From Citromicrobium sp. (lineage in GTDB: Bacteria > Pseudomonadota > Alphaproteobacteria > Sphingomonadales > Sphingomonadaceae), in assembly GCA_002712945.1 (NCBI GenBank), contig PAVA01000058.1, positions 1 through 40,966 of the forward strand: 40,966 bases of DNA, written 5' to 3'. Below, piece after piece: positions 1 to 40,966 of the stretch; position 1 is the first letter of the stretch; the number at the start of each line of letters is the position of its first letter. The position numbers and the translations under genes are program-made. The notes under the pieces were generated by a model. That model had not been told where the DNA came from and searched no databases. It saw nothing but the letters and a program-made list of their open reading frames with translations.

Positions 1-708
1 CGGCGGGGGAGGCGGCGGCGGAGCAGCCGGCTCACCGAAGTTGTAGGTCAGCGTGCCGAGCAGCGAGTGCGACCGGAACTGGCCTTCCAGAGCGTCGCCG
101 AAGCGGTCGACCAGGTCGACGTTTTCCGCGTTGTAGAAGCGATACTTCAGGCCCGCGTCGATGCGATCGGTCAGCGGAGCGCGAAGACCTGCGAGGATCT
201 GCCACGCGAAGCCGGTGTCCGAATCGTCGAGGCCAGCAGGCTGGCTGAGGCTGACGCCCGCTTCGACCTTGGTCCGCGCAACGCCGGCACCACCGCCGAC
301 GAACGCCTGCAGGCCGTCGTCCTCGCCGAAGTCGGCAAGAGCGTTGACCATGAAGCTGAGCGAGTTGGCAAAGCCTGCGGCGGGGTAGGTGCCAGCCGGC
401 GCAACGCCGACCGCGGTGACCGGGAAGCCCTGCGTACCGACGATCAGTTCGTTGATGTCGGCTTCACGGTAGCTGCCCTCGGCTTCGAGCCGCACGGGGC
501 CGAAGTCGTAACCGACGAGACCGCCGAAGTCGAAACCGTGGTCGTAGTCCGCGGTGAGGTCGTCCTCGATGCCGTTCACTGTGAAGTCGATGTCTTCGAC
601 CAGCATCGGACCACCTTCGACCTGCACGTAGAACGAGTCTTCGCGTGCAAGCGCCGGCGATGCGAGCATCGTCGAAGCCATCGCCATTCCGATGACGATA
701 TTGCGCAT
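1..708 (-). CDS. OmpA-like outer-membrane beta-barrel protein (partial)
   Basis: The reading frame is open from the ATG at 708 to the window edge, so the C-terminus is missing (236 codons visible). Residues 1-22 form a signal peptide ending ALA/RED. The rest alternates as amphipathic strands (GFDFGGLVGYDFG, SLLGTLTYNFG), as in an eight-stranded OmpA-type barrel, and ends in a run of prolines after EPAA. That is the usual linker to a peptidoglycan-binding OmpA domain, which would lie outside the window. A ribosome site AAGGGGA precedes the ATG by about 10 bases. The 223 bases between this gene and the DUF2793 gene hold its leader; I see no other gene there. The barrel family is fairly sure; an exact role cannot be given. 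Confidence 0.85.
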   Translation of the reverse strand, partial: MRNIVIGMAMASTMLASPALAREDSFYVQVEGGPMLVEDIDFTVNGIEDDLTADYDHGFDFGGLVGYDFGPVRLEAEGSYREADINELIVGTQGFPVTAVGVAPAGTYPAAGFANSLSFMVNALADFGEDDGLQAFVGGGAGVARTKVEAGVSLSQPAGLDDSDTGFAWQILAGLRAPLTDRIDAGLKYRFYNAENVDLVDRFGDALEGQFRSHSLLGTLTYNFGEPAAPPPPPPP

Positions 709-931
709 TACTGAAAATCCCCTTTTGTAATGATTGGGAGCCACCAGGAGGCCCCCACTTAACTTTTCCCCAGTTCAGAGGCAAGCAGACAGGCCTTCGT
801 TCCAGTAAAGCGATGGCACTGTTGCACGATTGCCTCAGCAGCAGGTTCGAGTTTCTATGGAAGCCGGGGCCGTGGCCCTGTTCCTCCCGAGGCGCCAACG
901 GCTTTGGCGCAAGTCCGTTCCCGCGCGGGAT

Positions 932-1384
932 CTACACGCCGATTCCCGCCGCCCGCAGCCCGTCGATCAGAAGCGCGATCGCGGCCCGCGCTTCTGCATC
1001 GATCGTGGCGCCGCCGGACGGGGCGGCCGGGAGATCGAGGTGCTGCCAGCCGTTTATCCACCGGCGGATCGCCCCGGAGGGTTTGTCGAACACGGTCATC
1101 CCGGGTGTCGGCGAGGCGAACATCCAGGTTCCGGCGCAATAGAACGCGATGGCTCCCTCATGCCCGTCCCACGCGCCCTGCGGGCTCTCCGCAATCAGCC
1201 AGCACTCGCCCTCGGCGCCGCTGGCGGGGGGAGATGCGGCCTTGCCTTCGATTGCGGGGGCCATCAGGGCGTCGATTCGCGCGAAGCCTTCGTTCACGCC
1301 CGTTTCCTTCTGCGCCTGCGCGGCGAACAGGAACGGCAGGTCGAAGCGCGCGGAACGGGCGGTGAAAACCAGCGGGTCGCTCAT
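932..1384 (-). CDS. DUF2793 domain protein, end of GTA cluster
   Basis: A 150-residue protein starting MSDPLVFTARSARFDLPFLF, with the DUF2793 pattern (Q-A-Q-K-E near residue 25, then G-E-C-W-L-I, W-x-G and G-W). In phages and alphaproteobacterial GTAs this domain occurs in proteins at the tail-fibre end of the structural cluster. It follows the megatron-like gene by 27 bases on the same strand and has a CCGGAG ribosome site like several other genes of this cluster. It is probably a minor tail or fibre component; the family match is good, the exact function unknown. It is the last recognisable member of the cluster. Confidence 0.8.
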   Translation of the reverse strand: MSDPLVFTARSARFDLPFLFAAQAQKETGVNEGFARIDALMAPAIEGKAASPPASGAEGECWLIAESPQGAWDGHEGAIAFYCAGTWMFASPTPGMTVFDKPSGAIRRWINGWQHLDLPAAPSGGATIDAEARAAIALLIDGLRAAGIGV

Positions 1385-1411
1385 GATCGGATCTCCGGAA
1401 AAAAATGGGAC

Positions 1412-3562
1412 TTAGTGGGGGAGGATGCTTGGCAGCGAGACGGCGTGGCTACCCACCTGGCGGACCCACAGCTTGCCCTGCGGGTAGGCCGCCTTGAGGG
1501 CAGCCCAGTCCGCTGCGGGCAGGGTGAAGAACGACTCCGAGATGTCCCAGATCGAGACAGGCGCGTCGACCGGGCCGAAGCCGACACGATAGGCCTCGCG
1601 CTCTTCCGCCAGCGGGGTCTCGACCCCGTCGAGCCAGCGCCATGCACCGCGCGCACGCCTGACCCAGCGCCATTGCGGATCGCCGCCGGGGCCATGTGCG
1701 AAGCCGGGATGGACCGGCGCGAGGGGGCGCAGGGTCGTGTCCCCCGAAGTCAGCGACGCATAGACCGGCTCGGCATCGCCGATCCCGCTGAGCGCCGCGA
1801 TCTCCGCGTAGGACACGAGGCCGAGCGAGAGCAGCCTTTCCTCGAGCAGCACCGCCGGAGCGCCGGTTGCGTGGCCGGTTGCGGCATGATGCTCGGTCCC
1901 GCCCCGACCGCGCAGCAGGCCGGTTAGCCGCCACTCGCCTGCCCCGAGCGGCTGCGCGAAGCGGAACTGCAGTACTTCCTCGCCCAGCAGCAGGCGGTTG
2001 GCCCCGTCGAGCAGCGCCCGCTCGTCGACCGATTGCAGCTGGTCGTGTTCGGAGGTCAGAGCGATGTCGAGCACGCCATCGGGCTCGAACACCAGCGCTG
2101 GCGAGGCGGGCAGCGCTGTCAGGCTGTGCCCCTGAACCGCATCGCCCCGCGCGGACAGCGCCAGCGGAACGAGCGTTTCGTTGTCCACACCCGCCAGGGC
2201 GATCGCGCCGCGTGCACCCGTCCTGCTCACCGCAGCATAGCGCTGGGGCACATTGCCCGCGCCGGTTCCGTCCCACGGAAGCTCGAAATAGCGCAGCGTC
2301 AGCTCGCCCTGCGCTTCGTCGACCGGCACAAGCGCGGTTCCGGCGTCGGCGATGGGTTGGGCAGACGTCGAGGGCATCACCCGCTCCAGCAGCAGATCGA
2401 CCCCATCGGCGTGCGTCTCCGTGCTGCGCACCAGCCAGATGCGCGCATCGCCTTCACGTGTCACGCAGCGCCCTGGCGCAAGTTCGGGTGTCGCTTCGGC
2501 CACCCGGTAGGCGAGCGTCTCGCGCCGGGTCAGCGCGGTATGCCGCAGGTCGGCGATGCAGGCCCGCGCATCCGGGGCCGCGAAGACGCCTGCGAACTCG
2601 ACAATCTCGCGCTGGTTGCCGGTCGCACCGGGCGCATGCTGGAGCGATGGCTGGAAGTCGCGCGCGGGATCGTAATAGCGCAGCGCCGTGGGCGCGTCGC
2701 GGTCGGTCGATCGACGGCGCAGGGACGAAACGGCGCGGTCTTCGCCTCCGGCGCGTCCGACGACCGGCGATGGCAGCGGGTTCGCCCCGGTCGCGGCCAT
2801 CGGTGCCAGCGCCAGCCCGGCGGGAGTCGCTACCGCCGCGAAGGGGAACAGGCGGGTCATGTCGGCGAGCAGCACGGTTCGAGCACCGCCCCGGTCGGCA
2901 TAGCCCGCCAGTCCGGTGAGCGGAACCGAGGCCGACGGGGCCAGCGCGATCTCGCCCAGCAGGTCCACGAGATCGAGTGTGCCATCGGCGGCGATAACCT
3001 CGAAGCTGAGCGCCGGGATGCGGTTGCCGAAACTGGCGAGTTCGAGATTCTCGAACACGGCATAGGCGATTCCCCGGAAGGCGCAGGTCTGGCCGCCCTT
3101 GTCGGCCGCGATCAGCGGATCGATGGCTGCGTCCTCGTGGCCCGGATGGAGCCGCAAGGTGCCGCCGACCTTGAGGTCGCCCGCCGCGCCGCGCAGCAGC
3201 GCTCCGTCCGCCCAGATGCGGCCGATGGAGGAGACCGGACGACTCGACAGGGCGACCGCGAAGGACACCGAATAGCTGTAGCTCGTGGTTTTCGGCTGGC
3301 CCTTGCCGCCGCTCGTCTCGCTGCTTTCGACCAGGTCGGTCGCCCAGATGATCGTGCCGGGCAATCGCATGGTACCGTAGACGCGCGGGATGGGCTGGCC
3401 GTAGCTCGAGGTTGTGACCGCCAGTTCTGTCAGGCGCGGCCCTTCGCGCGAGGAAGAGCCGATGATCGTGGTGTCGACCGCGCGGCCAAGCAGCGCACCG
3501 ACCGCGCCGCCGACGGGCCCGCCCACAGCCGTGCCGACAGCCGAGAGAATCAGGGTTGCCAT
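1412..3562 (-). CDS. GTA/phage tail tip protein, megatron-like (g15 homologue)
   Basis: A 716-residue protein. The start (MATLILSAVGTAVGGPVGGAVGALLG) is a Gly/Ala-rich hydrophobic segment followed by the motif YGQPIPRVYGTMRLPG, typical of large tail-tip/host-interaction proteins of siphophages and GTAs (gp15, megatron, in RcGTA). It overlaps the peptidase gene upstream by 13 bases, as in an RcGTA cluster. It is much shorter than the roughly 1300-residue RcGTA protein: the N-terminal TIM-barrel region of that protein is not here, while a TIM-barrel-like region is present in the g12-type gene at 4793-7144. It would form the baseplate tip and contact the recipient cell. Family assignment is good; domain boundaries are by eye. 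Confidence 0.82.
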   Translation of the reverse strand: MATLILSAVGTAVGGPVGGAVGALLGRAVDTTIIGSSSREGPRLTELAVTTSSYGQPIPRVYGTMRLPGTIIWATDLVESSETSGGKGQPKTTSYSYSVSFAVALSSRPVSSIGRIWADGALLRGAAGDLKVGGTLRLHPGHEDAAIDPLIAADKGGQTCAFRGIAYAVFENLELASFGNRIPALSFEVIAADGTLDLVDLLGEIALAPSASVPLTGLAGYADRGGARTVLLADMTRLFPFAAVATPAGLALAPMAATGANPLPSPVVGRAGGEDRAVSSLRRRSTDRDAPTALRYYDPARDFQPSLQHAPGATGNQREIVEFAGVFAAPDARACIADLRHTALTRRETLAYRVAEATPELAPGRCVTREGDARIWLVRSTETHADGVDLLLERVMPSTSAQPIADAGTALVPVDEAQGELTLRYFELPWDGTGAGNVPQRYAAVSRTGARGAIALAGVDNETLVPLALSARGDAVQGHSLTALPASPALVFEPDGVLDIALTSEHDQLQSVDERALLDGANRLLLGEEVLQFRFAQPLGAGEWRLTGLLRGRGGTEHHAATGHATGAPAVLLEERLLSLGLVSYAEIAALSGIGDAEPVYASLTSGDTTLRPLAPVHPGFAHGPGGDPQWRWVRRARGAWRWLDGVETPLAEEREAYRVGFGPVDAPVSIWDISESFFTLPAADWAALKAAYPQGKLWVRQVGSHAVSLPSILPH

Positions 3563-3981
3563 TTTGGTTCTCCGTCAGGTGTCAGCCGCCAGGCCGCCAG
3601 CAGCGCCCATTGGTCGGGCAGGGGCGTGCGCACCACGCGCCCGAGCCCGGCATGGGCATGGACGATCTCGCCCGCATTAATCGCGATGGCCGCGTGGACC
3701 TGTGCGGGTGCGGTGCGCAGCAGGAGGATGTCGCCCGGCTGCGGGCTTGCGCCCGTGGTTCTGCTTAGGCCCGCGCTCGCCAGCGCCGTCTCGGGGATGG
3801 CGAAGCTGCGGCGGCGGGGGCGGTAATCGGCGGGCAGCGCCAGCTCGATGCCGACCTGCGCGAGGCTGACGATCACCACGCCGATACAGTCGAGCCCGGA
3901 TGCCGGCTCGCGCCCCTGCAAGCGGAAGGGCGTGCCCACGAGGTCGCGCGCCGCAGCGGCGAGCGCATGCGAGGCTTGCAT
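3550..3981 (-). CDS. NlpC/P60 family peptidase, GTA g14 homologue
   Basis: A 143-residue cysteine peptidase. LDCIGVV around residue 31 gives the nucleophile Cys, QVHAAIAI the catalytic His, and HAHAGLGRVV a third polar position, in the order expected for NlpC/P60. In RcGTA the corresponding protein (gp14) is a tail-tip peptidoglycan hydrolase that helps DNA cross the recipient cell wall. The ATG shares a base with the hub gene's stop (TGATG) and the 3' end overlaps the megatron-like gene by 13 bases, so the three are translationally coupled. Confidence is high because motif and position agree. Confidence 0.9.
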   Translation of the reverse strand: MQASHALAAAARDLVGTPFRLQGREPASGLDCIGVVIVSLAQVGIELALPADYRPRRRSFAIPETALASAGLSRTTGASPQPGDILLLRTAPAQVHAAIAINAGEIVHAHAGLGRVVRTPLPDQWALLAAWRLTPDGEPKWQP

Positions 3982-4796
3982 CAGGCCCGCGAGGGGTAGC
4001 GGGCGACGAGATCATTGCCCGGCAGGAAGGGCTCGCCGCGAAAATTGACCGCGTTGTCGAACCGCGTCGCGCATGTCGCCATGGTCCGGTCGCAGCCTTC
4101 GCGAAGCTGGCCGCGCGTGCCCGCCATCACGCCCGCCGGGATTGGCCCGTCGAGCACGAGCATTCCGTCGCTTTCGGCGATGATCGCCTGGCGCAGGCCC
4201 ACCGCCGGGCCATCGAGCCAGCGAAGCTCGCCGAAGACGAAGTCGCTCGCTGTCAGCCCTGCGAAACGCACGCCGTTCGTAGCGCCGTCGACCTCGGCGA
4301 CCAGCGCTTCGCGGGTGCAGCGCGCGGGCGAGAGGTTGCAGCCGGGCCCGCAAAAGCGCGCGCGGCAGCCGGGGCTGGTGCGCGGGACGGGGTCGAAATC
4401 GAGCGCCGCCTTGAGCGAGAGAAGCTTCGCCGAGAAGCCTTTGTCCACCACCTCCGTCTCACCCATGCTGCCGGCGAACAGCACCTGTGCCTCGCCCGTC
4501 TGCCAGTCGATCGTCCCCGCCAGGACCGTCGCGCCGTCGAATCGCCCCGCCGCCAGATCGACACCAGAGAGGGAATCATGTGTCAGCGCGCCATCCATCT
4601 GCGCATCGTCGCCGTCGATATCGGTCGTCAGGCGCAGCGCCGCGGGGCGGATGCCGGGCGCGGCCCGGAGGCGAAGTCCGTCGAGCACAAGATCGCGATC
4701 GTGGCTGGTGAAGCCGAGCGTCACCCCGTCGCGGCGCTCGATCCGCCAGAAAAAAGCGCGGGTCGCCAGCCGGTCCCCGGTCAAGGTCTCGCTCAT
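3981..4796 (-). CDS. DUF2163 tail hub protein, GTA g13 homologue
   Basis: A 271-residue protein starting MSETLTGDRLATRAFFWRIERRDG with the DUF2163 layout: an N-terminal beta domain and a C-terminal part with GFTSHDRDL and a Cys-rich stretch. Cysteines at 144, 149, 153, 160, 235 and 242 could bind a metal centre; I recall an iron-sulfur cluster being reported in the RcGTA hub protein. I chose the ATG at 4796 because it overlaps the stop of the upstream gene as ATGA; longer readings run into that gene. It would form the trimeric hub of the baseplate between distal tail protein and tip. Confidence 0.88.
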   Translation of the reverse strand: MSETLTGDRLATRAFFWRIERRDGVTLGFTSHDRDLVLDGLRLRAAPGIRPAALRLTTDIDGDDAQMDGALTHDSLSGVDLAAGRFDGATVLAGTIDWQTGEAQVLFAGSMGETEVVDKGFSAKLLSLKAALDFDPVPRTSPGCRARFCGPGCNLSPARCTREALVAEVDGATNGVRFAGLTASDFVFGELRWLDGPAVGLRQAIIAESDGMLVLDGPIPAGVMAGTRGQLREGCDRTMATCATRFDNAVNFRGEPFLPGNDLVARYPSRA

Positions 4797-7144
4797 GTCG
4801 CTTCCCTGATCTCGACCAGCGGTACGCTGGGGGCCTGCCCGGCCGCGAAGCCCGCCGCGCTGAGCGAAAGGCGGTCTTCGGCGAAGCGCACGGGCACGTC
4901 GAACAGGAAGCCCGCGCGCACCTCGGCACCCTCGGCAGGCGGTGCGTCGAGCACCACCTCGCCCAGCGGATCGAGCGTGAAGGCGGCGGTCTCCGCGCCG
5001 TCGATGGCGATCCGCACCGTGCCCGCGCGGGGCCGGGTGATCCGCCGCACTTGCGGCTCGGGCTCCTCGCCGTAGCGTTTTACCAGCGCAAAGCGGGACC
5101 GCTCGCCATCGCCGGTGCCGAGCAACTGGTCCTGCGGCCCCGGCGCGCCCTGCGCGTGATTGGACGAGTGGTCGAACGGATCGGCCAGGCGAAACCCGCG
5201 GGCGGGGCCGTGGCGGGCCCGGAAGAAGGCCAGCAAGGCCGCCAGCTCGCTTTCCGAGCGGATGCCGGGGCCGACATCGAAGCGCAGGCGCGCATCGGCC
5301 CATTGGGCGGTGCGGCGTTCGTGCCCCGAGGCGGAGACCAGCACCGAGGTCGAGAATTCGGGGCTCGCACTGGCATCGGTGCCGAGCGCGAGCGGGTAGG
5401 AAACATCGTCGAAGCCTTGCATGTCGTCCGTTCCGTGGGTGTTGGGCGGCGGCGGCAGCCGCGTGTATCCGTCGCGCACGACCTGCGGCAGCGCCCAGAC
5501 GAAGCGCTGCGCGACACCGCGCCGCGCCGCCTCGTCGAGCGCTTCGTCGATCCGGGGCCAGAAGGTCGCGGCGTCGTCTGCCGAGAGCACGAAGCCGGAC
5601 AGATAGTCCTGCCGGTCGACCGGATAGCCGAGCCGCGTATCGACCTGCGCGTAGGCATTGCGCCGCGCGCTGGCGGCTCCGGCGGTCAGCCAGTCGTAAT
5701 CCTCGACTTGCAGACGATCGAACGCCGGGAAGGCCCAGCCGAGCGGCATGTTCGCGCGTTTCTGTTCGGGCATTTCGGGGTCGAGCACGGTCGGCGTGAA
5801 CACCAGCAGCGAAACCTCCGCCGGGCCGCTCGCGGCGTCGCGCACGGCTTGCGCCAGACCCGCCGTCGTTTCGGCCAGCAGCGCGCCCGCCCGATCGAGC
5901 AGCACGAAATGCGGCGGATAGAGCCTCATCTTCAGGGTCGGGATCGAGGTCATGATCGCTTCGGCGCGCCAGATCGCGAGCGCCGCCTGATCGTAGAGGC
6001 AGCAGTGCCCGTCCGCGCGGACCCACCACCAGGGTTCGCCGATCTGGAACCGGACCGGCAGGCCCGCCGCCTCGACCAGCGCGACGAAATTAGCCGCGAC
6101 CGCGCGCAGCCACGCCATCGCCTCCTCGCGAGCAGGCGTGAGCAGCGCCGAAGGCGGCTCCCACCCGGTGCGTGCGGGCGTCCCGTCGAGCGCATATTGC
6201 TGCCAGGATTGCGGGCAGTGATCGGCCAGCAGCTCGTAGGACAGCGAGACGATGGGTTCCAACCCCGCGTCCGCCAGCGCTGCGAACAGTCCCGCGTGCC
6301 ACGCCCTTGCCGGTTCGCAGAGCGTGCCCGCAGGGTCGGCCAGCAGGCGCGCGGCTTCGGTCCCTAGGCCCGGCACGAGCCGGAAGAAGTGGCTCATGCC
6401 GACATAGTGCAGCACCCGCCCCCGATAGCCGAGGTGACGCAGCTGGCGCACAAGGCGGGCGGGCGTCTGGTTGAAGGCATCGTCGTAAGCAGTCGCGATC
6501 TGCTCGCCATGTTCGGGGAGCATGCCATCGCCGATCTCCAGCATCGCGCCCGCACCGTCGCAGGACATGTCGCTCAGCTCGGCCCAACCCTCGGCCCTCG
6601 CCGGCAAGCGATCGCTGCTGCCCGGCACATATCCCGGCGGGACGAGCGAGATGAACATCCGGTCGATGTCGGAGGGGTGGATCGCTTCGCCGGGCAGCGC
6701 GAAGCCGCTTTCGAGCGCGGAGAAGGGCAGCGTGACCACCGCATCCTCGGGCGAGCCTTCCGCATAGTTCCACAGGCGGATGTACCAGGCGCGCGGGGCA
6801 CCGCTCGCGTCACGCCCTTCGATGGTCAGCGTTGGGCCGTTGACCGCATCGAGCGCGATCACTCCGCCGCTGCGCCAGCGGAAGCGGAGCACGCTGTGGG
6901 CATAGTCGCGGTTGATGGCATAGGCGTGCAGCGGGTGGTCGAGCGTGTCCTCGCTCTCCCAGATCAGCCCGGCCAGCTCGCCCGCGTGGTGGAACTCGCA
7001 GGTCACCCGCAACGCGTCGGACGCGGTCGTAACCACACTCGCCATCATCGGGCGCGGGAAATTGACCGTCCAGAAGCGCGGATCGAACCGCTGGATGTGG
7101 TCGTGCTCCTGCCCGTTTCGGCGGGAGGCGAGCCAGTGGGCCAT
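4793..7144 (-). CDS. TIM-barrel/DUF2460 tail fusion protein, GTA g12 type
   Basis: A 783-residue protein. Residues 1 to about 195 are a beta-rich N-terminal region; about 200-560 looks like a TIM barrel (YRGRVLHYVGMSHFF, LEPIVSLSYEL, PVRFQIGEPWWW); residues 575-783 are a complete DUF2460 domain beginning MQGFDDVSYPLALG. In RcGTA, DUF2460 alone (about 210 residues) is the distal tail protein. The N-terminal part resembles the non-contractile tail-sheath/TIM-barrel arrangement of some phage proteins. I chose the ATG at 7144, which has GGAGG 7 bases upstream and shares a base with the tape-measure stop (TGATG); the GTG at 7147 is too close to that site. A proline-rich linker (RLPPPPNTHG) precedes the DUF2460 part. 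Confidence 0.82.
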   Translation of the reverse strand: MAHWLASRRNGQEHDHIQRFDPRFWTVNFPRPMMASVVTTASDALRVTCEFHHAGELAGLIWESEDTLDHPLHAYAINRDYAHSVLRFRWRSGGVIALDAVNGPTLTIEGRDASGAPRAWYIRLWNYAEGSPEDAVVTLPFSALESGFALPGEAIHPSDIDRMFISLVPPGYVPGSSDRLPARAEGWAELSDMSCDGAGAMLEIGDGMLPEHGEQIATAYDDAFNQTPARLVRQLRHLGYRGRVLHYVGMSHFFRLVPGLGTEAARLLADPAGTLCEPARAWHAGLFAALADAGLEPIVSLSYELLADHCPQSWQQYALDGTPARTGWEPPSALLTPAREEAMAWLRAVAANFVALVEAAGLPVRFQIGEPWWWVRADGHCCLYDQAALAIWRAEAIMTSIPTLKMRLYPPHFVLLDRAGALLAETTAGLAQAVRDAASGPAEVSLLVFTPTVLDPEMPEQKRANMPLGWAFPAFDRLQVEDYDWLTAGAASARRNAYAQVDTRLGYPVDRQDYLSGFVLSADDAATFWPRIDEALDEAARRGVAQRFVWALPQVVRDGYTRLPPPPNTHGTDDMQGFDDVSYPLALGTDASASPEFSTSVLVSASGHERRTAQWADARLRFDVGPGIRSESELAALLAFFRARHGPARGFRLADPFDHSSNHAQGAPGPQDQLLGTGDGERSRFALVKRYGEEPEPQVRRITRPRAGTVRIAIDGAETAAFTLDPLGEVVLDAPPAEGAEVRAGFLFDVPVRFAEDRLSLSAAGFAAGQAPSVPLVEIREAT

Positions 7145-7725
7145 CACGAGACCTCCATTGCGCGGCGGATGCTTGCCGCGATCTGCCGCCCGGAGCGTTC
7201 GAGCGCGACCGGGGCACTGGTTCCGGCGGGAGCGGCGAGGGTGATCGAGACATCGACACGCTTCGCCCCTCCGCTGCCCTGCGCGATCGGCACGATGCGC
7301 CCGTCGCCCGGTGGCACGAACAGCTCGGGCCCGCGTTCGCCGACCAGATAGCCGCGCTGCGCGCTCACCGGCCCGCCGGTGGCCCGACCGGGCAGGCCGA
7401 GCGCGCCGCCCAGCACGGTGCCGAGGATGCCGCTCAGGGGCGTGTTCGATCCGAATAGCTGGCCCAGCCCGAGTTTAAGGGCCTGCGCCGCGATCCGGTC
7501 GATCGCGCGACTCGCGGCGGCCTGCAGATCCTCGAAGCCCAGGCTCCCGCGCCGGATGGCGGAGAGCAGGCTGCGTTCGAGCACGTCGCCCGCACGCACA
7601 AACCCGCCGACCAGTTCGCCGTCCAGATCCTTGCGCATGCGCGCGATATCCTCGGCAAACCCTTGCGTGCTCGCGCGCACGTCGATCAGCAGGGGTTCGA
7701 GATCGTCTGTTTCAAGAGCCGGCAT
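7144..7725 (-). CDS. Tail tape measure protein, GTA g11 homologue
   Basis: A 193-residue protein, short like the tape measure of RcGTA. It has a helical N-terminal half (LIDVRASTQGFAEDIARMRKD), a Gly-rich hydrophobic middle (LFGSNTPLSGILGTVLGGALGLPGRATGGPV) and the motif GYLVGERGPELFVPPGDG, which is typical of tape-measure C-termini. It starts inside the 3' end of the chaperone gene (14-base overlap). In the particle it would fill the tail lumen and set tail length. Motif, size and position together make this secure. Confidence 0.9.
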   Translation of the reverse strand: MPALETDDLEPLLIDVRASTQGFAEDIARMRKDLDGELVGGFVRAGDVLERSLLSAIRRGSLGFEDLQAAASRAIDRIAAQALKLGLGQLFGSNTPLSGILGTVLGGALGLPGRATGGPVSAQRGYLVGERGPELFVPPGDGRIVPIAQGSGGAKRVDVSITLAAPAGTSAPVALERSGRQIAASIRRAMEVS

Positions 7726-7909
7726 CGGGATCGCGCTCCATCAGGGTTTCGAGGTCGCTGCGGGCCATTCCGGCGGCGGCGGGGGTGATCGGGCCGAGCG
7801 CGGTGGCGAGCTCGGCGGGGGTGGCGCGCCAGAAGGCTTCCGGCGGCCAGCCGAGCGCCTGCGCGGCGAGGGCGGCCAGCGGGGGGACGCCGCTGCGAAA
7901 GTCCGCCAT
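7712..7909 (-). CDS. Tail assembly chaperone, rcc01693-like
   Basis: A 65-residue protein, MADFRSGVPPLAALAAQALGW onward, containing WPPEAFWRATPAEL, the signature of the small phage/GTA assembly-chaperone family found just before the tape measure (DUF2376/Phage_TAC type). The ATG at 7909 shares a base with the upstream stop (TGATG), which fixes the start. Such proteins coat the tape measure during tail assembly. The gene is short but its position and pattern are convincing. Confidence 0.85.
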   Translation of the reverse strand: MADFRSGVPPLAALAAQALGWPPEAFWRATPAELATALGPITPAAAGMARSDLETLMERDPDAGS

Positions 7910-8229
7910 CACCGCCCTTGCAGGATCGCGGCGAGCAGCGCGCGCAGCGGCCTCGTGGCGGCGGCAAGCCCGCCTGCCAGGATCGCTTCGCCCACCGCTT
8001 CGCGGGTCAGGCCGTCGCGCGGATCGAGGCAGTGCCAGAACAGCGCTGCGATCTCCGCCAGCCGCAGCTCGCCATTGCCCGCCCGCTCGACCAGCGCGAA
8101 CAGCGGGCCGAGCTCTTCTTCCGCCGCGACCAGCGCGGTGAAGCTGGGGCGCAGCCTGTGCGTCTCGCCCGCGATGCGGATCGCCGCTTCGCCACGGACA
8201 GGGTTGGGGGCAGGGTTGGCGCCGCTCAT
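7909..8229 (-). CDS. GTA tail assembly chaperone, rcc01692/g10 family
   Basis: A 106-residue protein: MSGANPAPNPVRGEAAIRIAG, then LRPSFTALVAAEEELGPLFALVERAGNGELRLAEIAALFWHCL. This is the GTA-family pattern (Phage_TAC_11 type) lying between the tail tube and the second small chaperone. The start at 8229 overlaps the tube gene's stop as ATGA. It is inferred to help tail assembly together with its downstream neighbour. Confidence 0.85.
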   Translation of the reverse strand: MSGANPAPNPVRGEAAIRIAGETHRLRPSFTALVAAEEELGPLFALVERAGNGELRLAEIAALFWHCLDPRDGLTREAVGEAILAGGLAAATRPLRALLAAILQGR

Positions 8230-8633
8230 ACCGGGGCGACCGCGCCCGAGCTTTCGAGCTGGATCGTGTAATTGCGCTCGCCGTTGAAGTCGCCCGAATA
8301 GTCGAGCCGCTGGACGAGGAAGCGACCCCGCAGCTTTGCGCCGTCCTCGAACGACAATTCGTAATCGTCGATCGTCCCGGCGAGGGCATGGGCCTGCACG
8401 CGGGCTTCGGCATCCGAGCCGAGGAAAATCCCGCCCGCGCCGACCGAGACCGAGCGGGTGCCCGCGCCCGACAGCAATTCGCGCCAGCCGCCCGAATCCT
8501 TGTGCGTCACGACCACCGAGTCGCCGTTGATCGAAAGCTGCGTGGTCCTGAGGCCGGCCACGGTTTCGTAGGATGGCGGGCTGGCACCATTGCCGATCTT
8601 GAGGAGGAAGGCGGAGCCTTTCTGGGCAGTCAT
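8226..8633 (-). CDS. Major tail (tube) protein, GTA g9 homologue
   Basis: A 135-residue protein starting MTAQKGSAFLLKIGNG, with TTQLSINGDSVVVTHKDSGGWRELL and FNGERNYTIQLESSG, the pattern of TP901-1-type major tail proteins. It would form the tail tube. A CCGGAG ribosome site lies just upstream of the ATG, and the 99 bases beyond it separate it from a divergent lipoprotein gene that breaks the cluster here. The 3' end is coupled to the next gene (ATGA). Confidence 0.92.
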   Translation of the reverse strand: MTAQKGSAFLLKIGNGASPPSYETVAGLRTTQLSINGDSVVVTHKDSGGWRELLSGAGTRSVSVGAGGIFLGSDAEARVQAHALAGTIDDYELSFEDGAKLRGRFLVQRLDYSGDFNGERNYTIQLESSGAVAPV

Positions 8634-8732
8634 GGGGTTCTCCGGTCATGTGAGGGGAAGGACGGGGAAGCGGCTGGACGAGCCCGGCGCAGCTGCATAT
8701 TCTCCACCCCGGGGTTCGAGGGGGAGAATGCG

Positions 8733-9299
8733 ATGCGACGGTTGGTTCTGGTTGCGCTGGCGATTACGCTGGCGAGTTGCGGGTGGTCGTCGGCCACCCG
8801 GCTCATTCCGCTATCGGAGCGGGCGGTGCCTCAGCTTTCGGGCGAATATGTCTTTGCCGGTCGGACGGTGACCTACGGCCGGAAGCTCGGTGGCAGTCTG
8901 ATGGAACTGATCGTGCGCACGTCGGAGGGCGACACGTCGCGCAAGGTCGTCGCGTTCGATCACGTCCGACATGTGCACGATGATTACGAGATGCGGGACT
9001 TCTACCTGGTCGAAACCGATGTCTCGACGCCGGAGAACGGCTCCAATTTCGCCTATCAGCTGATCGAAGTCACCCAGGGCCTCGATGAAGACGGAAGCCG
9101 TCTGCCCGACAAGACGATCCGCGAATATCGCCTCAATTGCTCGGATGCATCGGACGGGTTCGACAACAACCCGGACGAGCGGTGCCGTTTCTCGCGCTAC
9201 GCCGACGTGATGGCCGCGGTGCGGGACGTGCTCGTGTGGATGGACGATCCGCGCATTCCGCTGATGTCAGACCACGGCAGCCAGCCGAAAGAGGACTGA
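8733..9299 (+). CDS. Predicted lipoprotein inserted antisense in GTA cluster (1)
   Basis: A 188-residue protein starting MRRLVLVALAITLASCGW: a short charged N-terminus, a hydrophobic core and a lipobox with Cys16, so a lipoprotein signal is likely. The mature part (LSGEYVFAGRTVTYGRKLGG, SDASDGFDNNPDERCRFSRY) is not a family I recognise. It has a GGGGGAGA ribosome site. It lies on the opposite strand between tail-tube and tail-terminator genes, diverging from one and ending 4 bases from the other, in a place where RcGTA has no gene. It looks less GC-rich than its neighbours. A moron-like accessory gene is my inference. Confidence 0.75.
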   Translation: MRRLVLVALAITLASCGWSSATRLIPLSERAVPQLSGEYVFAGRTVTYGRKLGGSLMELIVRTSEGDTSRKVVAFDHVRHVHDDYEMRDFYLVETDVSTPENGSNFAYQLIEVTQGLDEDGSRLPDKTIREYRLNCSDASDGFDNNPDERCRFSRYADVMAAVRDVLVWMDDPRIPLMSDHGSQPKED

Positions 9300-9303
9300 T
9301 CGG

Positions 9304-9693
9304 TCAGGTCTCGATCAGGCGGAAGCGGTATTCGCGCAGCAGCGCGCGGGCATTGCGCTCCCGCCTTTCGGCGCGGCCCCTCAGGAAGATCGCGCTGACG
9401 ACCTGAAAACCGCCTTGCCCGGGCGGCAGTGAGAGCGCGCGCGCATCGACCTTTTCGGCGGTCTGGCCGCCGGTCGCGGGATCGTCGCCATGCAGGCGCA
9501 ACTCGAGGGCGACGCGGACCTCGCGCCCCGCGCAGGTCTTGGTACTCCAGTCGGCCGAGGCGCTCGCGACGAGCGCGAGCCAGGGGGGCGAGGTGCGCTC
9601 GATCTCCGCCTCGTCGACGATATTGAGCGCGGAGGCGATCTCCGGGTCGGCGCGCAGGTGGTCGATCAGCGCGGCGCGAAGATGGGTTTCCAT
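9304..9693 (-). CDS. Tail terminator, DUF3168 family, GTA g8 homologue
   Basis: A 129-residue protein starting METHLRAALIDHLRADPEIA, with VALELRLHGDD and VSAIFLRGRAERRERNARALLREYRFRL, the DUF3168 pattern. In RcGTA this gene encodes the ring capping the head-side end of the tail. The ATG at 9693 shares a base with the stop of the small basic gene (TGATG), fixing the start. Well supported by family and position. Confidence 0.88.
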   Translation of the reverse strand: METHLRAALIDHLRADPEIASALNIVDEAEIERTSPPWLALVASASADWSTKTCAGREVRVALELRLHGDDPATGGQTAEKVDARALSLPPGQGGFQVVSAIFLRGRAERRERNARALLREYRFRLIET

Positions 9694-9848
9694 CAGTCGT
9701 CTCCGAAATGTGGCCAGAGGCGGTCGGGCGAGCGCCAGGGGTGGCCACCCCGGCGCTTCCCACGCGCCCGCGCTTCGAGGCGGCGAAGCGCGCGCTTCTC
9801 CAGCGCGAGCGCCAGCCGGTCGAGAACGGGTATTTTCGCGCGGATCAT
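9693..9848 (-). CDS. Small basic protein in the stopper (g7) position
   Basis: A 51-residue protein, MIRAKIPVLDRLALALEKRA onward, with 14 Arg/Lys, a helical N-terminal half and an Arg/Gly/Pro/Trp-rich tail (HPWRSPDRLWPHFG). It is coupled to both neighbours (ATGA with the adaptor stop, TGATG with the terminator start), so it is very likely translated. In RcGTA this slot holds the stopper gp7, about twice as long; I cannot see stopper homology here. It may be a shortened or replaced stopper, or an unrelated small protein. Confidence 0.65.
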   Translation of the reverse strand: MIRAKIPVLDRLALALEKRALRRLEARARGKRRGGHPWRSPDRLWPHFGDD

Positions 9849-10381
9849 GCCAGCCGCACCTGCCGCCATGCACGCCATAGCGCGGCTATGGCCGCCGGCG
9901 GCTCACCCGCGCCCTGCTCGCCCTCGCGGTGGAGGAAGGCGGCGAAGCGCAGGATGCCGTGGCGCAGCCCGTCGGGGAGCGAGGCCCAGTCGGGTGCAAG
10001 CCCGGCTTCGAGCGTCACCGCCACGCGGCTGACGAAAGGCCCGCGCCGCAAGCGCAATTGCGCCGATCCGTCGCCCGCCAGGTGGAGGTCGTACTCGTCC
10101 TCGCCCAATGCGGTGCGCGCGCCTTCGCCGTTGAGCGCTTCGACGCTCATCACATCGGCAATCGGCCGGGTCGTCAGCCGCGTCCATTCGTGGCTCGCAT
10201 CGCGGACTTCCTCGATGGTCGAGGCCAGCGGGGTGAGGCCGGTGAAGCGCTCGCACGCCTCGACCCCGGCACCGATCAGCGCGGTCAGCTGCGCATCGTC
10301 TGCGGTTCGCGTGATGCCGAGCCAGTGCTTCAGTTCTGCCAGCGCTGGCGAGAGATCGCCGCCGGCCAGGATGGTGCGCAT
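9845..10381 (-). CDS. Head-tail adaptor (gp6-like), GTA g6 homologue
   Basis: A 178-residue protein with LKHWLGITRTADDAQLTALIGAGVEACERFTG, the helical N-terminal signature of gp6-like head-tail connectors, followed by a beta region (ADVMSVEALNG) and a helical end (LRHGILRFAAFLHREGEQGAG). It would bind the portal underside and link head to tail. It follows the capsid gene after a 138-base gap that contains a strong hairpin. Confidence 0.88.
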   Translation of the reverse strand: MRTILAGGDLSPALAELKHWLGITRTADDAQLTALIGAGVEACERFTGLTPLASTIEEVRDASHEWTRLTTRPIADVMSVEALNGEGARTALGEDEYDLHLAGDGSAQLRLRRGPFVSRVAVTLEAGLAPDWASLPDGLRHGILRFAAFLHREGEQGAGEPPAAIAALWRAWRQVRLA

Positions 10382-10413
10382 CGAGGCGGTCTCCTTGATA
10401 GGTCAAAGGGAAG

Positions 10414-10481
10414 GCGCCCGCGCCGCCGGGTTCTCGAACGGCCAAGGGGGAAAGCCGGAGCTTGCCGGGCGGCGCGGGCGC
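10414..10481. repeat. Stable hairpin between capsid and adaptor genes
   Basis: A perfect 14-base inverted repeat (10414-10427 GCGCCCGCGCCGCC with 10468-10481) with a 40-base loop, located 39 bases past the capsid stop on the transcribed (minus) strand. There is no T-run, so a simple intrinsic terminator is unlikely; an attenuator or mRNA 3'-end stabiliser for the highly needed capsid message is possible. The pairing is seen directly; the role is inferred. Confidence 0.45.
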
Positions 10482-10519
10482 GCGGGGCGCGGGAGCTAAG
10501 GCTCCGCACCCCGTCGGCG

Positions 10520-11674
10520 TCAGGCTTCGATCCGCAGCAGCTTGATCGCCGCGCTATCGAGCACCTGCCCGCCGATCCGCTTGGTCGCGTAGAAGTGGAC
10601 GAAGGGCTTGTTGCTGAAGGGATCGCGCAGCACCTGCGTGGCCGAGCGTTCGGCGATCAGGTAGCCGTGACGGAAATTGCCGAAGGCGATCGGATATTCG
10701 TCCGCCGCGATGTCGGGCATGTCCTCCGCCTCGACCACGGGGTAGCCGAGCAGCCGGTCGGGCTGGCCTTCGACGAGGCCCGGCTGCCACAGGAAGGCGC
10801 CGTCGCTGGTCTTGAGCTTGCGCACCTCGGCGAGCGTAGCGGAATTCATCACGAAGCTTGCGCCCTGCCGATGTCCGGCCTTGAGCGTATGGACGAGGTC
10901 GATCAGCGTCAGGTCGGGATCGTCGCCCAGCCCCGTGGCATTGCCCGTGCCGATATATTGGAGCGAGCCGAAGGCGCGCGATCCATCGCCCAACGTGGAG
11001 GTGGTCGCCTGAAGGAAGCCCTTGGGCTGGTTGGTCCCGCTGCCATTAACGAACGCCGCACCCTCGGCCCGGGCGAATTCCATCGCGATCTCGCTCGCGA
11101 GCCAGCTCTCGAGGTCGAAGGCTGCATCGTCGAGCATCGACTGGCTGGCCGCCGGATTGGCATAGAGATCGCCGCTCGGCGGGGCGATTTCGGCGAAGGT
11201 GGGCGTATCGGTGTCGCCACGCTCGCCGATTTCGCTTGCCCAGCCGCTTGCCGTGCCGCCGGTGGAGATCAGCTTGCGGTAGCCCGCGCTGCCGGTCTGG
11301 ACGACCTGCGCGATGGCGCGGATCGGGCTGATGGCGGTCACTTCGCGGGCGATCATCGCGTCGATCTGGCGGGGCACCGCATAGCCGCCGTCGCCGGGGG
11401 TGGCACCGGAGAGCGACTTGATTTCATGCGTCGCGCCGCGCCGCAGGTAGCCGTCGACGAAGCCCTTCACTTCGGCGGGCGCGCTATCGCCCGCGCCCAG
11501 CGCGGGGCGCTGCGCCGCACGACCGATCTTGTCGACGCGGGCCTTCACCTCGTCGAGATCGGTGCGGATCGTCGCCACATCTTCTTCCAGCGCGTCCTGC
11601 CGGGCGACGATATCGAAGCTGGCGTCGAGCGGATCGGTGGTGGGGGTTTCGGTAATGGGGGTCTGAATATCCAT
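10520..11674 (-). CDS. Major capsid protein, HK97 fold, GTA g5 homologue
   Basis: About 384 residues. The N-terminus has a coiled-coil delta region (LDASFDIVARQDALEEDVATI through about 60), then GYAVPRQIDAMIAREV, a typical HK97 capsid start after prohead processing, and GSGTNQPKGFLQ, FVMNSATLAEVRKLKTSDG and LLGYPVVEAEDMPDIAADEYPIAFGNF, all hallmark stretches of phage_capsid-family proteins. Two starts are possible: ATG 11674 (MDIQTP) with AGAGAT upstream, chosen here, or ATG 11683 (MCPMDIQ). The delta region would be cut by the protease encoded just upstream. Confidence 0.93.
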   Translation of the reverse strand: MDIQTPITETPTTDPLDASFDIVARQDALEEDVATIRTDLDEVKARVDKIGRAAQRPALGAGDSAPAEVKGFVDGYLRRGATHEIKSLSGATPGDGGYAVPRQIDAMIAREVTAISPIRAIAQVVQTGSAGYRKLISTGGTASGWASEIGERGDTDTPTFAEIAPPSGDLYANPAASQSMLDDAAFDLESWLASEIAMEFARAEGAAFVNGSGTNQPKGFLQATTSTLGDGSRAFGSLQYIGTGNATGLGDDPDLTLIDLVHTLKAGHRQGASFVMNSATLAEVRKLKTSDGAFLWQPGLVEGQPDRLLGYPVVEAEDMPDIAADEYPIAFGNFRHGYLIAERSATQVLRDPFSNKPFVHFYATKRIGGQVLDSAAIKLLRIEA

Positions 11675-11714
11675 GGGGCACATCTCTTTCTTGCTTGGGG
11701 GAAGGAAAGCGTGA

Positions 11715-11788
11715 GCTCCTGCGAAAGCAGGAGCCTCAGGCCGGCAGGCGTGGTGCTGGGGGCACGAGATCCCTGCTTTCGCAGGGAT
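11715..11788. repeat. Paired REP-like hairpins between protease and capsid genes
   Basis: Two short perfect hairpins lie in opposite orientation: GCTCCTGC-GAAA-GCAGGAGC at 11715-11734 and ATCCCTGC-TTTC-GCAGGGAT at 11769-11788. The second loop and inner stem are the reverse complement of the first (CTGCGAAAGCAG), so the whole is a doublet like a REP/BIME unit. The second abuts the protease stop codon. Such CTGCGAAAGCAGG units are, as I recall, spread through sphingomonad genomes. A role in tuning capsid expression is possible but not shown. Confidence 0.6.
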
Positions 11789-12181
11789 TCAGGGCGAGAT
11801 CAGATGCACCCGTGCGCCCTGTTGCAGGGGATGGGTGACGAGGCTGATTTCGAGCAGGTCGACGGCGATCAGCGCGCGCCCTTCGGGACGGTGCTCGGCG
11901 GTCCGCGCTCGGTATCCGAAGCTGAGCCCGCTAACGGCGCGCGCCCCGAGCATTGCTGCGGCGCGGCTGGTGGGCCGGTCGATCCGGGCGACGACGCGGA
12001 GGCCGCGCGCATCCTCGCCGATCCGCTCGACCCAGCCGATCCGTTGGCGCGGATCGTGCTGCCAGTAGAGCGGGAGCGGGTCGCTGTTTCGCGCGAGCGT
12101 GGCAGTGAAGGCGCCGGGCCGGATGGTGTCACGGGCGGCGTCCGGAATGCCGAAGAGCGCGGCATATCCTGCGACCCTCAC
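11789..12181 (-). CDS. HK97-type prohead protease, GTA g4 homologue
   Basis: About 130 residues from a GTG at 12181 that overlaps the stop of the DUF6127 gene (GTGA). The protein begins VRVAGYAALFGIPDAARDTIRPGAF, the classical U35 prohead-protease opening, and carries the catalytic His in YWQHDP and Ser in SGLSFGYR. It would mature the capsid protein by removing its N-terminal delta region. Longer upstream readings run through the DUF6127 gene in another frame and are not used. Confidence 0.88.
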   Translation of the reverse strand: MRVAGYAALFGIPDAARDTIRPGAFTATLARNSDPLPLYWQHDPRQRIGWVERIGEDARGLRVVARIDRPTSRAAAMLGARAVSGLSFGYRARTAEHRPEGRALIAVDLLEISLVTHPLQQGARVHLISP

Positions 12182-12486
12182 TTGAACAGCCCCGGCACGC
12201 CCAGCCGGACCGCGATGCCGAGCAGCAGCAGCGCGCACATCCCGCGCACCAGCCACTCGATCGCGGCCTTCCACGCGCTCGCCTTGGCATCGCGCCAGGC
12301 CTGCAGCAGCTCGCGCAACTCGTCGATATCGCCCGAGGCCGCTTCGTCCGACAGGCCGATGCGCACCAGCGCGCGGTTGGCACCCAGCTCGCCCGCTTCC
12401 TCCGCGATGGCGCGCAGGGTGACGAGTTCGGCGCCTTCGGTCCGCGCCTGCGCGAGCAGCGCGGCGAGCATGTCTTCGTTGGTCAT
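12178..12486 (-). CDS. DUF6127 family small membrane protein in GTA cluster
   Basis: A 102-residue protein starting MTNEDMLAALLAQARTEGAELVTLRAIAEEAGELGA (long helix) and ending with one likely membrane segment, MCALLLLGIAVRLGVPGLF. The pattern matches the DUF6127 protein that, from memory, sits between portal and protease in sphingomonad GTA clusters. The ATG at 12486 overlaps the portal stop as ATGA and the end overlaps the protease start. Function unknown; the membrane anchor suggests a role in the producing cell rather than in the particle. Confidence 0.75.
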   Translation of the reverse strand: MTNEDMLAALLAQARTEGAELVTLRAIAEEAGELGANRALVRIGLSDEAASGDIDELRELLQAWRDAKASAWKAAIEWLVRGMCALLLLGIAVRLGVPGLFK

Positions 12487-13643
12487 GGTGTGCTCTCCAC
12501 AGGAGCGAGGCCCAGCATCGCGCGGCGCTCCTCGTCGGTCAGGAAGTCTGCTTCGCTGACCTGCTTCCACAGCCGCTCGCGGTCTTCGGACAGCGCGGGC
12601 ACTCGGTCGAGATCGACTGCAATTCCCGCGCCGTCGAACCACGGCGCCATCCCGGCAGCGATGCCGCCGAAGATCTTGTCCGCCAGTGGAAGCAGCGTGA
12701 GCCGCCACAGCGCGCGGTTCGCCTCGCGGTAATTGGAATAGGTGTTGTCGCCCGGCAGGCCGAGCAGCATGGGCGGCACCCCGAAGGCGAGCGCGATGTC
12801 GCGCGCGGCGGCTGCTTTCAGCGTCGCGAAGTCCATGTCGGCGGGCGACAGCGCCATGCTCTGCCAGCTGAGCCCGCCTTCGAGCAGCATCGGACGGCCC
12901 GCATTGCCGTTGCCCTGGAAGGCGCTGGCGAGTTCGGCCTTGAGCCGCTCGAACTGGTCGGCGCTCAGGCCCTGCCCGTCGCCCGGCTGGTAGACCAGTG
13001 CGCCCGAGGGCCGCGCGGCATTCTCGAGCAGGGCATTGTTCCAGCGGCTCGCCGCGTTGTGGATCGCGATGGCCTGCGCGGCGGCGCTCAAGGCCCCCGC
13101 GCCGTAGTGATCGTCGCCGGGGTTGAGGCACTTGAGATGGATCAACTCGGGCCAGCCGTCCTCGTCCTCCAGCGGGATGACGTGGGTCTGCGCGCCGAGG
13201 TGGTAGGCGAAGGCTTCGGGCCAGCCGATCGGTCCGGGCCGGATCGTCACCCGCTCGGGCCGCAGCGCGAAAAGCTCGACCGGCTTGCCGCTGGCGTCCT
13301 TGAGCACCTGCACGAAGGCATTGCCGTGCAGCAGCAGGTGCGCGGCGATGGTCTCGACCAGCGACTGACCCGCGCTGGGTGCGGTGACGAGCGCGAGCAG
13401 GTCGTCCGCGTCGGTCTGTACGGGAGCCGCACCCACCCCTTCGGCCACGATCCGCACCGCCCGCTGCGCGACCGGGTTGGAGGCGTATCCGGCCTGCAGG
13501 CTGGTCGCATAGTCGAAGGGCGGGGCCGATTGCCCGCGCATCTCGAAGGCATGCGCCCAGGGCGAGGCAAACCCGCGCGCAATAGGCACATGGGCGCTCC
13601 CCCCGCCCTTGAAGGCGGAGGTTAGTGAGGTGAGGAAGGACAT
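12483..13643 (-). CDS. Phage portal protein, HK97 family, GTA g3 homologue
   Basis: A 386-residue portal protein. Seen are NPVAQRAVRIVAEGVG, LLLHGNAFVQVLKDASGKPVELFALRPERVTI, RWNNALLENAARPSGALVYQPGD and FGVPPMLLGLPGDNTYSNYREANRALWRLTLLPL, all standard for the HK97 portal family. It would form the DNA-entry ring of the head. The ribosome site CCGGAG stands 7 bases before the ATG. Its first 52 bases occur again, identical, at 14279-14330. It should follow the large terminase directly, but 1.24 kb with two opposite-strand genes intervene. Confidence 0.93.
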   Translation of the reverse strand: MSFLTSLTSAFKGGGSAHVPIARGFASPWAHAFEMRGQSAPPFDYATSLQAGYASNPVAQRAVRIVAEGVGAAPVQTDADDLLALVTAPSAGQSLVETIAAHLLLHGNAFVQVLKDASGKPVELFALRPERVTIRPGPIGWPEAFAYHLGAQTHVIPLEDEDGWPELIHLKCLNPGDDHYGAGALSAAAQAIAIHNAASRWNNALLENAARPSGALVYQPGDGQGLSADQFERLKAELASAFQGNGNAGRPMLLEGGLSWQSMALSPADMDFATLKAAAARDIALAFGVPPMLLGLPGDNTYSNYREANRALWRLTLLPLADKIFGGIAAGMAPWFDGAGIAVDLDRVPALSEDRERLWKQVSEADFLTDEERRAMLGLAPVESTP

Positions 13644-13697
13644 TATTTGCTCCGGTGAAAGGAGTGTGAGAAATCTGCTCCAAACGGGAGCGGCATT

Positions 13698-14201
13698 ATG
13701 CGGTGGACGATCGTTCTAACCTGGCTGGCAAGCATGGTGCTGACCGGATGCGCCGAAGCCACCAAAGGTCCGCCCGCCGATTGTGCCGCCGCGAAAGCGC
13801 AGTTTCAGGAATGCTTCGATCAGAATGCGGGCGGTGACGCAGCACATTTCGAAGCAATGTGGTATGCATGCATCCCGCACTCCCAAGCGAAGGTCATCGA
13901 AGGCTCGTGGGCGACCGACTTTGAATGGAACGCGTTTTTCGAAGGCCGTCAGCCGACACCGAAAGAGGCGTTCCCCGATACACTGCCTGCTTCGCTGGCA
14001 TTCAGGGACGGGGTCCAGGCACCGCCGAAGGCCGACGACGCAGCACGTCTATGGAAAATCAAGTTTGTGGGCCGGGAAGAAACCTGCCGCCCCTTCGATG
14101 ACATTGCGCCTACCTTCTTTGTAGAGGAGGTTCTGGAGAAGGAGCTGGTGTGGGAAGTTCAGGGCTATCCGACCTACTCGCTCGATCCAATGGAACGCTA
14201 A
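13698..14201 (+). CDS. Predicted lipoprotein inserted antisense in GTA cluster (2)
   Basis: A 167-residue protein starting MRWTIVLTWLASMVLTGCAE; the lipobox LTGC places Cys18 at the mature N-terminus. The mature part has CAAAKAQFQECFDQNAGG, WYACIP and EETCRPFDD, whose cysteines could pair in the periplasm; I do not recognise a family. It lies between portal and terminase on the opposite strand, starting 55 bases beyond the portal ATG, and its TAA overlaps the stop of the second terminase-end copy (CTTTAG on the minus strand). It looks less GC-rich than the phage genes. Probably an acquired accessory gene. Confidence 0.72.
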   Translation: MRWTIVLTWLASMVLTGCAEATKGPPADCAAAKAQFQECFDQNAGGDAAHFEAMWYACIPHSQAKVIEGSWATDFEWNAFFEGRQPTPKEAFPDTLPASLAFRDGVQAPPKADDAARLWKIKFVGREETCRPFDDIAPTFFVEEVLEKELVWEVQGYPTYSLDPMER

Positions 14202-14281
14202 AGCCCCCGCACTCGCGGCCTTCCACCGCGCCCCAGCATCAGCTCAGTCAGCGCCCAGACCAGCGCGTCGGCGCGGTCGGG
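14198..14281 (-). pseudogene. Second copy of terminase 3' end (fragment)
   Basis: The sequence 14204-14281 matches 14890-14967, the end of the large terminase gene, at 73 of 78 bases. In the terminase frame all five differences are synonymous (for example CCA/CCG proline, AGG/CGA arginine) and the copy ends GRPRVRGL then TAG, against GRPRVRGM then TGA in the full gene. It is thus a genuine allele of a terminase C-terminus, not random decay. Only about the last 27 codons are present. Confidence 0.85.
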
Positions 14282-14330
14282 CGCTCCCCCCGCCCTTGAA
14301 GGCGGAGGTTAGTGAGGTGAGGAAGGACAT
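14279..14330 (-). pseudogene. Second copy of portal 5' end (fragment)
   Basis: 52 bases identical to 13592-13643, the first 17 codons of the portal gene including its ATG. The copy joins directly to the terminase-end copy at about 14280; in the portal frame it then reads about 14 unrelated codons to a TGA. Upstream it keeps a CCGGAG ribosome site, so a short peptide could be made. It marks the joint between two tandem cassette units. Confidence 0.85.
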
Positions 14331-14391
14331 GGAGGTCTCCGGTCGGGAGCGAGAGATTGGCCCGGACGGCCGATTGTGATATTTGCGTCGC

Positions 14392-14877
14392 ATGCGATTG
14401 CGACTGATCCTGGTCGGTATTTCATGCCTCGGGCTGGCGAGTTGCTCCGAGGTTTACGAGGTCCGCGCGGAAGTACGCGATGGGCAGATCGTTTTTACGG
14501 CCGAGAAAGACTGGTTTCGCGAACGATGCGTGAGTGAGATCGAGGTGCTCGCGGAGGGCGCCGACAGTACCCCCTCCTCTCCGCAAAGCGCTCTGCAGAG
14601 TGATGCGGAGAATCGACCCGCATTCGTGACCGTTTGGCGTGACAGTGGCGGGTCGCTCGAAGACCTCGGCGATGATTGCGAAAATCGATTTCCTGTACGC
14701 TACGGAGAGCCTCTTGCCGGCAAACCGCTCGATCGACCGCCCCAGCTTGGACCTGTTGGCGCCAAGCCTTTGGCTCGCGGCGTAGTCCACAAGATCAGGA
14801 CGACGACTCACTTGGGAGAGCACGGTTGGGGCAGTTTCGTGATCCATCGGGACGGCACGGTTGAAAATCTCGACTAG
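14392..14877 (+). CDS. Predicted lipoprotein inserted antisense in GTA cluster (3)
   Basis: A 161-residue protein from ATG 14392 (an in-frame TTG at 14383 would add three residues), starting MRLRLILVGISCLGLASCSE; lipobox LASC gives Cys18. The mature part (YEVRAEVRDGQIVFTAEKDWF, HLGEHGWGSFVIHRDGTVENLD) is not a family I recognise and is not clearly similar to the other two lipoproteins in the cluster. It ends 7 bases from the terminase stop, on the opposite strand, and starts about 60 bases beyond the portal-start copy. It looks less GC-rich than its neighbours. Confidence 0.7.
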   Translation: MRLRLILVGISCLGLASCSEVYEVRAEVRDGQIVFTAEKDWFRERCVSEIEVLAEGADSTPSSPQSALQSDAENRPAFVTVWRDSGGSLEDLGDDCENRFPVRYGEPLAGKPLDRPPQLGPVGAKPLARGVVHKIRTTTHLGEHGWGSFVIHRDGTVENLD

Positions 14878-14883
14878 TATTGC

Positions 14884-16203
14884 TCACATCCCCCGCACCC
14901 TTGGCCTTCCACCGCGCCCCAGCATCAGCTCGGTCAGCGCCCAGACGAGCGCGTCGGCGCGGTCGGGGGAGCGGCCCGGGCCTTCGTAACCGCCTCCGAC
15001 GATCAGCCCGCACAGCTGGTCCTCCAGCTTTGCGAAGAGGCCGGCGTGGCGCACCCGGCCTGCCTCATACAGAGCCGCGACCGGTTCGGCGCGGGCGACC
15101 TTGCCCCGGCTGGCGTGGACCAGCTTCACGGGCAGCGACACTTCGCCTGCGCGCAGGACGCTTTCGACCATCGCGCCGCCCTGGTTGGCTTCGGCCACGA
15201 CCCGGTCGGCATTCCATAGCTCGGCGGCGCGAGCGACCGCGCGGGCCCAGCGTTCGGGCGAGGCGCGCTCGATGCTCGCATCCGCCAGCACCATGGCCGT
15301 GCCCTCGCCGTCCACGCCGCACACCACGATCCCGCAGGCATCGCCCTGCGCGCTCGCGGGCGGATCGACGCCGACCACCACGCGCGCCCGGTCGGCGCAC
15401 GGCTTGGCCACGCGGCTCGCCTCCAGCATTGCGCGGGTCCACAGCGCGCCCTCGATATCGGTCAGCAATTCGCCGTCGAGTTCCTGCCGCCCGAGCGTCG
15501 TGCGCCCGAACTGGCGCCGCATCTGCCGCAGGAAGCGCTCGGGCAGATGCGCGGCATTGTCGTAGGTCGTGCCACGCGTCACCACGGCGCCATCCTCGGC
15601 GAGAAGCCGCTGGACCAGAGGCACGGCGCGCGGAGTGGTGGTGGCGAGCGCACGGGGGCGTTCGCCCAGCCGCAGGCCCATCAGCAGATTATCCCATGCG
15701 GCCAGGGCGCGCTCGCCCGAATTATCCCATTTGGCGATTTCGTCACACCAGGCGTAGCCATGTTGCGGCCCGCGCAGGCTCTCCGGCTCGGCGGCCGAGT
15801 AGCAGGTGGCGCGCGCCCCGTTCGCCCAGGTGAGCCGCCGCAGGCTCGGCTCCCATAGGGGCGCAAGGCCGGGCGGCGAGACCGCGAGGATGCCGCTCTC
15901 GCCCTCGATCATCACGGCGCGGACCTCCGCCAGCGACGCGCCGACCAGCGCGATCCGCGCCTCGGGATTGCCGCGCGCCACCATCCGCACCCATTCCGCG
16001 CCCGCGCGGGTCTTCCCGAAGCCGCGCCCGGCACAGACCAGCCAGGTGTGCCAGTCGCCCGGCGGAGGGAGCTGCTCGGGCCGGGCCCACAGCTCCCAGT
16101 GAAAAGCCAGCGCCTCTGCCTCCTCGGCGGAAAGCGAGGCAAACCAGTCCTCCCGCGCTTGCGGCGCGAGGTCCAGCAGCGCGCCGAGCCGGTCAGCCGC
16201 CAT
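14884..16203 (-). CDS. Large terminase, GTA g2 homologue
   Basis: A 439-residue protein. ATPase motif A is AGRGFGKTR (residues 58-66), motif B YAWCDE (150-155), followed by the coupling stretch ATTTPRA; the nuclease half opens with VVVGVDPPAS (Asp280). It packages host DNA into GTA heads. I chose the ATG at 16203 (MAADRLGALL), which overlaps the small terminase by 11 bases. The 3' end, coding GRPRVRGM, is partly duplicated at 14198-14281. Confidence 0.93.
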   Translation of the reverse strand: MAADRLGALLDLAPQAREDWFASLSAEEAEALAFHWELWARPEQLPPPGDWHTWLVCAGRGFGKTRAGAEWVRMVARGNPEARIALVGASLAEVRAVMIEGESGILAVSPPGLAPLWEPSLRRLTWANGARATCYSAAEPESLRGPQHGYAWCDEIAKWDNSGERALAAWDNLLMGLRLGERPRALATTTPRAVPLVQRLLAEDGAVVTRGTTYDNAAHLPERFLRQMRRQFGRTTLGRQELDGELLTDIEGALWTRAMLEASRVAKPCADRARVVVGVDPPASAQGDACGIVVCGVDGEGTAMVLADASIERASPERWARAVARAAELWNADRVVAEANQGGAMVESVLRAGEVSLPVKLVHASRGKVARAEPVAALYEAGRVRHAGLFAKLEDQLCGLIVGGGYEGPGRSPDRADALVWALTELMLGRGGRPRVRGM

Positions 16204-16690
16204 CGGACGAAGTGCCCCCGGGGCTCGCGGCAAGGCGCGAGCGAATCGTCGCCAGCTTGCGATCGAGCGCGGCATAGACCGCCGCCTCGTCCTGCCCGCG
16301 ACGCCGCGCGCGTTCGACCGCCACCGTCTCGCGGTGCGCGGCCAGCAGGCGGATCGCATTGGCAATGTCGAGCTTGCGTTCGGGGTCGTGCCCGCGCAGC
16401 TGGGCGAGCACTTCCATTTCGAGATGTTCGTATCCTTCGTAGAGTGCGGCGCGCCAGTCGGCTGCGAAATCGGCGTGTTCGCGCCGGGCCTTGTAGGCGC
16501 GGCTGGGCGAGACACCCGCTTCCTTGGCCGAGGCCGTCACATTGGAGGTCGCGGCGAGTGCCTGGAGGAAATAGGTCCGCCAGTGCTTGTTGACCGGCCC
16601 TTCGCCGTCGGCCGCCTTCTGCGCGTCGGTGATGCGGACATTCTTGCGCTTCCCCCCGCGCGGGGAGGAGGCACGCGTTTTGCTGGTCAT
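16193..16690 (-). CDS. Small terminase, GTA g1 homologue
   Basis: A 165-residue protein with a basic N-terminus (GGKRKNVRIT), a helix-turn-helix-like stretch NVTASAKEAGVSPSRAYKARREHADFAADWR and a helical C-terminal half. This matches the small terminase encoded first in RcGTA-like clusters. It would bind DNA and regulate the large terminase. No strong ribosome site is seen before the ATG. Its leader is only 77 bases long before a transposon interrupts it. Confidence 0.82.
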   Translation of the reverse strand: MTSKTRASSPRGGKRKNVRITDAQKAADGEGPVNKHWRTYFLQALAATSNVTASAKEAGVSPSRAYKARREHADFAADWRAALYEGYEHLEMEVLAQLRGHDPERKLDIANAIRLLAAHRETVAVERARRRGQDEAAVYAALDRKLATIRSRLAASPGGTSSDGG

Positions 16691-16767
16691 GAAAAAGAGG
16701 CCCCGGGGCTGGCGACGGGGCGGTGGAAGGTCGGCCTCCCTGCTGCCTGCACCATCGCGATGTTCCG

Positions 16768-16775
16768 TTTTTCTA
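16768..16775. repeat. Target site duplication, left copy
   Basis: TTTTTCTA directly before the left inverted repeat of the transposon; the same 8 bases stand directly after the right inverted repeat at 20145-20152. An 8-bp duplication is the expected size for IS1595-family elements. The perfect match argues for a fairly recent insertion. Confidence 0.88.
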
Positions 16776-16802
16776 GGCGATTGTGTACTTTACACACCCA
16801 CG
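16776..16802 (+). repeat. Left terminal inverted repeat of transposon
   Basis: GGCGATTGTGTACTTTAC continues to CACCCACG. Against the reverse complement of 20118-20144 it matches at 22 of 27 positions, the first 11 being identical. A TTTACA hexamer at 16789-16794 could serve as a -35 box for the transposase. Confidence 0.85.
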
Positions 16803-16842
16803 GGATTCTGCTACTTACGAGGGGTAAGGAGCAAAAATCACC

Positions 16843-17808
16843 ATGTCGGTTCTCTCATCCCCTCACTTTCACGACGAAGCCAAGGCGTTCGAGTACCTTG
16901 AAAGCATCGTGTGGGCCGATGGCGTAGTCTGCCCGCACTGCGGCACGGTGGGAGGCCGCGTGTACGACCTGTCGGGCGTGCGCACAAAGCCGAGCAAGAA
17001 GAACCCCGAGGGCAAGCTTCGCCACGGTCTCAAAAAGTGTGGCGAGTGCCGCAAGCAGTTCACGGTGAAAGTCGGCACCGTGTTCGAGCATGCCCGCCTG
17101 CCGCTCTACAAGATGCTACAGGCCGTTCACCTGATGGTTTCGAGCAAGAAGGGCATCAGCGCCCACCAGCTCGCCCGTGTGCTTGAGGTCCAGTACAAGA
17201 GCGCCTGGTTCCTCGCGCACCGTATTCGTGAAGCTATGCGCTCGGGCGATCTTGCGCAGCCGTTCGGCAACGGCGGCGGCGCCGTGGAGGTGGACGAGAC
17301 CTATATCGGCTTCAAGAAGGGCCGCGCCTTGCAGAAGGGCACGGGTCACAAGATGGCCGTTGTCGCGCTGGTGGATCGCGAGAGCGGCAAGTCCAAGTGG
17401 TTCCACGTCGAGAACGCCCGCGCAGACGACATTCACCCCATCGTGCTCGACAACATCGCCCGCGAAGCCCGCCTTATGACGGACGAAGCCAAGATGTACC
17501 GCAAGATTGGTCGCGACTTTGCCGAGCATGGCACCACCACTCACGCCCGCTTCGAGTACGTGAACCCGAAAGACCGCACCATCCACACGAACACGGTTGA
17601 AGGCGCGTTCTCGATCTTTAAGCGCGGTATGCGTGGCGTGTACCAGCACTGTGCTGAGCATCACTTGCACCGCTACCTTGCAGAGTACGAATTTCGCTAC
17701 AACACCCGCACCGCCAACGGCTTCGATGATCGCCAGCGCGGCGCGGAAGCGGTGAAGGGCATCGTCGGCAAGCGGCTAACGTATGAAGGGCCTAACGCGA
17801 GCGCCTAA
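16843..17808 (+). CDS. IS1595-family (ISXO2-like) transposase
   Basis: A 321-residue transposase. An N-terminal zinc ribbon (C30xxC33, C66xxC69) precedes a DDE-type domain: D151 in VEVDETYIG, D214 in MTDEAKMY, N250 in HTNTVEGAF and K260 in FKRGMRGVYQH. The order and the GHKMAVVALVDRESG stretch are characteristic of the ISXO2/IS1595 group. The frame is intact, so the element may still be mobile. An ATG with a GGGGTAAGGAGC site upstream fixes the start. It reads away from the GTA genes. Confidence 0.94.
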   Translation: MSVLSSPHFHDEAKAFEYLESIVWADGVVCPHCGTVGGRVYDLSGVRTKPSKKNPEGKLRHGLKKCGECRKQFTVKVGTVFEHARLPLYKMLQAVHLMVSSKKGISAHQLARVLEVQYKSAWFLAHRIREAMRSGDLAQPFGNGGGAVEVDETYIGFKKGRALQKGTGHKMAVVALVDRESGKSKWFHVENARADDIHPIVLDNIAREARLMTDEAKMYRKIGRDFAEHGTTTHARFEYVNPKDRTIHTNTVEGAFSIFKRGMRGVYQHCAEHHLHRYLAEYEFRYNTRTANGFDDRQRGAEAVKGIVGKRLTYEGPNASA

Positions 17809-17825
17809 GCGCGCCGAACAACTTT

Positions 17826-17852
17826 GGTTGCCGGGCTTCAAGCCTCGCAACC
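17826..17852 (+). terminator. Possible hairpin terminator after transposase
   Basis: GGTTGC (17826-17831) pairs with GCAACC (17847-17852), with inner GGCT/AGCC. It stands 18 bases past the transposase stop. No T-run follows, so factor-independent termination is uncertain. Confidence 0.35.
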
Positions 17853-17912
17853 GGAGCAGATGGCGCTAAGTGACTCAAAGCATTGGCTTATCTTAAGCGC
17901 CTGATTCACTTT

Positions 17913-17934
17913 ACAAAATCGCAAAAACTTGCTA
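17913..17934 (-). repeat. Internal sequence resembling the transposon end
   Basis: On the minus strand this reads GCGATTTTGTAAAGTGAATC, matching the terminal repeat GCGATTGTGTA at 10 of 11 positions and then diverging. It lies 105 bases after the transposase stop, where an ordinary short IS of about 1.16 kb would end. It may be a relic of the original right end. No matching target duplication is next to it. Confidence 0.4.
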
Positions 17935-17944
17935 TATAGATAAA

Positions 17945-17981
17945 GCGGGGTAGCGCCTTCGAATGAGGGTATGCGCCCCGC
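17945..17981 (-). terminator. Probable terminator of the DUF3800 gene
   Basis: On the minus strand GCGGGG (17981-17976) pairs with CCCCGC (17950-17945), with extra GCGC pairing inside, followed by TTTAT. It lies 5 bases beyond the DUF3800 stop. The loop is about 25 bases, longer than usual. Confidence 0.45.
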
Positions 17982-17985
17982 TCCT

Positions 17986-18702
17986 TTACGCCCGTATTAT
18001 ACCAAGCTTTTTGGGGTCGGCCTTAAAGGCGACTTTCAGCAGGGCAGGCTCAAGCAGCATGAAAGACTGGTCAAAGCCCATCTGCACCGCGCGCGGAGTG
18101 GGCTTTTCGAAGCGTAGTAGGCTGTACGCGCAAAAGTCGGCTGCTTGGATGAAAAAACTGCGCTTGGAATCGCGATAGACGATATCCTCAATCAGATGCT
18201 CTGCCGGTATGTTTTTGGACGTAGAGCCATCAGCCCACCCGCCAAGGGCGCTTGGGATATAATTATGCCGCCTCATCTTCCGAAGCAGATGATCGTAGTT
18301 CTTGCCTTCATCCGAAATCACAAGAGCATGGCTGCCGCGTTTTTTGGCCGTGTTCTCGATGCGTTGCATAAGCCGCTTAAAGAGTTCGTCCTCGTCAGCG
18401 CGCCGTCCATACGCATTCAAGATTGTAGCGTCCGGTAGGGCGACAATCTGCTTCAGAATCCAATTGAAAATCTCGACGCGCTCAGTTCGCGTTATCGTTC
18501 TGTCGGAGACATTTCCCCTGCCGCCTACCCAGTCCGTGGCGTGCAGCTCCTTCTTGATGTAAACTCCCCCGCGCTCCTTCATGATGCGTCGCATTTCGAC
18601 GAGCTGATTGAATGCCTGGAGCCACTTCTCGGACGGGATCATTATCGCCGAGAAACAGATAATTTTGCCGTCTTTCGAGTCATCGACGTAAACGAGGTGC
18701 AT
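17986..18702 (-). CDS. DUF3800 domain protein, transposon passenger
   Basis: A 238-residue protein with the DUF3800 layout: N-terminal YVDDS, a middle acidic motif VISDEGKNYD and a late FIQAADFCAYSLLRF. DUF3800 is thought to have an RNase H-like fold, and these Asp residues would be its metal site; the substrate is unknown. Many members lie on mobile elements or near defence genes. The ATG is only 8 bases from the oppositely directed 48-codon gene. No good ribosome site is visible, so translation may be weak or leaderless. Confidence 0.8.
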   Translation of the reverse strand: MHLVYVDDSKDGKIICFSAIMIPSEKWLQAFNQLVEMRRIMKERGGVYIKKELHATDWVGGRGNVSDRTITRTERVEIFNWILKQIVALPDATILNAYGRRADEDELFKRLMQRIENTAKKRGSHALVISDEGKNYDHLLRKMRRHNYIPSALGGWADGSTSKNIPAEHLIEDIVYRDSKRSFFIQAADFCAYSLLRFEKPTPRAVQMGFDQSFMLLEPALLKVAFKADPKKLGIIRA

Positions 18703-18710
18703 TGGCCGAA

Positions 18711-18857
18711 ATGAGTGACACGACCGACAAGAGTCAACTCGACAAATTCAAGGAAGCCGCACGCGAGCTTGAATGCGACGACGATCCCGAGGCGTTCAAG
18801 AAGCGGCTTGGGAAGCTGGCGAAGGCTACCGATAAATCAGGCGGGTCGCCCGATTGA
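18711..18857 (+). CDS. Small acidic/basic 48-residue protein, unknown
   Basis: MSDTTDKSQLDKFKEAARELE, then CDDDPEAFKKRLGKLAKATDKSGGSPD: two predicted helices, highly charged. A GAGGTG stretch 12 bases before the ATG could be the ribosome site, lying inside the start of the divergent DUF3800 gene. It overlaps the end of the convergent proteinase gene by 21 bases. I recall similar short helical proteins in alphaproteobacteria but no function. Its codon pattern and compact fit between two genes support it being real. Confidence 0.55.
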   Translation: MSDTTDKSQLDKFKEAARELECDDDPEAFKKRLGKLAKATDKSGGSPD

Positions 18858-19673
18858 GAACCGATTACCCTCGAAGACCTTCCCGATGTTCTTGAGCTTC
18901 ATGTCGTAATCATAAAGGCAGTAGAGAAGCCATATCCGTCGCCAAAGCTCGTCACCCGGCTCAAGGAAGGAAGCGTTCAAGCCGAGCGCAGTGGCTTCGT
19001 CGTAGTCGATGACTGCACCATGAGACTTGTACCCTGCCGAGTCGGAAATCTTGTCCAGAACATCATTTATTGTAGCTTGGTCCTTCCCGCTCATCATACC
19101 TTTCTCGAGGATATCGAAGGCCATCTGCCGCATGCGATCTGCTGCCAGAGTGGCCATAATCTGTACGCGAGGGGGAAGCGTCTGATCTTGAGCGACAATC
19201 TGACAGGGGACACTTACGTTATCGATCGTCATATGTGGATCGATGGGGCCCAGCTCAGAGTTGATCCCCAACACGATCTCATTCGAGGAAAGGGCGATCA
19301 CCGTACCCGCGGACTTCGCCCAGCTCGGAACGATCACCCGATAGTCAGTGAACTTCTTACTCAAGACAGAAATGATCTTCTCGCAGGCATCTACCGACCC
19401 GCCGGGGGTTTGGATCAGGATGTCGCAAACATCACCATCGATGGCCTGAATTATTTCGGCAATATCGTCTGGATCGGTATGATTGATGGGCTGGTTGAGC
19501 TGTGAAAAGCACACCATCAAAGGCCTTCCTGTGAGGGCCTCGATATCTAAGATCAGTAGCTGACGGAGATAGCGATCTTTTTCCTTCGCCCAGTACTTGG
19601 GCGACTGAGAGGTAAGATCAGCAGTCCGTGGAAATTGCGATAACGCCGTGTGTTGCGAACTTCCATCCGCCAT
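18837..19673 (-). CDS. SDH-type Clp-fold serine proteinase, transposon passenger
   Basis: A 278-residue protein of the serine dehydrogenase proteinase/SppA-like group (Clp-crotonase fold). The oxyanion loop is IQTPGGSVDA (residues 87-96), the nucleophile Ser121 lies in PSWAKSAGT, and Asp145 in ELGPIDP is a candidate third catalytic residue. Unlike the membrane-bound relatives, no signal or transmembrane segment is visible, so a cytoplasmic proteinase is likely. It follows a 63-codon gene with a 56-base overlap, suggesting coupled translation. The substrate is unknown. Confidence 0.82.
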   Translation of the reverse strand: MADGSSQHTALSQFPRTADLTSQSPKYWAKEKDRYLRQLLILDIEALTGRPLMVCFSQLNQPINHTDPDDIAEIIQAIDGDVCDILIQTPGGSVDACEKIISVLSKKFTDYRVIVPSWAKSAGTVIALSSNEIVLGINSELGPIDPHMTIDNVSVPCQIVAQDQTLPPRVQIMATLAADRMRQMAFDILEKGMMSGKDQATINDVLDKISDSAGYKSHGAVIDYDEATALGLNASFLEPGDELWRRIWLLYCLYDYDMKLKNIGKVFEGNRFSIGRPA

Positions 19674-19809
19674 TGCTCTCTACCTTTGGAAAGATGTAGG
19701 AGCTTTCAAGTACTGGTTCAGATTTAGGGTAGTCAAGCGCACGCCGAGGTTCTTCAACCTTGGACTCCTTGCGCTCGGTTGTGCTCAATGCTGTTAGATC
19801 AATCATCAT
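19618..19809 (-). CDS. 63-residue protein upstream of the SDH proteinase, unknown
   Basis: From ATG 19809 (MMIDLTALSTTERKESKVEEP) to a stop 56 bases inside the proteinase gene; a GTG at 19821 would add four residues but has no spacing for a ribosome site. It ends WKFATHGVIAISTDC. The ERKESKVEEPRRAL region is charged and helical. I know no family. The long overlap with the proteinase start resembles a leader or partner gene in the same operon. It may also be a spurious frame; confidence is moderate. Confidence 0.45.
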   Translation of the reverse strand: MMIDLTALSTTERKESKVEEPRRALDYPKSEPVLESSYIFPKVESNGGWKFATHGVIAISTDC

Positions 19810-19821
19810 GGCCCGACTCAC

Positions 19822-20144
19822 GCCCCCCTCAAGCCCTGTTGAACGCGATGTAGTGAACTAAAATCCCACCCACAAGATGAGTCGTGCCGGAACCGCGACG
19901 AAGCGAATCACCGGTGCGGTGAATCGCGTTGCCATCTTTGAATCAAATAGATTCATTCGCCGCTGCGCGGCAAAATTGGTTGATGCTGTGCAGGAGGCCC
20001 GACGAACCAGTCCGGTAAAAAAGTTCTGTCCTACAGCGTCACGTTCGGTTTAGAGATTCTCGCATGATGGCCGAATCGGGTTCACCGGCAAGGTCTTGTT
20101 ATTCCGCCGTTCTCAGGCTTGGGTTCGTAAAAGACACAATCGCC
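19822..20144. other. Gene-free right end of transposon
   Basis: About 320 bases between the 63-codon gene and the right terminal repeat. I see no convincing open frame or RNA gene. If the minus-strand promoter at 20147-20175 is active, its transcript starts in the right repeat and crosses this stretch as a long leader for the passenger operon. Confidence 0.5.
20118..20144 (-). repeat. Right terminal inverted repeat of transposon
   Basis: Read on the minus strand it starts GGCGATTGTGTCTTTTAC and continues GAACCCAAG, pairing with the left repeat at 22 of 27 positions. It is followed directly by the second copy of TTTTTCTA. Confidence 0.85.
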
Positions 20145-20152
20145 TTTTTCTA
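20145..20152. repeat. Target site duplication, right copy
   Basis: TTTTTCTA, identical to 16768-16775. On the minus strand it reads TAGAAAAA, whose first six bases serve as the -10 box of the candidate promoter here. Confidence 0.88.
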
Positions 20153-20175
20153 ACCAAAGAGTGTCACGATGTCAA
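20147..20175 (-). promoter_or_regulatory. Candidate promoter formerly facing the GTA cluster
   Basis: On the minus strand TTGACA (20175-20170), a 17-base spacer, then TAGAAA (20152-20147). The -35 is a perfect consensus; the -10 is partial. With the transposon removed, transcription would start about 85 bases before the small-terminase ATG. As it stands the promoter points into the transposon's right end and the passenger operon; the left copy of the duplication keeps only the -10 box. Confidence 0.5.
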
Positions 20176-20299
20176 TCATAAAATAACCGTAGAGGTGAAA
20201 AAGCGCAGCGCTCGTTCCGCTTGCGCGGTTTACGGCGCTCGCCTAAGCGGCGGCAACCGGGGATTGGCCAGTCGACAGGCCGAGGGACAGGATGTGGCC

Positions 20300-20941
20300 A
20301 TGCTGCGCGGATTGTACGAATGGACGATGCAGAAGGCGGCGCATCCCCACGCCGAGTGGTGGCTTGCCCTCTTCGCCTTCCTCGAATCGAGTTTCTTCCC
20401 CGTTCCGCCGCATCCGCTGCTGGGCCTCATGTGCCTGGCTGAGCCGCGCAAGGCGATCCGCTTTGCCCTGATCTGTACCATCGCATCGGTGGTCGGCGGG
20501 ATGTTCGGCTACGCCATCGGCGCGCTCTTGTATGAAAGCATCGGGCTGTGGCTGCTGGGCGTGCTGGGCTATGCCGATGCCTTCCCGTGGGCGGCCTGCA
20601 CGGTCAACGCCAATGGCGGCTGGGCGGTCTTCGCCACCGCGAGCACGCCGATTCCCTACAAGCTGATGACGATCACGGCAGGCTTCGTCAGCATGAACCT
20701 CGTCACCTTCATCATCGCCAGCATCGCCGGGCGCGGGCTGATCTTCATGACCGTGGGCGTGCTGTTCCGCCTGTTCGGCGCGCCGATCAAGAAGTTCATC
20801 GACAAGTATCTGGTGCCGCTGACCACGCTGTTCGTGGTGCTGGTGATCGGCGGCTTCCTCGCGATCACGCAGCTCGCGCATGACGATGGCGAGGCGAACG
20901 GCGACGACCCCTGCGCTTCGGCCACGCTCGAAGACCTGTAA
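20300..20941 (+). CDS. VTT-domain (DedA/YqaA-like) inner-membrane protein
   Basis: A 213-residue membrane protein with about five hydrophobic segments and the VTT features FLESSFFPVPPHPLLG and, later, STPIPYKLMTITAGFVSMNLVTFI, which correspond to the re-entrant loops of the DedA/YqaA group (undecaprenyl-phosphate or lipid flippase relatives). I chose ATG 20300 (MLRGLYEWTMQKA), with AGGA upstream; an open frame further upstream runs into the transposon and is not coding. The next gene follows after 5 bases, so the two are probably an operon. Confidence 0.85.
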   Translation: MLRGLYEWTMQKAAHPHAEWWLALFAFLESSFFPVPPHPLLGLMCLAEPRKAIRFALICTIASVVGGMFGYAIGALLYESIGLWLLGVLGYADAFPWAACTVNANGGWAVFATASTPIPYKLMTITAGFVSMNLVTFIIASIAGRGLIFMTVGVLFRLFGAPIKKFIDKYLVPLTTLFVVLVIGGFLAITQLAHDDGEANGDDPCASATLEDL

Positions 20942-20946
20942 CCGCC

Positions 20947-21636
20947 ATGTCCGATCCCGCACCGCCCGCCGCCCACAGCCTTTCAAGGCGGCTGGCGGCG
21001 GAGGGGGTCGGCAGCTTCTTCCTGTTCCTCGGCGTGCTGGGCTCGGGGGTGATGGCGGAAGGCCTCGCGGGCGGGAACATGGCCGTCGCGCTGCTGGCCA
21101 ACACGATCGCGACCGGGGCGATCCTCTATGTCCTGATCGCGATGCTGGCGCCGATCTCGGGCGCGCATTTCAACCCGGCGGTGACGCTGGCGTTCTGGCT
21201 GCGGGGCGAGATCGCGGCGCGCCCGGCAATCCTCTACGTTCTCGTGCAGATCGGGATCGGCATTCTGGGCGCCTTCGCCGCGCATCTGATGTTCGACCTG
21301 CCGATCGTCCAGTTTTCGGAGAAACCGCGCAGCGGAATCGGCCAGTGGGCGGGCGAGGCAATCGCGACCTTCGGGCTCGTCATGACGATCCTGGTGACAC
21401 TCAAGCGCCTGCCCGGTTCGGTTCCGGCGAGCGTCGCACTCTACATCACCGCCGCCTCCTGGTTCACGCCGAGCACCAGCTTCGCCAATCCGGCGATCAC
21501 TATCGTCCGGTCGCTGAGCGACACCTTCGCCGGGATCGCCCCCGAGCACGTGCCCGGCTTCATCGCCGCGCAGCTGGTGGGGACGCTGCTGGCGGTGGCG
21601 CTGGGCGGGTGGCTCGCGGGCGATGAAGCCGGCTAG
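20947..21636 (+). CDS. Aquaporin/MIP family channel
   Basis: A 229-residue channel with six membrane segments and both pore motifs: HFNPAVT in the first half and FANPAIT in the second. This duplicated NPA plan defines the MIP family (water, glycerol or metalloid transport). I cannot tell the substrate from the filter residues by eye. It ends convergently with the following lipoprotein gene, the stops overlapping by 4 bases. Confidence 0.92.
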   Translation: MSDPAPPAAHSLSRRLAAEGVGSFFLFLGVLGSGVMAEGLAGGNMAVALLANTIATGAILYVLIAMLAPISGAHFNPAVTLAFWLRGEIAARPAILYVLVQIGIGILGAFAAHLMFDLPIVQFSEKPRSGIGQWAGEAIATFGLVMTILVTLKRLPGSVPASVALYITAASWFTPSTSFANPAITIVRSLSDTFAGIAPEHVPGFIAAQLVGTLLAVALGGWLAGDEAG

Positions 21637-23063
21637 TCGGGATCCACCCGAAACAATTCGCCGTCCTCGTCCAGGATCAACAACACCCGATCGAAGTCCT
21701 CGGCCATGGCCACAATCCGCCCGATCTCGCCGGACACCGGGATGAAATCCTGCGTCCTGTCTTCGAAGGTCGAAGGATCGAAATCGAGACCAATCGTGAA
21801 GATCGAGCCATTGGCATCGGCAAACAGCACCCGGTCGCGCAGGGAGTCGATCCGGCTTCGTTCGAAGGCGAACTCCTCATAATAGAGTCCGCCCGTAATC
21901 TTCACACCCTCGAAGCGTTCCGACCCGAAATTGTAGGTCACCGACGGCGCAACTGGATCGTTCGGCCCGCCGCCTCGAACGCGGGTGTCTCCTTCGAAGA
22001 ATGGCCATCCGAGATTGACCGGAGTGCGCGAGACCAACTGGGAAAGCTCATGCTCTACCGTTTGGCCAGCGTCCGCGATCAGCGGCCCGCCGATGAAATC
22101 GAAAATCCGCGTCGGTTGCTGCACTCCGCTGCCGATCAGTACCAAGTCGCTGGTCGTCATCGATGGCCCTGGAGCGCGGAGAATGAAGATCTTCCCGTAG
22201 CCCGACCCACCTTGCACACGATTGCCTCCTGGGTCACCCACCGCGATAACGACCTGATCAGACCCGCCGAGTTCGGAACTCTTCGTATAGGCCAAGGTGG
22301 CGGTGGCGCCCATCGGGGGACCATCGGCAACCTTTACCTCCACTGCTGGCGTGCCCCCGAGAGCGAGTAGGTAAATTCCGGTGCCGTCTCTTACCAACGC
22401 AGCTGGCTCCTGCGGCGTCGAGTTGGACCCGATCCCGGCGACGTCGAGCAGCTCACGGCCCGGCGCCAAGTTCAGATCGCGAAGCAGCGTGCGCGAACCA
22501 TCATTCACATTGACCGACCAGACCAAACCGGCGCGTTCCGCAACCATTATACGTTGATTGCCGATATATGCGCTCACGCTGACCGGATCGTTGAATGGAG
22601 TCCCGAGCCGCGTGACGCGAATCCCCTCCGTGCTATTGGTGACCGCAATTCGGAGGTTCTGCGTAGCTGTGCCACCGCGGCCATCAGTAACCTGTAGTTG
22701 CACCTCGTACGTATTGTCGGCGTTGTCGTCACCGAAAAGATCGAAGTTCGGCCCATCGACGAAAGACAATTCCGCTCCGCCTAGCGCGAAATGGGTGGCA
22801 TCGGCGCCACCGGAGATAGAAAACGTCAAACTGTCGCCATCGGCATCGCTGGCGGATGCAGTGTAGAAGGCTCCGGTCGAATTCTCGGCAAGCGAAACGG
22901 AGGCGCCCGAGGTAAATTGCGGGGCACTGTTCGAAGGCGGTGGTGCCGGACTCGGCGTAGGCGTGTTGGAGCCATCGCCACCACAACCGACGAGACCGAG
23001 CGCTGCGGTCAGCGCGAAGAACGACGCGCGCAGACGTGGTGCGCCTGCCGTGCAGATAGGCAT
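21633..23063 (-). CDS. Lipoprotein with cadherin-like and propeller domains
   Basis: About 476 residues from ATG 23063 (GGGGGGAA upstream; an upstream in-frame start would give an odd Cys/Arg-rich extension). The signal ends LGLVGCGGDG (lipobox), followed by a Pro/Ser linker. Residues about 50-150 are a cadherin-like repeat (VSLAENSTG, SASDADGDSLTF, YEVQLQVTDGRGG). The rest resembles a glucose/sorbosone-dehydrogenase-like beta-propeller (MVAERAGLVWSVNVNDG, LGWPFFEGD) but shorter and degenerate, so enzyme activity is doubtful. It is likely surface or periplasmic. Confidence 0.78.
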   Translation of the reverse strand: MPICTAGAPRLRASFFALTAALGLVGCGGDGSNTPTPSPAPPPSNSAPQFTSGASVSLAENSTGAFYTASASDADGDSLTFSISGGADATHFALGGAELSFVDGPNFDLFGDDNADNTYEVQLQVTDGRGGTATQNLRIAVTNSTEGIRVTRLGTPFNDPVSVSAYIGNQRIMVAERAGLVWSVNVNDGSRTLLRDLNLAPGRELLDVAGIGSNSTPQEPAALVRDGTGIYLLALGGTPAVEVKVADGPPMGATATLAYTKSSELGGSDQVVIAVGDPGGNRVQGGSGYGKIFILRAPGPSMTTSDLVLIGSGVQQPTRIFDFIGGPLIADAGQTVEHELSQLVSRTPVNLGWPFFEGDTRVRGGGPNDPVAPSVTYNFGSERFEGVKITGGLYYEEFAFERSRIDSLRDRVLFADANGSIFTIGLDFDPSTFEDRTQDFIPVSGEIGRIVAMAEDFDRVLLILDEDGELFRVDPD

Positions 23064-23173
23064 TTCGATATTCCCCCCGACCGGATATTGCGGGGAGCGT
23101 CTACGAAATCGGCTTGTAAAGCAACAGCATAATATCGACAAGTTTTGGTCGGCCCGGCAAGCCCGCTACTGAG

Positions 23174-24427
23174 CTAGATAATCCCCGTCGCCTTACCTGC
23201 ATTCTCGAACATGTTCAGGATCGTGCCGACCTCTTCCTCGCTGTGTTCGGCGCACAGCGAGCAGCGCAGCAGCGTCATGTTGGCGGGCGTTGCGGGCGGG
23301 CGGGCGAGATTGACGTAGAGCCCTTCCTTCAGCAGCGCCTCCCACATCTGCGCGCCCTTGGTGAGGTCGGGCATGATGACCGCGACGATCGCGCTCTGCG
23401 GCTCGTCGGTGCCGAGCTGGAAGCCCAGGTCCTTGAGCCCGCCATGCAGCCGCTTGGAATTCTCCCACAGATGCGCGCGCTTGTTGCTCCCATGCATCAG
23501 CTTGCGGATCGAGGTCGCGGCAGTGGCGACCACGCTGGGCGGGAGGCTGGCGGTGAAGACGTAGGGGCGGCAGACCAACCGCAGGATTTCGAAATCGGGG
23601 TGGTTGGAGACACAGAAGCCGCCCACCGTGCCGACGCTTTTGGAGAAGGTGCCGATCACGAAATCGACATCGTCCAGCACCCCCTGATCCTCGGCAACGC
23701 CGCGCCCATGTTCGCCGATGAAGCCCATCGAATGCGCTTCGTCGACCAGCACCATCGCGCCCGCTTCCTTGGAGATGCGGACCATTTCCTTGAGTGGTGC
23801 GACATCGCCGAGCATCGAATAGACACCTTCGAGCACGACCAGCTTGCCTGCCTCGGCCGGAATGCGCTTGAGCCGCTTTTCCAGCGCCTCGATATCATTG
23901 TGGCGGAAGGGGACGATCTCCGCCCGGCCCATCGAACAGCCATCGTAGATCGAGGCGTGGCTGTCGATATCGAGCACCACGTAGTCGCCCTTGCCGGCGA
24001 TGGTGGAGATGATTCCGAGGTTGGCCTGGTAGCCGGTGGAAAAGACCATCGCGTGGTCCATCCCGTAGAATTCCTTGAGCGCGTCCTCGCACTCCTTGTG
24101 GCCCTGATATGTCCCGTTGAGCACGCGGCTGCCGGTGGTCCCGCTGCCGAACTCCTCCAGCGCCTGCTTGCCCGCTTCGATCACGTCCGGATCGAAGGTC
24201 ATCCCCATGTAGTTGTAGGTGCCGAGCAGGATCGTCTCGCGCCCGTTGCAGATCGCGCGGGTGGGCGAGAGCACCTTTTCCATCACGAGGTTGAACGGGT
24301 CTTCCACCCCGCTTGCGAGCAAGCCTTCGCGCATCGCGATCAACTCGTCGAACTTGGCGAACAGGTCGCCCTTCGCCCGGCCTTCCCGCTCCACCGGCGC
24401 GTCCGGCTGGTCGATCCCTTCGCTCAT
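23174..24427 (-). CDS. spt: Serine palmitoyltransferase
   Basis: A 417-residue PLP enzyme of the alpha-oxoamine synthase family, making 3-ketosphinganine from serine and an acyl thioester, the first step of sphingolipid synthesis. PLP lysine K263 in GTFSKSVGTVGG, DEAHS at 229-233 and H157 in DIDSHASIYDG are present, as is FGSGTTGSRVLNGTYQGH. It is longer at the N-terminus than the KBL/AONS relatives and is coupled (ATGA) to an acyl carrier protein gene, the arrangement known for bacterial sphingolipid loci. It is cytoplasmic. Sphingolipids in place of lipopolysaccharide fit a sphingomonad. Confidence 0.93.
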   Translation of the reverse strand: MSEGIDQPDAPVEREGRAKGDLFAKFDELIAMREGLLASGVEDPFNLVMEKVLSPTRAICNGRETILLGTYNYMGMTFDPDVIEAGKQALEEFGSGTTGSRVLNGTYQGHKECEDALKEFYGMDHAMVFSTGYQANLGIISTIAGKGDYVVLDIDSHASIYDGCSMGRAEIVPFRHNDIEALEKRLKRIPAEAGKLVVLEGVYSMLGDVAPLKEMVRISKEAGAMVLVDEAHSMGFIGEHGRGVAEDQGVLDDVDFVIGTFSKSVGTVGGFCVSNHPDFEILRLVCRPYVFTASLPPSVVATAATSIRKLMHGSNKRAHLWENSKRLHGGLKDLGFQLGTDEPQSAIVAVIMPDLTKGAQMWEALLKEGLYVNLARPPATPANMTLLRCSLCAEHSEEEVGTILNMFENAGKATGII

Positions 24428-24669
24428 TCCGCGTCGACCAGCTTCTTCACTGCATCGACCAGCTGGCCGTAGGTCTCGATCTCGGCCTGCTGGTTCATGC
24501 TGATGATGATGTCGAACTCGTCTTCGATCGCGGCGACGAAATCCATCACCGTCAGACTGTCGAACTCGAGGTCGCCCTGGAATGTGGTCGCGTCGGTAAT
24601 CGTGACGCCGTTCTTGTTGAACGGTTCGATCAGGTCGCGGATTCGCCGGTCGATCTCGGCACGGTCCAT
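24424..24669 (-). CDS. Acyl carrier protein for sphingolipid synthesis
   Basis: An 81-residue acyl carrier protein; the phosphopantetheine serine is S38 in LEFDSLTVMDF. It stands directly before serine palmitoyltransferase with an ATGA overlap, so it probably supplies acyl-ACP to that enzyme. ATG 24669 has AAAGGA 8 bases before it; an ATG at 24678 would add three residues. Confidence 0.9.
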   Translation of the reverse strand: MDRAEIDRRIRDLIEPFNKNGVTITDATTFQGDLEFDSLTVMDFVAAIEDEFDIIISMNQQAEIETYGQLVDAVKKLVDAE

Positions 24670-24753
24670 CGCGGGCATCCTTTCAGCATCCTTTGGGAAT
24701 GGGCGGGCCAAAGCGCCTTGGCCCAATATTTGTCAAGCTCTCGCGGGCGCTCC

Positions 24754-25122
24754 CTACTCGCCGATCAGCGCGACGACCTTGGCCGAGAACGGCCCGATCG
24801 AGACGGGCTTGGCGAGATAATCTTCCGCGCCCGCCGCGCGAATCCGGTCTTCGTCGCCCTTGCCGGCATAGGCGGTGACGGCCAGCACCGGCACCGCGGA
24901 AAGCTGCGCATCGGCCTTCATCTGCGCGATCAGATCGAGGCCCGAGACATGCGGCAACTGGATGTCCATGATCGCCAGATCGGGGGCAAAGCGGCGCGCG
25001 GCCTCTATCACGGTGTTGCCGTCGGCGCAGCCCAGCACCTCGTAACCCTTGGCGCGCAGGACATCGCAGAACAATTTGCGGTTGAGATCGTTGTCCTCGA
25101 CAACGAGGATGCGCTTTGCCAC
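24754..25122 (-). CDS. divK: DivK-like single-domain response regulator
   Basis: A 122-residue receiver domain: acidic pair E9 D10, phospho-acceptor D53 in IMDIQLPHVSG, T83 in AVTAYAG and K105 in YLAKPVS. No output domain. The sequence RILVVEDNDLNRKLF and the position next to a DUF3572 gene match DivK of the alphaproteobacterial cell-cycle pathway (phosphorelay to CtrA). Start GTG 25122, with GGGAGG 9 bases before it. CtrA is known to govern GTA production in other species, but no direct link is shown here. Confidence 0.85.
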   Translation of the reverse strand: MAKRILVVEDNDLNRKLFCDVLRAKGYEVLGCADGNTVIEAARRFAPDLAIMDIQLPHVSGLDLIAQMKADAQLSAVPVLAVTAYAGKGDEDRIRAAGAEDYLAKPVSIGPFSAKVVALIGE

Positions 25123-25173
25123 GTCTCGCCACCTCCCAGCTCGAACCCTACGGATAGGCCAGTCCCGCCCCCC

Positions 25174-25455
25174 ATGACAATCGCACCGACCGACAATCCC
25201 GAGCATTCCGATGCCGAAGCACTGGCGCTGGGCGCGCTGGGCTGGATCCTGACCGACGAGCGGCGGGCGGAGCGTCTGCTCTCGCTCACCGGGCTGACGC
25301 CGGAGCGGTTGCGTCACGGGATCGAGGACCGCAGCGTGCAGGCCGCGGTGCTCGAATTTCTGGCCGGGCACGAGCCCGATCTGGTGCTCGCGGCCGATGC
25401 GCTCAATGTCGATCCGGCCGAGATCGTCGCTGCGCACCGGGAGCTGAGCCAATGA
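25174..25455 (+). CDS. DUF3572 family protein
   Basis: A 93-residue protein, SDAEALALGALGWILTDERRAERLLSLTGLTPERLR onward, the DUF3572 pattern. Helical, soluble, function unknown. It diverges from divK, and its stop overlaps the start of the HAD gene (ATGA), making a small operon DUF3572-HAD-RidA. Confidence 0.85.
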   Translation: MTIAPTDNPEHSDAEALALGALGWILTDERRAERLLSLTGLTPERLRHGIEDRSVQAAVLEFLAGHEPDLVLAADALNVDPAEIVAAHRELSQ

Positions 25456-26093
25456 GCGCCGCATCCACGTCGGCGCGCCCGCTGGTGATCACCGATTGCG
25501 ACGAGGTGCTGCTGCGGATGGTCGCGCATTTCCGCGACTGGCTGGGCGAGGAGCACGAGATCGACTTCGCCTTCGACGCGCATTTCGGCGAGGCACTGAC
25601 CCGGCGCGGCGATGGCGCGGTGGTAGAGCAGAAGGACATCTGGCGCCTGCTCAACGGATTTTTCGATAGCGAGATGGACCGGCAGGATCCGGTCGAAGGC
25701 GCGGTCGAGGCATACGGCCAGCTTGCGGAAAAGGCCGATGTGGTCGTGCTGACCAACCTGCTCGATCACCGGCGCGAAGACCGCACCCGGCAGCTTGCCC
25801 GCCACGGTATCGAGGCGAAGGTCTATACCAACCAGGGGCCCAAGGGCGGCGCGATCGCGCGGATCGTCGAGGAATACGGGCCCCGGCGCACGATCTTCAT
25901 CGACGACCTGTCGCAGCATCACAATTCGGCGCGCGAGATCGTGCCCGATACGCTCCGCCTCCACCTTTGCGGCGAACCCGGCCTGGCCCCGCATATTGCG
26001 TGCGGCGCGAAGGCGGGCGATGCCCATGCGCGGATCGACCGCTGGGACGACGCGCTGCCCTGGATACTCGAACGACTGGAGGAACCCGCATGA
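25452..26093 (+). CDS. HAD superfamily hydrolase
   Basis: A 213-residue protein. Motif I is ITDCDEVLL (nucleophile Asp), motif II VLTNL, motif III Lys in NQGPKGGAI and motif IV FIDDLSQH. This is a phosphatase-type HAD with a helical cap (HFGEALTRRGDGAVVEQKD). Substrate unknown. It is coupled to both neighbours by 4-base overlaps. Confidence 0.85.
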   Translation: MSAASTSARPLVITDCDEVLLRMVAHFRDWLGEEHEIDFAFDAHFGEALTRRGDGAVVEQKDIWRLLNGFFDSEMDRQDPVEGAVEAYGQLAEKADVVVLTNLLDHRREDRTRQLARHGIEAKVYTNQGPKGGAIARIVEEYGPRRTIFIDDLSQHHNSAREIVPDTLRLHLCGEPGLAPHIACGAKAGDAHARIDRWDDALPWILERLEEPA

Positions 26094-26554
26094 TCATCAA
26101 AGCCCGCCTCGACGAACTGGGAATCACCCTGCCCGATGCCGCCGCGCCCGTTGCCAGCTACGTGCCCGTCGCGGTGCATGGCGATGTCGCCTATGTCTCT
26201 GGCCAGCTGCCCTTCATCGACGGAGAGCTGGTCACGGGCCGACTGGGCGAGAATGTGAGCCTCGACGAAGGGATGGCCGCCGCGCGGGCCTGCGGGCTGA
26301 TGATCCTCGCCCAGCTAGAAGCGAAGCGCATTCCGCTCGACCGGGTGGAGCGGATCGTCAAGCTCGGGGCTTTCGTCAATTGCACCGCCGATTTCACCGA
26401 CCAGCCCAAGGTCGCCAACGGCGCCTCGGAGCTGATGTTCGACGTGTTCGGCGAGGCCGGGCGCCATGCACGCGCGGCGGTCGGCGTGCCCGCCCTGCCG
26501 CTGGGCGCGGCGGTCGAGGTCGACGCGGTGATCGCATTGCGCCACCACCACTAG
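26090..26554 (+). CDS. RidA family protein (YjgF/YER057c/UK114)
   Basis: A 154-residue protein with the YjgF-type layout: VPVAVHGDVAYVSGQLPFIDGEL, the middle LGENVSLDEGMAAARACGLMILAQLE and GRHARAAVGVPALPLGAAVEVDAVIAL, whose conserved Arg (in GRHARAAVG) and Glu match enamine/imine deaminases. RidA proteins remove reactive enamine intermediates from PLP enzymes. It belongs to the group with a longer C-terminal part. Confidence 0.9.
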   Translation: MIIKARLDELGITLPDAAAPVASYVPVAVHGDVAYVSGQLPFIDGELVTGRLGENVSLDEGMAAARACGLMILAQLEAKRIPLDRVERIVKLGAFVNCTADFTDQPKVANGASELMFDVFGEAGRHARAAVGVPALPLGAAVEVDAVIALRHHH

Positions 26555-26591
26555 GCGGGAAAAAGGCGCAGGCCTCCCCATATTGGCGACC

Positions 26592-27728
26592 ATGGCGGAT
26601 CTGGAACTCACGGCACGGATTCACGGCGGGGGCGCCGGAATAGACGCGGGCGACTGGGACCGGGTGGCGGGCACCGGCAACCCGTTCGTCAGCCATGCCT
26701 TCCTCTCGGCGATGGAGGACTCGGGCAGTGTCGGGCCCGGAACGGGCTGGCAGGCCGCGCCGATCACGATTGCGGATGACAGCGGCACCATCCACGCCGC
26801 TCTGCCGAGCTACCTCAAGATGCACAGCCGGGGCGAATACGTGTTCGACCAGGGCTGGGCGGAGGCCTACGAGCGCGCGGGCGGGCGCTACTATCCCAAG
26901 CTCCAGATCGCCGCGCCGTTCACTCCGGCAACCGGCCCGCGCCTGCTGTACGAGGATGAGGCTTTCGCCGCGCCCCTCCTGCGCGCGGCCGAACAGGTGT
27001 GTCACGAGCACGGCCTGTCGGGCGCCCACGCGACCTTCATCGCGCCCGAGCAGGAGGAGCTTTTCGCGCGCGCAGGATGGCTGATCCGCAGCGATCTGCA
27101 GTTCCACTGGGAGAATCGGGGCTACGAGGATTTCGACGGCTTTCTGGCCGATCTCGCCAGCCGCAAGCGAAAGACGCTGCGCAAGGAGCGCGCGAAGGCG
27201 CAGGAGCTGGTCGAGATCCGCCATCTGACCGGCGAAGAGCTGACCGAAGAGGTGTGGGACGCCTTCTGGGATTTCTACCAGGATACCGGCGCGAGGAAGT
27301 GGGGCACGCCCTACCTGACGCGCGAAGCCTTCACCCTGTTGGGAGAGCGGATGGGCGACAAGATCCTGCTGATTATCGCTTTTCTCGACGGGCAGCCGGT
27401 GGCGGGCGCGATGAACGTGATCGGCGAGACCACCCTTTTCGGGCGCTACTGGGGCTGCCTTGCCGACATCCCCTTCCTCCATTTCGAGCTGTGCTATTAT
27501 CAGGCGATCGACGCGGCGATCGCGCTTGGCCTTCAACGCGTGGAGGCGGGCGCACAGGGCGGGCACAAGCTGGCGCGAGGATACGCGCCGGTCCAGACGC
27601 GCTCGGCCCATTACATTGCCGACCCCGGATTGCGGGCGGCGGTGGCGGAATTTCTCGAGCGCGAGGCCGAGGGCATCGACGCCGAGCAGAATTTCCTCGA
27701 GGCGCGAACGCCTTTCCGCAACTCTTAG
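26592..27728 (+). CDS. FemAB-like/GNAT N-acyltransferase (DUF482 family)
   Basis: A 378-residue protein with NPFVSHAFLSAMEDSG near the N-terminus, RKRKTLRKERAKA in the middle and YWGCLADIPFLHFELCYYQAIDAAI with EAGAQGGHKLARGYAP near the end. These are the landmarks of the DUF482/FemAB_like acyltransferase family, two GNAT folds in tandem. The substrate is unknown. Start ATG 26592; a TTG three codons earlier is less likely. Confidence 0.85.
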   Translation: MADLELTARIHGGGAGIDAGDWDRVAGTGNPFVSHAFLSAMEDSGSVGPGTGWQAAPITIADDSGTIHAALPSYLKMHSRGEYVFDQGWAEAYERAGGRYYPKLQIAAPFTPATGPRLLYEDEAFAAPLLRAAEQVCHEHGLSGAHATFIAPEQEELFARAGWLIRSDLQFHWENRGYEDFDGFLADLASRKRKTLRKERAKAQELVEIRHLTGEELTEEVWDAFWDFYQDTGARKWGTPYLTREAFTLLGERMGDKILLIIAFLDGQPVAGAMNVIGETTLFGRYWGCLADIPFLHFELCYYQAIDAAIALGLQRVEAGAQGGHKLARGYAPVQTRSAHYIADPGLRAAVAEFLEREAEGIDAEQNFLEARTPFRNS

Positions 27729-27743
27729 AGCGTCAGCCGCGCA

Positions 27744-28070
27744 TCAGGCGCATTTGCGCTGGTCGCTCAGCCACTGGCGGGCGCGGCGCTGCGCTTCGGC
27801 GATCTCGCGTGCGGTCATCTCGTCGGAAATATCGGTCCGGCACCAGGCGGCTTCGCGATGGCCCCGCGCGGCGGCGAGGTTGAACCACTGGTGCGCCTCG
27901 ATCAGGTCGCAGTCGAGCCCGTGGCCCCCGGTCGACCAGATCACCCCCAGCTCGTAGCAGGCATCGGCGTCGCCGTCGGCGGCGGACCCGATCAGCCGGG
28001 CAATGGTGAGATCGGCAATATCGGAGGAGGCCGGTTGGGCATCCTCGGTTTCGATGGCAGTCAGTCGCAT
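27744..28070 (-). CDS. SEL1-like repeat protein
   Basis: A 108-residue protein with one clear SEL1 repeat: ACYELGVIWSTGGHGLDCDLIEAHQWFNLAAARGHREA. Such repeats mediate protein contacts. AGGGGA stands before ATG 28070. It is convergent with the FemAB-like gene. Cytoplasmic, role unknown. Confidence 0.78.
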   Translation of the reverse strand: MRLTAIETEDAQPASSDIADLTIARLIGSAADGDADACYELGVIWSTGGHGLDCDLIEAHQWFNLAAARGHREAAWCRTDISDEMTAREIAEAQRRARQWLSDQRKCA

Positions 28071-28422
28071 GTGAGTCCCCTGTCGCTTTCTCTCGTTTCG
28101 CGTCCCCTTCACTGCGGGTGTTGCCCGCGCCATCTGTTCAACCCTGTTATGGTAAACAGCAGGTTAAAGCGGGTGCAGGTTTTTGCAGGGCGCGTGGCGC
28201 GGCCGCGATCCGGAAGACGGCGGGGCAACGATCCGTTCGGGGCAAGTTCACTCCTCGCCGACCAAGGGATGGGCCAGACGGCGTCTCCCGATGGCGCGTG
28301 GCCGGATAAGCGCTTGTTCGCGTTGGCATGGCTGCTAATAGCCGCCGCGCGAGCATGTGCCGTCGCCGTGCGGACGACGGTGGAGACGCGAGGATCGGTG
28401 GACCGAAGAGGTAGAGGACGAG
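28071..28422. promoter_or_regulatory. Divergent intergenic region before dksA
   Basis: 352 bases without a convincing gene, between two divergently read genes, so it should hold both promoters. For dksA a candidate is TTGTTC (28314-28319), a 16-base spacer, then TAATAG (28336-28341). For the SEL1 gene I see no clear boxes. Short open frames here have no ribosome sites. Confidence 0.3.
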
Positions 28423-28881
28423 ATGGCCGCGACGGCGCTTAGCGACAGCGAAATTCTTGCCCGGGCGAACCGCGCCTTGCCGGCCGACTACGTGCCGCAT
28501 GAGGACGAACCCTACATGGACGAGCGGCAGCAGCAGTTCTTCCGCAAGCTGCTGATCGAATGGAAGCGCTCGCTCCATTCCGAGGCGGGGGGCACGTTGC
28601 AGAACCTTCAGGAAACCCCGCTGCGGGAACCCGACCTGACCGACCGCGCGTCGAGCGAGACCGACTGGGGCATCGAACTGCGAACGCGCGACCGGCAGCG
28701 CAAGCTGATCGCGAAGATCGACGCCGCGCTGCGGCGGATCGACGAGGGCGAATACGGCTATTGCGAAGTGAGCGGCGATCCGATCGGCCTCCAGCGCCTG
28801 ATCGCCCGCCCGGTGGCGACGATGACGGTCGAAGCGCAGGAAGCGCACGAGCGGCGCGAGAAAATCTCCCGCAACGACTGA
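28423..28881 (+). CDS. dksA: DksA/TraR family RNA polymerase-binding regulator
   Basis: A 152-residue protein: DEPYMDERQQQFFRKLLIEWKRSL gives the coiled-coil with its acidic tip, and IDEGEYGYCEVSGDPIGLQRLIARPVATMTVEAQEAHERREK the zinc-finger region. Only one of the four usual zinc cysteines remains. It would work with ppGpp on RNA polymerase. The start ATG 28423 is preceded by GAGG; longer readings add a shadow segment. Confidence 0.9.
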   Translation: MAATALSDSEILARANRALPADYVPHEDEPYMDERQQQFFRKLLIEWKRSLHSEAGGTLQNLQETPLREPDLTDRASSETDWGIELRTRDRQRKLIAKIDAALRRIDEGEYGYCEVSGDPIGLQRLIARPVATMTVEAQEAHERREKISRND

Positions 28882-29019
28882 AACCCCCGTGCCGCGGGGG
28901 AAACTTCGGTAAAGCGGCGTTTAAACTTCATTAGGCTCTGCCGGGTTAGAACGGCTTTCGGGCCTCTCGTGGGCTCGCTGAATCGAAACCAACCGAGAGC
29001 CGAAGGTTACCTACGCTCC

Positions 29020-29397
29020 ATGACTGCCATCGACACCCGATCGCTGAAGCGCGACAGCCTCTTTCTGTCCGCCGATGTCACGCTTGCCGACGGAGGCGAG
29101 CCCGTTCGCGTCAAGGTCCGCAACCTGTCGGATGGTGGGATGATGGCCGAAGCGGCGCTGCACGTCGAACGCGGCATGCGCCTCTCGATCGAACTGCGCA
29201 ATATCGGCCAGATCAAGGGGTCGGTCGCGTGGACCCAGGATAACCGATTCGGAATCGTGTTCGATTCGGAAATCGATTCGAAGAAGGTCCGCGAACCGGC
29301 GGGCAGCGGCGACAAGACTCCGCGCTACGTGCGCCCGTCCACCGTCGCGCCGAGTTCGGCCCAGCAGTTGCGCCCGGGATCGCTGCGCAAGATCTGA
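29020..29397 (+). CDS. PilZ domain protein
   Basis: A 125-residue protein with the PilZ c-di-GMP binding pattern: basic SLKRDSL near the N-terminus and VRNLSDGGMM (D/NxSxxG), then IKGSVAWTQDNRFGIVF. The C-terminal 35 residues are disordered and basic. It probably senses c-di-GMP; the first Arg motif is incomplete, so binding is not certain. Confidence 0.82.
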   Translation: MTAIDTRSLKRDSLFLSADVTLADGGEPVRVKVRNLSDGGMMAEAALHVERGMRLSIELRNIGQIKGSVAWTQDNRFGIVFDSEIDSKKVREPAGSGDKTPRYVRPSTVAPSSAQQLRPGSLRKI

Positions 29398-29444
29398 CGA
29401 CAAGCGCGCTGACCGGCGCGCGCGGGCCTGCTAGGGGCCTTTTC

Positions 29445-30923
29445 GTGACAACCCGTTTCGCCTTTATCGGCGCCCTCCTAGGCCTCGCCGCGCTGGCGCT
29501 CGCTTCGTGCAGCGACGGCGGAGACGCCGACGGCCTGCCCGTCGTCACCATAGGCGAGCCCGAATCGATCTTCGAGGAAGGGCTGCGCCTGTCGCCGGGC
29601 GCGCAGATGATTCGCGATGCGACCAGTTCGGGGATCGTCGCGATCGACGCGGAGGGCGAAGTCGTCCCCGCGCTGGGCGAAAGCTGGATCGTGACCGAGG
29701 ATGGCCGCAGCTTCATCTTCCGCCTGCGGCAGGTCAACTGGCCGGACGGCGAACCGCTGAGCGCGCAGGACGCGCGCGCCAGCCTGACAAGGTCCATCGC
29801 CGCCCTGCGGGGCACGTCGCTGGGGCTCGACCTGCGCAAGGTGGCCGAGATCCGGGCGATGACCACCCGCGTCATCGAAATCCGCCTGACCGGGCCGATG
29901 CCCGAATTCCTCCACCTGCTCGCCCAGCCCGAACTGGCGATCACCCGCAATGGCGAATCCATCGGCCCCATGCGGATGGAGCGCGAGGGGGACACCGCGA
30001 TCCTTCAGCCCGTTCCGCCGGAGGAGCTGGGGCTGCCCGAAAGCGAGGGCGAACCGCAGGGCAAGGTGGTGCGCGTTCGCGCCCTGCCGGCCCGGCAGGC
30101 CAATGAGGCCTTTGCGGGCGGAGACGCCGCCGCGCTGCTCGACGGGACGATCTTCACCCTGCCTTTCGCCGATACCGGCCCGCTGTCGCGCGGCACGATC
30201 CGCCTCGATCCCGCCATCGGGCTGTTCGGAATGATCGTCACCAACGAACAGGGCTTCCTTGCCGAGGTCGAAAATCGCGAGGCGCTGGCCATGGCGGTCG
30301 ACCGGGCGGCGCTGCTCGAACAGTTCAGCCTCGGCGGGTGGCAACCCTCCTCGCTGATCGTGCCGACGGGCCTGCCCGGCGATCCGGGCCTGCGCGGCGA
30401 GCGCTGGGCGGGGCTGACGCTCGACGACCGGCGCGCGCGGGCGCGGGCGCGCGTCACCGCCTGGAGCAGGGAAACCGGCCAGAGCGCCCGGGTCCGGCTA
30501 TGGCTGCCCGAGGGGCCGGGCTCGGAGCGGCTGCTGAACGCCCTGTCGCTCGATTTCGCGACCATCGGGGTGGATCTGCGCCGGGTGCAATTCGCGCAAG
30601 GCGCCGATCTGGTGATGATCGACCGGACTGCCCGCTACCCCGGCGCGCGCTGGTTCCTCAACCAGTTCAACTGCGCGCTGCTGCCCGGCCCCTGCTCGCC
30701 CGATGCCGATGCGCTCGTCACCCAGTCGCTGCGCGCGGGCAATGCACAGGAGGCGGGCAATCTGCTGATCGAAGCAGAGCGTGCACTGCTCGCGCAGGAA
30801 GTCTATATCCCGCTCGGGGCGCCGGTTCGCTGGTCGCTGGTGCGCAGCGGGCTGGCAGGGTTTTCGGAAAATTCCTGGTCCCGCCATCCGCTTTATGCGT
30901 TGGCTGAGGTAGAAGCGTGGTGA
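29445..30923 (+). CDS. Peptide/oligopeptide-type ABC solute-binding lipoprotein
   Basis: A 492-residue protein of the SBP_bac_5 family. It starts with GTG; the signal FAFIGALLGLAALALASCSDG has a lipobox. LGESWIVTEDGRSFIFRLRQVNWPDGEPLSAQDARAS is the usual SBP_bac_5 stretch. No permease or ATPase genes lie beside it, so it may serve a transporter encoded elsewhere or have another role. Confidence 0.85.
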   Translation: MTTRFAFIGALLGLAALALASCSDGGDADGLPVVTIGEPESIFEEGLRLSPGAQMIRDATSSGIVAIDAEGEVVPALGESWIVTEDGRSFIFRLRQVNWPDGEPLSAQDARASLTRSIAALRGTSLGLDLRKVAEIRAMTTRVIEIRLTGPMPEFLHLLAQPELAITRNGESIGPMRMEREGDTAILQPVPPEELGLPESEGEPQGKVVRVRALPARQANEAFAGGDAAALLDGTIFTLPFADTGPLSRGTIRLDPAIGLFGMIVTNEQGFLAEVENREALAMAVDRAALLEQFSLGGWQPSSLIVPTGLPGDPGLRGERWAGLTLDDRRARARARVTAWSRETGQSARVRLWLPEGPGSERLLNALSLDFATIGVDLRRVQFAQGADLVMIDRTARYPGARWFLNQFNCALLPGPCSPDADALVTQSLRAGNAQEAGNLLIEAERALLAQEVYIPLGAPVRWSLVRSGLAGFSENSWSRHPLYALAEVEAW

Positions 30924-30967
30924 AACGGGCATTCTGATACGGGCATTCTGGAACGGGGACGAATCGA

Positions 30968-31384
30968 ATGGGCGATACGCAAACGATGCGCGTGCTGGGC
31001 ATCGAAGTGCCGAGCGGCAATGATCCGGCATCGGTCTACCGGCGCATCCAGATGATCGAGCAGCTGACCGAGCGCAGCATGACCATCCCCGGCATCAATT
31101 ACCCTATCGGGATGGATGCGATCGTCGGCCTGGTGCCCGTGGTGGGCGACATCTTCGGCGTCGCCGTGGGCAGCTACATCGTGTGGGAAGCGCGCAATCT
31201 CGGCATGCCGAAGTGGCACATGATGCGGATGATCGGGAACGTCGCCATCGACGGGGTGATCGGCTTCGTGCCGCTGGTGGGCGACGTGGCCGACTTCGCC
31301 TTCCGCTCCAACACCCGCAACCTCAAGATCGTGAAGAACTACCTGTGCAAGCATCATCCCGAGGTGCAGGTCGTCGATTGCTGA
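30968..31384 (+). CDS. DUF4112 membrane protein
   Basis: A 138-residue protein with the DUF4112 signature GMDAIVGLVPVVGDIFGVAVGSYIVWEARNLG and a second GVIGFVPLVGDVADFAFRSNTRN; two membrane-associated hydrophobic hairpins. Function unknown. It lies 43 bases before the kyn genes on the same strand, possibly with shared transcription. Confidence 0.88.
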   Translation: MGDTQTMRVLGIEVPSGNDPASVYRRIQMIEQLTERSMTIPGINYPIGMDAIVGLVPVVGDIFGVAVGSYIVWEARNLGMPKWHMMRMIGNVAIDGVIGFVPLVGDVADFAFRSNTRNLKIVKNYLCKHHPEVQVVDC

Positions 31385-31427
31385 TCGCGTTTTGCGCTGG
31401 GCGCACGAGGCGCTAGGGCTTGCCGCC

Positions 31428-32249
31428 ATGTCCGCCGAAGAAAAGTCAGCCGAAGAAGAACGGGGAGGCGTAACCTACTCCTCCTATCTCGATCTCGACC
31501 GCATTCTCGCCGCGCAGCATCCCCGCTCGGATGCGCAGGACGAGATGCTGTTCATCATCGTCCACCAGGCGAGCGAGCTGTGGCTCAAGCTATGCCTGCA
31601 CGAGCTGGATGCGGCGCGCGAGGCGATTGCCGCGGACCGTCTGCGCCCGGCGTTCAAGATGCTCGCCCGCGTGGCCCGCGCGCAGGAACAGCTGATCCAG
31701 AGCTGGAACGTGCTCAGCACGATGACGCCGCACGACTATTCGCAGGTGCGCCCGCATCTGGGCACGTCGAGCGGGTTCCAGTCCGCCCAGTACCGGATGA
31801 TGGAATTCATCCTCGGCGGGCGCAAGCCGGACATGGTGACGATGCACGAGGCCGTGCCCGACGTGGCGGAGAAGCTGCGCGCCGAACTCGCCCGGCCCAG
31901 CCTGTACGAGGAAGTGGTCCGTCTGCTGGCCGCGCGAGGCTTTGCGATTCCCGAGGCGGTGCTGAACCGCGAGCCGGGCGAGCGCTGGGAAAAGTCCGAA
32001 GCGGTCGAGGCGGCGTGGATCGAAATCTACCGCAATCCGCACGACAACTGGGACTTGTACGAGCTGGCCGAAAAGCTGGTCGATCTCGAATACCATTTCC
32101 AGCGCTGGCGCTTCGGCCATCTCAAGACCGTGGAGCGGATCATCGGCTTCAAGCGCGGCACGGGCGGTACCGAGGGCGTCGCCTATCTCGAAGGCGTGCT
32201 GAAGGAGGTGTTCTTCCCCGAGCTGCTGTCTCTGCGGACCGCGTTGTGA
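31428..32249 (+). CDS. kynA: Tryptophan 2,3-dioxygenase
   Basis: A 273-residue heme enzyme, converting tryptophan to N-formylkynurenine. It starts with YSSYLDLDRILAAQHPRS and has EMLFIIVHQASELWLKLCLHEL, where the His of VHQ is substrate-side, SGFQSAQYRMMEFILG and the proximal-His region YHFQRWRFGHLKTVERIIGFKRGTGGT. First gene of the kynABU operon; kynB follows after 10 bases. Confidence 0.95.
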   Translation: MSAEEKSAEEERGGVTYSSYLDLDRILAAQHPRSDAQDEMLFIIVHQASELWLKLCLHELDAAREAIAADRLRPAFKMLARVARAQEQLIQSWNVLSTMTPHDYSQVRPHLGTSSGFQSAQYRMMEFILGGRKPDMVTMHEAVPDVAEKLRAELARPSLYEEVVRLLAARGFAIPEAVLNREPGERWEKSEAVEAAWIEIYRNPHDNWDLYELAEKLVDLEYHFQRWRFGHLKTVERIIGFKRGTGGTEGVAYLEGVLKEVFFPELLSLRTAL

Positions 32250-32259
32250 GGCGCGGGCT

Positions 32260-32892
32260 GTGAGCCGCAAGATCCACGATATCTCGCAGGTGCTGCGTCC
32301 CGGCCTTCCCGTCTGGCCGGGGGATACCGACTTCGCCTTCGAGCGGACGTGGAAGATGGAGGACGGATCGCCCGTCAACGTGGGCCGTATGACCATGTCC
32401 ACCCATTCGGGCACGCATGCGGACGCGCCGCTGCACTATTCGAGCGATGGCGCGGATGCCGCACACATGAGCCTCGACCCGTATCTCGGCACCTGCATCG
32501 TGGTCGATGCGCGCGGGGTGGAGGGGAAGATCGGTATCGGCGACCTGCCCAGCCTCGACTATGCCAACCGCGTGCTGTTCCGCACCTGGGATGCCTTTCC
32601 GCACGACGAGTGGCGATCCGACTGGCTGCCCATCGCGCCCGAGACGATCGAGTGGCTTGCCGCGCATGGCGTGGTGCTGATCGGCACCGATGCACCCTCG
32701 GTCGATCCGCAGGAGAGCAAGACGATGGACGCGCATCTGGCCGTGCACAAGCACGACATGCGCATCCTCGAAGGGCTGGTGCTCGATGATGTCGAGGAAG
32801 GCCTATACGAGTTGATCGCGCTGCCGCTGAAGGTCGGCGGCGGCGATGCGGGCCTGTGCCGTGCGGTGCTGCGGGAGCTGCCCGATGCTTGA
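32260..32892 (+). CDS. kynB: Arylformamidase (kynurenine formamidase)
   Basis: A 210-residue metal-dependent hydrolase, releasing formate from N-formylkynurenine. The metal site HSGTHADAP (residues 49-57) and a late TDAPSVDPQESKTMDAHLAVHKH are both present. It starts with GTG and overlaps kynU by 8 bases. Confidence 0.94.
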   Translation: MSRKIHDISQVLRPGLPVWPGDTDFAFERTWKMEDGSPVNVGRMTMSTHSGTHADAPLHYSSDGADAAHMSLDPYLGTCIVVDARGVEGKIGIGDLPSLDYANRVLFRTWDAFPHDEWRSDWLPIAPETIEWLAAHGVVLIGTDAPSVDPQESKTMDAHLAVHKHDMRILEGLVLDDVEEGLYELIALPLKVGGGDAGLCRAVLRELPDA

Positions 32893-34087
32893 CCGTGCGC
32901 GCGAGCTCGATGCCGCCGACGCAATCGCGCATTTCCGCGAGCGGTTCGATCTGCCCGAGGGTGTGATCTATCTCGACGGCAATTCGCTGGGCCCGCTGCC
33001 CAAGGCCACGCGCGAGCGGCTGCATCGGGTGATCGACGGCGAATGGGGCGAGGGACTTATCCGTTCATGGAATGATGCCGACTGGATCGGCATGCCGCAG
33101 CGCGTGGGTGCGAAGATCGCGCCGCTCATCGGCGCGCAGCCGCACGAAGTGATCGCCTGCGATTCGGTTTCGGTGAACCTCGCCAAGCTGATCGGCGCGG
33201 CGCTCTCGCTCAACCCGGGGCGCAAGGTGGTGCTGAGCGAGCCGGGCAATTTCCCGACCGATCTCTACATGATCCAGGGGCACGGCGCGGTCGAGCAGCG
33301 GCTGGCCAATCGCGATGCGATGGTCGACGCGCTGGATGGGGACGTCGCGCTGCTGCTTCTCACCCATGTCCACTACAAGACCGGCGAAATGTTCGACATG
33401 GCGTCGCTGTCCAGGGCCGCGCACGATGCGGGCGCGCTGGTGCTGTGGGACCTGTCCCATTCGGGCGGCGCGGTGCCGGTCGATCTCAATGGCGCGGGCG
33501 CGGACCTCGCGGTCGGCTGCGGCTACAAGTACCTCAATGGCGGCCCCGGCGCGCCCGCCTATGCCTTCGTCGCCGAGCGGCACCACGGCCACTTTTCGCA
33601 ACCGCTGACGGGGTGGATGGGCCACGCGCAGCCCTTCGCCTTCTCCGACGACTACGAGCCCGCGCACGGCGTCAAGCGCCTGCTCGCGGGCACGCCCCCG
33701 GTGCTGGCGATGGCGGCGCTGGAATGCGGGGTCGAGCTGATCGCCGAGATCGGGATGGAGGCGCTCGTCGCCAAATCGCGCGCGCTGAGCGCGTTCTTTT
33801 TGGAGTGCGTGGCCGACCTCGATCTCGACCTCGTCAGCCCCCGCGATCCTGCGGCGCGCGGCAGCCAGCTGAGCTTCCGGCACGAGAACGCCTATGCGCT
33901 GTCGCAGGCCCTGATCGCGCGCGGCGTGATCGGCGACTTCCGCGCCCCCGACATCCTGCGGCTGGGCTTCGCGCCTGCCTACCTGCGCTTCGAGGATATT
34001 GCCGAGGCTGCCCGTCACCTCGCCGAGGTGCTCGATACGGGCGAATGGCAGGAGCCGAAGTTTCAGGAACGCGCGGCAGTTACCTGA
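32885..34087 (+). CDS. kynU: Kynureninase
   Basis: A 400-residue PLP enzyme, converting kynurenine to anthranilate and alanine. The PLP lysine is K215 in CGYKYLNGG; IYLDGNSLGPLP at the N-terminus and WDLSHSGGAVPVDL are typical. With kynA and kynB it completes tryptophan to anthranilate in three steps; no anthranilate-degrading genes are seen nearby. Confidence 0.95.
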   Translation: MLDRARELDAADAIAHFRERFDLPEGVIYLDGNSLGPLPKATRERLHRVIDGEWGEGLIRSWNDADWIGMPQRVGAKIAPLIGAQPHEVIACDSVSVNLAKLIGAALSLNPGRKVVLSEPGNFPTDLYMIQGHGAVEQRLANRDAMVDALDGDVALLLLTHVHYKTGEMFDMASLSRAAHDAGALVLWDLSHSGGAVPVDLNGAGADLAVGCGYKYLNGGPGAPAYAFVAERHHGHFSQPLTGWMGHAQPFAFSDDYEPAHGVKRLLAGTPPVLAMAALECGVELIAEIGMEALVAKSRALSAFFLECVADLDLDLVSPRDPAARGSQLSFRHENAYALSQALIARGVIGDFRAPDILRLGFAPAYLRFEDIAEAARHLAEVLDTGEWQEPKFQERAAVT

Positions 34088-34090
34088 CCC

Positions 34091-34149
34091 TCGTCATTGC
34101 GAGCGGAGCGAGCAATCGAGGGCCTGTACTCCCCTCCTCGCAATGACGA
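34091..34149. repeat. REP-like inverted repeat after kynU
   Basis: TCGTCATTGCGAG (34091-34103) is the exact reverse complement of 34137-34149, with a 33-base loop containing GCGGAGCGAGCAATC. This CGTCATTGCGAG palindrome is, from memory, a common intergenic repeat in many bacteria. It lies between convergent kynU and the stress-protein gene and could stop both transcripts. Confidence 0.7.
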
Positions 34150-34162
34150 AAGGAGGTTGTCC

Positions 34163-34993
34163 CTAATCCCCGCTCTCATGCTTCGGGTGGATCACCAGCG
34201 TATCGACGGTGAGGGTCTTCAGCAGGTCGCTCACCGTGCTGCCAATGAGGGCCTGTCGCCAGCCGCCGTAACCGTGCGAGGTCAGCGCGCACAGATGCGC
34301 GTCGTACTTGGCGATCATCTTGTTGATGGCGGTGAGCGGCGAGCCCTCGACCAGTTCCATCGTCATCTTTTCGCGGCAGGCCGGGGAAACCTCCAGCTTC
34401 GCGGTGAAGGCATCGCACTTCTCCTGCGCGGAGGCGGCCAGTTCCTTCCGGACATATTCGGCGTTCTGGTAGGCCTCGTAAGGAACGTGGAAGGCATGGA
34501 CGAGGTGCAGCTGCGCCTGCGGGAACATGCGCACCGCCGCTTCCACCCCGCGCTTCGAGGCATCGGACAGATCGGTCCCGATGACGATATGATCATAGCT
34601 TGCCCGGGGCCGCTCCTTGGCGACCAGCACGGGGTAGGGCGAACGGCGCAGGAGCATATCGACCGCGGTGCCGAGGAAGAAGTCGCCAACCGTATTGTAT
34701 CGCGCGACGCCGATCACGAGGCAGAAGGCGTCCTCGTCCTCCACTGCCTGCGCGATCGCCGCAGGCGCCGATCCTTCGGGGAACAGGCAGCGATAGGCGC
34801 CCGCATCCTCCGGCATGACCGAGGCGACCCGTTCCTTGAGCGTCTCGCCGCCCCTGAGCTCGCTGTCGTTCTCGACCGCGTGGACCACTACCAGTTCGCG
34901 CCCGGTATCCCTGGCGAGCCGCGCGGCGCGATCCACCGCCCGGTCCGAACGGGGTTTGAAGTCGGTCGCGACGACGATCGGGTGCTGTGCCAT
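34163..34993 (-). CDS. Tandem universal stress protein (UspA family)
   Basis: A 276-residue protein made of two Usp domains: residues 1 to about 140 (VVATDFKPRSDRAVDRAARLARDTG; VARYNTVGDFFLGTAVDMLLRRSPYPVLV) and about 145-276 (IVIGTDLSDASKRGVEAAVRMF; SHGYGGWRQALIGSTVSDLLK), the second keeping the G-rich ATP loop. Start ATG 34993 with AAGGAGGA upstream. Cytoplasmic; probably stress related. Confidence 0.9.
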   Translation of the reverse strand: MAQHPIVVATDFKPRSDRAVDRAARLARDTGRELVVVHAVENDSELRGGETLKERVASVMPEDAGAYRCLFPEGSAPAAIAQAVEDEDAFCLVIGVARYNTVGDFFLGTAVDMLLRRSPYPVLVAKERPRASYDHIVIGTDLSDASKRGVEAAVRMFPQAQLHLVHAFHVPYEAYQNAEYVRKELAASAQEKCDAFTAKLEVSPACREKMTMELVEGSPLTAINKMIAKYDAHLCALTSHGYGGWRQALIGSTVSDLLKTLTVDTLVIHPKHESGD

Positions 34994-35107
34994 GGTGCTG
35001 TCCTCCTTGCGAAGGACGATAAGTTTGTCGGCACAGTCCCGCAAGGATTGCGGTCAGCGGAGGGTCCGAAGCTGCCCCTGATGGACCGGGCTTGCTCCTC
35101 CAGATCC

Positions 35108-35716
35108 CTATTCTTCCAGCTCGATGTCCCAGTAGAGCCAGTCGCGCCAGGTTTCGTGCAGGTAGTTGGGCGGGAAGCCGCGTCCGTGCTGCTGCAATTG
35201 CCAGCTGGTCGGCCGGATCGGTTCGAGCATCAGGCTCATCCTCGCCTGCTTCGGCGTGCGCCCGCCCTTCTTCATGTTGCATGGCGCGCAGGCGGTGATG
35301 ATGTTCTCCCACGTCGTCTTGCCGCCGAGCCGGCGCGGGACGACATGATCGAAGGTCAGATGGCTCGGGCTGCCGCAATACTGGCAGGTGAAGCGGTCGC
35401 GCAGGAACACGTTGAAACGCGTGAAGGCGGGAAACTCGCTCGGCTTCACATATTGCTTGAGCGCGATCACCGAGGGCAGCTTCATGTCGAGCGAGGGCGA
35501 ATGGACCTCGCGCTCGTAGCTCGCCACCACGTCCACCCGGTCGAGGAAGATCGCCTTGATCGCGGTCTGCCACGGCCAGATCGACAGCGGGTAATAGGAC
35601 AGCGGCGTGTAGTCCGCGTTGAGAACAAGCGTGGGGCACGCCGACAGGTTGCGTGTCGGGTCTTCGTCAGCGCTGCGGAACTGGGCCGCGCGGTCGATCA
35701 GATCGGCTTTGAACAC
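35108..35716 (-). CDS. HNH endonuclease family protein
   Basis: About 202 residues from GTG 35716 (GGGGAGG upstream). The HNH zinc fold is complete: CQYCG, then FDHVVPRRLGGKTTWENIITACAPCNMKKGG. It belongs to the widespread chromosomal HNH group with LVLNADYTPLSYYPLSIWPWQ; function in the cell unknown. The start is not certain, since the frame is open further upstream. Confidence 0.85.
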   Translation of the reverse strand: MFKADLIDRAAQFRSADEDPTRNLSACPTLVLNADYTPLSYYPLSIWPWQTAIKAIFLDRVDVVASYEREVHSPSLDMKLPSVIALKQYVKPSEFPAFTRFNVFLRDRFTCQYCGSPSHLTFDHVVPRRLGGKTTWENIITACAPCNMKKGGRTPKQARMSLMLEPIRPTSWQLQQHGRGFPPNYLHETWRDWLYWDIELEE

Positions 35717-35844
35717 GCCTTGTGTCCTCCCCTGATGCGATGGAAAGGACCATTTGCCCGCAAAAGCGTCAAGCCTGTGACAAAGCCGGTATCCACAGTC
35801 CTTTTTGGCGAGTCGCGCCAAAGACGTGCAAAACGAGTCAAGCC

Positions 35845-36693
35845 ATGATCGTCACCCGCTTCGCCCCGAGCCCCAACGGCCCCTTGCACTGGGGCCATGC
35901 GTACTCGGCCATCGTCGCGCACGATCTGGCCCAAGAGCCGGATGCGGAAGCGGGCGGCAGGTTCCTGCTGCGGATCGAGGATATCGACGGGCCGCGCAGC
36001 CGCCCCGAGCTGGCAGACGAATTCCGCCGCGATCTCGCCTGGCTGGGCCTCGAATGGGAGGAGGTGCCCGCGCAGGGCACCAGGCTGGCGAGCTACGAGG
36101 CGGCGCTGGCGAAGCTGGAAACCCTCGGCGTGCTCTACCCGTGCATCTGCACCCGCGCCGAGATTGCCGAAGCGGCGCGCGAAACGGGCCCCGAGGGCCC
36201 GATCTATCCCGGCACCTGCAAGCATCGCGACGTGCCAAGGGACGCGCCCGCAGCGCTGCGGCTGGACCTCGAAGAAGCGCTCGCGATCACCGGGCCGCTC
36301 GTCTGGCAGGACGCCATTGCGGGCACGCAGGCGGTCGATCCGCAACCGCTTGGCGATCCGGTGGTGCGCCGGAAGGATCTGCCCGCAAGCTACCATCTCG
36401 CGGTTACGCTGGACGATGCAGCAGATGGCGTGACGCTGGTGACGCGCGGGCTCGACCTGTTTGTCGCAACCCCGATCCACCGCCTGTTGCAGGCGTTGCT
36501 CGGCCTGCCGGTGCCCCGCTGGCACCATCACCCGCTGCTGCTCGACGAGGAAGGGCGAAAGCTCGCCAAGCGGCGCGGCTCGCCCGCGATCTCAGATTAC
36601 CGCGAAAGGGGCGAGGATGGGCACGGCTGGGCGGAAAAACTGCGTACCGCACAATGGCCATGTGGCATTTCCCTTGGTAAGCCCCACATCTGA
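35845..36693 (+). CDS. gluQ: Glutamyl-Q tRNA(Asp) synthetase
   Basis: A 282-residue truncated glutamyl-tRNA synthetase: HIGH-like motif in RFAPSPNGPLHWGHAYSAI, the zinc-like CIC...C pattern around PCICTRAE/GTCKH, DLDGPR-like RIEDIDGPRSR, and the KMSKS counterpart in EEGRKLAKRRGS. The anticodon domain is absent. The enzyme puts glutamate on queuosine of tRNA(Asp). The HIG1 gene follows after 3 bases. Confidence 0.92.
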   Translation: MIVTRFAPSPNGPLHWGHAYSAIVAHDLAQEPDAEAGGRFLLRIEDIDGPRSRPELADEFRRDLAWLGLEWEEVPAQGTRLASYEAALAKLETLGVLYPCICTRAEIAEAARETGPEGPIYPGTCKHRDVPRDAPAALRLDLEEALAITGPLVWQDAIAGTQAVDPQPLGDPVVRRKDLPASYHLAVTLDDAADGVTLVTRGLDLFVATPIHRLLQALLGLPVPRWHHHPLLLDEEGRKLAKRRGSPAISDYRERGEDGHGWAEKLRTAQWPCGISLGKPHI

Positions 36694-36696
36694 GCC

Positions 36697-36927
36697 ATGA
36701 ACACGATCCTCATCATCGCCATCGTCATCCTCTCGATCATGGTCGTGGTCTCGCTGGTGCGCGGGATCATCGCCTTCCTGAAGACCACCAAGGTCGATCT
36801 GGAAAACAACACCGGCGAAACCGTGACCGAGATGCAGCTGATGCAGAACAAGGCCATGTTCGACCGGATCAAGTACCAGGGCCTCGCCATCCTGGTGGTC
36901 GCGATCCTGCTTGCGGTCGCGAACTGA
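36697..36927 (+). CDS. HIG1 domain (hypoxia-induced) membrane protein
   Basis: A 76-residue protein with two membrane segments, IAIVILSIMVVVSLVRGIIAFL and YQGLAILVVAILLAVA, and between them MQLMQNKAMFDRIKYQG, the HIG1_N signature. Bacterial members are linked to cytochrome oxidase assembly or stability by analogy with mitochondria; no direct evidence here. Confidence 0.85.
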   Translation: MNTILIIAIVILSIMVVVSLVRGIIAFLKTTKVDLENNTGETVTEMQLMQNKAMFDRIKYQGLAILVVAILLAVAN

Positions 36928-36946
36928 ACGCGGCACGCGCCGCCCC

Positions 36947-37522
36947 ATGGTCAAGCTCAACAAGATCTACACCCGGACCGGCGACGACGGCTCGACCGGG
37001 CTCGTCGATGGCAGCCGCAGTGCCAAGCACGCCGCGCGGATCGAGGCGATCGGCGCAGTCGACGAGGCGAACAGCGCACTCGGCCTCGCGATCCTCGCTA
37101 TCGATCCCAGCGACGGCCTGCGCCGCATCCAGAACGACCTGTTCGACCTCGGCGCCGATCTGGCAACGCCCAAGGGTGCGCTCGACGGCGAAGGGTTCGA
37201 GCCGGGCGAGATGGTGCTGCGGATCGTGCCCGCGCAGGTCGAGTGGCTGGAGCAGGCGATCGATGCGGCGAACGAAAGCCTCGAACCGCTGACCAGCTTC
37301 GTGCTTCCCGGGGGGAGCGAGGCGGCGGCGCGGCTGCATGTCGCGCGCGCAACCGTGCGCCGGGCCGAGCGCGCGATGACGGCACTGGCCGAGGCCGAGC
37401 CGGTCAATCCGGCGGTGCTGCACTATATCAACCGCCTGTCGGACTATCTCTTCGTCCTCGCGCGGGTCCAGAACGACCACGGCAAGGCCGATGTGAGCTG
37501 GACCCCCGGAGCGAACAGATAG
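36947..37522 (+). CDS. PduO-type ATP:cob(I)alamin adenosyltransferase
   Basis: A 191-residue protein: KIYTRTGDDGSTGLVDGSR (ATP loop), RIEAIGAVDEANSALG, and RATVRRAERAM with NRLSDYLFVLAR, all PduO/MMAB signatures. It makes adenosylcobalamin. It lies 19 bases after the HIG1 gene. I saw no cobalamin riboswitch. Confidence 0.93.
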   Translation: MVKLNKIYTRTGDDGSTGLVDGSRSAKHAARIEAIGAVDEANSALGLAILAIDPSDGLRRIQNDLFDLGADLATPKGALDGEGFEPGEMVLRIVPAQVEWLEQAIDAANESLEPLTSFVLPGGSEAAARLHVARATVRRAERAMTALAEAEPVNPAVLHYINRLSDYLFVLARVQNDHGKADVSWTPGANR

Positions 37523-37597
37523 CGCGCGCATGGCTAGCCAGCGCCGCGCGAGGTCGCTAGCTCACCCCCTTTGCTGCACATGCGAAGGACATTTGCC

Positions 37598-38467
37598 ATG
37601 AAGACAATCGGCGTCATCGGTGCGGGCCAGATGGGCTCGGGCATCGCGCAGACCATCGCCCAGCACGGGCTGAAGGTGCTGCTGACCGACCGCGAGCTGG
37701 CCATTGCCGAGAAATCGCGCGCAGGCATCGAAGAATCGCTCGCCAAGCTGGTTTCCAAGGCGAAGATCGAGGCGGGCGATGCCGAGGCCGCGCTCGCCCG
37801 GATCGAGGCGGTCGGCGATGTCGCGCCGATGGCGGAGGCGGACATGATCATCGAGGCCGCGACCGAGAAGGAAGCGATCAAGCAGGCGATCTTCGAGGAT
37901 GCGGGCAAGGTGCTGTCCGACACCGCGATCCTCGCCAGCAATACCAGCTCGATCCCGATCACGCGGATGGCGAACTTCTCGCCGGATCCAGCGCGCTTCA
38001 TCGGCCTGCATTTCTTCAATCCGGTGCCCGTCATGGGCCTGATCGAGGTGATCCCCGGCCTCGCCACCGCGCAGGACACGACCGAGCGCACGACTGCTTT
38101 CGCGCAGCTGCTGGGCAAGGAAGTGGTGCTTTCGCAGGACGAGCCCGGCTTCGTGGTCAACCGCATCCTGCTGCCGATGATCAACGAGGCGGTCTTCGTG
38201 CTGGGGCAGGGCACCGCGAGCATCGAGGATATCGACAAGGGCTGCCGCCTCGGCCTCAATCACCCGATGGGCCCGCTGCAGCTGGCCGATTTCGTCGGTC
38301 TCGATACTTGCCTCGAAATCGTCCGCGTGCTGCACGAGACCACCGGCGACACCAAGTACCGGCCCGCGCCGCTGCTGGTGAAATATGTCGAGGCCGGGTG
38401 GCTCGGCCGCAAGACGGGCCGCGGCTTCTACGACTATTCGGGCGATGCGCCGGTAGCGACGCGTTAG
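37598..38467 (+). CDS. 3-hydroxybutyryl-CoA dehydrogenase
   Basis: A 289-residue short-chain 3-hydroxyacyl-CoA dehydrogenase: NAD-binding [26 protein letters not shown], the catalytic His in [17 protein letters not shown] and the C-terminal domain [23 protein letters not shown]. Interconverts 3-hydroxybutyryl- and acetoacetyl-CoA, in fatty acid or polyhydroxybutyrate metabolism. Often beside a PduO-type adenosyltransferase gene in this group, as here. Confidence 0.94.
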
Positions 38468-38506
38468 GCGGCGTCGATTCGCTCACTGCGTTCGCCGCGC
38501 CCGGCT

Positions 38507-38622
38507 CCGGCCCGCACCCCCGCCCGGCCAACCCACAGGATACTACCGATGGGTTGGCCGGGCGGGGGTGCGGGCTGGCACCGTTCAAAAAAGCCTCAGG
38601 GTCGGGCGGGGGTGCGGGCTGG
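38507..38622. repeat. Long GC-rich hairpin with an extra arm copy
   Basis: A 29-base arm at 38507-38535 pairs with 38550-38578 with one mismatch and a 14-base loop. The last 20 bases of the right arm (CGGGCGGGGGTGCGGGCTGG) recur as a direct repeat at 38603-38622. It stands 40 bases after the dehydrogenase stop; it could end its transcript, although there is no T-run. It may be a mobile palindromic repeat. Confidence 0.65.
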
Positions 38623-38668
38623 AACCGCGCCCCAAACAAACACGTTCATCGGTCAAAGGAGATTTCCG

Positions 38669-39025
38669 ATGGACGACAAGAAAACAAACGCCCTGCCTTC
38701 CGATTTCGATGGCGAGCGTCGCCAGACCGACGAGCTTGCGCCCGAGAACGAGAATTCGGAGCAGGTCGGCGCCTACGATCAGGCGCAGACCGTGTCCGAC
38801 CAGGCGCTGGACGTCTCGACCTCGATCCTCGGCACGAACACCGACCATGCGCCGAGCGGCCTGACCGCGCCCGACGCGCAGGATGTGGTCGACCACATGA
38901 ACCAGATGGATCGCGGCAATACGGTCGACATGTCGGCCTATCGCGGCGAGCCGAACCACGACGACAATGTCGACAAGTACGGCAAGCCGTCCAAGCTCGA
39001 CGGATTGCGGGGCGACGGCACCTGA
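38669..39025 (+). CDS. Small acidic hydrophilic protein, unknown
   Basis: A 118-residue protein (MDDKKTNALPSDFDGERRQT onward) with many Asp, Asn and Gln, no hydrophobic core stretches and an AAAGGAG site before the ATG. It looks unstructured. I recognise no family. It ends directly against the convergent DUF202 gene without a gap. Confidence 0.65.
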   Translation: MDDKKTNALPSDFDGERRQTDELAPENENSEQVGAYDQAQTVSDQALDVSTSILGTNTDHAPSGLTAPDAQDVVDHMNQMDRGNTVDMSAYRGEPNHDDNVDKYGKPSKLDGLRGDGT

Positions 39026-39439
39026 TTATCCGGCGTCCAGCGACCCGTCGTTGAGAATCCACAGGCCCGCCGTCAGGACGATTGAGCCGAACGCGACCGC
39101 ATAGGCGAGCGCCTTGAAGTTCGGGGCGCCGATGCTTTCCATCTCGTGCGTGTTGAGCTTGGCGAGCGTCTTTGACGCCCGCCGCTCGGCCGCCAGCGCC
39201 AGCCAGCCGCCTGCAATGATGAACATCGTTGCGATCGCCTTGGCCAGCCATGGCGGATCGAAGGCCCCGAACACCGCCTTGAAGCCGAGGCCGATGCCGA
39301 TGGCCGCGAAGGCCGTGCGCATCCAGCCCGCAAAGGTCCGCTCCATCGCCATGATGTTGCGGTCTTCGGCCAGATCCGTGCGGAACTCGGCCCACTCGGT
39401 GTTCTTGTCCGCGTCCGCGGGAGGATCGTCCTGCGCCAT
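39026..39439 (-). CDS. DUF202 (YidH-like) membrane protein
   Basis: A 137-residue protein: LAEDRNIMAMERTFAGWMRTAFAAIGIGLGFKAVFG is the DUF202 signature, followed by two more membrane segments (AIATMFIIAGGWLALAA, ALAYAVAFGSIVLTAGLWIL). Function unknown. ATG 39439 was chosen because the family's N-terminus is short. Confidence 0.88.
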   Translation of the reverse strand: MAQDDPPADADKNTEWAEFRTDLAEDRNIMAMERTFAGWMRTAFAAIGIGLGFKAVFGAFDPPWLAKAIATMFIIAGGWLALAAERRASKTLAKLNTHEMESIGAPNFKALAYAVAFGSIVLTAGLWILNDGSLDAG

Positions 39440-39487
39440 GGCTCGTGAACCTAGCGCCGGCGCGGCGGATGGCAAACTTCGCCTTTG

Positions 39488-40966
39488 TCAGCTTTCGCGC
39501 TTCAATTCGTAGAGCATGTCGAGCGCCTCGCGCGGGGAGAGCGCGTCGACATCGATCGCAGCGAGCTTGTCGCGCAGGGCATCGCATTCCTCCTCCTCGG
39601 CCTGCATCGCGGCAGAGAACAGCGGCAGATCGCCGAGCCCGGCGGCAAGGCCGCCGGTTTCCTCGCGGCCGCGCTCCAGCTTCGCCAGCACCGATTTGGC
39701 ACGTTCGACCACTTGGGCGGGCACGCCAGCTAGCTTGGCGACCGCGAGGCCGTAGCTGCGGTCGGCGGGCCCTTCGGCGACTTCGTGCAGCAGCACCAGA
39801 TCGCCCTGCCATTCGCGCGCGCGCACATGGTGCAGCGACAGTGCCTCGCAGCTCTCGGCCAGCCTTGCGAGTTCGTGATAGTGGGTCGCGAACAGGCAGC
39901 GGCAACGGTTGTTCTCGTGAATCGCCTCGGCCACCGCCCAGGCCACCGCCAGCCCGTCATAGGTCGAGGTGCCGCGCCCGACCTCGTCGAGGATAACGAA
40001 GCTGCGTTCCGTCGCCTGCGCTAGGATCGCGGCGGTCTCGACCATTTCGACCATGAAGGTGGAGCGCCCGCGCGCGAGATTGTCGCTTGCGCCCACCCGG
40101 CTGAACAGGCGGTCGACCAGCCCGATCCGCGCGCTTGTCGCGGGCACGTAGCTGCCCGCCTGCGCCAGCAGCACGATCAGCGCATTGGCGCGCAGGAAGG
40201 TCGACTTGCCGCCCATGTTGGGCCCGCCGATCAGCCAGAGGCGGTCGCTGTCGCCGAGCCCACAATCATTGGGCACGAAGCGCTCGCCCACTTTGGCCAG
40301 CGCCGCCTCGACCACCGGATGCCGCCCCGCGACGATCTCGAGGCACGGCGCCTCTTCGATTCTCGGAGCGCACCAGTCGCCTTCCGCCGCCCGCTCGGCG
40401 AGCCCGGCGGCGACATCGATCCGTGCCAGCGCAGCAGCAGTCGCCGCGATGGCTTCGCGCGCCGCAACCACATCGCCCACCAGCGCCTCGAAATGCGCTT
40501 CCTCGGCCGCCAGCGCGTGCCCGCCCGCTTCGGCGATCCGGCTCGCTTCCTCGTGCAGGTGGACCGAATTGAACCGCACCGCACTGGCCATGGTCTGCCG
40601 GTGGGTGAAGCCGCTGTCGGGTGCCATCAGCGCATCGCCATGCCGCGAGGGCACCTCGATGAAATAGCCGAGCACGCCGTTGTGCCTGATCTTGAGCGAG
40701 GAGACGCCGGTCTCGTCGCGATAGCGCGCCTCCAGCGCGGCGATGGCCCGGCGCGCATTGCCCGCGGTTTCGCGCAAGGCATCGAGCGCATCGTCGTAAC
40801 CGCTCGCAATATAGCCGCCATTGCCGCGCTCGGTCGGCGGCGCGGGCACCAGCGCGCGCGCCAGCTCGTCGACCAGCGCGCCATGGCCGGTGAGGCGCGG
40901 CAGTAGGTCGTCGAGCAGAGCCGGGCGGTCGGGCAGGGCGGCGAGCGTTTCGTGCAGCACGCGCGC
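39488..40966 (-). CDS. mutS: DNA mismatch repair protein MutS (C-terminal part)
   Basis: 493 codons to the window edge; the N-terminal mismatch-binding domain lies outside. Seen are the lever/clamp region with HNGVLGYFIEVPSRHG, Walker A GGPNMGGKSTFLRANAL, Walker B FVILDEVGRGTSTYDGLAVAWAV, FATHYHEL and the C-terminal tail LSPREALDMLYELKRES with the dimerising helices. The family match is certain. Confidence 0.97.
   Translation of the reverse strand, partial: ARVLHETLAALPDRPALLDDLLPRLTGHGALVDELARALVPAPPTERGNGGYIASGYDDALDALRETAGNARRAIAALEARYRDETGVSSLKIRHNGVLGYFIEVPSRHGDALMAPDSGFTHRQTMASAVRFNSVHLHEEASRIAEAGGHALAAEEAHFEALVGDVVAAREAIAATAAALARIDVAAGLAERAAEGDWCAPRIEEAPCLEIVAGRHPVVEAALAKVGERFVPNDCGLGDSDRLWLIGGPNMGGKSTFLRANALIVLLAQAGSYVPATSARIGLVDRLFSRVGASDNLARGRSTFMVEMVETAAILAQATERSFVILDEVGRGTSTYDGLAVAWAVAEAIHENNRCRCLFATHYHELARLAESCEALSLHHVRAREWQGDLVLLHEVAEGPADRSYGLAVAKLAGVPAQVVERAKSVLAKLERGREETGGLAAGLGDLPLFSAAMQAEEEECDALRDKLAAIDVDALSPREALDMLYELKRES

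Follow-up and report, generated by a model that had tools for sequence, protein, structure and literature searches.

Some groups of the IS1595 family carry passenger genes. Tn7 inserts as a single copy with swappable cargo at one preferred chromosomal site, attTn7, in one orientation at the end of glmS. In the species studied, production of gene transfer agents (GTAs) kills the producer. The part of PMC8101967 dealing with the IS1595 family gives an N-terminal zinc ribbon and an 8-bp duplication as family traits, as in the element reported here, and describes members with a single transposase gene. Insertion at a fixed distance from promoters is described in PMC3942029 for the Mutator-like DDE elements TnGBS, ISLre2, and ISKra4, which insert about 15–17 bp upstream of the -35 element of many sigma-A promoters; TnGBS and ISLre2 keep to one orientation. 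A putative transposase was drawn with Citromicrobium GTA clusters in 2012 (Figure 2 legend, PMC3338782). The window, which is the whole stretch of 40,966 nucleotides analysed here, contains an IS1595-family transposon with cargo, and the main point beyond the first-pass annotation of this DNA is that its target is a promoter-like GTA region, at which nearly the whole transposase clade is found.

An IS1595-family transposon with cargo

The transposon is intact and lies on the + strand, with the following features.

16768..16775, no strand: left target-site duplication TTTTTCTA (TAGAAAAA on the GTA strand), perfect copy at 20145–20152
16776..20144, +: transposon, 3,369 bp
16776..16802, +: left terminal inverted repeat, 22/27 match to the right end
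16789..16817, +: possible transposase promoter, inferred by eye (TTTACA inside the left end, 17 bp, TACTTA)
16843..17808, +: IS1595-family transposase, 321 aa (PF12762, PF12760, NF033547)
17986..18702, -: DUF3800 protein, 238 aa, cargo slot A (E 4.2e-14)
18711..18857, +: conserved 48-aa protein, encoded by the gene that stays constant between cargo slots A and B
18837..19673, -: serine proteinase of SDH type, ClpP-like, 278 aa, in cargo slot B
19618..19809, -: 63-codon frame overlapping the protease gene start, with a 92%-identical relative in locus L159
20118..20144, -: right terminal inverted repeat
20145..20152, no strand: right target-site duplication TTTTTCTA

The first 11 bases of the two ends were identical (11/11), and the 8-bp duplication occurred only at these two places in the window. 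The G+C content was 0.551 in the element and 0.673 in the rest of the window. The transposase matched PF12762 (E 2.6e-32), PF12760 for the N-terminal zinc ribbon (E 4.7e-10), and NCBIfam NF033547 (182 bits, cut-off 75). Its residues D151, D214, N250, and K260, which we take to be the catalytic DDN-K residues of the IS1595 family, were invariant in six aligned transposases. The DDE_Tnp_IS1595 domain, the zinc ribbon, the 8-bp duplication with inverted ends, and the DDN-K residues were thus all found in one element.

The DUF3800 and SDH protease genes exceeded their own Pfam cut-offs, and the protease scored below the cut-off of the nearest NCBIfam model (81.6 bits, cut-off 250). A consensus promoter scan did not list the candidate transposase promoter. 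Rfam gave no match at gathering scores, PADLOC gave no match better than E 0.039 for the five proteins of the element, and no record in the phages collection covered 80% of the locus. The exact end pattern was found in viral contigs at one locus, L012.

These results bear out the first-pass annotation, which had claimed a precisely bounded IS1595-family transposon with cargo, intact DDN-K residues, and four further genes. It had also proposed a search for the same ends and cargo anatomy at other sites; the anatomy recurred in many other loci, and therefore the element is not a product of chance.

A promoter-like GTA box as the target

The gene next to the element encodes the small terminase (TerS) of an RcGTA-like cluster, recognised by its tail, portal, and terminase genes in order (TIGR02217, portal_HK97, Rcc01698_C, and terminase 6N/6C). 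The element splits a conserved promoter-like box upstream of TerS, TTGACATCGTSACGCT-N4/5-GGY, directly followed by the duplication.

1412..3562, -: GTA baseplate protein (megatron, Rcc01698-like), whose 364.6 bits fall short of the NCBIfam cut-off of 800
4793..7147, -: GTA tail protein, Rcc01695 family (TIGR02217)
12483..13643, -: HK97-type portal
14884..16515, -: GTA large terminase (TerL; PF17289, PF03237), true start probably nearer 16190
16193..16690, -: GTA small terminase, assigned from its position beside TerL and conservation in relatives, with no Pfam/NCBIfam match
16750..16767, -: box half downstream of the split, CGGAACATCGCGATGGTG
20153..20175, -: box half upstream of the split, TTGACATCGTGACACTCTTTGGT, whose GGY end adjoins the duplication
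20301..20941, +: VTT-domain (YqaA-like) membrane protein, 31.4 bits, just under the Pfam cut-off of 33.9, start set by eye

The box is called promoter-like from its TTGACA motif, its place before TerS, and its conservation; a strict sigma-70 scan did not call the box in locus L134. The VTT-domain gene was a frequent neighbour across the box from TerS.

One hundred loci were compared, of which L079 and L103, with several stops, were left off the transposase tree; L104–L106, with partial transposases, had been set aside earlier, and L007 and L012 were read but were not tree rows. The tree contained a 40-row clade (support 100/97), in which 39 rows carried the label GTA and L013 the label other; the labels of L020, L037, and L093 (GTA) and of L049 (other) were set by hand. 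In 500 label shuffles, this degree of clustering was never reached. In the clade, 38 of 40 rows were sited at the box or next to TerS, L001 was a chimeric-looking contig of that locus, and L013 was inserted elsewhere, as were 57 of the 58 rows outside the clade. Among the outside rows, L054 sat elsewhere within this box, and L049 had a box-like flank with three mismatches.

The box was readable in 32 of the 40 clade rows, and the duplication followed GGY directly in 31 of them, starting 23 nt (13 rows) or 24 nt (18 rows) from the first T of TTGACA; in the single exception, L024, it lay 18 bp beyond that position. Among the eight rows with an unreadable box, L017, L033, and L036 had TerS within 0.4 kb, L093 had TerS 2.5 kb after the transposase, and L020 and L037 showed the GGY end of the box, leaving L001 and L013. 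TerS/TerL were not found within the locus for the GTA-labelled clade rows L029, L030, L037, and L039, nor for L020. Duplications matched 8/8 in 33 of 40 rows, including L013. The score by which right ends were chosen included the duplication match, but the ends of these 33 rows matched at no fewer than 20 of 25 positions, except in L040 (15 of 25). The transposase of L013 has 87% identity and lies in a draft genome (MAG), in which searches for TerL and the GTA tail gene found neither; the search for the tail gene was equally negative in 10 of 32 other insertion-bearing genomes and 8 of 27 empty-box genomes.

Each of the 28 searched clade genomes contained exactly one transposase at 77% identity or above. 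In a family sample, the clade was present in 11 of 397 genomes and sat at the box in all 11, for L037 via a degenerate box. The box itself occurred in 192 of the 397 genomes and a control pattern in none; a pattern with one-base-stricter spacer limits, which had matched 1 of 397, was replaced for this count. Empty sites made up 28 of the 31 box sites read, and that of L134 carries an 8-mer identical to the duplication of the window. A site lacking the element, which the first-pass annotation had asked for, was thus found, in other species, and its view of a recent insertion agrees with the perfect duplication and these empty sites.

These comparisons make it very likely that the elements form a cargo-bearing IS1595-family clade, single-copy in the searched genomes, which inserts at one fixed spot of the promoter-like box ahead of TerS in sphingomonad GTA clusters. 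Judged from the aligned sequences, there are particularly strong grounds to read the pattern as recurrent targeted insertion at the GTA promoter region. The specificity is probably encoded by the transposase rather than by a host factor alone. As sister clades are without the GTA-box target, comparing them with this clade offers a way to look for the specificity residues, and a first list of transposase residues typical of the clade was drawn up.

Other routes to a shared site

Homologous recombination through conserved flanks, for example inside GTA particles, might spread the element and leave the shared site passive. The clade elements, at 2.25–3.84 kb, are smaller than the roughly 8.3 kb of DNA that a Caulobacter GTA particle contains (PMC9632790), and L025 and L076, with transposases identical at 314 of 315 residues and TerL at 67% identity, have right flanks identical at 58 of 60 bases, making recombination on the right side possible. 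Their left flanks, however, differ from 15 bp outside the element, which is only 7 bp beyond the duplication. Both orientations occur, the forward one predominating (34 forward and 4 reverse, i.e., the window, L044, L017, and L036, as raw counts ignoring kinship; L001 was excluded because both its flanks are the TerS-side half of the box), the duplications follow the local host box, and the transposase and right-end sequence shared by the window and L158 point in opposite directions, with flanks that align inverted. We therefore regard this route as improbable.

Selection could also produce the pattern, if near-random insertions were kept when they silenced a lethal GTA. L024, displaced by 18 bp, and L054, at another position and from a different clade, break the same box, and L054 and L049 would also fit selection; cells that make GTAs lyse, and in Caulobacter those that do not may be cheaters (PMC9632790). 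However, an insertion anywhere in the promoter or the cluster of about 15 kb would silence the GTA, whereas 31 of 32 readable insertions were at the same base relative to GGY, and sister clades of the same bacterial family were, L054 excepted, absent from the box. Selection instead of targeting is thus quite improbable, slightly more so than recombination.

One ancient insertion with vertical inheritance, many losses, and later cargo exchange would explain why deep transposase groups roughly track host groups and why transposase identity tends to rise with TerL identity (rho 0.52 for 325 pairs, taken from 26 loci). It is contradicted by the duplications, perfect in 33 of 40 clade rows even though 306 of the 325 TerL pairs are below 70% identity; the scattering of reverse insertions over separate parts of the clade, the clean empty sites, and the discordance of L025 and L076, which points to horizontal movement, also argue against it, and we give it very little credence. 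An ordinary IS1595 passenger transposon without a particular target, while matching every family feature tested, is contradicted by the near-single target of the clade and is scarcely credible. Recurrent targeted insertion accounts best for the shared site.

Cargo, possible consequences, and described systems

Relatives of the 48-aa protein were found at 78 of the 100 compared loci and in 38 of the 40 clade rows. Third codon positions of the 48-codon frame varied most (0.565 vs. 0.381 and 0.332), and on this sequence pattern the frame is a real, conserved protein; a low-confidence structure prediction gave two helices (pLDDT 68, pTM 0.30), too weak for a fold search. In L159, the protease and 63-codon pair occurs together with a different DUF3800 gene, and therefore the cargo is modular. 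The window DUF3800 had a 68% relative in L042. The first-pass annotation had called the cargo combination unfamiliar, which holds for the DUF3800 and SDH protease pair, absent from the other elements with compared cargo, but not for the protease and 63-codon pair. Cargo is exchanged around a constant protein of about 48 residues.

Cargo frames were drawn from 37 loci (transposase identity of at least 76%, L013 and L079 included). After one was removed by script, 72 frames of at least 125 aa were listed, visual inspection removed seven that looked antisense or formed part of the split L159 protease gene, and 65 were scanned. The matches were DUF3800 (15), SocA/Panacea (5), BstA (2; E 9e-116), DUF5343 (2), NYN (2), and PemK, PIN, type II methyltransferase, and type II restriction enzyme (1 each), a set that looks defence-like.

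In the proposed mechanism, the box would be recognised by the transposase, either by itself or together with a host regulator bound there. The eight duplicated bases cover the expected position of the -10 element, so that the half with TTGACA plus the duplication would stay whole facing the element, while the GTA genes would lose it. On balance, the element would reduce GTA expression and hence GTA production, and it may take over the GTA promoter to express genes of its own. That the element benefits through cheating is a tentative idea, toward which we are rather doubtful. Still more speculative, and unlikely as a whole, is a dedicated GTA parasite, which would home to the regulator-controlled promoter, silence the GTA so that the host escapes suicidal lysis, capture the promoter for transposase or cargo expression on GTA induction, and spread partly in GTA particles of element-free neighbours, with exchangeable defence-like and toxin–antitoxin-like cargo.

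Decay of the GTA cluster behind the element was considered and was unsupported: full clusters were found in 16 of 28 regions with an insertion and in 16 of 22 with an empty site (p 0.37), and filled clusters were not clearly more decayed, which argues against long-standing silencing.

The clade suggests that some mobile elements have become specialists in interrupting or hijacking the GTA machine. It is a long-standing question why GTAs persist although producers die, and an element repeatedly breaking or capturing the GTA start signal would be a natural knock-out series across several genera, showing that GTA production is contested by mobile elements; filled and empty genomes would allow the costs and benefits of GTAs to be measured. 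A literature search, mostly of titles, recognised no paper on transposons targeting a GTA promoter and no report of an IS1595-family group with a single preferred target. The putative transposase drawn in PMC3338782 is possibly the same phenomenon; the section on that drawing does not discuss ends, duplication, cargo, specificity, or promoter.

The element shares its transposase domain with the IS1595 family (groups ISPna2, ISH4, IS1595, ISSod11, ISNwi, ISNha5, and IS1016), from whose described members it differs by its constant 48-aa gene, its pair of variable cargo slots, and its single fixed target. Unlike TnGBS, ISLre2, and ISKra4, it has a transposase of another superfamily (IS1595-type) and lacks the features that define TnGBS-type elements. 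The clade inserts inside one promoter-like box, at the -10 position 23–24 nt downstream of the first base of TTGACA, and, in contrast to TnGBS and ISLre2, in both orientations. The frames of the element gave no match resembling TnsA–E, and its single transposase is IS1595-type. Like Tn7, the clade has one preferred site, a single copy, and swappable cargo, but its target is the GTA promoter region, which it enters in both orientations.

The transposon and the interrupted locus

The transposon in the window was bounded by imperfect inverted ends (22 of 27 positions matching) and flanked on both sides by a perfect 8-bp duplication; this sequence, TTTTTCTA, occurs nowhere else in the window. The first-pass annotation had described a transposon with these ends, this duplication and the gene content listed below, and the window sequence and domain matches confirmed this description. 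By the features tested, the element belongs to the IS1595 family.

16776–20144 (3,369 bp): transposon
Inside the transposon: IS1595-family transposase (domain and family matches)
Inside the transposon: DUF3800 protein
Inside the transposon, 18711–18857: small protein (48 aa)
Inside the transposon: SDH-type (ClpP-like) serine proteinase
Inside the transposon: 63-codon frame
13698–14201, plus strand: lipoprotein-like frame
14383–14877, plus strand: lipoprotein-like frame

On one side of the element, reading outward, were genes for the small and large terminases (TerS and TerL), an HK97-type portal, a TIGR02217/Rcc01695-family tail protein, an NlpC/P60 protein and an Rcc01698-like baseplate protein. 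These predicted genes correspond to an RcGTA-like gene transfer agent (GTA) cluster; TerS gave no match in the domain and family libraries and was named from its position and conservation. The two lipoprotein-like frames lie between the portal and TerL, opposite to the direction of the GTA genes. The other side of the element carried a VTT-domain (YqaA-like) gene.

In-silico removal of the element and one duplication copy restored TTGACATCGTGACACTCTTTGGT-TAGAAAAA-CGGAACATCGCGATGG, a box (TTGACA ... CT-N4/5-GGY) upstream of TerS. Other genomes had empty copies of the box upstream of terminase genes, in many cases with the YqaA-like gene beyond; in one empty copy (L134), the 8-mer was identical to that of the window and the first 23 bases had one difference. 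The box was not called by a strict consensus promoter scan, and its promoter status is putative. In some genomes, it was also found before other genes, which suggests a regulator's box. Genomes G127, G326 and G296 contained 3, 5 and 8 copies (L165–L175), some before genes unlike GTA genes, possibly representing a regulon. For regions L186, L193, L207, L209, L219, L220 and L231, with and without the element, the genes lying between the terminase and the distal GTA end gave no match.

Insertion position in the transposase clade

A species-genome collection was scanned with an alignment of six transposases, and the best 80 of 104 relatives were kept; further loci came from viral contigs (15) and from a family sample. 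After 2 of the 100 loci were dropped, the tree of 98 transposases contained a clade of 40 that included the window (support 100/97). Of these, 34 were inserted forward (transposase pointing towards TerS) at the GTA box or beside TerS and four in reverse (the window, L044, L017 and L036), as assigned by hand; the others were a chimeric-looking contig (L001) and one locus elsewhere (L013). Loci L020, L037 and L093 were assigned manually to the GTA group. The box was script-readable in 32 of the 40 clade loci, and the duplication started directly after GGY in 31 of them. Because the CT-to-GG spacer has 4 or 5 bases, the duplication lies 23 or 24 bases from TTGACA, at a constant distance from GGY. 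Exactly one copy (at least 77% identity) was present in all 28 clade genomes searched. Near-constant position and locus, both orientations and a single copy characterize the clade.

Neither TerL nor a GTA tail gene was found in the genome of L013, the sole clade member elsewhere; this is not proof of GTA absence, as the genome was assembled from a metagenome, and the same tail-gene search gave no match for 10 of the other 32 filled genomes and for 8 of the 27 empty ones. In L001, the box half nearest TerS was present in both element flanks (1–340 and 3997–4407), in an inverted arrangement, suggesting a chimeric contig or a rearrangement. A second IS1595-type transposase (56%) was observed approximately 0.6 kb from the GTA-site one in L037 (G021, contig C25).

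Outside the clade, 57 of 58 loci were labelled as other sites, including L049, whose box-like flank had three mismatches. The exception, L054 (9932–12690, transposase 69%), had the same box with the duplication ATCGTCAC, and its insertion broke the box approximately 19 bases further upstream than in the clade. The elements of two Henriciella species (L069 and L070) were closely related and occupied one and the same site outside the GTA, with an identical 36-bp left flank and the duplication AATATTTC, reflecting either common descent or another preferred target.

Probable recurrent insertion and modular cargo

The distribution of the clade points to recurrent insertion, not inheritance. Duplications were perfect in 33 of the 40 loci, with an end match of at least 20/25 in all of these except L040, and TerL identity was below 70% in 306 of 325 pairs from 26 clade loci; under inheritance, the two copies of an old duplication would have diverged. 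The duplicated 8-mers varied with the box of the local host, being TAGAGAAA-like in one group of hosts and ACAAGTGT-like in another. Reverse insertions were scattered over the tree: L036 paired with forward L035 (100/100), L017 paired, though not firmly (99/39), with forward L159, and an unresolved group with forward loci held both the window and L044. In a single-family sample of 397 genomes, 192 contained the box (control pattern, 0) and 11 a clade transposase; 28 of the 31 box sites returned as loci were empty.

L025 and L076 shared 314 of 315 transposase residues, yet their TerL identity was 67%. Their DNA was 92% identical over a stretch that begins 32 bp ahead of the element and runs to the end of the transposase gene, with little cargo in common. 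This element may have passed by recombination through the right side, where the flanks matched at 58 of 60 positions, but the left flanks diverged from 15 bp outside the element.

The gene order in the element family was transposase, cargo slot A, small protein, cargo slot B and right end. Relatives of the small protein were present in 78 of 100 loci and 38 of 40 clade loci, and in the remaining two the contig showed no more than the left flank; variation in its gene was mostly at third codon positions. It was also present in elements not at GTA, and thus it is not, alone, the targeting factor. Its profile matched at least 5,342 protein clusters at E 1e-4 or better (7,988 candidates scored), with no Pfam domains among 120 listed matches. 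This very large, unannotated family (about 46 aa, core QLDKFKEAARELECDDD) accompanies IS1595-type cargo transposons, mostly in Alphaproteobacteria. A second frame resembling the 48-aa protein (L042, 9741–9881), just upstream of the occupied box, may be what is left of an earlier element.

Cargo varied between elements. A scan of 65 cargo proteins identified DUF3800 (15), SocA/Panacea (5), BstA (2), one type II methyltransferase, one type II restriction enzyme, PemK, PIN, NYN and others. The window shared the protease and 63-codon frame with L159, with a different slot A, and the DUF3800 gene (68%) with L042, whose transposase was 77% identical; the cargo is therefore modular. The window element is real, and for a modular family such cargo is ordinary; the surprising part is the element's target.

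Predicted effect on the GTA and comparison with known systems

The duplicated 8 bases would cover the place of a -10 element, located 17 or 18 bases downstream of TTGACA, and because of this the TTGACA half would stay complete. It would point into the element, leaving the terminase side with the duplicated bases only. In the window, the TTGACA half has the same direction as the 63-codon frame, protease and DUF3800 gene; in forward elements, it faces the transposase. The GTA genes may then be transcribed less. The GTA promoter is described as bound by GafA in Rhodobacter (PMC6363796), and GafY and GafZ with IHF are described as acting at that of Caulobacter (PMC11150451). Producing cells are reported to be killed by GTA induction, and non-producers may cheat (PMC9632790). 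Of 28 regions with the element, 16 had a full GTA cluster (at least 8 of 10 genes matched, counted by hand), compared with 16 of 22 regions lacking it (p 0.37); three filled regions and one empty region were short. The insertions may thus be young, silencing incomplete or expression restored.

In 2012, a putative transposase was drawn with Citromicrobium GTA clusters, with no further comment in the accompanying section (PMC3338782). A literature search, which covered few subscription papers, found no report of a transposon targeting a GTA promoter. Tn7, with its single insertion site, is one of the two systems closest in behaviour to the window element. The other is the TnGBS type, whose elements are described as inserting at a set distance from promoters (PMC3942029); the window element is neither a TnGBS-type element nor Tn7.
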